In this document: piece after piece, positions 1 to 45,824 of the stretch | Numbering within the stretch: the stretch's first letter is position 1 | Layout: each line of letters starts with the position of its first letter | Source: Alphaproteobacteria bacterium | GTDB taxonomy: Bacteria > Pseudomonadota > Alphaproteobacteria > TMED109 | Assembly (NCBI GenBank): GCA_022825235.1 | Contig: JAJDYI010000036.1 | Span: 1 to 45,824 of the forward strand | Direction: 5' to 3' | DNA: 45,824 bases | Program-made: the position numbers and the translations under genes | Notes under the pieces: model-generated | Seen by the model: only the letters and a program-made list of their open reading frames with translations | The model's database searches: none | What the model was told of the DNA's origin: nothing

Positions 1-496
1 TGCCACTGGCCGCCACCACCAAAACCTGCCAACCTCCCGACGGCGGACCGCCCACACCGGCGGCCTGAACGTCACCTCGGCCCACCGGAGAACACGAGCA
101 CACCCAGACGCTTGTTACACCACGTGCGGGGACACGATCGCACTCGGCCACCGTCCCGGTGGAGGGACCCATCCGCGCCACCGCCGAACAGATATGCCCG
201 GTATGTGCTCGGTCAGCGGGTGATAGCGCGGAACCGTGCCGCCGCCGACGTGGCGGAAGCACTGGGCCATCCGGGCTCATTCAGGATGCCGACCACCATC
301 GACCCCGACTCCCACTCGGTGACCGAACGAAAACTATGCCCGCGCAAGAAGGGACCGTGCGAAGCCACGGACATCGCCATCAGCAGTCGGAATTAATCTT
401 CCAGATGTTTGCCAATTGTTTGCCATCCTGGCTGACAGGGCTCTTTCGAACCCGCAGATGGCCTCGAAAGGGTTAATATATTCAGATATTTAGAGG
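1..496. other. Unassigned sequence, no recognisable gene
   Basis: Short open frames exist here, the longest about 100 codons, but none has a recognisable motif or convincing ribosome binding site, and frames overlap as expected by chance in GC-rich DNA. The stretch lies on the 3' side of tRNA-Lys, a common place for decayed integrated elements, and holds one copy of the 19-bp repeat described separately. I see nothing else in it. Confidence 0.5.
405..423. repeat. 19-bp direct repeat, copy 1, 3' of tRNA-Lys
   Basis: The sequence ATGTTTGCCAATTGTTTGC is identical to 11075-11093. It contains two TGTTTGCC units 11 bp apart (406-413 and 417-424). It lies 73 nt beyond the CCA end of the minus-strand tRNA-Lys. 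Its placement resembles an attachment or recombinase-binding site left by an integrative element, but that is inference. Confidence 0.6.
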
Positions 497-572
<76 letters not shown>

Positions 573-584
573 TCATGCGTTCGG

Positions 585-613
585 ACGATACGCCCGAGAC
601 CCGTGGTGGGCAA
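585..613 (-). promoter_or_regulatory. Probable promoter of tRNA-Lys
   Basis: On the minus strand TTGCCC (608-613) is separated by 17 nt from TATCGT (585-590), and the tRNA begins 12 nt further on. Spacing and position fit a housekeeping sigma-70 promoter, although both hexamers are imperfect. Confidence 0.45.
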
Positions 614-1044
614 CCGGCGCTCTTCCACAAAATTGAGAATGATCAATTCAGGTTGCCCGGAAGCAGGGCACCCCTTGAAACGTGGAATCAGCTGAGTCGG
701 CCCTGATGAGACAAACCATCTCGTGGCGGGCTGGCGGGGCTGGCCGAGATGTCTGGGATCCGGAGGGGACCAGCAGTACCAATTGGAAAGTACTGGTTCC
801 TCGCACAGGGCGTGCCGGACGTCCGTACCAACTGTTCACCAACGCTTGGCCCGACAGTTGATCTCCACGGGATCTCCGGCAATCGTCGAAGCTTGGCGTT
901 CCTTGACGCCGGCGACGGAAACGCGGAGCTTCAACCGCGGCCGGGGCGAGGTCACACGAGAGATTCGCATGACGGCGACTGGTGGCATCCAAGGTGGGTT
1001 TGGCTTCTGCTGGTTCCCTCCGGGGTCGGGGGAGGGGTAGCCCG
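614..1044. other. Intergenic region with no supported gene
   Basis: This stretch separates the tRNA-Lys promoter from the flavoprotein gene. Open frames occur on both strands, but none shows a recognisable domain or a ribosome binding site. Only the ribosome binding site of the next gene (about 1028-1037) is identifiable. Confidence 0.5.
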
Positions 1045-2295
1045 GTGCGCGTCGCCGTAGTGGGTGCCGGCATCGTTGGAGTTTCCACGGCCGAGTGGCT
1101 GCGCCGTGACGGACACGAGGTCTCCCTCATCGACCGGACCCGGCCGGGCGAGCCGGGCCAAGCTTCTTTTGGTAACGCCGGCGTGCTCGCCGCGAGTTCT
1201 GTAGTTCCGGTCTCGGTGCCGGGGCTGGTGTGGAAGCTGCCGGGCTATCTCCTGAGCCGTGATGCGCCGCTACACCTTCACTGGGGCAGCCTGGCGCGGT
1301 CCATGCCCTGGCTCCTGCACTTCCTCTGGAACGGAAGGCGCACCAAGGTCGAGCAGGTCGCCAAGGCGCTCGCGCCACTGATCGGTGACACGGTGGAGCA
1401 GCATCTCGCCCTCGCACGCGGAACCAATGCGGCGTCCTTTGTCCGATCGGCCAACTACACCGCCATCTATCGAAACCGCGCGGCGTTCAGGAAGGACGCA
1501 TTCGTTTTCGGCCTGCGCCGAAGTTTGGGCGGCGAATGGGATGAGTGGGATTGCGCGACGCTGAACGCACACGAACCGGAGTTGTCGGGCGCCTATGCTT
1601 TCGCGGCCTCGTTCCGCGACCACGGCTTTATCTCGTCGCCAGCGGGTTACGTAGCGGCTCTCGCGGAGCATTTCGAACGCGAGGGCGGAAGGTTCCTGAC
1701 CGGGGAGGCAGTCGACATTGTGCCTTGCGAGAGTGGCGGGGCGGCAGTCACCTTGGCGGGCGGCGCCCGGGAACACGCCGACCGGGTGGTGTTGGCCGCA
1801 GGAGTGTGGTCGGCAGGGTTGGCAAGACGCCTCGGTTACAAGACGGCGATGGTCGCCGAGCGGGGCTATCACGTGATGCTGTCGGGCGCTTCTTACATGC
1901 CGCGTGGCCCGATCATGGTGGCCGATGCCAAGACGTCGGTTACGCCGATGGCGGACGGGCTGCGCTTCGCAGGGACAGTGGAGGTGGCCCCCGTCAACGC
2001 GCCCCCAAGCCGGGCACCGGTCCAGGCGTTGCGGCGTACCGTCCGGCGGGTCTTCCCCCGGCTTTCATGGCAATCGGAAACGACGTGGATGGGTCAGAGG
2101 CCGTCGACGGTCGACAGCCTGCCATTGATCGGACCGCTTCCAGATGCGCCGGCCGTTCTCTTCGCGTTCGGCTCCCAACATGTCGGTATGACGATGGGGC
2201 CGCGGATGGGCAGGCTGATTGCCGATTTGGTGGCCATGCGTCGGCCCAATATCGACCTGCACCCCTATCGGGTCGATCGTTTCAATCGTGGATGA
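1045..2295 (+). CDS. FAD-dependent oxidoreductase, D-amino acid dehydrogenase (DadA)-like
   Basis: A DAO-family flavoprotein of 416 aa that probably oxidises a D-amino acid or another secondary amine. The N-terminus holds the dinucleotide-binding motif VGAGIVGVSTAEWLRRDG, and an acidic residue (LIDR) ends the second strand of the Rossmann fold. The C-terminus has the FAD-contacting stretch GSQHVGMTMGPRMGRLI, as in DadA-type enzymes. I chose GTG at 1045 because GGGGGAGGGG lies about 8 nt upstream and the FAD motif starts at once; an ATG 63 nt upstream would add a tail unusual for this family. It stands alone and is convergent with the next gene. The family covers DadA, glycine oxidase and sarcosine-type enzymes, so the substrate is unknown. 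Confidence 0.85.
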   Translation: MRVAVVGAGIVGVSTAEWLRRDGHEVSLIDRTRPGEPGQASFGNAGVLAASSVVPVSVPGLVWKLPGYLLSRDAPLHLHWGSLARSMPWLLHFLWNGRRTKVEQVAKALAPLIGDTVEQHLALARGTNAASFVRSANYTAIYRNRAAFRKDAFVFGLRRSLGGEWDEWDCATLNAHEPELSGAYAFAASFRDHGFISSPAGYVAALAEHFEREGGRFLTGEAVDIVPCESGGAAVTLAGGAREHADRVVLAAGVWSAGLARRLGYKTAMVAERGYHVMLSGASYMPRGPIMVADAKTSVTPMADGLRFAGTVEVAPVNAPPSRAPVQALRRTVRRVFPRLSWQSETTWMGQRPSTVDSLPLIGPLPDAPAVLFAFGSQHVGMTMGPRMGRLIADLVAMRRPNIDLHPYRVDRFNRG

Positions 2296-2401
2296 TCCGC
2301 CAGTACCTCTTCCAGCGCCCCGATACCTGAACCGGATGACGGCGAACCCGTTAGGTCGTCGCTTTCACGAGCCGCGGCTGCTTCCAGTCATCGAAAGAGG
2401 C

Positions 2402-3586
2402 CTACCACTGCGAGGATTGCTCTGCGTAGACGTGATCGGGCAACCGGTAGCTGGTTCCCCTCTCGTCGAACATCGAAACCTCGAGAATGGTGGTCAGGTT
2501 CGCGGTTTCGGCGGCGCGCTTGGCGCTCAACTTTCCCAAAATCCTCTCGACCCGATTCAGCGTCCGGAACTTCCACAGGACGCCGAAAGTGGAACTCTCG
2601 GGAAACATGAGCTCGTCGGCGAGTTGGACGCCGATCAGTGCACGCGATAGCTGCGCGATGTAGCCGGCAAGCTTCCGGCGCTCGTTGCGGTCGTCGAGAC
2701 CTGCGAACAGCGGCGCGGAATTGATCAGCGATGATGCGAGGGCAATCGACTCCGCCGATGGCGCCGGTTCGCAAAGCCGTCCGATACGAACGACTTCGAG
2801 CGCGTCTTCTTCGCTGCGGTACAGGATGGTCTCGGGAATGCCCATCAGATAGCCGGAATACCGCCACACTGCCATGAAGCTCCGGCGCTCCTCCTCGGAG
2901 AAGGACCCACCCAGGCGCTTCAGGTGCTGCAGCAGCCTGGCGGAAAAGGCGGCGACCGCGAAACCCAGATGCGCGGAACTGATCGGCGTGCCCAGTTCGT
3001 CGGTGTCCCATTCCTCGGAACGGTCCAGCAGTTGCCGGATCTTCGCGTGCACCAGCCTTATGCGAACGGAATGCGTCCACCCGTCGGCATGCGCGTCCAT
3101 GCCGCCGGGCATGAAGATCTCCAGCATATGCCGGTTATTCTGCTTCAGCCGACGCACGCCCTGGTCGCGCAGCCGCCCGGTGAGAAAGAACGACTTCGCG
3201 ATGTTGGTGGAGAACCCCTCCACCAGCACCCCGCCCACCATGCCGGCGAGAATCAGCCGCGTGTTCCGGTGGAACATGCGGCAGCCAGGCTGGAATGTGG
3301 ACAGGTTGAGCCAGTCCGGCGGTTCGGCGCAGTGCGCGAAGAATTCCCTGACCGATGCTGGTGCGTCGCGAAGCGCATCGCCCTCGCGATCGTGCATGCC
3401 GAGCTCGATCAGCCTGGCCGACTCATCCTGTCCGAGCGGCTCGAGTTCGGCGACCATGGCGTCGGCGAGCGGATCGCCGATCATGGTGTGCGCGAGGTAA
3501 GTCGCCGTCCGTTCGGGATCGACTTGCCGGCCCCGGGAGAATCCCTCTGCGTAGGCGGCGGGGATATTCTTCGTATCTGGCGTCAA
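2402..3586 (-). CDS. Oxygenase MpaB family protein (DUF2236)
   Basis: A 394-aa protein of the MpaB/latex-clearing-protein family, whose characterised members are haem-dependent oxygenases. Family signatures are visible in order: FFLTGRLRDQGVRRL near residue 130, then WTHSVRIRLVHAKIRQLL near 170 with the conserved histidine, then WDTDELGTPIS and WRYSGYLMGIPETIL. The length is typical. There is no signal peptide, so it is probably cytoplasmic. The frame opens with TTG at 3586, with AAGG a few bases upstream; an internal Met at about residue 36 is a less likely start because family-like sequence precedes it. It is convergent with the flavoprotein and not in an operon. Substrate unknown. Confidence 0.82.
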   Translation of the reverse strand: MTPDTKNIPAAYAEGFSRGRQVDPERTATYLAHTMIGDPLADAMVAELEPLGQDESARLIELGMHDREGDALRDAPASVREFFAHCAEPPDWLNLSTFQPGCRMFHRNTRLILAGMVGGVLVEGFSTNIAKSFFLTGRLRDQGVRRLKQNNRHMLEIFMPGGMDAHADGWTHSVRIRLVHAKIRQLLDRSEEWDTDELGTPISSAHLGFAVAAFSARLLQHLKRLGGSFSEEERRSFMAVWRYSGYLMGIPETILYRSEEDALEVVRIGRLCEPAPSAESIALASSLINSAPLFAGLDDRNERRKLAGYIAQLSRALIGVQLADELMFPESSTFGVLWKFRTLNRVERILGKLSAKRAAETANLTTILEVSMFDERGTSYRLPDHVYAEQSSQW

Positions 3587-4055
3587 TTCCGGCCTTGTAC
3601 CTGCCGATCTAGGGGCAGGTCCCGGTGAAATTACGCATGGTCATACATGCCCTGCGACGACAAGGGCCGCGCAAATGCCCCATCCACGTACGCACGGAAT
3701 TATGGTGAAACCCAGCCATGGGTAAAGGACGTGCCACAAGAAACGTCAGTTCTTGACACATGAACGCGGCACTGGGACCCGGGGCGACGCCGATCGACAG
3801 GACGACCGTGGCGGATGGACTGGCGGTCGCGGGCCTGCGGCCGACCGGCGGCAGCTTGGCAATTGAGTTCGAATACGGCGGCGCGGCCGTGCAGCCCGCG
3901 ACTGAACCGGGCAGTGGCTTCGGCCCCGGCGACGGCGTGCTGGCGGAGCACGATCTGCTGGCGGATTCCCGCACGTTCCTCGCCCGGTTGCGCAACGCCC
4001 GTGCGCTTGCGGTCCGGGAGTACCCTCGCTAGGGCGGGGGTTGGGCGACGCGGAC
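3587..4055. other. Degenerate region upstream of the DUF2285 remnant
   Basis: One 90-codon frame (3760-4032, plus strand) begins with ATG just after a TTGACA, but its product matches nothing I recognise and it ends in a different phase from the DUF2285-like frame that follows. It may be the decayed N-terminal part of that gene, or chance. Confidence 0.4.
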
Positions 4056-4261
4056 ATGTTGAAGGCAGTGGAGGGGGTGACGGCCGGGAAGTCGCTGCGC
4101 CAGATCGCGCTTGAGATCCTCGGCGCGGAATCAATCGCTCCGAGGGACTGGTAGCCCGACAGCGACGTGCGGGCACAAGTCTCCCGGCTGGAAAAGAAGC
4201 GCGCTTTCTCATGCAGGGCGGGTATTTCGAGTTTGCGGCCGGGCGGCGGCCGCAGGTGTGA
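4056..4261 (+). pseudogene. DUF2285-type protein remnant (nonsense and frameshift)
   Basis: From 4056 the frame reads LKAVEGVTAGKSLRQIALE, then GAESIAPRDW, a TAG stop at 4152-4154, and PDSDVRAQVSRLEKK. A shift to another frame near 4205 restores LMQGGYFEF, ending at TGA 4259-4261. In order these match the DUF2285 C-terminal domain: a leucine-rich helix with an S-x-R-x-I-A turn, then a D-W/S-D-x-R segment, then the closing L-x-x-GGY. DUF2285 genes are typical of integrative conjugative elements and plasmids in alphaproteobacteria. Two inactivating lesions imply a dead gene and a decayed mobile element. The family assignment is by motif memory. Confidence 0.55.
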
Positions 4262-4547
4262 TGGGGGAATGTCAAGCGATTGCGCTCGTTGAGTCCGTCG
4301 GCTGCCCCGCATCATCAAAGCTGGGCGCGAGAACCGCCGATGCCGTTGGTGCGAATTGGCAAGCAGACGTCACGGTCCGACGGAACGCATTCACGTACGC
4401 GATTCGAGAAAGGAGGGGATGGCGCAGCAGGCGCGGCATGCAACGTCAGGAATTAGTGCGAATCCGGTGACAATTCGATGACGGAAAACGGGCAAAGAAG
4501 AATGCGGAATTCAGGCTGGCAAGAAATCAAGAGAAATGTTTCCAACC

Positions 4548-5405
4548 CTACCCACGCCAGTGCGCAGCTCGCGCATTTCTTCTAGCAGCTGAGAGATCGT
4601 GCCTGAGCTTCTGTGCCCAATATCGAATACCGCTATCCTTAGATTCTCTTGCACACCTCCGTAGCGCAGCACGAAGCACTTTGTTGCTCATTAGGTTTTC
4701 TATTGCTTCAAGTCGTGGGCGAATAGGCCCCAGACCTAACCACTCTGCTGCGTCCCACGCCGGATCACGTTTGCTCTCAGACAATATTGCTTTTCTTACC
4801 TCTTCCTCAATGCGGTGGTCAATGCAATTTGGGGTCCAGCCGAACATTAGCGACAACAGCGCACGTATAATTTCCATATAAACACGCCCGATCATTCCTC
4901 CGTCCGTGTTGTTACCACCCTCGATACTCGCATACCTATTTGTTACAAGTACTTCGGCTTTGCCATGTTTCCGAAAATAGTCAAGGATGTTTGTATTTCG
5001 CTGGATGGTTGTGACGCTTTCCAGGTATTGGATAGCGGCGTCGAAACATCGCTCTAGCTCTTTGAATGCCTTGGGGCTGTGTTGTTGAATATCGGCCATC
5101 AGTCGGTGTAGTTCGTGCCCGCGAGAACGAATCTCTTTCTCTGACATGCCAGCGTCCAACAGAATCGCCTTGAGGCCCTTCTCGATTGCCTCGTGAGCAT
5201 TCCTAGCATCCGCCCTTAACTTAGCTTTTGAATATGCTGAGGAGAGTAATCCAATCTGTAGGAGTCTCTTAAAGAATTTATCTTCAGGTTGTGCGTCTAG
5301 GTTCGCTGCATGAGTCAAGCGGCTATGTATATCGCGCGGCGGTCTCTCCAGTTCGTCGAGAGCAAACCTCAAATCCGCCCATACGTCTTCCTTGTTTAGG
5401 GACAT
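4548..5405 (-). CDS. Hypothetical HEPN-like protein, AT-rich
   Basis: A protein of 285 aa (293 if begun at the ATG at 5429). I chose the ATG at 5405 because AAAAGG lies about 10 nt upstream, whereas the first ATG has no such site. The N-terminal half is helical and contains AHEAIEKGLKAILLDAG followed by RGHELHRL, which resembles the A-x-E-K-x-L-K-x-x-L and G-H-x-L signatures of HEPN domains. RGHELH fits the spacing of an R-x4-H motif, but its position is not that of the classical HEPN ribonuclease motif, so catalysis is uncertain. Base composition is visibly poorer in GC than every neighbour, indicating recent transfer. It is divergent from the ATPase operon. HEPN proteins are common in toxin-antitoxin and antiviral loci; that role is inference. 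Confidence 0.45.
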   Translation of the reverse strand: MSLNKEDVWADLRFALDELERPPRDIHSRLTHAANLDAQPEDKFFKRLLQIGLLSSAYSKAKLRADARNAHEAIEKGLKAILLDAGMSEKEIRSRGHELHRLMADIQQHSPKAFKELERCFDAAIQYLESVTTIQRNTNILDYFRKHGKAEVLVTNRYASIEGGNNTDGGMIGRVYMEIIRALLSLMFGWTPNCIDHRIEEEVRKAILSESKRDPAWDAAEWLGLGPIRPRLEAIENLMSNKVLRAALRRCARESKDSGIRYWAQKLRHDLSAARRNARAAHWRG

Positions 5406-5429
5406 TGTGATGTTTGCCTTTTGGCGCAT

Positions 5430-5772
5430 GCTGAAGAGACTATAGCTTTTGTCTGTCCCTGAAATTACTGTACCAAATTGAGTCCATTTGGAAGCTTCGC
5501 ACTTTCGTCACCTAAAGCGGTCCAAAAAGAAATGTGCGATCGTTCGGTTGATGGGTCCAATCCACACGTGTAATCGAGAAGGCGCGTGGCCAATCCAGGG
5601 ACGACATCTGTCAGTGGATCTCGGTTGGCAAGCGCCTCCCGGCCGACAGAGCGAGAGGCGAGGCAGGCGAGATCGAATCAGGGGCGGGAAAGCCGGTTGT
5701 GCAGCAGTGAAGGTGCTGCGAAATGCAGGCAGGGTAGACGGTCCTACGGAATGCGGCAGATCTGGATTCAGG
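5430..5772. other. Divergent intergenic region
   Basis: This space separates the HEPN-like gene (leftward) from the ATPase operon (rightward). I found no gene in it. The repeat-containing promoter begins right after its right end. Confidence 0.5.
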
Positions 5773-5811
5773 GTTGACAACAAGGTTGTTGCCAACGATA
5801 TTGTTGCCAAC
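5773..5811 (+). promoter_or_regulatory. Promoter with three 15-bp-spaced GTTGNCAAC palindromes
   Basis: Three 9-bp palindromes, GTTGACAAC (5773-5781), GTTGCCAAC (5788-5796) and GTTGCCAAC (5803-5811), start exactly 15 bp apart, and a half site, GTTGG, starts at 5818 on the same period. A sigma-70-like promoter is embedded in them: TTGACA at 5774-5779, a 17-bp spacer and GATATT at 5797-5802. The first palindrome covers the -35 hexamer, the second ends next to the -10, and the third covers the expected transcript start. This layout is that of an operator array where a bound protein would block transcription. The ATG of the first ATPase follows at 5832 with GGAGGAGAG as ribosome binding site. Confidence 0.65.
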
Positions 5812-5831
5812 GTTTTCGTTGGAGGAGAGCC

Positions 5832-7088
5832 ATGATCCGAAAAGGCGGCAGCAACTGGGTCGACGGAGAGAACTTCTTCGACCGCGAGTCGGAGCTCGAA
5901 GCGTTGGAAGAGCGGGTGCGGGAGAAAACCCACACCCTTCTGACCGCACAGCGGCGGATGGGTAAGACCAGTCTGGTGCGGGAGCTGCAGCGCCGTCTGG
6001 CCGAAACGGGAGACTTCGAGGTCGTCTTCGTCGATCTGGAGGCGGCTACCGATCCGGCCGATGCGATTGCCGAAATCGGAGTTCAGGCGAAGGCCGTGCG
6101 TGCGGCTTGGGATCGGATCATGACCAGTTTCGCCATTCTGGTGAGGAGCGCTGGCGGCCGGATCGAGGAACTCTCGCTTGCGGATCTGAAGGTCAAACTG
6201 CGGGCCGGGATCGATGCGGGAAATTGGTCGCAAAGAGGTGACGCGATCTTTGCCGCCCTGTCGGAAAGTGGCCGGCCGGTCGTGCTCGCAATCGACGAGT
6301 TACCGATACTGATAAACCGGCTGCTGAAGGACGAGACAGGACGCGTGACACCGGAGGGGAAACGGGAGGCTGACGCGTTCCTGAGCTGGCTGCGCAAGGC
6401 GGGTCAAGCCCACAGGGATCAGGTCACGCTGATCCTGTCGGGCAGCGTGAGCCTGGAGCCGCTGTTGGAACAGGCCGGGCTCAGCGCCCAAGCCAACATC
6501 TTTTCTCCTTACGATCTGAAACCGTGGAGCGAGGAAACTGCCGTTTCCTGCCTGGAGGCGCTTGGCCAGTCCTACGAGGTCAGTCTCGGGCCGGAGGCCG
6601 GGAGGGACATGTGCCGCAGGCTGCGTTGTTGCATCCCGCACCACGTCCAGATGTTCTTTGACAGGATGCACGATCATCTGCGGCGCACCGGGAGAAAGGC
6701 CGCCTCGCTGGAAGATGTCGAATGGGTCTATGTGCGGGAGATGCAGGGCGTCCGGGGGCAGGTGGACCTGCAGCATTACGAGGGCCGGCTGGAGACGGTC
6801 CTCGGGAGAACGGGGTACACGGTTGCGCTGGAGATTCTCACGGCAGCGGCAGTCGACGGCGGTATCGCTGCCGAAACGATCGACCGGTACCGCGAATATT
6901 TCGCGACGGGAGACGCGCACGACGGAGACGGCGCGCCCGCGTTTGACCATGTGCTGCACGTCCTGCAGCACGACGGCTATCTGGAACCTAGGGACGGCGG
7001 TTACCGGTTCGTGTCCGGACTCGTCGAGGACTGGTGGCGCGGACGCTACGGGCAGAGGTTCGTGTCCGTGTTCGACCGGCAGCGCTGA
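5832..7088 (+). CDS. P-loop ATPase, first gene of ATPase/TPR pair
   Basis: A 418-aa soluble ATPase of the archaeal-ATPase/AAA type. The N-terminal FFDRESELEAL leads into a variant Walker A, LLTAQRRMGKTSL (residues about 37-48), in which the usual glycines are replaced, as is normal for this family. Walker B is VVLAIDE at about 150-156. A downstream SGS (VTLILSGSVSLEPLL) occupies the sensor-1 position. The C-terminal third looks like winged-helix or lid sequence (DHVLHVLQHDGYLE). The start is ATG 5832, with GGAGGAG upstream and a regulated promoter before it. The stop is 17 nt before the next start, so the pair is one operon. Function is unknown; I infer it works with the TPR ATPase as a signalling or defence pair. 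Confidence 0.8.
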   Translation: MIRKGGSNWVDGENFFDRESELEALEERVREKTHTLLTAQRRMGKTSLVRELQRRLAETGDFEVVFVDLEAATDPADAIAEIGVQAKAVRAAWDRIMTSFAILVRSAGGRIEELSLADLKVKLRAGIDAGNWSQRGDAIFAALSESGRPVVLAIDELPILINRLLKDETGRVTPEGKREADAFLSWLRKAGQAHRDQVTLILSGSVSLEPLLEQAGLSAQANIFSPYDLKPWSEETAVSCLEALGQSYEVSLGPEAGRDMCRRLRCCIPHHVQMFFDRMHDHLRRTGRKAASLEDVEWVYVREMQGVRGQVDLQHYEGRLETVLGRTGYTVALEILTAAAVDGGIAAETIDRYREYFATGDAHDGDGAPAFDHVLHVLQHDGYLEPRDGGYRFVSGLVEDWWRGRYGQRFVSVFDRQR

Positions 7089-7105
7089 GAACGGGAGTCG
7101 GACCG

Positions 7106-10100
7106 ATGGCCGTGGCCGCCAGGAAATACAATCCTGGTTTTCTCTCGATCGATGAACTTGTCGCGACCTTCTGCGTCCGGACGGCCGAATACGAAACCCT
7201 GATTGAGGCACTACGCGAGTGCTCGGGTAGCGCGAACCCCCATCAGATCGTGATCGGGCCGCGGGGCAGCGGAAAGACCAGCCTGCTCCTGCGGGTGGCG
7301 GCGGAGGTGCCGCGCGATGCGGATCTGGCGGCGCGCTTCTTCCCGATCGTGTTCGCGGAGGAAAGCTACGAGGTCTCGACAGCCGGCGAGTTCTGGCTCG
7401 AATGCGTTTCCCGACTGGCTCATCAGGCGCCGCGCCGGGACGGCGATGTCGACTTGCAGCGCACCTTCGAGGAACTGCGCACCATCCATGACGACCGGAC
7501 GCTGGAGGACCGGTGCCTCGGGGTGCTGCAGGACCTTGCAGATCGGGAAGAGAAGCGCCTCGTACTGATCGTCGAGAACCTGAACATGATGTTCAGGGAC
7601 ATGGGCGACGACGATGCGGGCTGGCGGCTGCGGAAGGTGCTGCAGACCGAACCGCGGATCGTTCTGCTGGCTAGCGCGACCAGCCGGTTCGACCAGATGG
7701 ACGATCCGAAGAAAGCGCTCTACGAGCTCTTCCGGGTGATCCGGTTACAGCCGCTTGACACGGAAGGCTGCGCGACCTTGTGGCAGACCGTGTCGGGGCA
7801 GACACGGGCGCCACGGACGATCCAAGCATTGCGGATTCTCACCGGCGGCAGCCCGCGGTTGCTCACCATCGTGGCCCGGTTCGGCGCAAACCTGTCGTTC
7901 CGCGAGCTGATGGCCGATCTTCTCGACCTTGTCGATGACCATACCGAGTATTTCAAGAGCCACCTCGATGCGCTTCCGGCCCAGGAGCGAAAGGTGTATC
8001 TCGCCCTAGCCGATCTCTGGAAACCGGCGAATACACGCGAGGTCGCGGAGCGGGCCAGGCTCGGAACCAGCAAGTGCAGTGCCCAGCTGGCCCGTCTGGT
8101 CGATCGGGGTGCCGTGGAGGTGAGCGGCGGCAGCCCGCGGCGCAAGCTCTACTATCTGACCGAGCGGCTCTACAACATTTACTACCTGATGCGCCGGGCG
8201 CGCGGACCGGCACCGCTAATCGATGCGCTGATCCGCTTCATGGAGGCGTACTACTCCACGGACCAGCTGAAGGAGGTTGGGGCCCGCATGGCGCGTGAAG
8301 CGCTGGGGTCTGACGGCGGCGCGTTGGCGATTTACCGAATGGCCTTCGAGCGTCTCGTTGGGCTGCCGTCCCTCGATCCGCATCGCGAAGAACTACTTTC
8401 GCTGGCGTCGCCTGCCCTGGCGTATGCGCCCTGTGAGTTTTCTGAAGTGTCCGCGGCGCCGTCGGCCACCAGGGACCTCTTGAGGAAAGCGTTGGCGCTC
8501 GCGAAAGGGGGTCGGTTGCAGGATGCCGTGGCGGCCTGGGACGAGGTCGTCCGGAGGTTCGGGAAGAGCGATGCGCTGGCAGATCTCGAACAGGTGTCGA
8601 TGGCGCTCGTCAACAAGGGAAAGGCGTTGGGCAATCTGGGGAGAGCGGAAGAAGCATCGGCGGTGTGGGACGACGTGGTGCGGCGGTTTGGGGCAGACGA
8701 CGGGGAGGGCCACCCTCTGGCGGTGGCGACAGCGCTCGCGAGCAAGGGCGTATTGCTGGGCAACCTAGACCGCCACACGGAAGCGCTGACAGCCTGGAAC
8801 GAGGTCGTGCGACGCTTCGGCACGAGCCGGGTGCCGGCACTCGAGATGCTAGTAGTGAATGCGATGATCGGGACTACGGTCGCGCTGAATGCTTTGAACC
8901 GGCCCCAGGAAGCCCTGGATGCCTGCGACGAAGTGCTGGAACGCGTCGGCAATAGTGATTCGTCCGGGGTTCACGGTGTAGTGGCGGTCTCCATGGTCGC
9001 ACGGGGGCACGCACTCATCGCGCTGAACCGCGTCAACGAAGCAATAGACACCTGGGGTGCCGTGGTGCAGCGATTCGGGACGAGCGACTCTCTCAGAATC
9101 GTCGAACAGGTTGCTTCGGCGCTTGTAAATATCGGAACAGCGCTCTTCAAATCGGGCCGGTTGGAGGAGGCGCTGACCGCGCTCGACGGGGTCGCGGAAA
9201 GCTACAAGGCAAGCGATGCTCCGTTCTTTCGGGAGGTGGTGGCGCGCTGTTTCGCCAACAGAGGCAACGTACTGGCCGCGTTGAAGCGGGAAACGGAAGC
9301 ACTCTCGTCGTGGGAAGAAGCGATCCGGGGCTTCGAGGCGGTCGGTTCGCCGGATGCGGCGGAACCGTATTGCAACGCGCTGATGAACAGGGCGGCGGCG
9401 CTGCACAACGCTGGAAGGTCCGAGGAAGCCTTGCAACAGTGGGGCGACATGGTGGAACGCTTCGGTGGCGACAATCGGACCGGTGTTCTTGCCATGATTG
9501 CGCATGCCCAGACGCACAGGGGCGCCGTGCTGGAACAGTTGGGCCGTTTCGAAGAGGCGCTCAAGGTCTGGGAGCAGGTCGAAGACCGCTTTGGAAACAG
9601 CGACGTGCCGGAGTGGGTCGCGCTCGCGGCAAGCTCCCTTCAGCACAGGTGCGCCGACCTGTTCGAGCTGAATCGGCCGGAGGAGGCGCTCGCGACCTGC
9701 GACCGGGCGGTCGATCGCTTCGGGGAAAGTGTCGTGCCGGGAGTGGTCGATGCGGTCGCGGGGATTCTACTCAACAAGGGCATCGTGCTCGCCACCACGC
9801 ACAGGAACGAGGAGGCGCTGGCGGTCTGGGACGAGATCGAGCGGCGATTCGGAACCAGCGAGGTGCCGGAAATTTCGAAGCAGGTTGCCTCCGCTCTCGT
9901 CGGCAAGGGTGCGACACTGGTCCATATGAACCGACCGGAGGACGCGATTGCGGTGTGGAGCGACGTCGTGCACCGGTTCGGGGAGGGCGATGCATCCTTG
10001 CATCACGAGGAGATTGCGACGGCTGTCCTCAACAGCGTGGCGGTATTGGGCTCGTTGAACCGGCCGGAGGAGGCGCTTGAGGCCTGTGACGACGCGCTCC

Positions 10101-10732
10101 GTCGATTCGGGGATAGCGAAGAGCCCTATGGTGTCGAGACAGTCGCGCAAGCTCGCGTCAACAGAGGTGCCCTGCTGGTCGCTCTTGACCGGACCGAGGA
10201 AGGGCTGGCGGCGTGGGACGAGGTTGTCCGGCGCTTCGAAGCGAGCGATGTACCGGTGCTTCGAGACACCGCGGAATCGGCGCTGTGCAAGCGGGCACTG
10301 CACGAATTGACCGAAGGCCGCGCAGGGACCGCCGTCGGATTTCTCGACCGTGCGCTGCTGCAGGGGCGGGCGGGAATGCCGGACAGCAGAGTGCGGGGCC
10401 ATTTGATGCGGGCGCGGGCATACTTGGCGCAAGGCGATGGCGAAGCATGCGCCGGGGATGTCGAAAGGGCGCTGTGGATTCTTCCCGAACTGAACGTCTT
10501 GCCGAGAGACGTGCTGGTGGCCCTGGCCGATCTCTCGACGGGTGTCGGGCCGGAAAGGATGTGCGAACTGATCAACTCATCGCCCGCCGGCGATCTCCTG
10601 CTGCCGCTTAGAACGGCGCTGGAGAGGGAGCTTGGGCTTGAGCCGAGGGTGGCCAGGGAAGTCGAAGAGATTGCGGAAGACATACGCCGGGAACTGCTCG
10701 CCCGGCCTAACGACAGTGGTCAGCGCCAGTAG
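7106..10732 (+). CDS. P-loop ATPase with winged helix and fourteen 43-aa TPR-like repeats
   Basis: A 1208-aa multidomain protein. Residues 1-290 form a P-loop ATPase: NPGFLS, then GPRGSGKT (51-58), a conserved-looking FAEESYEV...GEFWLE stretch (83-99), Walker B-like RLVLIVEN (151-158), a sensor-like LLASATSRFDQ and GGSPR. Residues about 295-345 look like a winged helix (REVAERARLGTSKCSAQLARLVDRGAVEV region). Residues 467-1068 are fourteen tandem repeats of exactly 43 residues with no insertion or deletion, consensus NRPEEALAVWDEVVRRFG plus a linker and VASALVNKG. The tail is TPR-like. I chose ATG 7106, with CGGGAG 8 nt upstream, over an ATG at 7034 that lies inside the preceding gene. The architecture resembles STAND-type sensors, where repeats detect a partner and the NTPase switches state; that role is inference. 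Confidence 0.85.
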   Translation: MAVAARKYNPGFLSIDELVATFCVRTAEYETLIEALRECSGSANPHQIVIGPRGSGKTSLLLRVAAEVPRDADLAARFFPIVFAEESYEVSTAGEFWLECVSRLAHQAPRRDGDVDLQRTFEELRTIHDDRTLEDRCLGVLQDLADREEKRLVLIVENLNMMFRDMGDDDAGWRLRKVLQTEPRIVLLASATSRFDQMDDPKKALYELFRVIRLQPLDTEGCATLWQTVSGQTRAPRTIQALRILTGGSPRLLTIVARFGANLSFRELMADLLDLVDDHTEYFKSHLDALPAQERKVYLALADLWKPANTREVAERARLGTSKCSAQLARLVDRGAVEVSGGSPRRKLYYLTERLYNIYYLMRRARGPAPLIDALIRFMEAYYSTDQLKEVGARMAREALGSDGGALAIYRMAFERLVGLPSLDPHREELLSLASPALAYAPCEFSEVSAAPSATRDLLRKALALAKGGRLQDAVAAWDEVVRRFGKSDALADLEQVSMALVNKGKALGNLGRAEEASAVWDDVVRRFGADDGEGHPLAVATALASKGVLLGNLDRHTEALTAWNEVVRRFGTSRVPALEMLVVNAMIGTTVALNALNRPQEALDACDEVLERVGNSDSSGVHGVVAVSMVARGHALIALNRVNEAIDTWGAVVQRFGTSDSLRIVEQVASALVNIGTALFKSGRLEEALTALDGVAESYKASDAPFFREVVARCFANRGNVLAALKRETEALSSWEEAIRGFEAVGSPDAAEPYCNALMNRAAALHNAGRSEEALQQWGDMVERFGGDNRTGVLAMIAHAQTHRGAVLEQLGRFEEALKVWEQVEDRFGNSDVPEWVALAASSLQHRCADLFELNRPEEALATCDRAVDRFGESVVPGVVDAVAGILLNKGIVLATTHRNEEALAVWDEIERRFGTSEVPEISKQVASALVGKGATLVHMNRPEDAIAVWSDVVHRFGEGDASLHHEEIATAVLNSVAVLGSLNRPEEALEACDDALRRFGDSEEPYGVETVAQARVNRGALLVALDRTEEGLAAWDEVVRRFEASDVPVLRDTAESALCKRALHELTEGRAGTAVGFLDRALLQGRAGMPDSRVRGHLMRARAYLAQGDGEACAGDVERALWILPELNVLPRDVLVALADLSTGVGPERMCELINSSPAGDLLLPLRTALERELGLEPRVAREVEEIAEDIRRELLARPNDSGQRQ
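8504..10309 (+). repeat. Fourteen in-frame 129-bp units encoding 43-aa TPR-like repeats
   Basis: Units begin at 8504 and every 129 bp after it, the fourteenth at 10181. They are conserved mainly at the protein level (R-x-x-E-A-L, W-D-E-V-V-R-R-F-G, A-L-x-N-K-G-x-x-L). The DNA units differ widely, so this is an old, selected array rather than a recent tandem duplication. The length is longer than the 34-residue classical TPR. Confidence 0.85.
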
Positions 10733-11174
10733 CGTGCAGAAATCCGGGGTTGGCCGGTACCTCGATCTCTTGGCCGGGCGGCAACCGCACCGCTGAGCGC
10801 GAGCCTTTCCCGGCATCGTTCCGAGTAATTGACACGTCCCCGTGCCTGCATTGCCTTCGTCGCGGCCAGACTGGGCCGTCCATCACCCGAGGTAGGGGTC
10901 GGATGGTTTGCGGACCATGTTGGACCTGCGCGGGGGGGGGCCGGGCAACTGGCGTTCCTACCGTGACGGGGGCACGGGGCGCAGCAGTTTCCCGCCTACC
11001 CGGACGACGGGTCCGTCCCACGGCCCAAAATACGCCAAACGCTGCTTCAAAGCCCCCAGGACATTCCGATCGAAATGTTTGCCAATTGTTTGCGAGGCAG
11101 GTAATCGGCGCTTCCTTGGGCTTACAGTCAATCCAACTGGAATCAATTTGTCGGCGACTTCGGGAAGCCGGGGC
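10733..11174. other. Intergenic region after the ATPase operon
   Basis: No gene is supported. It contains copy 2 of the 19-bp repeat (11075-11093) and a run of nine G at about 10931-10939. I did not find a clear intrinsic terminator after the operon. Confidence 0.5.
11075..11093. repeat. 19-bp direct repeat, copy 2, 3' of tRNA-Gly
   Basis: It is identical to 405-423. It lies 81 nt beyond the CCA end of the minus-strand tRNA-Gly, almost the same relative position as copy 1 beyond tRNA-Lys. The flanking sequences differ, so the similarity is confined to the repeat. Confidence 0.6.
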
Positions 11175-11248
11175 TGGAGCGGGTGATGGGAATCGAACCC
11201 ACGTAACTAGCTTGGAAGGCTAGGGCTCTACCATTGAGCTACACCCGC
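11175..11248 (-). tRNA. tRNA-Gly(UCC)
   Basis: A 74-nt minus-strand tRNA with acceptor GCGGGTG/CACCCGC and anticodon loop CTTCCAA (anticodon UCC). The T loop is GTTCGATTCCC. The discriminator is T and CCA is encoded at 11175-11177. It follows tRNA-Tyr by 42 nt on the same strand, so the two are probably one transcript. Confidence 0.95.
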
Positions 11249-11290
11249 GTCGTGCCGCTTGCCGCGGTTGTTCACAACCGTTGGGTTGGA

Positions 11291-11377
11291 TGGTGCAGGG
11301 GGTAGGATTCGAACCCACGTAGACGTAACGTCGCCAGATTTACAGTCTGGTGCCTTTAACCACTCGGCCACCCCTGC
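11291..11377 (-). tRNA. tRNA-Tyr(GUA)
   Basis: An 87-nt class II tRNA on the minus strand. The acceptor 5' strand GCAGGGG pairs with CCCCTGC, the anticodon stem-loop CCAGACTGTAAATCTGG gives anticodon GUA, there is a long variable arm, and CCA is encoded at 11291-11293. The Tyr-Gly tandem order is common in proteobacteria. Confidence 0.95.
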
Positions 11378-11535
11378 AACACGGCCCAGGTTCACGCAAC
11401 CCCGATCCCGGCTGCGCTGCCGCGCAGGGGTTATGCCAGAAATGCGATGGGCCTGCAAAACACCGGGTTTCGGGCCACGCCTGGCGGCACGGGGGGCCCG
11501 ACCGTCCGCGCCCTCCAGCGGGTTTGGCGTGCGTT

Positions 11536-12939
11536 CTACTTGCCGGCAGCCCGCATGTCGTCCTCGTCAGGCATCAGCATGAACTCGGGATACGCCTCGA
11601 TCCCGAGCTCCGCGACATCCTGACCCAGTCCCTCGACCCGCTCCGTCACCCGTACGCCGATGAGGAGGTCCAGGACCTTCCAGATCACGAACGAGGAAAC
11701 GAACACGAACGCACCGATGGCGACAATGCCGGTGAGCTGCACGAGGAAATTGCCCCCCGCCGCAAAGCAGACCGCCAGCGTGCCCCACACGCCGGCGACC
11801 AGGTGGGCGGGCACGGCCCCCACCACGTCGTCGAGTTTCAGGACTTCCATCAGCCGCATGCCCGCTGTACAGAGGAAACCGCCGACGCCGCCGATCAGGA
11901 CCGCCCAGTAGTGGTCCACGAAATCCGGGCCGGCGGTGACGGCAACCAAGCCGGCGATCGCGCCGTTGAGACCCGCGAGCAGGTCCACGCGGCCGAACAG
12001 CGGCCGGGAAACGGCAATGGCGACGATCACGCCTGCTGCCCCCCCGAGCGTGGTGTTGACGAGCACGATGCTCATCGCCACGGCGTCGACGGCGCCGGCC
12101 AGCGCGAGCTGGGAGCCGCCGTTGAAGCCGAACCAGCCCATCCAGAGGATGAAGACCCCCAGCGTCACCGCCACCACGTTCGACGGCGGGGTCGGCTTGA
12201 TCGTCCCGTCAGGGCGGAACTTGTGCAGTCTCGCGCCGATGACGTAGATGCCGGCGAGGGCGGCCCATCCGCCGGTGGAGTGGACGATCGTGGACCCCGC
12301 GAAGTCCTGGAAGCCCATGTCCGAGAGCCAGCCACCGCCCCATGTCCAGGCGCCGACGATGGGGTAGATGAGGCCGGTCAGGAGCAGCACGAACGCAAAG
12401 AACGTCCACAGTCGGACGCGTTCGGCGATGGCCCCGGACACGATCGACGCGGTGGTCGCGACGAACACCATCTGGAAGAACCAGTCCGACATCGTCGAGT
12501 AGCCGGCCTCGACGACGGCAGGTTCGGCATCGGTCGCCTCGGCGAGCAGGGCTAGCTCTGCGGCCGACGACCCGTAGAAGAGCTTCAGGCTGCCCGCAAA
12601 CTGGCCGACGTCGACGTACATCAGGTTGTAGCCGATGAAATAGAACGCGAGGCCCGCAATGGAGTAGAGGCCGATGTTCTTCAGGCAGATGACGGATGCG
12701 TTCTTAGTACGGACGGAGCCCGCCTCCAGCATGGTGAACCCGGCGCACATCCACATGACTAGGACGCCCCAGATCAGGAACGAGAAGGTATTTAGGACGA
12801 AACCCGTGGCCGCGTCGGCGGCGGCCTGGGCAGCGGTCGGGCAAAGGACGGCGAGGACGGAAGCCCCGAAGGCGACCACGGGCGCTCCGGTGTGGTGGCC
12901 CCGCCTATCGCCGGAACCAGTCGACAAGTCTCGCTTCAT
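11536..12939 (-). CDS. Ammonium transporter (Amt family)
   Basis: A 467-aa inner-membrane ammonium channel. A probable cleavable signal peptide (about residues 1-39, ending PTAAQA) precedes a hydrophobic core of about eleven membrane helices. Family signatures include FQMVFVATTASIVSGAIAER, DFAGSTIVHSTGGWAALAG with the first pore histidine, and VPAHLVAGVWGT with the second. The ATG at 12939 has a strong GGAGGT 6 nt upstream. No glnK/PII gene lies next to it in this window, although the two are usually paired. A candidate sigma-54 promoter upstream suggests nitrogen-controlled expression. The C-terminal acidic tail (EDDMRAAGK) is cytoplasmic, where PII would normally act. Confidence 0.95.
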   Translation of the reverse strand: MKRDLSTGSGDRRGHHTGAPVVAFGASVLAVLCPTAAQAAADAATGFVLNTFSFLIWGVLVMWMCAGFTMLEAGSVRTKNASVICLKNIGLYSIAGLAFYFIGYNLMYVDVGQFAGSLKLFYGSSAAELALLAEATDAEPAVVEAGYSTMSDWFFQMVFVATTASIVSGAIAERVRLWTFFAFVLLLTGLIYPIVGAWTWGGGWLSDMGFQDFAGSTIVHSTGGWAALAGIYVIGARLHKFRPDGTIKPTPPSNVVAVTLGVFILWMGWFGFNGGSQLALAGAVDAVAMSIVLVNTTLGGAAGVIVAIAVSRPLFGRVDLLAGLNGAIAGLVAVTAGPDFVDHYWAVLIGGVGGFLCTAGMRLMEVLKLDDVVGAVPAHLVAGVWGTLAVCFAAGGNFLVQLTGIVAIGAFVFVSSFVIWKVLDLLIGVRVTERVEGLGQDVAELGIEAYPEFMLMPDEDDMRAAGK

Positions 12940-13376
12940 GCTGCGACCTCCATGGCGGCATCGGCCGGGCGCGGGTCGGCTGGTGGCGCTCCAAGCGTCG
13001 TCGAGCGTCTCGATGCGCCGCTAGACGTCGGGCAAAGCGCAATAATCTGCCTGCCGTCGGACGGTACACTGCCCGTTAGCTGTAGGCAATGCAGATGCCG
13101 ATTCTCAGCGCTCGCGGCCTATCGCAGGCCGCTCGAAACGGTGACGGTTTCAGGGTGTTCGCGTTGGCTATCGGGCTGTCAAGGCGGTTGCTATCACGGG
13201 TGCCGTGTGCTGCCGGTCGCCGTAACGCGCCAGGGGGCGTCGGCCGCGGCGGGCAGCCGCATGATGCCGCGGACTGTCTCGACGGTTTTGACGGGCCTTT
13301 CCCGGGCCACTACGTTGGCTAGGCGGACCAGCGACGTCGAGGTTGGCCGGGTGCCCGTGGGAGCGTTGTGGCGCCG
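12940..13376. other. Divergent intergenic region between amt and rpsM
   Basis: About 440 bp without a supported gene. It carries the sigma-54-like site for amt (13085-13100), and the rpsM promoter starts at its right edge. The short open frames look like chance. Confidence 0.5.
13085..13100 (-). promoter_or_regulatory. Candidate sigma-54 promoter of amt
   Basis: On the minus strand the sequence CGGCATCTGCATTGCC has GG and GC separated by 10 bp and matches GGCA...TTGC of the TGGCAC-N5-TTGCW consensus. It lies about 145 bp upstream of the amt start, in the right orientation. Ammonium transporters are typically under NtrC and sigma-54. I did not find clear NtrC sites. Confidence 0.45.
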
Positions 13377-13404
13377 TTGACGGCATTGCCATAGGTATTA
13401 TGCT
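13377..13404 (+). promoter_or_regulatory. Probable promoter of the rpsM operon
   Basis: TTGACG (13377-13382) and TATGCT (13399-13404) are separated by 16 bp, about 60 bp upstream of the rpsM start. This local promoter is expected because the genes that normally precede rpsM are absent. Confidence 0.5.
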
Positions 13405-13462
13405 TGCCGGGTTCCCCGCCCGTAAGAGGGCGCGGTTCCTTCTGCATTTCGGAGATCTTGCG

Positions 13463-13834
13463 GTGGCTCGGTTGGCCGGTGTCAATGTGCCCTCGGAAAA
13501 GAGGGTCGATTATGCGCTTACCTATATCTACGGCGTCGGTCGGACGACGGCGCGGCAGATCCGGGAGCAGGCTGGCTTGTCCGACGACAAGCGGGTGCGG
13601 GACCTCACCGAGGCCGAGCTGGGGCGCGTGCGCGAGATCGTCGACCGCATGCCGATGATCGAGGGGTCACTCCGTCGCGAGAAGGCCATGCAGATCAAGC
13701 GCCTGATGGATCTCGGCTGTTATCGGGGGCTGCGGCACCGACGGGGCCTTCCGGTCAACGGGCAGCGCACCCACACGAACGCCCGGACCCGGAAGGGAAG
13801 GGCGCGGCCCGTGACCGGCAAGAAGAAGGCCTGA
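13463..13834 (+). CDS. rpsM: 30S ribosomal protein S13
   Basis: A 123-aa protein of the small-subunit head that contacts tRNA and the 50S bridge. It begins [20 protein letters not shown] and ends with the [11 protein letters not shown] signature and a lysine-rich tail (TGKKKA), full family length. The start is GTG at 13463, with GGAG 8 nt upstream; a longer open frame reaching 13343 has no S13 homology. It is first in the block rpsM-rpsK-rpoA-rplQ. The usual upstream neighbours secY and adk are missing, replaced by the divergent amt gene. Confidence 0.97.
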
Positions 13835-13875
13835 CGTCCCAGGCCGCGTTTGGCATTTCAACGGAGTGACGCCAC

Positions 13876-14259
13876 ATGGCTCGTGAACGACGTCGGCGCA
13901 AGCAACGAAAGAACATCACCGCTGCGGTCGCGCACGTCAGCGCCACGTTCAACAACACGATCATCACGATCACGGATCACCAGGGCAACACGCTCGCGTG
14001 GTCGTCGGCGGGCGAGCGGGAGTTCTCGGGCTCGCGCAAGGCCACCCCGTACGCCTCACAGATGGCGGCGGAGGCGGTCGGCCGCAAGGCGCAGGAGCAC
14101 GGGGTGAAGACCCTTGAGGTCGAGGTGCGCGGCCCCGGGTCGGGCCGGGAATCGGCGCTCCGGGCCCTGCAGAGCACCGGCTTCGTGATCACCGCCATCC
14201 GGGACGTCACGCCCATCCCCCACAACGGTTGCCGCCCGCCGAAACGCCGCCGGGTCTGA
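13876..14259 (+). CDS. rpsK: 30S ribosomal protein S11
   Basis: A 127-aa protein of the 30S platform. It has the family core [20 protein letters not shown] and ends with the conserved [18 protein letters not shown]. The N-terminus is very basic ([13 protein letters not shown]), as usual. It starts at ATG 13876 with GGAG in the 42-nt gap after rpsM. It is co-transcribed with rpoA. Confidence 0.97.
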
Positions 14260-14344
14260 CGGGAGTCAGGACGCCGAGACCGAGGACCCCGCCCTCGAGG
14301 GGCGCGGGTGTGACGTCCGCCACCAGTCAGGAGACACAATTCGC

Positions 14345-15391
14345 ATGAGCGATTTCAGGTTGGGTTCCGAACACTTGATCAGTCCGTCGGCCGTCGACGT
14401 CCGCCCGGGCACCGATCCGGCGCGCAAGGCGACGCTCGTCGTTGAACCCTTGGAACGTGGTTTCGGACTCACGCTTGGGAACGCGCTCCGGCGCGTGCTG
14501 CTGTCGTCGTTGCCCGGCTCAGCGGTGACGGCCATCCGCATCGAAGGGGTGCTGCACGAGTTCTCGTCGATTCCCGGCGTGCGCGAGGACGTGATCGATC
14601 TCATCCTGAACGTGAAGGCGATCATCCTCCGGACGCACTCGGAGCGACCGCGCCACCTGGAACTCCGGGTCAAGGGGCCGGAGACCGTGACCGCCGGGAT
14701 GATCACGCCGACCGCTGATGTCGACATCGTCAATCCCGACCTGGTCCTATGTCATCTCGACGACGGCGCAGAGCTGAACATGGAGCTGACCGTCGCGTCC
14801 GGGAAGGGGTACGTGCCGGCCGCCCAGAACCGGCCGGAGAACGTCTCGGTCGGCCTGATTCCGGTCGATGCAATCTACAGCCCGATCCGCACCGTGGCCT
14901 ATCAGGTCCAGAACACCCGGGTCGGGCAGGTGACGGACTACGACAGTCTGTCCCTCACCGTCGAGACCGACGGCACCCTCACCCCGTCCGAGGCGGTCGA
15001 GCGCGCGGCGCGCACGCTCAACGATCAGCTCGGGATCTTCATTACCAGCGGGACCATGGCCACCGTCCGTCCCGCCGCGGCGGTGACGCCGGAGGTCACG
15101 GCATCGCTCAACCCGCACCTTCTCAAGAAGGTCGAGGAGCTGGAGTTGTCCGTGCGGGCGGCCAACTGCCTGAAGAACGACAACATCGTCTATGTCGGCG
15201 ATCTGGTCCGCAAAACCGAGGAGGATCTCCGGAAGACACCCAACTTCGGGGCGCGCTCGATGAACGAGATCCGTGACGTGTTGAAGACCATGGGTCTCTC
15301 GTTCGGAATGCAGGTGACCGACTGGCCGCCCGAGAACATCGAAGAACTGGTCCAGGCCCAGGCGGATGCCCGCCTGGCCCGCATGCGCTGA
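14345..15391 (+). CDS. rpoA: DNA-directed RNA polymerase subunit alpha
   Basis: A 348-aa RNA polymerase alpha subunit. The N-terminal assembly domain shows [20 protein letters not shown] and [20 protein letters not shown]. The C-terminal domain shows [21 protein letters not shown] and GARSMNEI, the surface that binds UP elements and activators. The length is slightly above the E. coli protein (329 aa), mainly at the C-terminus, as in other alphaproteobacteria. The ATG at 14345 follows GGAGACACAATTCGC. Confidence 0.97.
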
Positions 15392-15414
15392 ACGAGGACC
15401 GGGGAGGCTACGTC

Positions 15415-15918
15415 ATGCGACACCGGCACAGCGGCCGCAAGCTCAACCGCACGAGCGCCCACCGGAAGGCGACCTTCCGGAATCTGGCCGCCGCGCTGAT
15501 CAAGCACGAGCGGATCCGAACCACCCTGCCCAAGGCCAAGGAGCTGCGGCCGATCGTGGAACGCCTGGTCACGCTGGCCAAGCAGGACACCCTGCACGCC
15601 CGGCGCACGGCCATGGCCCGCTTGCCACGCGACGCCGACATCGCGAAGCTGTTCGGGCCGCTCTCCGAGCGGTTTGCCGCCCGATCCGGCGGCTACACCC
15701 GGATCGTCCGAGCCGGGCATCGGTACGGCGACGCCGCGGACATGGCGTACATCGAATTCGTCGACCGGACCCCGGCGGCGCGGGCGCCCGTGGCGCAGGC
15801 CCCGGCGGCGGTGGCGGTACCGGAGGCGCCCGAGGCGCCCGGCACCACGCCCGCGCGGGACGACGCCGACAAGCAGCCGTGGTGGCGTCGTCTGGGGTTC
15901 AACCGGCGGAACGACTGA
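15415..15918 (+). CDS. rplQ: 50S ribosomal protein L17 with C-terminal extension
   Basis: A 167-aa protein. Residues 1-120 are a normal L17 located near the peptide exit tunnel ([43 protein letters not shown]). Typical bacterial L17 ends soon after this. Here an Ala/Pro-rich linker and a charged tail with two adjacent tryptophans ([13 protein letters not shown]) add about 45 residues. Alphaproteobacterial L17 often has some tail, so the extension is notable but not unique. It is the last gene of the rpsM block. Confidence 0.96.
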
Positions 15919-15975
15919 TGGGGTGATGCCGGCGGCGGCCAGCGTCCCGCCCGGTGCGCTTCAGGCGGGCGGGCC

Positions 15976-17298
15976 CTGACCGACCTCTTCGAAGCGGCCG
16001 GGCTGGAATCGGCAGCCCCCGAGCGGCCACTGGCCGATCGCATGCGTCCGCGGACGCTCGGGGAACTCGTCGGGCAGGAACACCTGGTCAAGGGGGACGG
16101 CCCCATCGCCTCCATGGTGTCCACCGGCGTGGTCCGGTCGGCCATCCTGTGGGGCCCGCCGGGCACCGGCAAGACCACGATCGGCCGTCTGCTCGCTGCC
16201 GCCGGCGACCTTGAGCTCGTGCAGATATCGGCCGTAGGGCAGGGCGTGCAGACCCTCCGCAAGGCCTTTGCCGACGCCGCGGCTCGGAGGCGCGAAGGCC
16301 GAGGCACCCTGCTCTTCGTCGACGAAATCCACCGCTTCAACCGTGGCCAGCAGGACGCGCTGCTGCCCGCCGTCGAGGACGGGACCGCGACCCTGATCGG
16401 CGCGACCACGGAGAACCCCTCGTTCGAGGTGGGCGCGGCGCTGCTGTCGCGCTGCCGGGTACTCACGCTTCGGCGCCTCGAGGAACCGGCGCTTGAGGAG
16501 CTGCTGCAGCGCGCGGAGGCGCGCCTCGGCGGGCCGCTCGCATTGCAGCCGGAGGCGCGGGCCGCGCTGCTCGGCATGGCCGACGGCGACGGCCGGATCC
16601 TGATCAACCTTGCCGAGGACCTTGGCGCGGACCCGCCAACGGTACCGCTCGACCGCACCGACCTGCGGGCCCGCGTGCAGGCGCGCGCCCTGCTCTACGA
16701 CCGCAAGGGGGATCAGCACTACGACCTGATCAGTGCCCTCCACAAGTCGGTGCGCGGGTCGGATCCGGACGCGTCGCTGTACTGGCTCGCACGCATGCTG
16801 GCCGCCGGCGAGAATCCCCGGTACGTGGGGCGGCGCCTGATCCGGATGGCCGCGGAGGACGTAGGGCTGGCGGCCCCCGATGTCCTGGTTCACGCGGTCG
16901 CCGCGTTCGACGCCTACGAGCGGCTGGGCTCTCCCGAGGGTGAGCTAGCGCTGGCGCAGGTGACGATCGAACTCGCCTGCGCACCGAAGTCGAATGCCGC
17001 ATACACGGCCTACAAGGCGGCGTTGGACATGGCCGGGTCGTCGGGGTCCCTGCCGCCGCCGCTCCACATCCGGAACGCGCCGACGGCGCTGATGCGCGAT
17101 CTCGGTTATGGGGCCGGCTATGCCTACGACCACGATTCCCCCGACGCGTTTTCCGGTCAGAACTACTTTCCGGACGACTTGCCGCGCCAGCGTTTCTACC
17201 GACCCACCGATCGGGGGCAGGAGCATGCCATCCGCGACCGCCTGGCGCGCTGGGAGGCGATCCGGTCCGGCCGCATCGCGCCCACTGAATCGCAGTGA
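15976..17298 (+). CDS. rarA: Replication-associated recombination protein A (RarA/MgsA AAA ATPase)
   Basis: A 440-aa clamp-loader-like AAA+ ATPase acting at stalled replication forks. Walker A is GPPGTGKTT, Walker B is LLFVDEIHRFNRGQQDALL, sensor 1 is LIGATTENPSFE, and the C-terminal tetramerisation part includes DPDASLYWLARMLAAGE. The family's N-terminal segment TDLFEAAG...PLADRMRP is in frame upstream of the first ATG (16042). No ATG, GTG or TTG lies between the rplQ stop and that segment. The first residue of the segment coincides with CTG at 15976, preceded by AGGCGGGCGG, so I take CTG as the start. If ATG 16042 is used, 22 conserved residues are lost. Confidence 0.93.
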   Translation: MTDLFEAAGLESAAPERPLADRMRPRTLGELVGQEHLVKGDGPIASMVSTGVVRSAILWGPPGTGKTTIGRLLAAAGDLELVQISAVGQGVQTLRKAFADAAARRREGRGTLLFVDEIHRFNRGQQDALLPAVEDGTATLIGATTENPSFEVGAALLSRCRVLTLRRLEEPALEELLQRAEARLGGPLALQPEARAALLGMADGDGRILINLAEDLGADPPTVPLDRTDLRARVQARALLYDRKGDQHYDLISALHKSVRGSDPDASLYWLARMLAAGENPRYVGRRLIRMAAEDVGLAAPDVLVHAVAAFDAYERLGSPEGELALAQVTIELACAPKSNAAYTAYKAALDMAGSSGSLPPPLHIRNAPTALMRDLGYGAGYAYDHDSPDAFSGQNYFPDDLPRQRFYRPTDRGQEHAIRDRLARWEAIRSGRIAPTESQ

Positions 17299-17482
17299 GA
17301 GCAGCGGTGCGCCGCGGTGTTCAGGCGGCGGTGGGGGGGCGCACGATCGGCTGCGAGCGATGTCGCGCGTCGCCAGGCGCGATTAGGCGCCTGAACTCGT
17401 TGCAGAACGTGCGCAGCAAAGGTACCTTGCAACGCTTTGGCAGGCGGTGCGGCCTGTTGCATGAACTTGGGGAGAAGCTCAC

Positions 17483-17755
17483 TTGAACAAGAGCGAACTC
17501 GTGGCCAATGTGGCCTCCGCTACCGGACTTAGCCAAGCCGACGCTGGCCGCGCTGTCGAGTCAGTGCTGGGCGCCATTTCCAACACGCTATCCGCCGGGG
17601 ACGAGGCCCGGATCGCCGGTTTCGGGACCTTCGCCGTCTCATCCCGCGGAGCGCGAATGGGACGGAATCCGCGCACCGGCGAATCGATTCAGGTCAAGGC
17701 GTCCAAGTCGGTCCGTTTCCGGCCGGCCAAGGCGCTGAAGGACGCAGTCAACTAG
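17483..17755 (+). CDS. hup: HU family DNA-binding protein
   Basis: A 90-aa histone-like dimeric nucleoid protein. It has the HU signatures MNKSELV, FGTFAV, RNPRTGE (the DNA-intercalating arm with its proline) and a basic, helical end (FRPAKALKDAVN). The start is TTG at 17483, with GGGGAG 8 nt upstream; the nearest ATG (17461) is out of frame. It precedes tRNA-Asp and nuoA, an order known from Rhodospirillales, where lon usually lies upstream of hup; lon is not here. Confidence 0.95.
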   Translation: MNKSELVANVASATGLSQADAGRAVESVLGAISNTLSAGDEARIAGFGTFAVSSRGARMGRNPRTGESIQVKASKSVRFRPAKALKDAVN

Positions 17756-17992
17756 GCGGCGGCGGGCCGGGTTCCTCGGGCGGCCGCCGGCCGCACGGGG
17801 GGTGCCCACCGATGGGCGCCGACGGCCCGGCTCCGCCGACCATCGGCCGGCGCTGGATGCGGGATCGCTTCAGGGCGGAGCCTGCAGGCCCGGCATGGCC
17901 CGCGGGACGCCGGCCGGACGACACCGCGGCCTTCGACAGGGCGCGTTGCGGGGATGCCGGTGTCCGTCACCGCGGCGTGGTGACGGACAAGG
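17756..17992. other. Region between hup and the tRNA-Asp promoter
   Basis: No gene is supported. A strong inverted repeat at 17961-17989 is described separately. A tRNA-Val gene, frequent at this position in relatives, was looked for and not found. Confidence 0.5.
17961..17989. repeat. Perfect 11-bp inverted repeat upstream of the tRNA-Asp promoter
   Basis: TGTCCGTCACC (17961-17971) and GGTGACGGACA (17979-17989) are perfectly complementary around a 7-nt loop. No T run follows, so it is not a classical terminator. It ends 3 bp before the -35 hexamer, where it could be a regulator site or a Rho-independent end lacking a U tract. Confidence 0.6.
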
Positions 17993-18021
17993 TTGACACT
18001 CTCCGGCCGCAATCCTAGAAC
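17993..18021 (+). promoter_or_regulatory. Probable promoter of tRNA-Asp (and nuo)
   Basis: TTGACA (17993-17998), a 17-bp spacer and TAGAAC (18016-18021) precede the tRNA by 36 bp. The -35 is perfect and the -10 matches four of six. Confidence 0.6.
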
Positions 18022-18057
18022 GTACTCGGACAACCCCGGCAGCCTGTCCATTTGGAT

Positions 18058-18135
18058 GGGGGTGTAGCTCAGCTTGGTTAGAGCGCTGGCTTGTCACGCC
18101 AGAGGTCGCGGGTTCAAGTCCCGTCACTCCCGCCA
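18058..18135 (+). tRNA. tRNA-Asp(GUC)
   Basis: Acceptor GGGGGTG pairs with CACTCCC with one G-T pair. The D arm, the anticodon stem-loop CTGGCTTGTCACGCCAG (anticodon GUC) and the T loop GTTCAAGTCCC are normal. The discriminator G and encoded CCA end at 18135. The nuoA start codon lies only 18 nt downstream. Confidence 0.95.
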
Positions 18136-18153
18136 TTATGCGAACTCGGGTCC

Positions 18154-18519
18154 ATGAACGCGTTTTTGGCGGACTACCTCCCCATCGCCCTGTTTTTCGT
18201 GGTTGCGGGCGCGCTTGGCGGCGCCATGGCGGTGGCCGCCTGGCTGGTTGCACCGCAGCGCCCAGATCCCGAGAAACTCTCCGCCTACGAATGCGGCTTC
18301 GCCCCGTTCGACGACGCGCGCGGCCGCTTCGACGTGCGCTTCTACCTAGTAGCCATCCTGTTCATCATCTTCAATCTGGAGATCGCCTTCCTGTTCCCCT
18401 GGGCCGTCGCCCTCGGTGATATCGGCCTGTACGGATTCGCGTCGATGATGGTCTTCCTGGCGCTGCTGACGGCCGGGTTCGTCTACGAATGGCGAAAGGG
18501 GGCGCTGGAATGGGAGTAG
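18154..18519 (+). CDS. nuoA: NADH-quinone oxidoreductase subunit A
   Basis: A 121-aa membrane subunit of complex I with three helices. The conserved loop [22 protein letters not shown] (split here: [10 protein letters not shown], then RFDVRFY) is the quinone-site loop, and the third helix reads [19 protein letters not shown]. The ATG at 18154 has only a weak ribosome binding site (CTCGGG). It is the first gene of nuoA-N and overlaps nuoB by 10 nt. The short distance to tRNA-Asp implies a shared transcript or a processed 5' end. Confidence 0.95.
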
Positions 18520-19019
18520 GCGCACCGCCGCTGGCCAACCGCCTGGCCGACGGCCTGTCGGACCGGGGCTTCGTCGTGACGCAGGTCGACCGCCTCGTCA
18601 ACTGGGCGCGCACCGGTTCGCTGTGGCCGATGTCGTTCGGCCTCGCGTGCTGCGCTGTCGAGATGATGCACGCGGGCGCCAGCCGCTACGACCTCGACCG
18701 GTTCGGGGTGGTGTTCCGTCCGAGTCCGCGGCAGTCGGACGTGATGATCGTCGCGGGCACCCTCACCAACAAGATGGCACCCGCGCTCCGGAAGGTCTAC
18801 GACCAGATGGCGGAGCCGCGCTGGGTCATTTCCATGGGGAGCTGCGCGAACGGCGGGGGCTACTACCACTACTCCTACTCGGTGGTTCGTGGCTGCGACC
18901 GGATCGTGCCGGTGGACGTGTACGTGCCGGGCTGCCCCCCGACGGCAGAGGCGCTGCTCTACGGCATTCTGCAGCTGCAGAAGAAGATCCGGCGCACCGG
19001 GAGGGTCAAGGGGGCGTGA
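18510..19019 (+). CDS. nuoB: NADH-quinone oxidoreductase subunit B
   Basis: A 169-aa subunit of the connecting module that carries cluster N2, the last iron-sulfur centre before quinone. Its cysteine ligands are visible as the adjacent pair in [24 protein letters not shown] and [11 protein letters not shown] chose ATG 18510, with AAAGGGGG upstream and overlapping the nuoA stop; an ATG at 18489 would add seven residues and lie further into nuoA. Confidence 0.96.
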
Positions 19020-19074
19020 ACGCGGTCGGGACGGCACGCGGCACGCGAGGCTTGGCCCGTCGCCGCAGGCTGGC

Positions 19075-19698
19075 ATGAACGATTCCCCCGAGGGCGGCGA
19101 CGCCGCCCGCGCGCACGGGGCCCTCGTGGCCGCCGTGCAGCGCGAGTTTCCCGGCGCGCGCGGCCGCTTCCGTTTCGGCGATCATGAGCTCTTGGTCGCC
19201 GCGGCGGACATCGCGAGGGTGCTGGAGCACCTGCGCGACGAGCCCAGCCTCCGGTTTTCCCAGCTCCTAGACGTGTGCGCGGTGGACTATCCCGAACGGC
19301 CCAGCCGCTTCGACGTGGTGTACCACCTGCTCAGCATCGTCCACAACCGGCGGATCCGTGTGAAGGTCGCCGTGGCCGAGGATTGCGCGGTGCCCTCGGC
19401 GGTGGCGGTCTTCCCGTCGGCCGAGTGGTACGAGCGCGAGGTCTGGGACCTGTTCGGGATCGCCTTCGAGGGCCACCCCGACCTGCGGCGAATCCTGACC
19501 GACTACGGCTTCCAGGGGCATCCCCTGCGACGCGACTTCCCCCTATCCGGCAAGGTCGAGGTGCGGTACGACGACGGCCTGAAACGCGTCGTGTACGAGC
19601 CGGTGCGCCTGCCCCAGGCGTTTCGGGAGTTCGACTTCGAGAGTCCCTGGGAGGGCGCGGCTCCGCCGCCGCCGGCCCCGGAGGACCCCGGAACATGA
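19075..19698 (+). CDS. nuoC: NADH-quinone oxidoreductase subunit C
   Basis: A 207-aa hydrophilic subunit of the Q module, separate from nuoD as in alphaproteobacteria rather than fused as in enterobacteria. Signatures are [26 protein letters not shown] (quoted in parts: [18 protein letters not shown]), [19 protein letters not shown] and a C-terminal [12 protein letters not shown]. The ATG at 19075 follows a 55-nt gap after nuoB. Its stop overlaps the nuoD start (ATGA). Confidence 0.95.
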
Positions 19699-20873
19699 GC
19701 GACGTCCAGATCCAGAACCTGACCCTGAACTTCGGGCCCCAGCACCCGGCCGCCCACGGTGTGCTGCGCCTGGTGCTCGAGATGGACGGAGAGGTCGTGG
19801 AGCGGGCCGACCCGCACATCGGGCTGCTGCACCGGGGCACCGAGAAGCTCATCGAGCACAAGACATACCTGCAGGCCATTCCCTACTTCGACCGGCTGGA
19901 CTACGTGTCGCCGATGGCCCAGGAGCATGCCTTCGTGCTGGCTGCGGAACGGCTGCTGGAGCTCGAGATTCCGCCCCGGGCGCAGTACCTGCGCGTGCTG
20001 TTCGACGAGATCACGCGGGTCCTCAACCACGCTCTGCAGATCGGCGCGCAGGCGCTCGACCTGGGTGCCACCACGCCGTTCCTCTGGCTGTTCGAGGAAC
20101 GCGAGAAGCTGATGGGCTTCTATGAAGCGGCCTCGGGCGCCCGGCTGCACGCCGCCTACTACCGGGTGGGCGGGGTCCAGCGCGACCTCCCGGCGGGCCT
20201 GACCGACGAGATCCTCGCCTGGGCCGACGGGTTCGAGACGATCCTGCGGGACGTGGAGGAACTGCTGAGCGAGAACCGGATCTTCCGCCAGCGCACCGTG
20301 GACATCGGCGTGGTGACCGCCAAGGACGCGCTGGCCTGGGGCTTCACCGGCCCGATGCTCCGGGGATCCGGCATCGCGTGGGACCTGCGGCGGGCGCAGC
20401 CCTACGAGATCTACGGTGACCTCGATTTCAGGGTCCCGGTCGGCACCAACGGCGACTGCTTCGACCGCTACCTGCTGCGCCTCGAGGAAATGCGCCAGAG
20501 CGTCGGCCTCATCCGGCAATGCCTCGCCCGCCTGCCGGCCGGTCCGGTGCTCGCCGGGAATCCCCGCATTCGACCGCCCGAGCGCGGGGACATGAAGCAC
20601 TCGATGGAGGCGCTGATCGCGCACTTCAAGCTGTTCACGGAGGGCGTGCGGGTGCCCGAGGGCGAAGTCTACGCGGCGGTGGAGGCGCCCAAGGGCGAGT
20701 TCGGCGTGTACCTCGTGGCCGACGGCGGCAACCGGCCGTACCGGTGCCATATCCGGGCGCCGGGCTTCGCGCACCTGCAGGGCCTCGACGCGATGGTCCG
20801 CGGGCACCAGCTGGCCGACGTGGTCGCGTGCATCGCGTCGCTGGACATCGTCTTCGGGGAGGTCGACCGGTGA
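19695..20873 (+). CDS. nuoD: NADH-quinone oxidoreductase subunit D
   Basis: The 392-aa 49-kDa subunit that forms the quinone pocket with NuoB. It has [19 protein letters not shown] with the pocket histidines, [13 protein letters not shown], and the C-terminal ending DIVFGEVDR typical of the family, of full length. The ATG at 19695 overlaps the nuoC stop. The stop overlaps the GTG of nuoE. Confidence 0.97.
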
Positions 20874-21376
20874 GCGGCGGGGCCGAACTCTTCCCGGGCC
20901 CGGACCGCGACGCCGCCGAGGAGATCCTCGGCCGTTACCCGACCGCGCACCGCCAGAGCGCCGTGCTGCCGCTCCTGGACCTTGCGCAGCGGCGGCACGG
21001 CGGCTGGCTCCCGCCCGCCGTCGTGGACGCGGTCGGCGACTATCTCGGCATGCCGTCGATGCGGGTGCGGGAACTCGTGACGTTCTACTCCATGTTCCAC
21101 GACCGGCCCGTGGGCCGCTACCTGGTGCAGGTCTGCCGGACGACGCCGTGCTGGCTCCGGGGCAGCGACGAGGTCCTCGCCGGGGCCCGGGAAGAGCTGG
21201 GCATCGCGCCGGGCGAAACCACGCCGGACGGCCGCTTCACGCTGGTCGAGGTGGAGTGCCTCGGGGCCTGTGCCGACGCCCCGGTCGTGCAGATCAACGA
21301 CGATTACCACGAACGCCTGGACGGCGAGCGGATGCGCGCCTGGCTGCGCGACCGGCGGCGCGCCGAGGATGACTGA
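20870..21376 (+). CDS. nuoE: NADH-quinone oxidoreductase subunit E
   Basis: The 168-aa 24-kDa subunit of the NADH dehydrogenase module. The binuclear cluster N1a ligands are seen as C-x4-C in [12 protein letters not shown] and C-x3-C in [10 protein letters not shown]. The helical N-terminus includes [12 protein letters not shown]. The start is GTG at 20870, overlapping the nuoD stop (GTGA). It is shorter than many alphaproteobacterial NuoE proteins, which have longer C-terminal tails. Confidence 0.95.
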
Positions 21377-22661
21377 GCCCGTGCGCGCCGCCGACCGGGT
21401 CTTCCACAACCTCGATGGGAGCGGGGACGCCGGCCTGGCCGGCGCACGGCGGCGCGGCGACTGGGACGACACGCGGGCGCTGGTCCTCCGCGGCCGCGAC
21501 GCGATCCAGGGCACGGTCCGCGAATCCGGACTGCGGGGCCGGGGCGGGGCCGGCTTCTCAACGGGCCTCAAGTGGTCGTTCATGCCGAAGGAGCCCGCGC
21601 CCGAGCGCCCCCACTACCTGATCGTGAACGCCGACGAGAGCGAGCCGGGGACGTGCAAGGACCGCGAGATCCTGCTGCACGAGCCGCACAAGCTGATCGA
21701 GGGGACGCTCTTGGCCGGCGTCGGCGTCGGCGCACACACGGCGTACATCTACGTGCGCGGCGAGTTCGAGGCAGAGCGGCGCTGCCTCGAGGCAGCGCTC
21801 GCAGACTGCTACGCGGAGGGGTTGCTGGGAACCGACGCCTGCGGGTCGGGGTACGATTTCGACGTACACGTCCACCGGGGCGCCGGCGCCTACATCTGCG
21901 GCGAGGAGACCGGGCTGATCGAGAGCCTCGAGGGCAAGAAGGGCTTCCCGCGGCTCAAGCCGCCGTTCCCGGCCAGCGCCGGGCTGTGGGGCTGCCCCAC
22001 GACCGTGAACAACGTGGAGACCATCGCGGTGGTGCCGACGATCCTCCGGCGCGGGGCGCCCTGGTTCGGCGGGATCGGCCGGGCCCAGAACACCGGCACC
22101 AAGCTGTTCTGCCTGTCGGGGCACGTGGAGCGCCCCGGCACGGTCGAGGCGGCGATGGGGATCCCGCTCCGCGAGCTCATCGAGCAGCACGCCGGCGGCG
22201 TCCGCGGCGGCTGGGACAACCTGCTGGCGGTGATCCCCGGCGGCTCCAGCACGAAGGTGTTGCCGGCCGCCGCATGCGAGGACCTGCGGATGGACTTCGA
22301 CGGGCTGCGCGAGGCGGGGAGTGCGCTGGGCACGGCCGGGGTCATCGTGATGGACAAGAGCACCGACATCGTGGCGGCCATCGCCCGGCTGTCCCATTTC
22401 TACTGGCACGAGAGCTGCGGCCAGTGCACGCCGTGCCGGGAGGGGACCGGCTGGGTGTCGCGGATCATGGACCGGTTCGTGGCCGGTGCGGCCGCGCCGT
22501 CCGATCTCGACACGCTCGAAGCGATCTGCGGCCAGATCGAGGGCCACACCATCTGCGCCCTGGGCGATGCCGCGGCCTGGCCCGTCCAGGGCCTGCTCGC
22601 GCATTTTCGCGATGAACTCGAGCGGCGCGTCGCGGGCGGCCGCCGCCCCCTCGCAGCCTGA
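21369..22661 (+). CDS. nuoF: NADH-quinone oxidoreductase subunit F
   Basis: The 430-aa 51-kDa subunit that binds NADH and FMN. It has [19 protein letters not shown] (the NADH glycine-rich site), [31 protein letters not shown], and the N3 cluster ligands [15 protein letters not shown] plus a later cysteine (HTICALGD). The ATG at 21369 overlaps the nuoE stop (ATGACTGA). Confidence 0.97.
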
Positions 22662-22669
22662 GACGGACG

Positions 22670-24712
22670 ATGCCGACGCTCAGCATCGACGGCACCGAGA
22701 TCGAGGTCGCCGAGGGCACCACGGTGCTCCGCGCCTGCGAGCAGGCCGGTGTGGAGATCCCGCGGTTCTGCTTCCACGAGCGCCTGTCGATCGCGGGCAA
22801 CTGCCGCATGTGCCTGGTGGAGCAGGTGGGCGTGCCCAAGCCACTCGCCAGCTGCGCCATGCCGGTGACCGACGGCATGCAGATCCTGACCCGGTCGGAG
22901 CGCGTGCAGGCCGCACGCGAGGGCGTGATGGAGTTCCTGCTCGTGAACCATCCGCTCGACTGTCCCATCTGCGACCAGGGCGGCGAGTGCGACCTCCAGG
23001 ACCAGGCGCTCTACTACGGCCGGGTCCGGAGCCGCTACCGGGAAGCCAAGCGGGCGGTCACCGACAAGGACTTCGGCCCGCTCGTCAAGACGGTCATGAC
23101 GCGCTGCATCCACTGCACACGCTGCGTCCGGTTCATGGACGAGGTCGCCGGCGTCCCCGAACTCGGCACCATGGGCCGCGGCGAGGACATGGAGATCGTC
23201 GCCGCCCTCGACGGCTGCCTGCACAGCGAGCTCTCCGGCAACGTCGTGGACCTGTGTCCGGTCGGCGCCCTCACGTCCAAGCCGTACGCCTTTGCCGCCC
23301 GTCCCTGGGAGTTGTCGCATACCGAGAGTGTCGACGTCCTGGATGCCGCTGGATCGGCGATCCGGATCGATTCGCGGGACGGGCGGGTCCTGCGCGTGCT
23401 GCCGCGCGTGAACGAGGAGATCAACGAGGAGTGGATCGGGGACCGTTCGCGCTACGCCATCGACGGTCTGGCGGTCCGGCGGCTGGACCGGCCGTGGCTG
23501 CGCGAGGGCGGCGCGTTCAGGCCAGTGACCTGGGAGGCCGCCCTGGCGGCGGTCGCGACGGCCCTGCAGGCCGCGGCACCGGAACGGACCGCGGCGCTGA
23601 TGGGCGATCTCCCGGGCCTCGAGGGCATGACGGCCCTCGCCGACCTGATGCGCGCGCGGGGGGTGGCCAGCGTCGACTGCCGGCAGGACGGCGGCGCGTT
23701 CGGGCCGGGCGAGCCCGCTTCGTGGCGCTTCAACGCGGGCATCGCCGGAATCGACCGGGCCGACGCGCTCCTGCTGATCGGCACCAATCCCCGACGCGAG
23801 GCCCCCGTGATCAATGCCCGGTTCCGCAAGCGCTGGCGCGCGGCCGGCATCCCCGTCGCCCGGGCGGGCCCGGTGACGGACCTGACCTATCCCGTCACCG
23901 AGCTGGGTGCGGCGCCGCAGGTCCTGGCCGAGCTGGCGGAGGGCTCGCATCCCTTTGCCGACGTGCTCGAGCGGGCGAGGTACCCCCTGATCGTGGTGGG
24001 CTCGGGCGCCCTCGCGCGCCCGGACGGCGGCGTGGTGCTCGGCCTAGCCCGCCGGCTCGCCGACACCGTGGGGGCCGCGGGCCCGGTCTGGAACGGGTTC
24101 TCGGTGCTGCAGCGGAGCGCGGCCCGCGCGGGCGGGCTGGAACTCGGCATCGTGCCGGCGGACGGCGGGCTCGATGCGGGCGGCATGCTGGCGGCCGCGC
24201 GGGCGGGGGGGCTCGATTTCGTGTACCTACTGGGCGCCGACGAGGTGGATCCGGACGCGTTCCGGGACACGTTCACCGTCTACCAGGGCCACCATGCCGA
24301 CCGGGGGGCGCGCTACGCGGACGTGGTGCTGCCGGGTGCCGCGTACACCGAGCAGGCGGCCACCTACGTCAACACGGAGGGACGTCCGCAGCAGGCCCGG
24401 CCCGCTCATCCGCCCCCGGGCGATGCCCGGCCGGACTGGAAGATCCTCGTGGCGCTGGCGCGGGAGCTGGGGAGCCCGCTTCCCTACGAATCGCTGGACG
24501 GGCTCCGGAGCCGGATCGCGGCGGCGGTGCCGCACCTCGCGCACATCGACCAGCTGCCGCCGCCGGCGCCGCTGGCCCCGTTCGGCGATCCGGACGGCGC
24601 GCTGGACGCGGCCCCGTTCGAGGAGATGGTCCCGGACTACTACCGCACGTGCCCGATCAGCCGGGCGTCGGCCACCATGGCCGCCTGTGCGCGGGCGGTG
24701 GCCGATGCTTGA
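22670..24712 (+). CDS. nuoG: NADH-quinone oxidoreductase subunit G
   Basis: The 680-aa 75-kDa subunit. The N-terminal ferredoxin-like domain holds the [2Fe-2S] N1b ligands ([18 protein letters not shown] in parts, then SCAMPV). A [4Fe-4S] with one His ligand follows in [19 protein letters not shown], then a further [4Fe-4S] in [10 protein letters not shown] with [11 protein letters not shown]. The remainder is a molybdopterin-oxidoreductase-like fold without cofactor. It overlaps the nuoH start and has the usual length for alphaproteobacteria. Confidence 0.97.
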
Positions 24713-25706
24713 TGCCGTCCTGACCGTGCTGCAGGTCACGGCCCTGATCCTCCTGTTGGTCGTGCCGTTGCTCGCGTGCGTGGCCTACCTGACACTCGCG
24801 GAACGGAAGGTTCTCGCGGCCGCCCATCGGCGGCGCGGACCGAACGTCGTGGGTCCGTTCGGACTGCTGCAGCCGTTGGCCGACGGCCTCAAGATGCTGG
24901 CCAAGGAAACGGTCATTCCGACCCGCGCGAACCGCGTGGTGTTCGTGCTGGCGCCGGTGGTGATGTTCACCCTGAGCCTCGCCGCCTGGGCGGTGATCCC
25001 CGTGAGCGAGCGGATGGTGCTGGCCGACATCAACGTCGGGGTCCTCTACCTGTTCGCGATCTCGTCGATGGCCGTCTACGGCATCATCATGGCGGGCTGG
25101 GCCAGCAACTCGAAGTACCCGTTCCTGGGCGCGCTCCGGTCCGCGGCCCAGATGGTCTCCTACGAGGTTTCGATCGGTTTCGTGATCGTGACCGTGGTCC
25201 TGTGCGCGGGATCGCTCAACCTGACCGAGATCGTCCGGGCCCAGGAGAAGATCTGGTACGTGGTGCCGCTCCTCCCCATGGCCGTGGTGTTCTTCATCTC
25301 GTCCCTGGCCGAAACCAACCGCGCGCCGTTCGACCTGCCGGAGGACGAGGCGGCGCTCGTCGCCGGCTACGCCACCGAGTACTCGTCGATGCTGTTCCTC
25401 ATGTTCTTCATGGGTGAATACGCCTCCATGATCCTGATGAGCGCCATGGGGACGATCCTGTTCCTGGGCGGCTGGCTGCCGCTGCCGGGAACGGCGGCAC
25501 TGGCGTTGCCCGGTTTCGTCTGGTTCGCCCTCAAGACGGCGTTCCTGCTGTTCCTGTTCCTCTGGGTCCGCGCGACGCTCCCCCGGTATCGCTACGACCA
25601 GTTGATGCGGATCGGCTGGAAGGTCTTCCTGCCGCTGTCGCTGGCATGGGTGGTGCTGACCGCCGGTGCCCTGGTGGCGTTTGATGCGCTGCCGGGAGGG
25701 AAGTGA
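24705..25706 (+). CDS. nuoH: NADH-quinone oxidoreductase subunit H
   Basis: A 333-aa membrane subunit with about eight helices linking the quinone site to the proton-pumping arm. Signatures are [36 protein letters not shown], and [20 protein letters not shown] followed by GYATEYSSM. The ATG at 24705 overlaps the nuoG stop. Confidence 0.97.
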
Positions 25707-25710
25707 TCCG

Positions 25711-26217
25711 ATGGCGGCCTCCAACGTCCTGATCAGGGTGCTGCTCGCGCTCCGGATGGCGGCGCTGGCCGAGGTCTTCGCCGGCCTCGCGCGGACGTTC
25801 CGGCGCATGCTGAGCCCGTCGGTGACCCTCGCCTATCCGAACGAGAAGGGCCCTCTCAGTCACCGGTTCCGCGGCGAGCACGCCCTGCGGCGCTACCCCA
25901 ACGGCGAGGAACGCTGCATCGCTTGCAAGCTCTGCGAGGCGGTCTGCCCGGCGCTCGCGATCACCATCGAGGCGGAGCCGCGGGCGGACGGCAGCCGGCG
26001 GACCACCCGGTACGACATCGACATGACCAAGTGCATCTACTGCGGGCTCTGCGAGGAGGCGTGCCCGGTCGATGCGATCGTACAGGGACCCAACTTCGAG
26101 TTCTCCACGGAGACCCGTGAAGAGCTCCTCTACACGAAGGAACGTCTGCTCGAGAACGGTGATCGCTGGGAACGCGCGCTCGCCGACCGCCTGGCCGCGG
26201 ACACCACGGCGCGCTGA
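25711..26217 (+). CDS. nuoI: NADH-quinone oxidoreductase subunit I
   Basis: The 168-aa TYKY subunit with two [4Fe-4S] clusters (N6a and N6b). Ligands are [12 protein letters not shown] and [16 protein letters not shown]. An amphipathic N-terminal helix anchors it to the membrane. The ATG at 25711 has GGGAGGG upstream; a longer open frame beginning inside nuoH is not needed. Confidence 0.97.
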
Positions 26218-26223
26218 ACGCTC

Positions 26224-26826
26224 ATGGCCGCGCCCGACCTGTTCTTCTGGCTCTGTTCGGCCGTGCTCATGTTGTCGTCCGTCTTCGTGGTGTCGGCGCG
26301 GAGCCTCGTCCACGCCGTCTTTTTCCTGATTCTGGCGTTTCTGAACGCGGCCGGCCTGTTCATCCTGCTCGGGGCCGAGTTCCTCGGGATGATGATGCTG
26401 ATCGTGTACGTGGGCGCCGTGGCCGTCCTGTTCCTGTTCGTCGTCATGACCTTGGATACGGGCCGGCCGGGCGGGTCGCTTCGCGCCCGGCTGCCGGCCG
26501 CCCTGGCGGCCGGCGTGATCCTGCTGCTCGAGCTCGCCTTCGTGGCCGTGGCGGGGGGGCCGGGCGGTTCCCCGGAGCCGCTCCCCGGCGGCGTGTCCAA
26601 CACGCGCGCGCTGGGACGCCTGATCTACACCGACTACGCGGCGCTGTTTGAACTGGCGGGTGCGATCCTCCTCGTCGCCATGATCGGCGCCATCGTGCTC
26701 GCGCATCGCTTCCGCCCCGGGGTGCGCCGGCAGAACCCGGTACGGCAGTTTGTCAGGCGCCAGGGCGAATCGGTCCGCCTCGAGGACCCGGCCGTCGGCG
26801 CCGGCGTGTCGGAGCAGGGCCGGTGA
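26224..26826 (+). CDS. nuoJ: NADH-quinone oxidoreductase subunit J
   Basis: A 200-aa membrane subunit with five helices. It has the family segment [24 protein letters not shown] (read as [18 protein letters not shown]) with the pi-bulge helix, and [20 protein letters not shown] near the end. The C-terminal tail is hydrophilic. The start follows nuoI by 6 nt and the stop overlaps nuoK (GTGA). Confidence 0.95.
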
Positions 26827-27131
26827 CGGTCACCCTCGCGCACTACCTCATCCTGGGCGGCGCGGTGTTCACGGTCGGGATCGTCGGGATCGTCCTGAAC
26901 CGCCGGAACGTCATCATGATCCTGATGGCGATCGAGCTGCTGCTCCTGGCGGTCAACCTCAATTTCGTCGCCTTCTCGGCCCATCTCGGGGACCCGGCCG
27001 GCCAGGTGTTCACGCTGTTCGTCCTGACCGTGGCCGCCGCCGAGGCCGCCGTCGGCCTGGCGATCCTGGTGGTGTTCTTCCGCCTTCGCGGGACCATTGC
27101 GGTCGAAGACATCCAGGACCTGAAGGGATGA
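26823..27131 (+). CDS. nuoK: NADH-quinone oxidoreductase subunit K
   Basis: A 102-aa subunit of three helices, homologous to MrpC. It has the conserved acidic helix [20 protein letters not shown] and [19 protein letters not shown] with the second conserved Glu. The start is GTG at 26823, overlapping the nuoJ stop. The stop overlaps the nuoL ATG. Confidence 0.96.
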
Positions 27132-29017
27132 TGGCGGTCGCCGCGGTGTTCCTGCCGCTGGCCGCGGCAGTGCTGGCCGCGCTGACCGCCCGGCGGGCGC
27201 CGCCGGTCTTCGCCGGCATCGCGGCCACGACCATGACCGCGCTGGCGCTCGCCGCGTCGCTCGTCGTCCTGGCCGGGCTCGGCGACGAGCCCACCCGCGT
27301 GACGCTCGCGACGTGGATCGCGGTGGACGGCCTCCACCTCGACTGGTCGCTCCGGCTGGACCCGCTCTCGGCGCTGATGCTGGTGGTGGTGAACGCGATC
27401 TCCGCGCTGGTGCACCTCTACGCCATCGGCTACATGGCCGAGGATCCGCATCGCCCGCGCTTCTTCGCCTTCCTGTCGCTGTTCACGTTCTCGATGCTTC
27501 TGCTGGTCAGCGCCGACAACTTCCTGCAGCTGTTCTGCGGCTGGGAGGGCGTCGGCCTGTCCTCGTACCTCCTGATCGGCTTCTGGTACGAGCGGGCCAC
27601 GGCCAACGCGGCCGCCATCAAGGCGTTCCTGATGAACCGGATCGGCGACGTCGGGCTGGTGCTCGCGCTCGCCGCCATCGCACTCACCTTCGACAGCCTT
27701 ACGTTCGACGCGGTGTTCGACGCCGCGGGATCGACGTCGGCGACGCTGCTGGGCCTGCCGGCCCTCGAGGTCATCGGCGTGCTGCTGCTGGTCGGCGCAA
27801 TGGGGAAGTCCGCGCAGATCGGGCTCCACACCTGGCTGGCCGACGCGATGGAGGGCCCGACGCCGGTATCCGCGCTGCTGCACGCGGCGACCATGGTGAC
27901 GGCGGGCGTGTTCCTGGTGGCGCGCTGCGCGCCGCTCTACGCCGGCGCGCCGGTTGCCCTCGACCTGGTGGCGGCGGTCGGCGCCGCCACCGCCCTGTTC
28001 GCCGCGACAATCGCGCTGGCGCAGACCGACATCAAGCGTGTGGTCGCGTGGTCGACCTGCAGCCAGCTCGGGTACATGTTCCTCGCGGCCGGCGTCGCGG
28101 TGCCCGCGGCCGCCCTCTTCCATCTGTTCACGCATGCGTTCTTCAAGGCGCTGCTGTTCCTCGGCGCCGGCGCGGTGATCCATGCGCTGGCGCACGAGCA
28201 GGACCTGCGCCGGATGGGCGGGCTGGCGCGGCGGATGCCGCTCACGTGCGCGGCGATGGTGATCGGGAGTCTGGCGCTCTCGGGCCTGCCCCCGTTTGCC
28301 GGGTTCTGGTCGAAGGACGTCATTCTGGAAAGTGCGTATGCGGCGCACGGACCGGTCGCCATGACCGGCTTCTGGATGGGCCTCGCCGCGGCGTTCCTGA
28401 CCGGCCTGTACAGCTGGCGGCTCGTGTTCCTGGTGTTCGCCGGCGAGGCCAGGGCGCCCGCAGGTGTCGTGGCGGCGGCGCACGAGCCGGGCTGGTCAAT
28501 GCGGTTCCCCGTGCTCGTGCTGGCCGTGGCAGCGTGCGTGGCGGGCTGGTGGGCGCATGACCTCGCGGCGGCGGACGCACCGTTCTGGCGCGGCCTGTTC
28601 GCCGTGACGCACCATGCGGACGTCCCGGCCTGGGTCCCGGTCGCACCGGCCGTGGCCGGGGCCGCCGGACTGCTGGCAGCCTGGCTGCTGTACCTAGCCC
28701 GCCCCGACCTTCGCGCCCGCTTCGCGGCGAGGACGTCTGCCGCCCGGGCCTTCCTGGCCAGCGGCTGGCGGTTCGATGCCCTCTACGACTCGGCAGCCGT
28801 GCGGCCCATCCGCCGCCTCGGCGCCTTCCTCGGCGTCTCGGTCGACCGCGGGCTCATCGACCGGCACGGGCCCGAGGGGATCGGCCGCGCCGCGCTGGCC
28901 GGCGCCGTGCGGGTGCAGTTCCTCCAGACGGGCCAACTGCACCATTACGCGCTCGTGGTGGTGATCGGGGCGGTGCTGTTCGCGGCGTGGAATCTGCTGA
29001 TCGGGGGGCTGTGGTGA
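27128..29017 (+). CDS. nuoL: NADH-quinone oxidoreductase subunit L
   Basis: A 629-aa antiporter-like proton channel at the far end of the membrane arm. Signatures are [21 protein letters not shown] (in parts), [36 protein letters not shown] and [18 protein letters not shown]. It carries the C-terminal extension with the lateral helix and a last helix near [17 protein letters not shown]. The ATG at 27128 overlaps the nuoK stop. Confidence 0.96.
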
Positions 29018-30504
29018 GCACCTGGCCCATCCTGTCGCTCCTCGTGTTCCTCCCGGTGGGGGGGATCGCCTTCCTCGCGCTGACTGGCCGCGCCGACGCG
29101 CAGAACGACCGCAACGCCCGCGACGTGACCCTCTGGACCTCGCTCGCCAACCTGGCGCTGGCGATCGTGCTGGCTATGCGGTTCGACCCCGGGCAGGAGG
29201 GCTTCCAGTTCGTCGAGCATGCCGTGTGGCTGCCCGAACTCGGAGTGGCGTACCACTTGGGCGTCGACGGGATCTCCGTCCTGTTCATCCTGCTGACGGC
29301 CCTGCTGGTGCCGATCTGCATCGTCGCTTCCTGGACGACGGTCGTGGAGCGCGTGCGCTCCTGGATGGTCGCGTTCCTGGCCATGGAGGCCCTCATGATC
29401 GGGGTGTTCGTGGCCCGCGACGCCCTGCTGTTCTACGTGTTCTTCGAGGCCATCCTGATCCCGATGTTCCTGATTATCGGGATCTGGGGCGGCGAGCGGC
29501 GCGTGCACGCCGCCTTCAAGTTCGTGCTCTACACGCTGGCCGGCTCCGTCCTGTTCCTGATTGCGATCCTGACGCTGGCCAGCATGGCCGGGTCTACCGA
29601 CATGGATCGCCTGGCAGCGACCTCCATCCCGCTCGAGGCGCAGCGCTGGATCTGGATCGCGATGTTCGCGTCCTTCGCGGTCAAGGTGCCGATGTGGCCG
29701 CTGCACACCTGGCTGCCCGATGCCCACGTCCAGGCGCCGACGGCGGGGTCGGTCATCCTGGCGGGCGTGCTCCTGAAGCTCGGCGGCTACGGGTTCCTGC
29801 GCTTTTCGCTGCCGATGCTGCCAGCCGCCAGTGCGGAGTTCGTGCCGCTGGTCTACGTGCTGAGCGCCATCGCGATCCTCTACACGTCTCTGGTCGCGCT
29901 GATGCAGCGGGACATGAAACGCCTGATCGCCTATTCCTCGGTGGCCCACATGGGGGTGGTCACGCTCGGGCTGTTCACCGCGTCGGCACGCGCCATTTCC
30001 GGCGCGATCATGCAGATGTTGAGTCACGGCCTCGTGTCCGCCGCGCTGTTCCTGGTGGTGGGCGTGGTGTACGACCGGCGGCACTCCCGGGAGATCGCGG
30101 ACTACGGCGGCCTCGTCCATTCGATGCCGCGGTACGCCGCGCTCTTCATGCTGTTTGCGCTGGCGGCGGTCGGACTGCCGGCAACCAGCGGCTTCGTTGG
30201 TGAATTCCTCGTCATCGTCGGCGTGTTTCCGGTGAGCGCCGTGTTCGCGGCCTGCGCAGCGCTCGGCATGGTGCTGTCGGCGGCCTACATGCTCTGGCTG
30301 TACCGGCGGGTGGTGTTCGGCGGCGTGCCCGGCGGCGCGCCGCTGCCCGACCTGAGCCTCCGCGAGACCGGCATGTTCCTGCCGCTCGCGATCCTGGTGC
30401 TCTGGCTGGGCGTCCAGCCCGCGTTCGTGTTCCGGCTGGTCGAGGGTCCCGCCGCCGAACTGGCCGCGCGGCTGCTGGCCGCGCAGACGGGCGGCGGCGC
30501 GTGA
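29014..30504 (+). CDS. nuoM: NADH-quinone oxidoreductase subunit M
   Basis: A 496-aa antiporter-like subunit. It has YHLGVDGISVLFILLTALL, FFEAILIPMFLIIGIWGG with the conserved Glu, VKVPMWPLHTWLPDAHVQAP, and KRLIAYSSVAHMGVVTLG. It starts at GTG 29014, overlapping the nuoL stop. Its stop overlaps the nuoN GTG start. Confidence 0.96.
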   Translation: MSTWPILSLLVFLPVGGIAFLALTGRADAQNDRNARDVTLWTSLANLALAIVLAMRFDPGQEGFQFVEHAVWLPELGVAYHLGVDGISVLFILLTALLVPICIVASWTTVVERVRSWMVAFLAMEALMIGVFVARDALLFYVFFEAILIPMFLIIGIWGGERRVHAAFKFVLYTLAGSVLFLIAILTLASMAGSTDMDRLAATSIPLEAQRWIWIAMFASFAVKVPMWPLHTWLPDAHVQAPTAGSVILAGVLLKLGGYGFLRFSLPMLPAASAEFVPLVYVLSAIAILYTSLVALMQRDMKRLIAYSSVAHMGVVTLGLFTASARAISGAIMQMLSHGLVSAALFLVVGVVYDRRHSREIADYGGLVHSMPRYAALFMLFALAAVGLPATSGFVGEFLVIVGVFPVSAVFAACAALGMVLSAAYMLWLYRRVVFGGVPGGAPLPDLSLRETGMFLPLAILVLWLGVQPAFVFRLVEGPAAELAARLLAAQTGGGA

Positions 30505-31934
30505 CGGCGCTCGATCCCGCGCTCCTCGGCGCCCTGCCTGAGCTGTTCCTGGCGCTCGCGGCAACCGTGCTCACCATGGTGGGGCCCTTCGTCGTCGACA
30601 GCCGGCGGCAATGGCTGACCCGCGCCGCGCTGCTCGCGCTGGTGGCCGCGCTCGCCCTGGTGCCGATCGCGCCCGACGGTCCGGTCTTCGGCGGGCTGTT
30701 CGTGGTGGACGGGTTCGCCAAGTTCATGAAGGTCCTGGTCCTGGGCGCGACTGCCTGGACCCTGCTGATCGCCGAGGAAGGGCGCCAGTCGGCGAGCATG
30801 CGGGCGTTCGAATACCCGGTGCTGGTCCTGTTCTCGGCGATCGGCATGCTCGCCACCGTGTCGGCAAGCAATCTGATGAGCCTGTACCTCGGCCTCGAGA
30901 TGATGAGCATCCCGCTCTACGTCCTGACGGCGCTCAAGCGGGAATCGCGCCACGCGGGCGAGGCCGGGATCAAGTATTTCGTCCTGGGTGCGCTGGCCTC
31001 GGCGCTACTGCTGTACGGGTGTGCGCTCCTGTACGGGTTCACCGGCACGACGGCATTCGACGCGCTGGCGACCACGCTGCCCGACGCCTCGCCGTTGGGA
31101 GCCGCGGCCGGCCTCGTCTTCCTCGTGGCGGGAATCGCCTTCAAGCTGTCGGCGGCGCCGTTCCACATGTGGACGCCCGACGTCTACGAGGGGGCGCCGA
31201 CCCCCGTGACGGCGTTCCTGGCGGCGGCCCCAAAGGTTGCCGCCGGCGCGTTGTTGCTGCGCGTGCTGTTCGGCCCGCTCGTCGGCCTCGCCGACGTGTG
31301 GATGCCGGCGATCGCCGCGCTGGCCGTGCTGTCCATGACGGTGGGCGCCTTCGGCGCGCTGCGGCAGACGGGGCTGAAGCGCCTGCTGGCGTACGGGACC
31401 ATCGGTCACTCCGGGTACATCTTCGTCGGCATCGCCGCCGGCTCCCCCGAGGGGCTGCACGGCGCGTGCATCTACCTCGCGGTGTACGCGGTCATGACGA
31501 TCGGCGCCTTCGCGTGCCTCCTGGCCATGCACCGCAGCCACCAACCCTTCGAGCAGGTGGAGCACCTCGCCGGGATCGGCCGCCGCCGCCCCATGTTCGC
31601 GCTGGCGTTCTCGACCCTGCTGCTGTCGATGGCGGGGCTGCCGCCGCTTGCCGGCTTCCTCGCCAAGCTCTACGTGTTCCGGGCTGCCGTCGAGGCCGGC
31701 CTGTTCTGGCTGGCGGTGGTCGGCGTGCTCGCCAGCGTGGTGGCCGCCGCCTATTACTTCCGGGTGGTCTACGTGATGTACTTCGCGGACGGAGACGAGG
31801 ACTTCGAGCGCGTGCCCGGGCGACGGATCACGTGGACGGTGACGGCGACCGCCGTGACCGCCCTGCTGTTCCTCGTGGTTGCCCCGGTGGTGGTGGAGGC
31901 AGCCGCCAGGGCAGCGGGTACGCTCGGACTCTGA
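30501..31934 (+). CDS. nuoN: NADH-quinone oxidoreductase subunit N
   Basis: A 477-aa antiporter-like subunit and the last of the fourteen complex I genes. It has SLYLGLEMMSIPLYVLTAL with the conserved Glu, KYFVLGALASALLLYG, FKLSAAPFHMWTPDVYEGAP and KRLLAYGTIGHSGYIFVG. It starts at GTG 30501. The next gene, birA, follows after 6 nt, so the operon continues. Confidence 0.96.
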   Translation: MTALDPALLGALPELFLALAATVLTMVGPFVVDSRRQWLTRAALLALVAALALVPIAPDGPVFGGLFVVDGFAKFMKVLVLGATAWTLLIAEEGRQSASMRAFEYPVLVLFSAIGMLATVSASNLMSLYLGLEMMSIPLYVLTALKRESRHAGEAGIKYFVLGALASALLLYGCALLYGFTGTTAFDALATTLPDASPLGAAAGLVFLVAGIAFKLSAAPFHMWTPDVYEGAPTPVTAFLAAAPKVAAGALLLRVLFGPLVGLADVWMPAIAALAVLSMTVGAFGALRQTGLKRLLAYGTIGHSGYIFVGIAAGSPEGLHGACIYLAVYAVMTIGAFACLLAMHRSHQPFEQVEHLAGIGRRRPMFALAFSTLLLSMAGLPPLAGFLAKLYVFRAAVEAGLFWLAVVGVLASVVAAAYYFRVVYVMYFADGDEDFERVPGRRITWTVTATAVTALLFLVVAPVVVEAAARAAGTLGL

Positions 31935-31940
31935 GCGGAC

Positions 31941-32660
31941 ATGGTGACGGATTTTCGGGTAGTGCGGCTGCACACCGTCGACAGCACCAACGCGGAGGCG
32001 TGGCGCCGGGCCGGCCGGCCGGCCGAGGCCGGACTGGTCGTCTGGGCGCGCCGGCAGGAGCAGGGCCGGGGTCGGCACGGCCGGGGCTGGGTCTCGCCGC
32101 CCGGCAATCTCTACGCGTCGGTGGTGCGGCCCGCGGCCGGCGCGGGCCATCCGGGCCTTGAGGTGTTCCGGGCCGGCATCTGTCTCGTGGAAGCGATACT
32201 GGACGTGACGGGGCAACGGGTGGCCGCCCGACTTAAGTGGCCCAACGACGTGGTGGTCGGCGGGCGGAAGCTCGCCGGGATTCTTGCCGAGACGGCCCCC
32301 GAGCGCGCCGTCGCAGTGGTGGGAACCGGCGTGAACCTGGTGTCGCACCCCGCCACGACGTCGCTGCCGGCGACCGACCTGGCGCAGGCGGGCGCGCCGA
32401 GTGTGCGCCCGGCCAGGCTGCTCGCCGCCTACCTTGGCCGCCTGGCTGACCGCGCCGCTCTGGGGCCGGCCCGGATCCTCGATCGCTGGCGCGAGCTGGC
32501 GCTGCCGACCGGCACCCCGTTCCGGGTCCGGCTCGGCGCCGAGGAGGTGCGTGGGGCGTTCGCCGGGATCGACCGCGACGGCGCCCTGCTGCTGGATCTG
32601 GCCGAGGGCGGGCGCCGGCGCATCGTCGCCGGCGACGCATTCCCCGAGATGGCCGGCTGA
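31941..32660 (+). CDS. birA: Biotin--[acetyl-CoA-carboxylase] ligase
   Basis: A 239-aa enzyme that activates biotin to biotinyl-AMP and attaches it to carrier lysines. It shows GRGRHGRGWVSPPGNLYAS (the biotinyl-AMP loop) and KWPNDVVVGGRKLAGILAE (the catalytic core), then a short C-terminal SH3-like domain. There is no N-terminal DNA-binding domain, so it is a group I ligase and not a repressor. The nuoN-birA-coaX-rnj order is conserved in alphaproteobacteria. The stop and the coaX start share one base (TGATG). Confidence 0.93.
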   Translation: MVTDFRVVRLHTVDSTNAEAWRRAGRPAEAGLVVWARRQEQGRGRHGRGWVSPPGNLYASVVRPAAGAGHPGLEVFRAGICLVEAILDVTGQRVAARLKWPNDVVVGGRKLAGILAETAPERAVAVVGTGVNLVSHPATTSLPATDLAQAGAPSVRPARLLAAYLGRLADRAALGPARILDRWRELALPTGTPFRVRLGAEEVRGAFAGIDRDGALLLDLAEGGRRRIVAGDAFPEMAG

Positions 32661-33448
32661 TGGCGTCGCAGCTGCTGGCCGTGGACGTCGGCAACACCAA
32701 CACGGTGTTCGCCGTGTTCGAGGAGGATCGCCTGCTGGTCTCCTGGCGCCTGGCGACGTCGGTGGACCGCACGGCGGACGAGTACGCGGCCACGCTGTCC
32801 CAGCTGATGAAGCTGGACGGTCGCCGCCCCGACACGATCGGCGCCGTCGTGATCTCGACGGTGGTGCCGGCGTCGCTGTTCGAGCTGCGCCTGCTCGCCG
32901 ACCGGATGTTCGGCTGCCGCGCCGACGTGGTGGGTGACGGGCTCGACCTCGGCATCGAGGTCAACATTCCGAGCCCGCAGGAAGTCGGCGCGGACCGGCT
33001 CGTGAACGCGGTGGGGGCCTACCGGCGGTACGGCGGCGCCGTGATCGTCGTCGACTTCGGAACGGCGACGACCTTTGACGTCGTCGGGTCGCGCGGCTCG
33101 TACGAAGGCGGCGTGATCGCGCCCGGCGTCAACCTGTCGCTCGAGGCGCTGCACGCGGAAGCGGCCCGGCTCCCGCGGATCGCCATCGGGCGGCCCGCGG
33201 CGGTCGTCGGCCGGGACACCGTCGGGGCCATGCGCTCGGGGATCTACTGGGGCTACGTCGGCCTGATCGAGGGTCTGATCCAGCGCATTCGGGACGAACG
33301 GGGACAGGCGTCGATGCAGGTCGTGGCGACGGGCGGCCTTGCCGACCTGTTCGCACAGGCCACCGACGTGATCGGCACCGTCGACCCCAACCTCACCCTG
33401 TATGGCCTCTGCTTCGTGCATCGCCACAACCGGGGGCCGTCGCCATGA
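32660..33448 (+). CDS. coaX: Type III pantothenate kinase
   Basis: A 262-aa ASKHA-fold kinase catalysing the first step of CoA synthesis. Motifs are the phosphate-binding DVGNTNTVFAVF at the N-terminus, QEVGADRLVNAVGAY with the catalytic Asp, and VVDFGTATTFDVV followed by GGVIAPGVNLSLEAL. Type III kinases are insensitive to CoA feedback and need a monovalent cation. The stop overlaps the RNase J start (ATGA). Confidence 0.95.
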   Translation: MASQLLAVDVGNTNTVFAVFEEDRLLVSWRLATSVDRTADEYAATLSQLMKLDGRRPDTIGAVVISTVVPASLFELRLLADRMFGCRADVVGDGLDLGIEVNIPSPQEVGADRLVNAVGAYRRYGGAVIVVDFGTATTFDVVGSRGSYEGGVIAPGVNLSLEALHAEAARLPRIAIGRPAAVVGRDTVGAMRSGIYWGYVGLIEGLIQRIRDERGQASMQVVATGGLADLFAQATDVIGTVDPNLTLYGLCFVHRHNRGPSP

Positions 33449-35109
33449 ACGGGCTCCCGATACCCGGGCCGGACGAGCTGCTGTTCGTGCCGCTTGGTGG
33501 TTCCGGCGAGATCGGCATGAACCTGAACCTCTACGGGTACGCCGGTCGCTGGATCATGATCGACTGCGGCGTGTCGTTCCGGGACGAGCGGATGCCGGAG
33601 GCGGACGTCGTGATGCCGGACATCCGGGCCCTCGAGGGCATGGAGGACCGGATCAAGGCCATCGTGCTGACGCATGCCCACGAGGATCACCACGGCGCGG
33701 TGCACCACCTGTGGCCGCGGCTGCGCTGCCCGGTGCTTGCGACCCCGTTCGCCGCCACGCTCCTGCGCGAGAAGCTCTCGGACGCGGGCCTGCGGGGGGT
33801 CGTGCCCGTGGACCAGGTAGCGCCGGGCGATTCCCGGCAACTTGGGGATTTCCGCGTGGAATACGTGCCGATTACGCACTCGATTCCGGAATCGCACGCG
33901 ATCGCCTTGACGACGCCGGCCGGCGTGGTGCTGCACACGGGCGACTGGAAGTTCGACCCGCGGCCCGGGCTCGGGCCGACGACGGACGAGGCCAGGCTTC
34001 GGCAACTGGGGGACGCTGGAGTCTTGGCCATTACCGGTGATTCGACCAACGCCCTGATCGCGGGCGAGTCCGGTTCGGAGGGCGACATCGCCGATGAACT
34101 GGTGCCGCTGGTCGAGGGCCAGGAAGGGCTGGTGGCGGTGGCGACGTTCGCCTCGAACGTGGCACGGCTGCGCACGGTGGCCGAGGTGGCGCGGCGCTGC
34201 CGCCGGCGCATGGCCCTCGTCGGGCGCTCGCTCTGGCGGCTGACCGACGCGGCACGGACGGCGGGATACCTCGACGGAGTCCCGGCGTTCGTGAAGGAAG
34301 ACGCGATCCGGTCGATCCCGCGCCGCGAGCTGCTCGTCGCGTGCACCGGCTCGCAGGGCGAGCCCCGGGCGGCGCTGTCCCGGATCATCGAGCGCCGCCA
34401 CCGCGCGCTCCACTTCGCGCCCGGTGACCGGGTGATCTTCTCGTCGCGGGTCATCCCGGGAAACGAGATCGCGGTCAAGCGCATCTGGAACGGGCTGACC
34501 GAGCTGGGATGCGACGTCATCACCTCCGACCAGGCGCCGATCCACGTGTCGGGGCACCCGGCGCGGGACGAGCTCGCGCGGATGTACCACTGCATCCGGC
34601 CGCGCATCGCCCTGCCCGTGCACGGCGAACCGCTGCACATCCGCGCCCACGCCAACCTCGCCAGGTCGCTGCAGGTGCCGGAGGTCTTCGAGCCGCGCAA
34701 CGGCCAGGTGATCCGTCTGGCTCCGGGCACGGCGGCGGAGGCCGGCCGGGTCGACGTGGGCCGGCTGGTCCTGGACGGGGCGGACGTCGTGCCGCGAGAG
34801 TCGGATCACCTGCAGGCGCGCCGGCGGATGGCGCACCACGGGGCGGTTACCGTGACCATGGTCGTCGAGGACGACGAGGTGCTTGTGGAACCGAGGATCA
34901 CCCTGCACGGGCTCGACCCGGCCGGGAGCGGGGCCCGGGTGGACATCGCCGAGACCGTGCTGAGCGTCTGGGACGGTCTGCCCGCCGGCCAGAGCGAGGA
35001 CGACGGACAGGCGCGGGCGGTACTGGAGAAGGCCGTTCGGCGCACGTGTCGGCGGTCCCTGTTCAAGCAGCCGGATGTCGTCGTCGAACTGATCCGCTTG
35101 AAGGACTGA
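33445..35109 (+). CDS. rnj: Ribonuclease J
   Basis: A 554-aa metallo-beta-lactamase/beta-CASP ribonuclease with endonuclease and 5'-exonuclease activity on mRNA and rRNA precursors. The N-terminus has PLGGSGEIGMNLNLY. The metal site is THAHEDHHGAVHHL, with a later HTGDWKFDP, GDSTNA and HVSGHPARDEL. A C-terminal domain follows. The start overlaps the coaX stop. The position next to nuo-birA-coaX matches the alphaproteobacterial RNase J locus. Confidence 0.95.
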   Translation: MNGLPIPGPDELLFVPLGGSGEIGMNLNLYGYAGRWIMIDCGVSFRDERMPEADVVMPDIRALEGMEDRIKAIVLTHAHEDHHGAVHHLWPRLRCPVLATPFAATLLREKLSDAGLRGVVPVDQVAPGDSRQLGDFRVEYVPITHSIPESHAIALTTPAGVVLHTGDWKFDPRPGLGPTTDEARLRQLGDAGVLAITGDSTNALIAGESGSEGDIADELVPLVEGQEGLVAVATFASNVARLRTVAEVARRCRRRMALVGRSLWRLTDAARTAGYLDGVPAFVKEDAIRSIPRRELLVACTGSQGEPRAALSRIIERRHRALHFAPGDRVIFSSRVIPGNEIAVKRIWNGLTELGCDVITSDQAPIHVSGHPARDELARMYHCIRPRIALPVHGEPLHIRAHANLARSLQVPEVFEPRNGQVIRLAPGTAAEAGRVDVGRLVLDGADVVPRESDHLQARRRMAHHGAVTVTMVVEDDEVLVEPRITLHGLDPAGSGARVDIAETVLSVWDGLPAGQSEDDGQARAVLEKAVRRTCRRSLFKQPDVVVELIRLKD

Positions 35110-35114
35110 CCGAG

Positions 35115-35528
35115 ATGCAGCCAATCCTGGGCGAACTGAACCATGTCGCCATCGCGGTGCCCGATCTCGAGGCCGCCGCCCGTCGCTATCGGGACATCTT
35201 CGGTGCCCGTGTGTCGGCGCCGCTCCCCCTGCCGGAGCACGGGGTCACCACGGTGTTCGTGGCCCTTCCCAACACCAAGATCGAATTGCTGCATCCCCTG
35301 GGCGAGAAGTCGCCGGTCGCGTCGTTTCTGGCGCGGAACCCGGCCGGCGGCATCCACCATCTCTGCTACGAGGTCGCCGACCTGGGTGCGGCCCGCGACC
35401 GGCTGGTGCAGGAAGGTGCGCGGGTCCTCGGCGACGGGGAGCCGAGGATCGGGGCCCACGGGAAACCGGTCCTGTTCCTGCACCCCAAGGACTTCGACGG
35501 GACCCTCATCGAACTGGAGCAGCGCTGA
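35115..35528 (+). CDS. mce: Methylmalonyl-CoA epimerase
   Basis: A 137-aa vicinal-oxygen-chelate enzyme interconverting (R)- and (S)-methylmalonyl-CoA in propionyl-CoA breakdown. It has LNHVAIAVPDLEAAARRYRD (metal-binding His), TKIELLHPLGEKSPVASFL (Glu), GGIHHLCYEVADL (His) and FDGTLIELEQ (Glu), giving the expected metal ligands of the two beta-alpha-beta-beta-beta modules. The ATG at 35115 has CCGAG upstream. It is 5 nt after rnj and overlaps the DUF1467 gene (TGATG). Confidence 0.93.
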   Translation: MQPILGELNHVAIAVPDLEAAARRYRDIFGARVSAPLPLPEHGVTTVFVALPNTKIELLHPLGEKSPVASFLARNPAGGIHHLCYEVADLGAARDRLVQEGARVLGDGEPRIGAHGKPVLFLHPKDFDGTLIELEQR

Positions 35529-35800
35529 TGTCGGCGCTCGGGCTGGTGGTGGTGTTCTCCATCGTCTGGTGGCTGCTGTTCTTCATGCTGCTTCCGGTGG
35601 GCATCGAGCCGTCCCGGGAACGCGTACCGGGGCAGGACCCCGGTGCACCGGCCCGCCCCCTGCTGCTCCGGAAGGTGCTGGTGGCCACCGCGGCCGCCGC
35701 CCTGGTCACCGGGCTCGTGCACGTCGCTGCGCTGCAGGGCTGGATTTCGTTCTGGTCGCTGCTCGGGACCGAACCCCCTGCCGGCGCGGCGTCGGGCTGA
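35528..35800 (+). CDS. DUF1467 family membrane protein
   Basis: A 90-aa protein with two predicted membrane helices (about residues 4-24 and 50-72) joined by a short polar loop with VPGQDPGAPARP. The layout, the WWLLFFMLLPVGI helix and the place after mce fit the alphaproteobacterial DUF1467 family, whose function is unknown. The normal next gene in many relatives is proS, which is absent here. It is the last gene of the long nuo-birA transcript as far as visible. Confidence 0.8.
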   Translation: MSALGLVVVFSIVWWLLFFMLLPVGIEPSRERVPGQDPGAPARPLLLRKVLVATAAAALVTGLVHVAALQGWISFWSLLGTEPPAGAASG

Positions 35801-37501
<1,701 letters not shown>

Positions 37502-38058
37502 GGCGGATATCCCTTCGCGGGAAACGCCCCTGTCATCCCGGTTGAACAGCGACCCCGGGAGCGGAAGGCGCTGATCCGGCGCCGACCGGCCGGCTGGAGC
37601 CTACCGGGCCGTGTTCCTGACCGGGTAGCCGCCGCCGGCCCCGGGGCGGGTTCCTGACGGCACGCTGATCCCGGATGCGCAAGGGCGACTGATCGCAGAG
37701 GCCCGGAGCCGCATGGGCCTGGTCTGCGCGATGCTGCGCCGGCGAGACCGCAGTGGGCCGCGTCCGGCCGTCGGGGTGGCAGGTCTTCGTCTTTCTGTCG
37801 GCGAAGCCAGCGACCGATGCATGTCCGACCGGGCCACTTCGGGCGCCATCGCAGCATCCACGATGCGCGAAGCCCACCTGCGGACCAGCCAACGGGCACG
37901 GGACCGGGTGCCCGAGGTTCCCGTTCCGATCCCCGCGCCGGTGTCCCATGGCTAGCGATCGCGCATCACGGCATCGCCTTCGCGTTCCCTCCACGAGGAG
38001 GTCAGACCGGGCAAGACGGCTGAGCTATCGCACGAATCCCGTTGAACTGACGGCAGAT
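37502..38058. other. Intergenic region between ilvC and leuA
   Basis: More than 550 bp with no supported gene. Open frames on both strands are rich in Arg and Pro and match nothing I recognise. In relatives this position often carries lipid-synthesis genes, so this may be a deletion scar, but I see no remnant of them. Confidence 0.45.
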
Positions 38059-38110
38059 TCAGGCTAGATACAGCCTGACAGCACACGGAGTGAGCGTGGG
38101 GCCATCAGGC
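38059..38110 (+). promoter_or_regulatory. Possible mutually exclusive hairpins in the leuA leader
   Basis: TCAGGCT (38059-38065) pairs with AGCCTGA (38072-38078), and the same middle segment can instead pair with TCAGGC (38105-38110). Such alternative pairing upstream of leuA could form an attenuator. No leucine-rich leader peptide was found, so the call is weak. Confidence 0.3.
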
Positions 38111-38154
38111 CATTCAGCCGCGCCGCTTTTGCGCGTCTGCCCTCGGGGACCGTC

Positions 38155-39708
38155 ATGGCTAAATCCGCCGATCATGTAGTGATCTTCGACACCACCTTGC
38201 GCGACGGCGAACAGTCGCCCGGCTGCTCGATGAACCTTGAGGAGAAGCTGCGGGTCGCGGAGGTGCTGTCCCATCTCAACGTGGACGTGATCGAGGCCGG
38301 ATTCCCGGCCGCGTCCAACGGGGACTTCGAGGCCGTTCAGGCAGTTGCAGGGGCAGTGAAGGATTCGGTGATCTGCGGCCTGGCGCGCGCCAGCCGCCGG
38401 GACATCGAACGTGCGGCCGAGGCGCTGAAGCAGGCAGAGCGGGCCCGCATCCACACCTTCATCTCGACCAGCGCGCTCCACATGAAGCACAAACTCCAGC
38501 TGGAGCCGGAGGAAGTCCACGCGCTGGTCGTGGACAGCGTGAGCTACGCCAGGAACTTCGCCGAGGACGTCGAATGGAGTCCCGAGGACGGCTCACGCAC
38601 AGATCACGACTTTCTTTGCCGATGCGTCGAGAGCGCCATCGACGCCGGCGCCGGCACCATCAACATCCCGGACACGGTCGGCTACGCGATCCCGTCGGAG
38701 TTCGCCGACCTGATCGCGATGCTGCGCAACCGGGTGCCGAACATCGACAAGGCGGTGCTCTCGGTGCACTGCCACAACGATCTCGGCCTGGCGGTGGCAA
38801 ACTCGCTGGCAGCGATCGGAGCGGGTGCGCGCCAGGTGGAATGCACGATCAACGGGATCGGCGAGCGTGCCGGCAACGCGGCAATGGAAGAAATCGTCAT
38901 GGCGCTCCGGACCCGCAAGGACGCGATGCGATACGAGACGTCGGTGGCCACCCGGCATATCACGCGCGCATCGCGCCTGCTGGCACAGGTGACGGGGTTC
39001 TCGGTCCAACCAAACAAGGCAGTGGTCGGTGCAAACGCATTCGCGCACGAATCGGGCATTCACCAGGACGGCATGCTGAAGCACGCCGAGACCTACGAGA
39101 TCATGACGCCGGAATCGGTCGGGCTCACGAAGTCCAGCCTGGTGCTCGGCAAGCATTCCGGCCGGGCGGCGCTGAGCGCGAAGTTGCGCGAGCTCGGAAT
39201 CGAGCTGGCCGGCAACCAGTTGAACGACGTTTTCGTCCGATTCAAGGAGCTTGCCGACAAGAAGAAGGAGGTCTACGAGGAAGACCTCCTGGCCCTGGCG
39301 GATGTCGGTGTCGCCAAGGAGGACGAGCGGGTGGCCCTGGTGGACCTGGCGCTCCGCTGCGGCACCGGAGAGGACGCGCAGGCAGAGGTCACGCTACGCA
39401 TCGACGGGGTGGAGCATCGCAAGGAACTCAGCGGAACGGGCCCGGTCGACGCGGTGTTCAAGGGGATCGCGGCGTTGGTGCCAGGTGACTACCGGCTTGA
39501 ATTATTTCAGGTCAGTGCCGTCACCGGCGGGACCGACGCGCAAGCCGACGTGACCGTCCGCCTCGAGGAGAACGGACGTTCAGTGACGGGTCATGCGGCG
39601 GACACTGATACCATGGTGGCGGCGGCCTCGGCCTACATCGCGGCTCTGAATCGGCTCTTCACGAAACGCCAACGGGGGGTCCCACCGGCATTCGTGGCGC
39701 AGGGGTAG
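38155..39708 (+). CDS. leuA: 2-isopropylmalate synthase
   Basis: A 517-aa enzyme condensing acetyl-CoA with 2-oxoisovalerate in the first step of leucine synthesis. The catalytic TIM barrel begins IFDTTLRDGEQSPGCSMN and has the metal-binding histidines in SVHCHNDLGLAVANS and a GIGERAGNAAMEE loop. The linker and C-terminal LeuA regulatory domain (about residues 390-510, ending in TMVAAASAYIAALNRLF) bind leucine for feedback inhibition. The ATG at 38155 is preceded by CGGGGA. It lies just upstream of mreB, an order seen in Rhodospirillales. Confidence 0.96.
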   Translation: MAKSADHVVIFDTTLRDGEQSPGCSMNLEEKLRVAEVLSHLNVDVIEAGFPAASNGDFEAVQAVAGAVKDSVICGLARASRRDIERAAEALKQAERARIHTFISTSALHMKHKLQLEPEEVHALVVDSVSYARNFAEDVEWSPEDGSRTDHDFLCRCVESAIDAGAGTINIPDTVGYAIPSEFADLIAMLRNRVPNIDKAVLSVHCHNDLGLAVANSLAAIGAGARQVECTINGIGERAGNAAMEEIVMALRTRKDAMRYETSVATRHITRASRLLAQVTGFSVQPNKAVVGANAFAHESGIHQDGMLKHAETYEIMTPESVGLTKSSLVLGKHSGRAALSAKLRELGIELAGNQLNDVFVRFKELADKKKEVYEEDLLALADVGVAKEDERVALVDLALRCGTGEDAQAEVTLRIDGVEHRKELSGTGPVDAVFKGIAALVPGDYRLELFQVSAVTGGTDAQADVTVRLEENGRSVTGHAADTDTMVAAASAYIAALNRLFTKRQRGVPPAFVAQG

Positions 39709-39731
39709 CCGCAGCTTAGCGGGATGGTCTG

Positions 39732-40784
39732 ATGGGCATCTTCTCAGGACTCCTGGATGCGTTCTCGAGCGAGTTCGGAATTGACTTGGGTACTGCGAAC
39801 ACGCTCGTCTACGTGCAAGGCCAGGGAGTGGTCCTGAACGAACCCTCGATCATCTCGGTTGGCTATCGGGACGGCAAACCACACACGTTGGCAGTCGGCA
39901 AGGACGCCAAGCAGATGATCGGGCGCACGCCCGACTCGATCAGGGCCATCCGGCCCATGCGGAACGGCGTGATCGCCGATTTCGAGATGGCCGGCCTGAT
40001 GCTCGAGCACTTCATCCGCCGGGTCCATCGCAACCGTAGTTTCATCTCGCCACGCATTGCGGTGTGCATTCCCTCCGGAGCGACGCAGGTGGAGCGACGG
40101 GCGATCCGCGAGTCGGCCGAGTCGACCGGTGCGCGCGATGTCGTCCTCATCGAGGAGCCGATGGCGGCGGCCCTGGGCGCGGACATGCCGATCATGGAGT
40201 CCAACGCGTCGATGGTGGTGGATATCGGCGGCGGCACGACCGAGGTGGGGATCATTTCGCTCGGCGGCCTGGCGACCACCCGCTCGGTGCAGCTCGGGGG
40301 CGACAAGCTGGATCAGGCGCTGATCACGTACGTGCGGAACAATTTCCAGCTGCAGCTGGGCGAGCAGAGCGCCGAGAATCTGAAGAAGGACATCGGCTCC
40401 GTCAGCCTGCCGGAGGACGGTACCGATGGCCAGACCTGTGCGGTACGCGGCATGGACCTCACGACCGGCCTGCCGCGCGAGATCGAGGTCTCGGAGCGGC
40501 ACATGTACGAGGCCTACTCCGAAACGGTCGACCAGATTGCCGAGACCGTGCGCGATGCGCTGCGGCACACCAGCCCCGAACTTGCTGCCGATCTCGTCAA
40601 TCAGGGGGTCCTCCTGACCGGCGGGGGCGCACTTCTCAAGGGCATCGACAAGGTGATCCGCGACACGACCGGGCTGCCGGTCGCGGTCCACGACGAGCCG
40701 CTGTTCTGTGTCGCCTACGGGACCGGCAAGCTGCTGGGCAACCGCCTGCTGCTGCGCCAGCTGGCGCAGATCGGTTCCAGCTGA
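39732..40784 (+). CDS. mreB: Rod shape-determining protein MreB
   Basis: A 350-aa bacterial actin that organises lateral wall synthesis beneath the inner membrane. The N-terminus reads GIDLGTANTLVYVQGQG (phosphate 1), followed by VDIGGGTTEVGIISLGG (phosphate 2) and LTGGGALLKGIDKVI (adenosine). Full length and no insertions. The ATG at 39732 has GGGATGG upstream, 23 nt after leuA. It starts the operon mreB-mreC-mreD-mrdA-rodA. Confidence 0.97.
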   Translation: MGIFSGLLDAFSSEFGIDLGTANTLVYVQGQGVVLNEPSIISVGYRDGKPHTLAVGKDAKQMIGRTPDSIRAIRPMRNGVIADFEMAGLMLEHFIRRVHRNRSFISPRIAVCIPSGATQVERRAIRESAESTGARDVVLIEEPMAAALGADMPIMESNASMVVDIGGGTTEVGIISLGGLATTRSVQLGGDKLDQALITYVRNNFQLQLGEQSAENLKKDIGSVSLPEDGTDGQTCAVRGMDLTTGLPREIEVSERHMYEAYSETVDQIAETVRDALRHTSPELAADLVNQGVLLTGGGALLKGIDKVIRDTTGLPVAVHDEPLFCVAYGTGKLLGNRLLLRQLAQIGSS

Positions 40785-40842
40785 CGGGCGCGGGTGCGTG
40801 GCTGGGGGCCGAGGATCGATCCGGGAGTAGTGGGACGTCGAC

Positions 40843-41706
40843 ATGAGAGGCGTACACCGGCTAGCCAGCGTCGCCGACAGGCTGCAGGCGAGTTACCGGC
40901 GGTACGCGGCCGGGGTCCTGGCGGGCGCATCGCTCGCCCTCCTGCTGCTCGGGCAGTTTGAATCGCCGACGGTCTCGAGGATCGAGGCCGCGCTGCTCGA
41001 CGCGATGGCGATGACCGTCGCGACCGTGAATGTGCCGTTCGAAGGGGCGGCCATGCTGGTCCGCGACTTCGACGAGCTCGTCCATGCCCGCGAAGAAAAC
41101 CGGCGCCTGCGCTTCGAGCTGGATCGACTGAACGGTCAGATCAGCACGATGCAGCGCGTCGAGAGCGAGAACATCAAGCTGCGGGAATTGCTGGCGCTGG
41201 TGCCCTCGCAGGTGCCGACGTACGTGTCCGTGCAGGTCGTGGCCGCCGGGACGGCCTCGCCCCGCAACACCATCGTGATCGACGGGGGCAGGCGGGACGG
41301 CATTGGCGTCGGCGACCCCGTGGTGTCCCTGGGCCGAATGGTGGGGTATGCAACCGTCGTCGGCGAGCAGGCGGCCCGGGTGCAGCTGCTGACCAGCATT
41401 GCCTCCCATGTCCCCGTATTCGGTGAACGCTCCGGCCACAGCGCCGTGGTCACCGGCGGCCAAAACGGGTTCCTGCGTTTCGCCTACGTGGGGTCCTCGT
41501 CCAGCCCGACCAGCTTCTTGGAACGCGAGGCCCTGCACACCTCGGGCCAGGGAGGCATGTTCCCGCCGCATCTCCTGGTCGGCAGCGTCGAGCACACAGA
41601 GGCGGGCATGCGCATCCGGCCGGCGGTCGACATCGAGGGCATGCGATACCTGCAGGTGATCCCGAGCGCACCGGTCGACGCCGTGCCCGCCGAGCAACTG
41701 CTGTGA
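40843..41706 (+). CDS. mreC: Rod shape-determining protein MreC
   Basis: A 287-aa periplasmic elongasome scaffold. It has a short cytoplasmic N-terminus, one membrane helix near residues 25-42 (GVLAGASLALLLLGQF), a coiled-coil region around 75-110 (ENRRLRFELDRLNGQIS), then the beta-barrel domain with NTIVIDGGRRDGIGVGDPVV and VQLLTSIASHVPVFGERSG. The stop overlaps mreD by 4 nt. Confidence 0.93.
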   Translation: MRGVHRLASVADRLQASYRRYAAGVLAGASLALLLLGQFESPTVSRIEAALLDAMAMTVATVNVPFEGAAMLVRDFDELVHAREENRRLRFELDRLNGQISTMQRVESENIKLRELLALVPSQVPTYVSVQVVAAGTASPRNTIVIDGGRRDGIGVGDPVVSLGRMVGYATVVGEQAARVQLLTSIASHVPVFGERSGHSAVVTGGQNGFLRFAYVGSSSSPTSFLEREALHTSGQGGMFPPHLLVGSVEHTEAGMRIRPAVDIEGMRYLQVIPSAPVDAVPAEQLL

Positions 41707-42224
41707 GGGTGCTACCCACCGGAGCGTTCGGCCCGGTCGCCATGCTGATCCCTTTGCTCGGGCAGGCCGCCCTCGCCGGCCCGGCGCTGTCGGTGGACAT
41801 CCTGGCCCCGATGCCGGTGCTGGCGGTGGCGGGTTTCTGCTGCCTGTACCCGGCGCACACCAGCCGCCTGAACCCCTTCATCCTGTTCATGTTCGGGATC
41901 GCCTGCGATGTGCTGTCCGGGGTCCAGCTCGGCACTGTGCCGCTGACCCTGTTCCTGCTCCGGTTTGCGATCGGGGCCCTGCAGCATCGCTTTGCGACCG
42001 CGCCGGCGTGGTTCTATCCGTGGGTACTGGGCCCCATCCTGACCGTCGTCGCGACGGTCGCCGTGCTGCTGGTCGGTATTGGTCCCACCGGCGGTTTCGT
42101 GTCGGCCAAGGCGGTCCTCTTCCAGATCGCGGTGATTCTCCTGCTGTATCCGGTCATCCTCCAATCGTTCGTCCTACTGCAGTACCTGTTTGAGGCGCCG
42201 ACGCATCGACATGAAGCCCGTTGA
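41703..42224 (+). CDS. mreD: Rod shape-determining protein MreD
   Basis: A 173-aa integral membrane protein with about five or six hydrophobic helices. It shows the family-like NPFILFMFGIACDVLSGVQLG with the conserved Asp, followed by LRFAIGALQHRFA. It starts at GTG 41703, overlapping the mreC stop. The sequence is weakly conserved in this family, so context between mreC and mrdA supports the call. Confidence 0.88.
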   Translation: MRVLPTGAFGPVAMLIPLLGQAALAGPALSVDILAPMPVLAVAGFCCLYPAHTSRLNPFILFMFGIACDVLSGVQLGTVPLTLFLLRFAIGALQHRFATAPAWFYPWVLGPILTVVATVAVLLVGIGPTGGFVSAKAVLFQIAVILLLYPVILQSFVLLQYLFEAPTHRHEAR

Positions 42225-44106
42225 GCGTCGCCACAGAAACGATTTCGACCGCCGGTCCCTGCTGGTCCTGGGGCTGAACGGCTGCTTCCTCGCGGTCGTC
42301 GCCGAACGGCTGTACCAGCTGCAGATCCTGGAGCACGAGCAGTACGCTGCGCGGTCCGACGAGAACCGCGTCAAGCTCCAGCTGCTGGTTCCGCCGCGCG
42401 GGCGCATCTTCGATCGCGAGGGAGTGCTGCTGGCCGGCAACCGCTGGCATCACTATCTCCACGTCGTTCCTCCGAGCGAAGACGAGGGCCGGCGCGACAT
42501 GATGCTGCGGCTGGCGCACATCCTCCAGCCGTCGGCCACGCAGTACAGCGAACTCCACGAGATCCTGCGGCCGACGGCCGGTGACCGGGGAGGGCCACAC
42601 CGGCTCGTGCGGCTGGATTCCTGGGAGGACGTCACCAAGGTCGCTTCGCATTCGGTGGTGCTGCCGGGCGTCTCGGTCCGGCGCGAGTCCGAGCGCCACT
42701 ATCCGGCCGGCGAGGTGCTGGCCCATCTGCTCGGCTACGTGTCGTCGGTCACGCAGGACGACCTCAGCCGGAACGAAGTGCTGGCCCATCTGAGCAACTA
42801 CCAGATCGGTCGCGTGGGATTCGAGCGGGCGCGCGAGGAAATTCTGCGCGGGAAGATCGGAAACCTCCACGTGGAGGTGAACGCGCACGGAAAACCGGTG
42901 CGCAACCTCCGGGAAAAGAAGGCGGTGCCCGGCAAGGATCTTCGGTTGACGATCGACTACCGCCTGCAGCGCTATGCCGCTTCGCTGCTGGCGGAGGAGA
43001 CCGGTGCCGCTGTGGTGATCGACACCGTCGGCGGTGAGGCGCTGGCATGCTGCTCGTCGCCGAGTTTTGATCCCAATCTCTTCGTTTCCGGCCTGGACCA
43101 GGCGACGTGGAGCGCGTTGAGCAACAGCCCCTCCACACCGCTCGTCGACCGTGCGGTGCGGGGACGGTACGCGCCGGGTTCCACGTTCAAGGTGGCGGTG
43201 GCGCTCGCCGCCCTGGAGGCCGGTCATGATCCGAACACCACGGTCTTCTGTGGCGGCGTGCGGGAAATCGGCGGCAACCGCTTCCACTGCTGGCGACGCT
43301 CCGGGCATGGCCGGCTCAGCCTGACCGAGGCGATCGCACAGTCGTGCGATCTGCACTTCTACGAACTGGCACTCAACCTTGGGGTCGATCGGATAGCGGC
43401 GATGTCTCGGCGCCTGGGACTGGGCGCTTCGACCGCTGTCGACGAATCGGTCAACGAACGCGCCGGCCTGGTGCCGACGAAGGCATGGAAGAAGGAGGTC
43501 TACAGGAAGTCCTGGTACCAGAGCGATACGGCCAACATCGGGATCGGCCAGGGCTACCTGCTCGTGACGCCGATCCAGCTTGCACTGATGACCGCCCGGA
43601 TCGCCAGCGGCCGCGATCTTGGGGTCCGGTTCGTCCAGGGGGTGGCCAGCCACGGTGTTGACGAGGCCCCTTCCACGGCGGCGGAATATGGGCGGGGCGA
43701 CGACCTCGCCGGCCCCCTCGACATCCAGGAATCCTCGCTGGCCTTCGTCCGGGATGCGATGTCGGCGGTCGTCAACAACCCGACCGGAACGGCCCGCGGG
43801 GCCGCCATCGAGCGGGCGGACTTTCGCATGGCCGGCAAGACCGGCACCGTGCAGGTGCGCCGCATCACGGCCGAGGAACGAGAAGCAGGGGTGAAGAAGA
43901 ACGAGGACCTTCCCTGGAAATTCCGTGACCACGCGCTCTTCATCGGTTTTGCCCCCCTCGAGCAGCCCCGCTACGCGGTGGCCGTCGTCGTCGAACACGG
44001 CGGCAGCGGCTCGCGCGTCGCCGCGCCCATAGCCCGGGACCTCCTGTTGGAAGCGCAGCGCCTCGGCATCACCGACCCGGATCGCGAGGCGGGACCGATC
44101 GCGTGA
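42211..44106 (+). CDS. mrdA: Penicillin-binding protein 2 (peptidoglycan transpeptidase)
   Basis: A 631-aa class B PBP that cross-links peptidoglycan during elongation. A single membrane helix lies at about residues 16-36, then the pedestal domain (RGRIFDREGVLLAGNRW). The transpeptidase domain has the S-x-x-K motif YAPGSTFKVAVAL, the S-x-N variant AQSCDLHFYE, and AGKTGTVQV. I chose ATG 42211; a TTG at 42190 in the same frame lies further inside mreD and would add seven residues. The stop overlaps rodA (GTGA). Confidence 0.95.
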   Translation: MKPVERRHRNDFDRRSLLVLGLNGCFLAVVAERLYQLQILEHEQYAARSDENRVKLQLLVPPRGRIFDREGVLLAGNRWHHYLHVVPPSEDEGRRDMMLRLAHILQPSATQYSELHEILRPTAGDRGGPHRLVRLDSWEDVTKVASHSVVLPGVSVRRESERHYPAGEVLAHLLGYVSSVTQDDLSRNEVLAHLSNYQIGRVGFERAREEILRGKIGNLHVEVNAHGKPVRNLREKKAVPGKDLRLTIDYRLQRYAASLLAEETGAAVVIDTVGGEALACCSSPSFDPNLFVSGLDQATWSALSNSPSTPLVDRAVRGRYAPGSTFKVAVALAALEAGHDPNTTVFCGGVREIGGNRFHCWRRSGHGRLSLTEAIAQSCDLHFYELALNLGVDRIAAMSRRLGLGASTAVDESVNERAGLVPTKAWKKEVYRKSWYQSDTANIGIGQGYLLVTPIQLALMTARIASGRDLGVRFVQGVASHGVDEAPSTAAEYGRGDDLAGPLDIQESSLAFVRDAMSAVVNNPTGTARGAAIERADFRMAGKTGTVQVRRITAEEREAGVKKNEDLPWKFRDHALFIGFAPLEQPRYAVAVVVEHGGSGSRVAAPIARDLLLEAQRLGITDPDREAGPIA

Positions 44107-45266
44107 GCGGCGTCGACTTCGTACGCGAGGTGGACGAGAACGTTCCCGGGTTTCGCGAACGCCTGGAAGGCCTGGTCCAGACGCCTCCCATCTACCTGTT
44201 GCTTGCATTGCTGGTCCTGGTTTCGGCCGGACTGGCGGTCCAGTTCTCGGCAGCAGGCGGCAGCGGACAGCCCTGGTTTTGGCCGCACGCGATTCGGGCG
44301 CTGGCCGGGTGTGCGTTGATGGTCGGGGTTGCACTCGTCGACATCCGGGTGTGGCTGCGTTTTGCCTACATCCCGCTGGCGATAACTCTGGCCTTGCTGT
44401 TGGTGCTGGAATTCATCCCGAGCGGCCTTGCCGTCGATCGGTGGATCCGAATCGGCTCGTATCAGTTCCAGCCGTCCGAGCCGGCCAAACTGGCACTGGT
44501 GCTGGCCCTCGCGCGCTTCTTCCATGACCGACGCGGGCGTGGCGGGCTCCTGGAATTAGTGGTTCCCGGGATCATGATCGCCGTGCCCGCGTTTCTCGTA
44601 TGGCGCCAGCCTGATCTGGGAACTGCCGCGGCGATCGTCGCGGTGGGCTGCGTGACGGCGTTCCAGGCGGGGTTGAGCCTGCGGGTCGTGGTGGCCGGAA
44701 CCGTGGCGGCGGTCGGGGCGTTGCCGCTGTTGTGGTGGTTCGTGCTGCACGAATATCAGCGCGTGCGCGTGCGTTCGTTTCTCGATCCGGAATCCGACCC
44801 GCTCGGAGCGGGATACCATCTCCTGCAGTCCAAGATCGCGGTGGGGTCGGGCGGCGCCTTCGGTCGGGGGTTCCTGGGGGGCAGCCAGACGCAGCTCGCG
44901 TTCCTGCCCGAGCACCACACCGATTTTGCGTTCACCGTGTTTGCGGAGGAATTCGGATTTGCGGGGGCGCTGGCGATGGTGGCCATCTACGCGCTGATCA
45001 TCCTCTGGGGAGTTGTTCTCGCGCAGTTCGTCCGCAATCATTTCGGCCGGGTGCTGGCGGCTTCCATCACCTTCATCGTGTTCCTGTACGCGTTCATCAA
45101 CATTTCCATGACCACGGGAACGCTCCCGGTCGTCGGGTATCCCTTGCCGCCCATCAGCTACGGGGGCACGGCGATGCTCACGCTGTTCGCCTGCATGGGG
45201 TTGCTGTTGAACGTCTACGTGCATCGCGACAGCGTCCTGGGTCGCCGCAGCCAGACCGTCGTATGA
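44103..45266 (+). CDS. rodA: Rod shape-determining protein RodA (SEDS glycosyltransferase)
   Basis: A 387-aa SEDS-family peptidoglycan polymerase acting with PBP2. It has about ten membrane helices. Signatures include FQPSEPAKLALVLALARFF with the conserved Glu, RVRVRSFLDPESDPLGAGYH, ALRQ-like SKIAVGSGGAFGRGF, FLPEHHTDFAFTVFAEEFGF and the family end motif LPPISYGGTAML. It starts at GTG 44103, overlapping the mrdA stop. Confidence 0.96.
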   Translation: MSGVDFVREVDENVPGFRERLEGLVQTPPIYLLLALLVLVSAGLAVQFSAAGGSGQPWFWPHAIRALAGCALMVGVALVDIRVWLRFAYIPLAITLALLLVLEFIPSGLAVDRWIRIGSYQFQPSEPAKLALVLALARFFHDRRGRGGLLELVVPGIMIAVPAFLVWRQPDLGTAAAIVAVGCVTAFQAGLSLRVVVAGTVAAVGALPLLWWFVLHEYQRVRVRSFLDPESDPLGAGYHLLQSKIAVGSGGAFGRGFLGGSQTQLAFLPEHHTDFAFTVFAEEFGFAGALAMVAIYALIILWGVVLAQFVRNHFGRVLAASITFIVFLYAFINISMTTGTLPVVGYPLPPISYGGTAMLTLFACMGLLLNVYVHRDSVLGRRSQTVV

Positions 45267-45322
45267 GGCCCAACGACCGGAGAAGTGCTGCGGATGGTCC
45301 TCGCTAGAGCCCGCTGCGGCGG

Positions 45323-45718
45323 TTGCGCTCCGTGACGGGATCGGGTCTCGCCTTCGTCGCACTGGACGTGGAAACCGCCAATGCGGACGTGGGATCGATC
45401 TGCCAGATCGGTCTCGCCGTCTACGAGAGCGGTCGCCTGGTGGACGAGTGGAGCACGCTGGTTGACCCGGAAGCGCACTTCGATCCGCGCAACATCGCCA
45501 TTCACGGAATCAACGAATACACGGTGACCGCGGCACCGACGTTCCGCCAGTGCGCGCCGGACCTCAACCGGTTCCTGGCCGGATGCGTGGTCGTCCACCA
45601 CACCGCGTTCGATCGCCATGCACTCCGGCGCGCCTGCCTCGCTGCGGAGATGCCGGTTCCCAGCTGTACGTGGCTTGACTCCGCTAGCCTGAAGTTCCCC
45701 CTGATTGCCACCGGATGA
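45323..45718 (+). pseudogene. DnaQ-like 3'-5' exonuclease, C-terminally truncated
   Basis: A 131-aa remnant of an exonuclease-domain protein of the DNA polymerase III epsilon type. The Exo I motif is ALDVETANADVGSICQIGLA with the metal-binding Asp and Glu. Exo II is around VVVHHTAFDRHALRRA. Intact relatives continue after WLDSA with a region containing the Exo III His and Asp; here the frame departs from the family after WLDSAS and stops at 45716-45718. Without Exo III it should be inactive. The start is TTG 45323 or GTG 45332. Confidence 0.65.
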
Positions 45719-45824
45719 TCGAGCCAAGTGCTTGTGCTGGCGGGGTTTGCGTGGCCATTCGCGCGGATGACTGTAGCCATGTAGATAGCGGATGGTATAT
45801 TGACAATGGCGATTATATCGGTAT
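45684..45824. other. Unassigned end of window, possible mobile-element junction
   Basis: Family-like exonuclease sequence ends near 45684, and what follows (CTGAAGTTCCCCCTGATTG) resembles ends of IS21-like elements by memory only. GC content drops sharply towards 45824. TTGACA occurs at 45800-45805, but its -10 would be at the window edge. Nothing firm can be said. Confidence 0.3.

Follow-up and report, generated by a model that had tools for sequence, protein, structure and literature searches.

A likely HEPN-type gene, moved laterally between distant bacteria, beside an ATPase/TPR gene pair

The minus-strand gene at 4548-5405 of the window (the whole 45,824-nucleotide stretch of alphaproteobacterial DNA that was analysed) is read here, with about even confidence, as encoding a stand-alone AF0298-type HEPN-T protein with a C-terminal domain of its own, and as a horizontally moved one-gene effector, probably of phage defence. 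The protein is a rare addition to a well-known fold family, one that defence toxins directed against RNA often employ, and four members of its own family are known. Besides the window copy, these comprise three homologues of 52-72% identity that were recovered by a single scan across 84,980 species genomes, namely L002 and L004, both from Caldilineaceae (72% and 52% identity, respectively), and L003 from a gammaproteobacterium (70%). They represent three of 27 pattern-matching stretches in a scan that finds only sequences sharing an exact short peptide with the query. The features of the gene and its product are as follows.

4548-5405, minus strand: the HEPN-type gene, 285 amino acids plus stop, recognised by its open frame, PF05168 match, three homologues and dN/dS
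4836-5405, minus strand: HEPN domain, residues 1-190, from structural alignments with HEPN chains and a Pfam match over residues 64-124
5160-5204, minus strand: RNAHEAIEKGLKAIL, residues 68-82, a helix invariant in 4/4 sequences, with two overlapping Ex3K motifs
5115-5117, minus strand: His 97 of an HEL/HQL motif, invariant in 4/4 sequences, a candidate alternative catalytic histidine by analogy with the AF0298-type description given in a passage of PMC3710099
4914-4940, minus strand: NRYASIEGG, residues 156-164, in which R157 and E162 are invariant
4551-4835, minus strand: C-terminal helical domain, residues 191-285, with a model of its own and without a clear structural match

Fold assignment and candidate active site

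The minus-strand reading frame is open over 4548-5429, and the ATG at 5405 is most likely the true start of the gene, because sequence comparison revealed an in-frame TGA 18 nt 5' of the equivalent ATG in all three homologues. The Pfam HEPN profile (PF05168) matches all four family members, with a best E of 3.3e-5. The window protein itself matched with E 3.5e-4 and 21.1 bits, which is 0.9 bits below the curated cut-off of 22, and the window gene scored 23.4 bits, above the cut-off, in a six-frame search of the genome. A model of the whole protein, calculated from the four sequences, was helical throughout, with a mean pLDDT of 66.6 and a pTM of 0.51, and with pLDDT values under 50 for residues from about 130 to 170, R157 included. 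Alignment of this model with VIA-align returned HEPN chains in all of the top five rows (6m6w, 2hsb, 7bxo, 6m6u and 4nqf), spanning model residues 1 to about 190 with 121-128 residues aligned and an rmsd of 3.4-3.8, at Z values of 7.4-7.7. These lie below about 13, the level that Z must reach to settle the matter for helical bundles, and may reflect a common helical arrangement. The next, unrelated row had a Z of 6.7. Foldseek, run with the same model, had no match with an E value below 0.28, the first HEPN chain appearing at rank 17, and the family profile agreed weakly with HEPN proteins from the genus (probability 6%, E 0.006, 43 columns). An HEPN-type fold for residues 1-190 is nevertheless likely, because the PF05168 sequence match and the Z values point to it together, the Z values alone being insufficient, and the HEPN-like segments recognised in the first-pass annotation of this DNA are borne out by the PF05168 match.

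Several further matches were taken as chance: those of the window protein to the Nop (E 0.05) and MutS_III (E 0.6) profiles, those to IL2 (E 0.015) and DUF2179 (E 0.25), obtained for one family member each, that to NCBIfam MzaA (15.6 bits, where the cut-off is 800), and those to the PDB lipoprotein GNA1162 (E 0.64) and a nucleoprotein (E 1.4). Neither the PHROGs profiles nor PADLOC gave a match to the window protein, and the viral structures of BFVD gave none with E under 1.7. Residues 191-285, when modelled alone, yielded a pLDDT of 89.9 and a pTM of 0.79; against the PDB, the best Foldseek E for this domain was 0.93 and the best Z was 5.9, to a designed protein. Sensing, restraint and oligomerisation are guesses at its role.

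Across the four family sequences, 120 of the 286 alignment columns are invariant. The acidic Ex3[KR] motif of helix 2 occurs twice, as E72/K76 and E75/K79, both invariant in 4/4 sequences. The classical Rx4-6H motif is lacking at the end of helix 3, where R157 is invariant and Glu 162 stands at the histidine position in all four sequences. An R64-x6-H71 string is present, but inside the Ex3K helix and ahead of helix 3, and the only invariant histidines in the four-sequence alignment are H71 and H97. RNase activity of the protein is uncertain because the classical motif is absent. In its passages on these proteins, PMC3710099 describes the AF0298-type HEPN-T proteins (2hsb) as having lost the motif histidine while retaining the basic residue, with a second conserved histidine, N-terminal to the motif, from which an alternative active site may be built; AbiV is described there as also lacking the motif histidine, with an alternative histidine as in HEPN-T. 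The family has the same combination, in that R157 is kept, the motif histidine is lost and H97 (together with H71) is invariant and N-terminal. By sequence and by analogy, then, the window family fits the AF0298-type description, and H97 with R157 would constitute its putative active site. If this reading holds, the family would provide a compact test of a prediction made in 2013 (PMC3710099, in the same passages), namely that RNA may be cut via the second histidine without the classical one.

The absence of the motif histidine from all four sequences is also compatible with an HEPN domain that acts without catalysis, either as an RNA or protein binder that regulates or blocks translation, or as a former MNT-HEPN toxin without its antitoxin. 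Motif-less HEPN proteins may act in such a manner according to the relevant passage of PMC3710099, in which some are noted as still toxic in a genome-scale screen. Consistent with an orphan toxin as well as with a stand-alone effector, no MNT motif was found in frames of at least 60 aa in the window, L002, L003 or L004 by a motif scan, as distinct from a profile search, that did find the motif in the controls L052 and L057; by motif, no nucleotidyltransferase gene lies alongside to form an MNT-HEPN toxin-antitoxin module. Against loss of catalysis, H97, R157 and the Ex3K residues have stayed unchanged across two phyla, as would suit an active site, and a non-catalytic domain is considered unlikely, if still deserving of some weight. 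MNT-HEPN modules do occur elsewhere in the window's genome (L057:1041-1794, contig C25) and in a genome of the same genus, G006 (L052).

Composition, selection and lateral movement

The composition of the gene was compared with that of 38 other genes, hand-picked within the window. Its GC content is 0.497, against a mean of 0.683 (sd 0.033; z -5.7), and its GC3 is 0.493, against a mean of 0.875 (sd 0.051; z -7.5), and its codon usage deviates more than that of any other gene among the 39, at a distance of 0.84 against 0.54 for the next gene. The earlier description of the gene as the only clearly low-GC one therefore holds among the 39 window genes tested, for both GC and GC3, and its codon usage is foreign by the same comparison. 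In all four copies, the window's and those of the three homologues, the GC content of the gene is below that of its own surroundings.

None of the other six genus genomes has the gene, and among 61 relatives searched it was found in the window's own genome alone. Sampling of the class (385 genomes) and the phylum (349 genomes) returned the window's own genome and one match in G358, which was rejected as chance since it is part of a longer frame that is of a different kind. In the classes of two homologues (396 and 369 genomes) the centre genome alone matched, and in the family of G408 two of 46 genomes matched; these sampled sets overlap. Plasmids and phages gave no match to the family, and three scans of viral contigs gave none, bar a 23-residue match (L070) without profile support. 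Recent acquisition of the gene, as proposed in the first-pass annotation, is likely because of its low GC, its foreign codon usage, its absence from the six genus genomes and the presence, in another phylum and in another proteobacterial class, of relatives that share 70-72% identity with it. Lateral transfer of the gene between distant bacteria is established, as judged by comparison of the copies.

Values of dN/dS were 0.26-0.44 across the six pairs of the four copies, ratios that cover their whole divergence as opposed to just the time since arrival in the window genome; by this measure, the family has been under purifying selection. Similarity among the four copies comprises the gene and a leader of roughly 25 nt. 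With an integron cassette in mind, the flanks of the four copies (60-80 bases per side) were compared by eye, which showed the leader in common and no shared element downstream. Inverted repeats bounding the gene were not evident among the best 25 of 39 by length, and scans for terminators and promoters gave no more matches than shuffled sequences. The record series to which L002 belongs (MPML00000000) is named in a passage of a paper on the sponge Aplysina aerophoba (PMC5649159), a habitat link that concerns L002 only.

The ATPase/TPR pair and the surrounding loci

The neighbouring features of the window that bear on the association of the gene are listed here.

5832-7088, plus strand: ATPase (PF01637/PF13401), by profile match
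7106-10732, plus strand: AAA_16 plus TPR protein, by profile match
3768-5782, no strand: a 2,015 bp block holding the HEPN gene, replaced by 136 bp in G006, from blastn of the window against L030

The HEPN gene and the ATPase gene that starts at 5832 point away from each other across 426 bp of intergenic DNA, a distance and arrangement that favour the earlier suggestion of a third component of the pair at 5832-10732. The pair is absent, however, from all three homologue loci (13-17 kb each), so that none of the homologues adjoins it. Conversely, the pair ATPase has matches in six of the 367 class genomes, one of these being the window's own, and no member of the HEPN family was found at any of the four pair loci fetched (from three genomes), the upstream side of the ATPase gene being visible in three of these; at the locus in G304:C56 the contig edge falls inside the ATPase gene and the upstream side is unseen. 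Weak homologues of the pair in G062 and G351 were covered in the profile search through short loci that reached about 1.5 kb to either side. In G312 the match to the pair ATPase (L048:5686-6859) is split into three pieces in different frames, and this copy may be damaged.

Comparison with G006, the nearest of the six other genus genomes (AmtB 96%), bears on the same question. Window positions 497-3767 and 10557-17756 align to G006 at about 93% by blastn, and the 136 bp of G006 gave no alignment with the HEPN block. A scar in G006 (L030:3774-4040, contig C68) joins the N-terminal 39 residues of the ATPase to the C-terminal 57 residues of the TPR protein, and since both ends of the pair are kept, the pair was once present in G006 and was removed by internal deletion. 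The HEPN block either entered the window lineage or was lost from G006; as the alignments have it, block and pair changed separately either way. In G001, the same interval has neither the HEPN block nor the pair. A promoter-like site of the pair's own, at 5774-5802, also speaks against a shared unit, though such sites are expected by chance. With no linkage at the homologue or pair loci and a G006 scar that lacks the block, the idea of a third component was rejected; it is highly improbable, and the least likely of the rival explanations. The suggested third component is thereby removed from the ATPase/TPR pair, and the HEPN gene probably lies next to the ATPase genes without being their partner.

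The HEPN block also carries, at 4053-4151, a broken fragment resembling PF10074 RovC_DNA-bd (E 0.003, below the cut-off) that is terminated by a stop; this family is DUF2285, common near mobile elements. The fragment, and the variation of the region between species, would suit passenger DNA without present function in a decaying island. Against this, the frame of the gene is intact and the dN/dS values given above, reflecting the whole divergence of the four copies, are low enough to speak for selection, and such an explanation is judged very unlikely. Elsewhere in the window, a 20-base direct repeat (one mismatch) occurs at 405-424 and 11075-11094, with three copies only in 3.85 Mb. Both window copies are located 70-80 bases 3' of a minus-strand tRNA (Lys and Gly), the third copy (C62) has no tRNA within 1.5 kb, and the G006 alignment begins exactly at the 3' end of tRNA-Lys. 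The repeats are possibly integration remnants.

Neighbours assigned to defence families by PADLOC are present at two of the three homologue loci. In L002 (locus 568-10614) the HEPN gene is situated between HmaB (1.8e-121) with HEC-01A (4.9e-180) and HEC-01B (2.7e-91) on one side and HmaC (2.3e-74) on the other, all on one strand; no helicase was seen in this locus, whose contig ends about 570 bases before HmaB. In L004, an ATPase like NsnB/HEC-03B (3.2e-50) is encoded on the opposite strand 1.9 kb before the HEPN gene, and a kinase matching PD-T4-6 (1.3e-40), a match that perhaps any protein kinase would give, follows 0.4 kb after it. The two neighbours tested in L003 gave no PADLOC match. The arrangement in L002 could feasibly mean that the protein serves larger defence systems, Hma/BR for example, as an accessory effector, the window copy being an orphan away from its system, and standalone HEPN genes are reported with BREX and DUF499-centred systems in a section of PMC12839542. 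Different neighbours surround the window copy and the homologues in L003 and L004, however, and leader and gene move alone, and accessory status is regarded as improbable.

Proposed role and comparison with known systems

The preferred reading, a stand-alone and mobile HEPN-T effector, would operate as follows. The gene would spread singly between distant bacteria and reside in defence-like islands. When a phage infects the cell, or under comparable stress, the HEPN portion would bind, and probably cut, cellular RNA via the alternative site of H97 and R157, and this attack on RNA would halt translation, while the C-terminal domain may sense the trigger, or restrain or oligomerise the HEPN part. 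The defence role, the RNA target, the active site and the job of the C-terminal domain are all what we infer. If the reading holds, the gene would offer a clear example of one defence gene that has passed from phylum to phylum. A more ambitious version, in which the four proteins form an uncatalogued one-gene abortive-infection family, combining an AF0298-type RNase with a displaced H97/R157 site and a new helical sensor or restraint domain, and moving as a self-contained cassette (the gene with some 25 nt of leader) between unrelated bacteria from a common habitat, which might be marine sponges, is doubtful.

Among known systems, the AF0298-type HEPN-T proteins (PF05168; 2hsb) resemble the window family in the Pfam match of all four members, in structural alignment (Z 7.6 over 121 residues) and, as far as the account in PMC3710099 extends, in the retained arginine, the lost motif histidine and the conserved histidine N-terminal to the motif. 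Unlike them, the window family has about 95 extra residues, which make up a conserved C-terminal helical domain, and no MNT partner was seen. The HepT toxin of the MntA-HepT toxin-antitoxin system (6m6w, 7bxo, 6m6u) provides the top-ranking structural alignment, with a Z of 7.7 across 126 residues, whereas the window family is without an adjacent MntA-like gene and the classical Rx4-6H motif, and has the extra C-terminal domain. AbiV, by its description in that same account, shares the loss of the motif histidine and the alternative histidine found in HEPN-T, but the window protein gave no Pfam match to an Abi family. Finally, the L002 homologue lies within a locus of the DUF499-centred (Hma/BR) type, beside which other HEPN genes are found, whereas the window copy is without Hma/BR genes among the proteins tested.

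Follow-up and report, generated by a model that had tools for sequence, protein, structure and literature searches.

What recognizes the short palindromes that recur every 15 bp on the promoter of a two-gene operon, and to what effect? The operon lies in the window, the 45,824-nucleotide stretch of DNA that was analysed here. An earlier note on this DNA described palindromes starting at 5773, 5788 and 5803 with a 15-bp period across a promoter, and these letters and positions are exact. GTTGACAAC at 5773–5781 and GTTGCCAAC at 5788–5796 and 5803–5811 are exact, with a period of 15 bp, and the third palindrome of this GTTGCCAAC/GTTGACAAC type is followed on its 3′ side by GTTG at 5818–5821. In the whole window, single GTTGNCAAC sites with at most one mismatch are about as frequent as chance predicts, 12 being observed and 12.2 expected. 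The two-copy 15-bp pattern is found in the 3.85-Mb genome at this promoter only, a reversed control pattern has no match in the same genome, and just one other genome among 385 of the class contains the two-copy pattern.

The unit itself was framed from orthologs. Because ortholog arrays start with CCAAC and finish with GTTGG, the true unit is a palindrome of 14–16 bp, (C)CAAC-N6-GTTG(G), with the consensus CCAACA-R-W-W-Y-TGTTGG (CCAACARWWYTGTTGG) from 147 units. Three such units, exactly 15 bp apart, span 5778–5821 (Table 1). The positions of the earlier reading stand, but its frame does not, as GTTGNCAAC is formed where two adjacent units meet. Likewise, GTTG at 5818 is present as described, but it belongs to unit 3 as the right arm and is not a half site. 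The TTGACA-N17-GATATT promoter that was said to be interleaved with the palindromes is there, with its spacer of 17. As judged from the letters and their conservation, the repeated short palindromes are genuine operator sites, framed one step off in the earlier note.

Table 1 Positions in the window of the promoter, the operator units and the two genes.
Feature	Position	Strand	Basis or remark
−35 hexamer TTGACA	5774..5779	+	sequence; overlaps left edge of unit 1
Operator unit 1, CAAC-AAGGTT-GTTG	5778..5791	.	sequence and orthologs
Operator unit 2, CAAC-GATATT-GTTG	5793..5806	.	sequence and orthologs
−10 hexamer GATATT	5797..5802	+	is the 6-bp spacer of unit 2; 17 from −35
Operator unit 3, CAAC-GTTTTC-GTTG	5808..5821	.	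right arm abuts ribosome-binding site GGAGGAG
Gene 1, AAA ATPase with C-terminal winged helix (ATPase_2/AAA_22)	5832..7088	+	Pfam, AF2, PDB
Gene 2, AAA ATPase with wHTH and TPR repeats, candidate operator binder	7106..10732	+	Pfam, AF2, PDB
Gene 2 wHTH-coding DNA, residues 288–364	7967..8197	+	model and weak MarR/SlyA-type matches
Gene 2 recognition helix, residues 320–334	8063–8107	+	within wHTH

A protein scan with the gene 1 ATPase gave 59 loci, from Alpha- and Gammaproteobacteria, delta-proteobacterial lineages, Planctomycetota, Acidobacteria, Chlorobi, Lentisphaerae, Aminicenantes and others, the host labels being approximate because many of the loci are metagenome bins. The earlier note had named the absence of the motif from orthologous loci as the outcome that would speak against it. 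When promoters of orthologous ATPase/TPR pairs were compared, motif and period were found to be kept: at least one unit pair at 15 bp lies upstream of gene 1 in 52 of the 56 loci examined for arrays, although these are not 56 independent cases because many are close relatives. Of the 92 intervals between successive units in this subfamily, 72 are 15 bp. One locus (L048) is consistent with a concerted switch to AAACA-N4-TGTTT, with the spacing also at 15 bp. With a loose cut-off of 8 of 10 matches per unit, the background is 0–1 units per kb of gene body and ~0.1 per shuffled upstream region.

The array marks the exact beginning of a clean conservation footprint. When 11 close alphaproteobacterial loci are lined up by their distance to the start codon, the upstream flanks are unrelated, with ~25% identity, and the value climbs to 89% at the left edge of the array. 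Palindromic sites that overlap the promoter of the operon and are kept in orthologous promoters, not in flanks, are as expected of an autoregulatory operator. Motif, position and ortholog conservation thus bear out an operator array on a genuine promoter. Among the literature matches listed, no relevant description of the motif letters was found. Deposited gene 1 ortholog sequences contain stops or frameshifts in some copies (L017, L009/L063, L034/L035, L102).

We conceived that the array is probably the operator of a self-regulating operon, at which dimers of the gene 2 product would bind the palindromes and repress both genes. Each CCAAC-N6-GTTGG palindrome would be bound by a dimer through a MarR/TrmB-like winged helix, and dimers side by side on the three units would lie on alternating DNA faces. 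They would thereby cover −35, −10 and the start region, so that transcription of genes 1 and 2 would be repressed. The DNA would be released when the TPR/ATPase part, perhaps together with the partner ATPase, senses some change. Here motif, position, conservation, motif exchange and solo gene 2 copies are observed, and from them we infer binding, dimers, repression and signal. The array-bound protein may also activate rather than repress.

The two genes constitute a paired-ATPase family without a name in the profile libraries or literature searched, and they are adjacent in almost every homolog, distant ones included. The gene 1 product has 418 aa and is of the ATPase_2/AAA_22 kind by Pfam. 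Its AF2 model (mean pLDDT 88) matches archaeal ATPases in the PDB, 2qen with Z 25.8 (3.1 Å over 320) and 2fna with Z 25.0 (3.6 Å over 328). The gene 2 product contains the Pfam domains AAA_16, TrmB (28.8 bits against a curated cut-off of 25.6) and TPR with many repeats. The AF2 model of its residues 1–460 (mean pLDDT 80) matches Orc1/Cdc6, CED-4, plant NLRs and 2qen (Z 20.1, 4.7 Å over 321), and the maltose-system entry 8bob is also among its structural matches. As in NTPases of the STAND/ATPase_2 type, a P-loop ATPase is combined with a winged helix, with helical repeats in gene 2.

The earlier note suggested an encoded winged-helix protein as the binder, and the best candidate is the TPR-ATPase of gene 2. 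Winged helices of the STAND type can be purely structural. In gene 2, the recognition helix and the wing are basic, as in the MarR/TrmB type. On average, the wHTH carries a charge of +6.3 in gene 2 and of −4.6 in gene 1; the exposed recognition-helix positions are conserved in gene 2 alone (0.60 versus 0.22 in gene 1). The gene 2 profile also matches DNA-binding domains of the MarR/SlyA type among PDB sequences, weakly (E 0.03–0.06). Recognition-helix similarity gave no clear signal with operator class beyond overall relatedness. The operator is also found where gene 2 stands alone. Plasmids of Agrobacterium salinitolerans and Sphingobium baderi encode gene 2 at 38–42% identity without gene 1, and a gene 1 search of the collection gave no match in those plasmids. 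The promoters of these solo genes keep CCAACA-N4-TGTTGG units, which are CCAGCAGAATTGTTGC, CCAACAAATATGATGG and CCAACAATTTTGTTGG at one and CCAGCAGATTTGTTGG and CCAACAAAATTGATGG at the other. Because solo loci keep the operator, the wHTH is basic with conserved exposed recognition-helix residues, and the profile matches are to MarR/SlyA, gene 2 probably encodes the operator binder, as far as sequence and models can tell.

Alternatively, the gene 1 product or an obligate gene 1–gene 2 heterodimer could bind the array, as archaeal Orc1/Cdc6 pairs do on origin DNA. Both proteins have the AAA and winged-helix layout, Orc1/Cdc6–DNA structures rank high for both, and the genes are neighbours in nearly all loci. 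We consider this unlikely, because the same operator is kept at the solo loci that lack gene 1, and because gene 1 has an acidic winged helix in which the exposed residues of helix 3 vary although the operator is constant. With the Orc1/Cdc6 pairs (2qby, 2v1u), the operon shares the fold, the possibility of two different subunits and repeated DNA sites. On the other hand, its sites are on a bacterial promoter with no origin context seen, and the comparison covers fold and layout. A joint complex of the two products, which both have a winged helix and occur together in nearly all loci, is possible. The HEPN-like protein, for which the earlier note also suggested a binding test, is not supported as regulator, since it has no homolog near any ortholog; its gene, at 4548–5429 (−), is divergent from the operon without being conserved alongside, and its Pfam HEPN match is just under the cut-off.

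With gene 2 as the likely binder, the regulator would be carried by the operon itself, and operators of distant relatives bear on this. In distant homologs of the operon, the corresponding place is taken by tandem palindromes of different sequence, mostly (n)ACA-N4-TGT(n), with periods of 16, 17 or 27 bp. They are GCAACA-N4-TGTTGC at 16 bp in L110, CGTTAT-N7-ATAACG at 17 bp in L112, L117 and L121, AAACA-N4-TGTTT-like at 16 bp in L115 and L116, ATACA-N4-TGTAT-like in L118–L120, ACGACA-N4-TGTCGT-like at 16 bp in L182, and TTGACAA-N8-TTGTCAA at 27 bp in the solo L163, although some of these arrays are individually weak against shuffles and some were read by eye. The palindrome-array score averages 7.7 for 57 family regions versus 4.9 for 87 control upstream regions, with overlapping distributions. 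In one Aminicenantes genome (G403), five paralogous loci have five different arrays. Because distant homologs carry different palindromes, including these five, the regulator appears to travel with the operon.

Regulators are mostly unlinked to their targets, and binding by any protein is deduced here, so that a host transcription factor encoded elsewhere could be the binder. This is very improbable, however, as the same motif accompanies the operon across many phyla, each genome has few or no other sites of the motif, and a host-wide factor hardly fits five paralogous operons of one genome with five different arrays. A broader reading, for and against which we find the case evenly balanced, is that the operator specificity of a self-carried STAND-type repressor (AAA-wHTH-TPR) has diversified repeatedly, that several paralogs per cell act on separate operators, and that solo members are regulators beside Pycsar genes. 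Incidentally, a distant paralogous pair in the window's own genome (L123, contig C81) has a weak ACGACA-N4-TGTCGT-like array 5′ of 5249–6811, which is not above shuffles on its own and resembles the array of L182.

The geometry of the promoter distinguishes a DNA site from an RNA structure. The palindromes are able to form hairpins, and −35 and −10 overlap units in the window; the array could thus work as RNA, by leader hairpins or an attenuator, or be merely a decorated promoter. In most orthologs, TTGACA scores best as −35. The −10 sits within a unit in alphaproteobacterial orthologs, as it does in the window. Delta-proteobacterial, planctomycete and similar loci have one or two units 5′ of −35 and two or three after −10, 42–56 bp away. 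Lineages therefore differ in where the promoter falls within the array, while the array remains on the promoter. Because units flank the promoter, whose place relative to the array varies between lineages, the units are better read as a DNA operator; a unit 5′ of −35, found in many orthologs, would escape transcription. Only a slim chance is left to the RNA or decorated-promoter explanation. As a promoter of comparable quality is found in 21% of shuffled regions, the argument is the conserved position, not the promoter score. Helical phasing of the upstream unit, 42–56 bp away, is weak (R ~0.5) and similar for periods of 10, 10.5 and 11.

Conservation that starts exactly at the array, in an operon spread over phyla, could also mark the end of a mobile cassette, with the array as a recombination site or terminal repeat. 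This is hardly credible, since matching units past gene 2 were found in 0 of 62 loci and the array position follows the promoter; the terminal-repeat candidate was rejected as units are absent after gene 2. In a Nannocystis bin (L131), an array-like pair at 9368–9396 lies directly past the gene 2 stop codon. A viral or phage origin was rejected as well, with no relative in the viral contigs or phage records searched. An iteron-like replication or partition site, to which the earlier note had likened the short tandem repeats of fixed period, has next to no probability and is rejected on layout, because the repeats are inverted and not directional as in plasmid iterons, are confined to the promoter at chromosomal loci in many genomes, and have no replication gene in sight (a Pfam scan of neighbouring proteins gave no Rep).

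As a probable operator under gene 2 control, the array has analogues, from which its regulator differs in type. RptR of a phage-defence island (PMC12255303) likewise has three tandem short palindromes overlapping −10 of the promoter of its own operon. RptR is a 9-kDa helical repressor whose 6-bp palindrome is inside 9-bp direct repeats, whereas the candidate here is a large AAA-wHTH-TPR protein with 14–16-bp palindromes at 15 bp. The WYL repressors CapW and BrxR of CBASS and BREX (PMC9122588, PMC9122601) likewise sit as wHTH dimers on palindromic or inverted-repeat sites at promoters of their own or adjacent defence genes. Unlike them, gene 2 lacks the WYL domain, has ATPase and TPR parts instead, and is preceded by multiple tandem units.

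Among STAND proteins, MalT is an activator that joins an ATPase with helical repeats to a C-terminal LuxR-type HTH. Gene 2 similarly couples ATPase and helical repeats to a DNA-binding domain. Its wHTH, however, directly follows the ATPase module, and its sites suggest autorepression, while MalT activates. With the array, a widespread ATPase-TPR operon, of which no description was found in the literature searched, gains a defined DNA site and a candidate for the protein that binds it, and a promoter reporter would make the operon's signal testable. If a STAND-like ATPase is indeed the repressor, sensing and gene control would be united in one molecule.

The solo plasmid copies of gene 2 adjoin Pycsar cyclase genes (PycC E 1e-184 and 1e-117 in Agrobacterium, 1e-91 in Sphingobium), at 3799–3959 of L170 and 1043–4904 of L169, which suggests a role in the control of immune-like systems. 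The L170 array lies within a divergent promoter region, and the Agrobacterium array may control both sides because it is in the shared 160-bp intergenic region. The ATPase pair itself might have a guard or sensor role. In a scan for known anti-phage systems, genes 1 and 2 gave weak mad8 ATPase matches only. PADLOC gave no match for 10 neighbour proteins from six two-gene loci except an SMC-like protein, and Pfam found mostly housekeeping families in a similar neighbour set, with no defence island at the sampled loci.

Another solo locus is in the window's own genome. On contig C32 (L127), an operator pair at 467–495 precedes a second gene 2 homolog at 648–2576, with gene 1 reduced to an N-terminal remnant between them, and this locus may be a decayed copy. 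On the same contig, an orphan canonical array, CCAACAGAATCGTTGGCAACAATCTTGTTGG, lies at 7633–7661 with no family gene detected 3′ of it. Such arrays without an operon, in this genome and its relatives (L127 at 7633, L128, L130), resemble relics or chance occurrences. Among distant plasmid relatives, one lies beside Qat genes and another comes after a WYL regulator gene.
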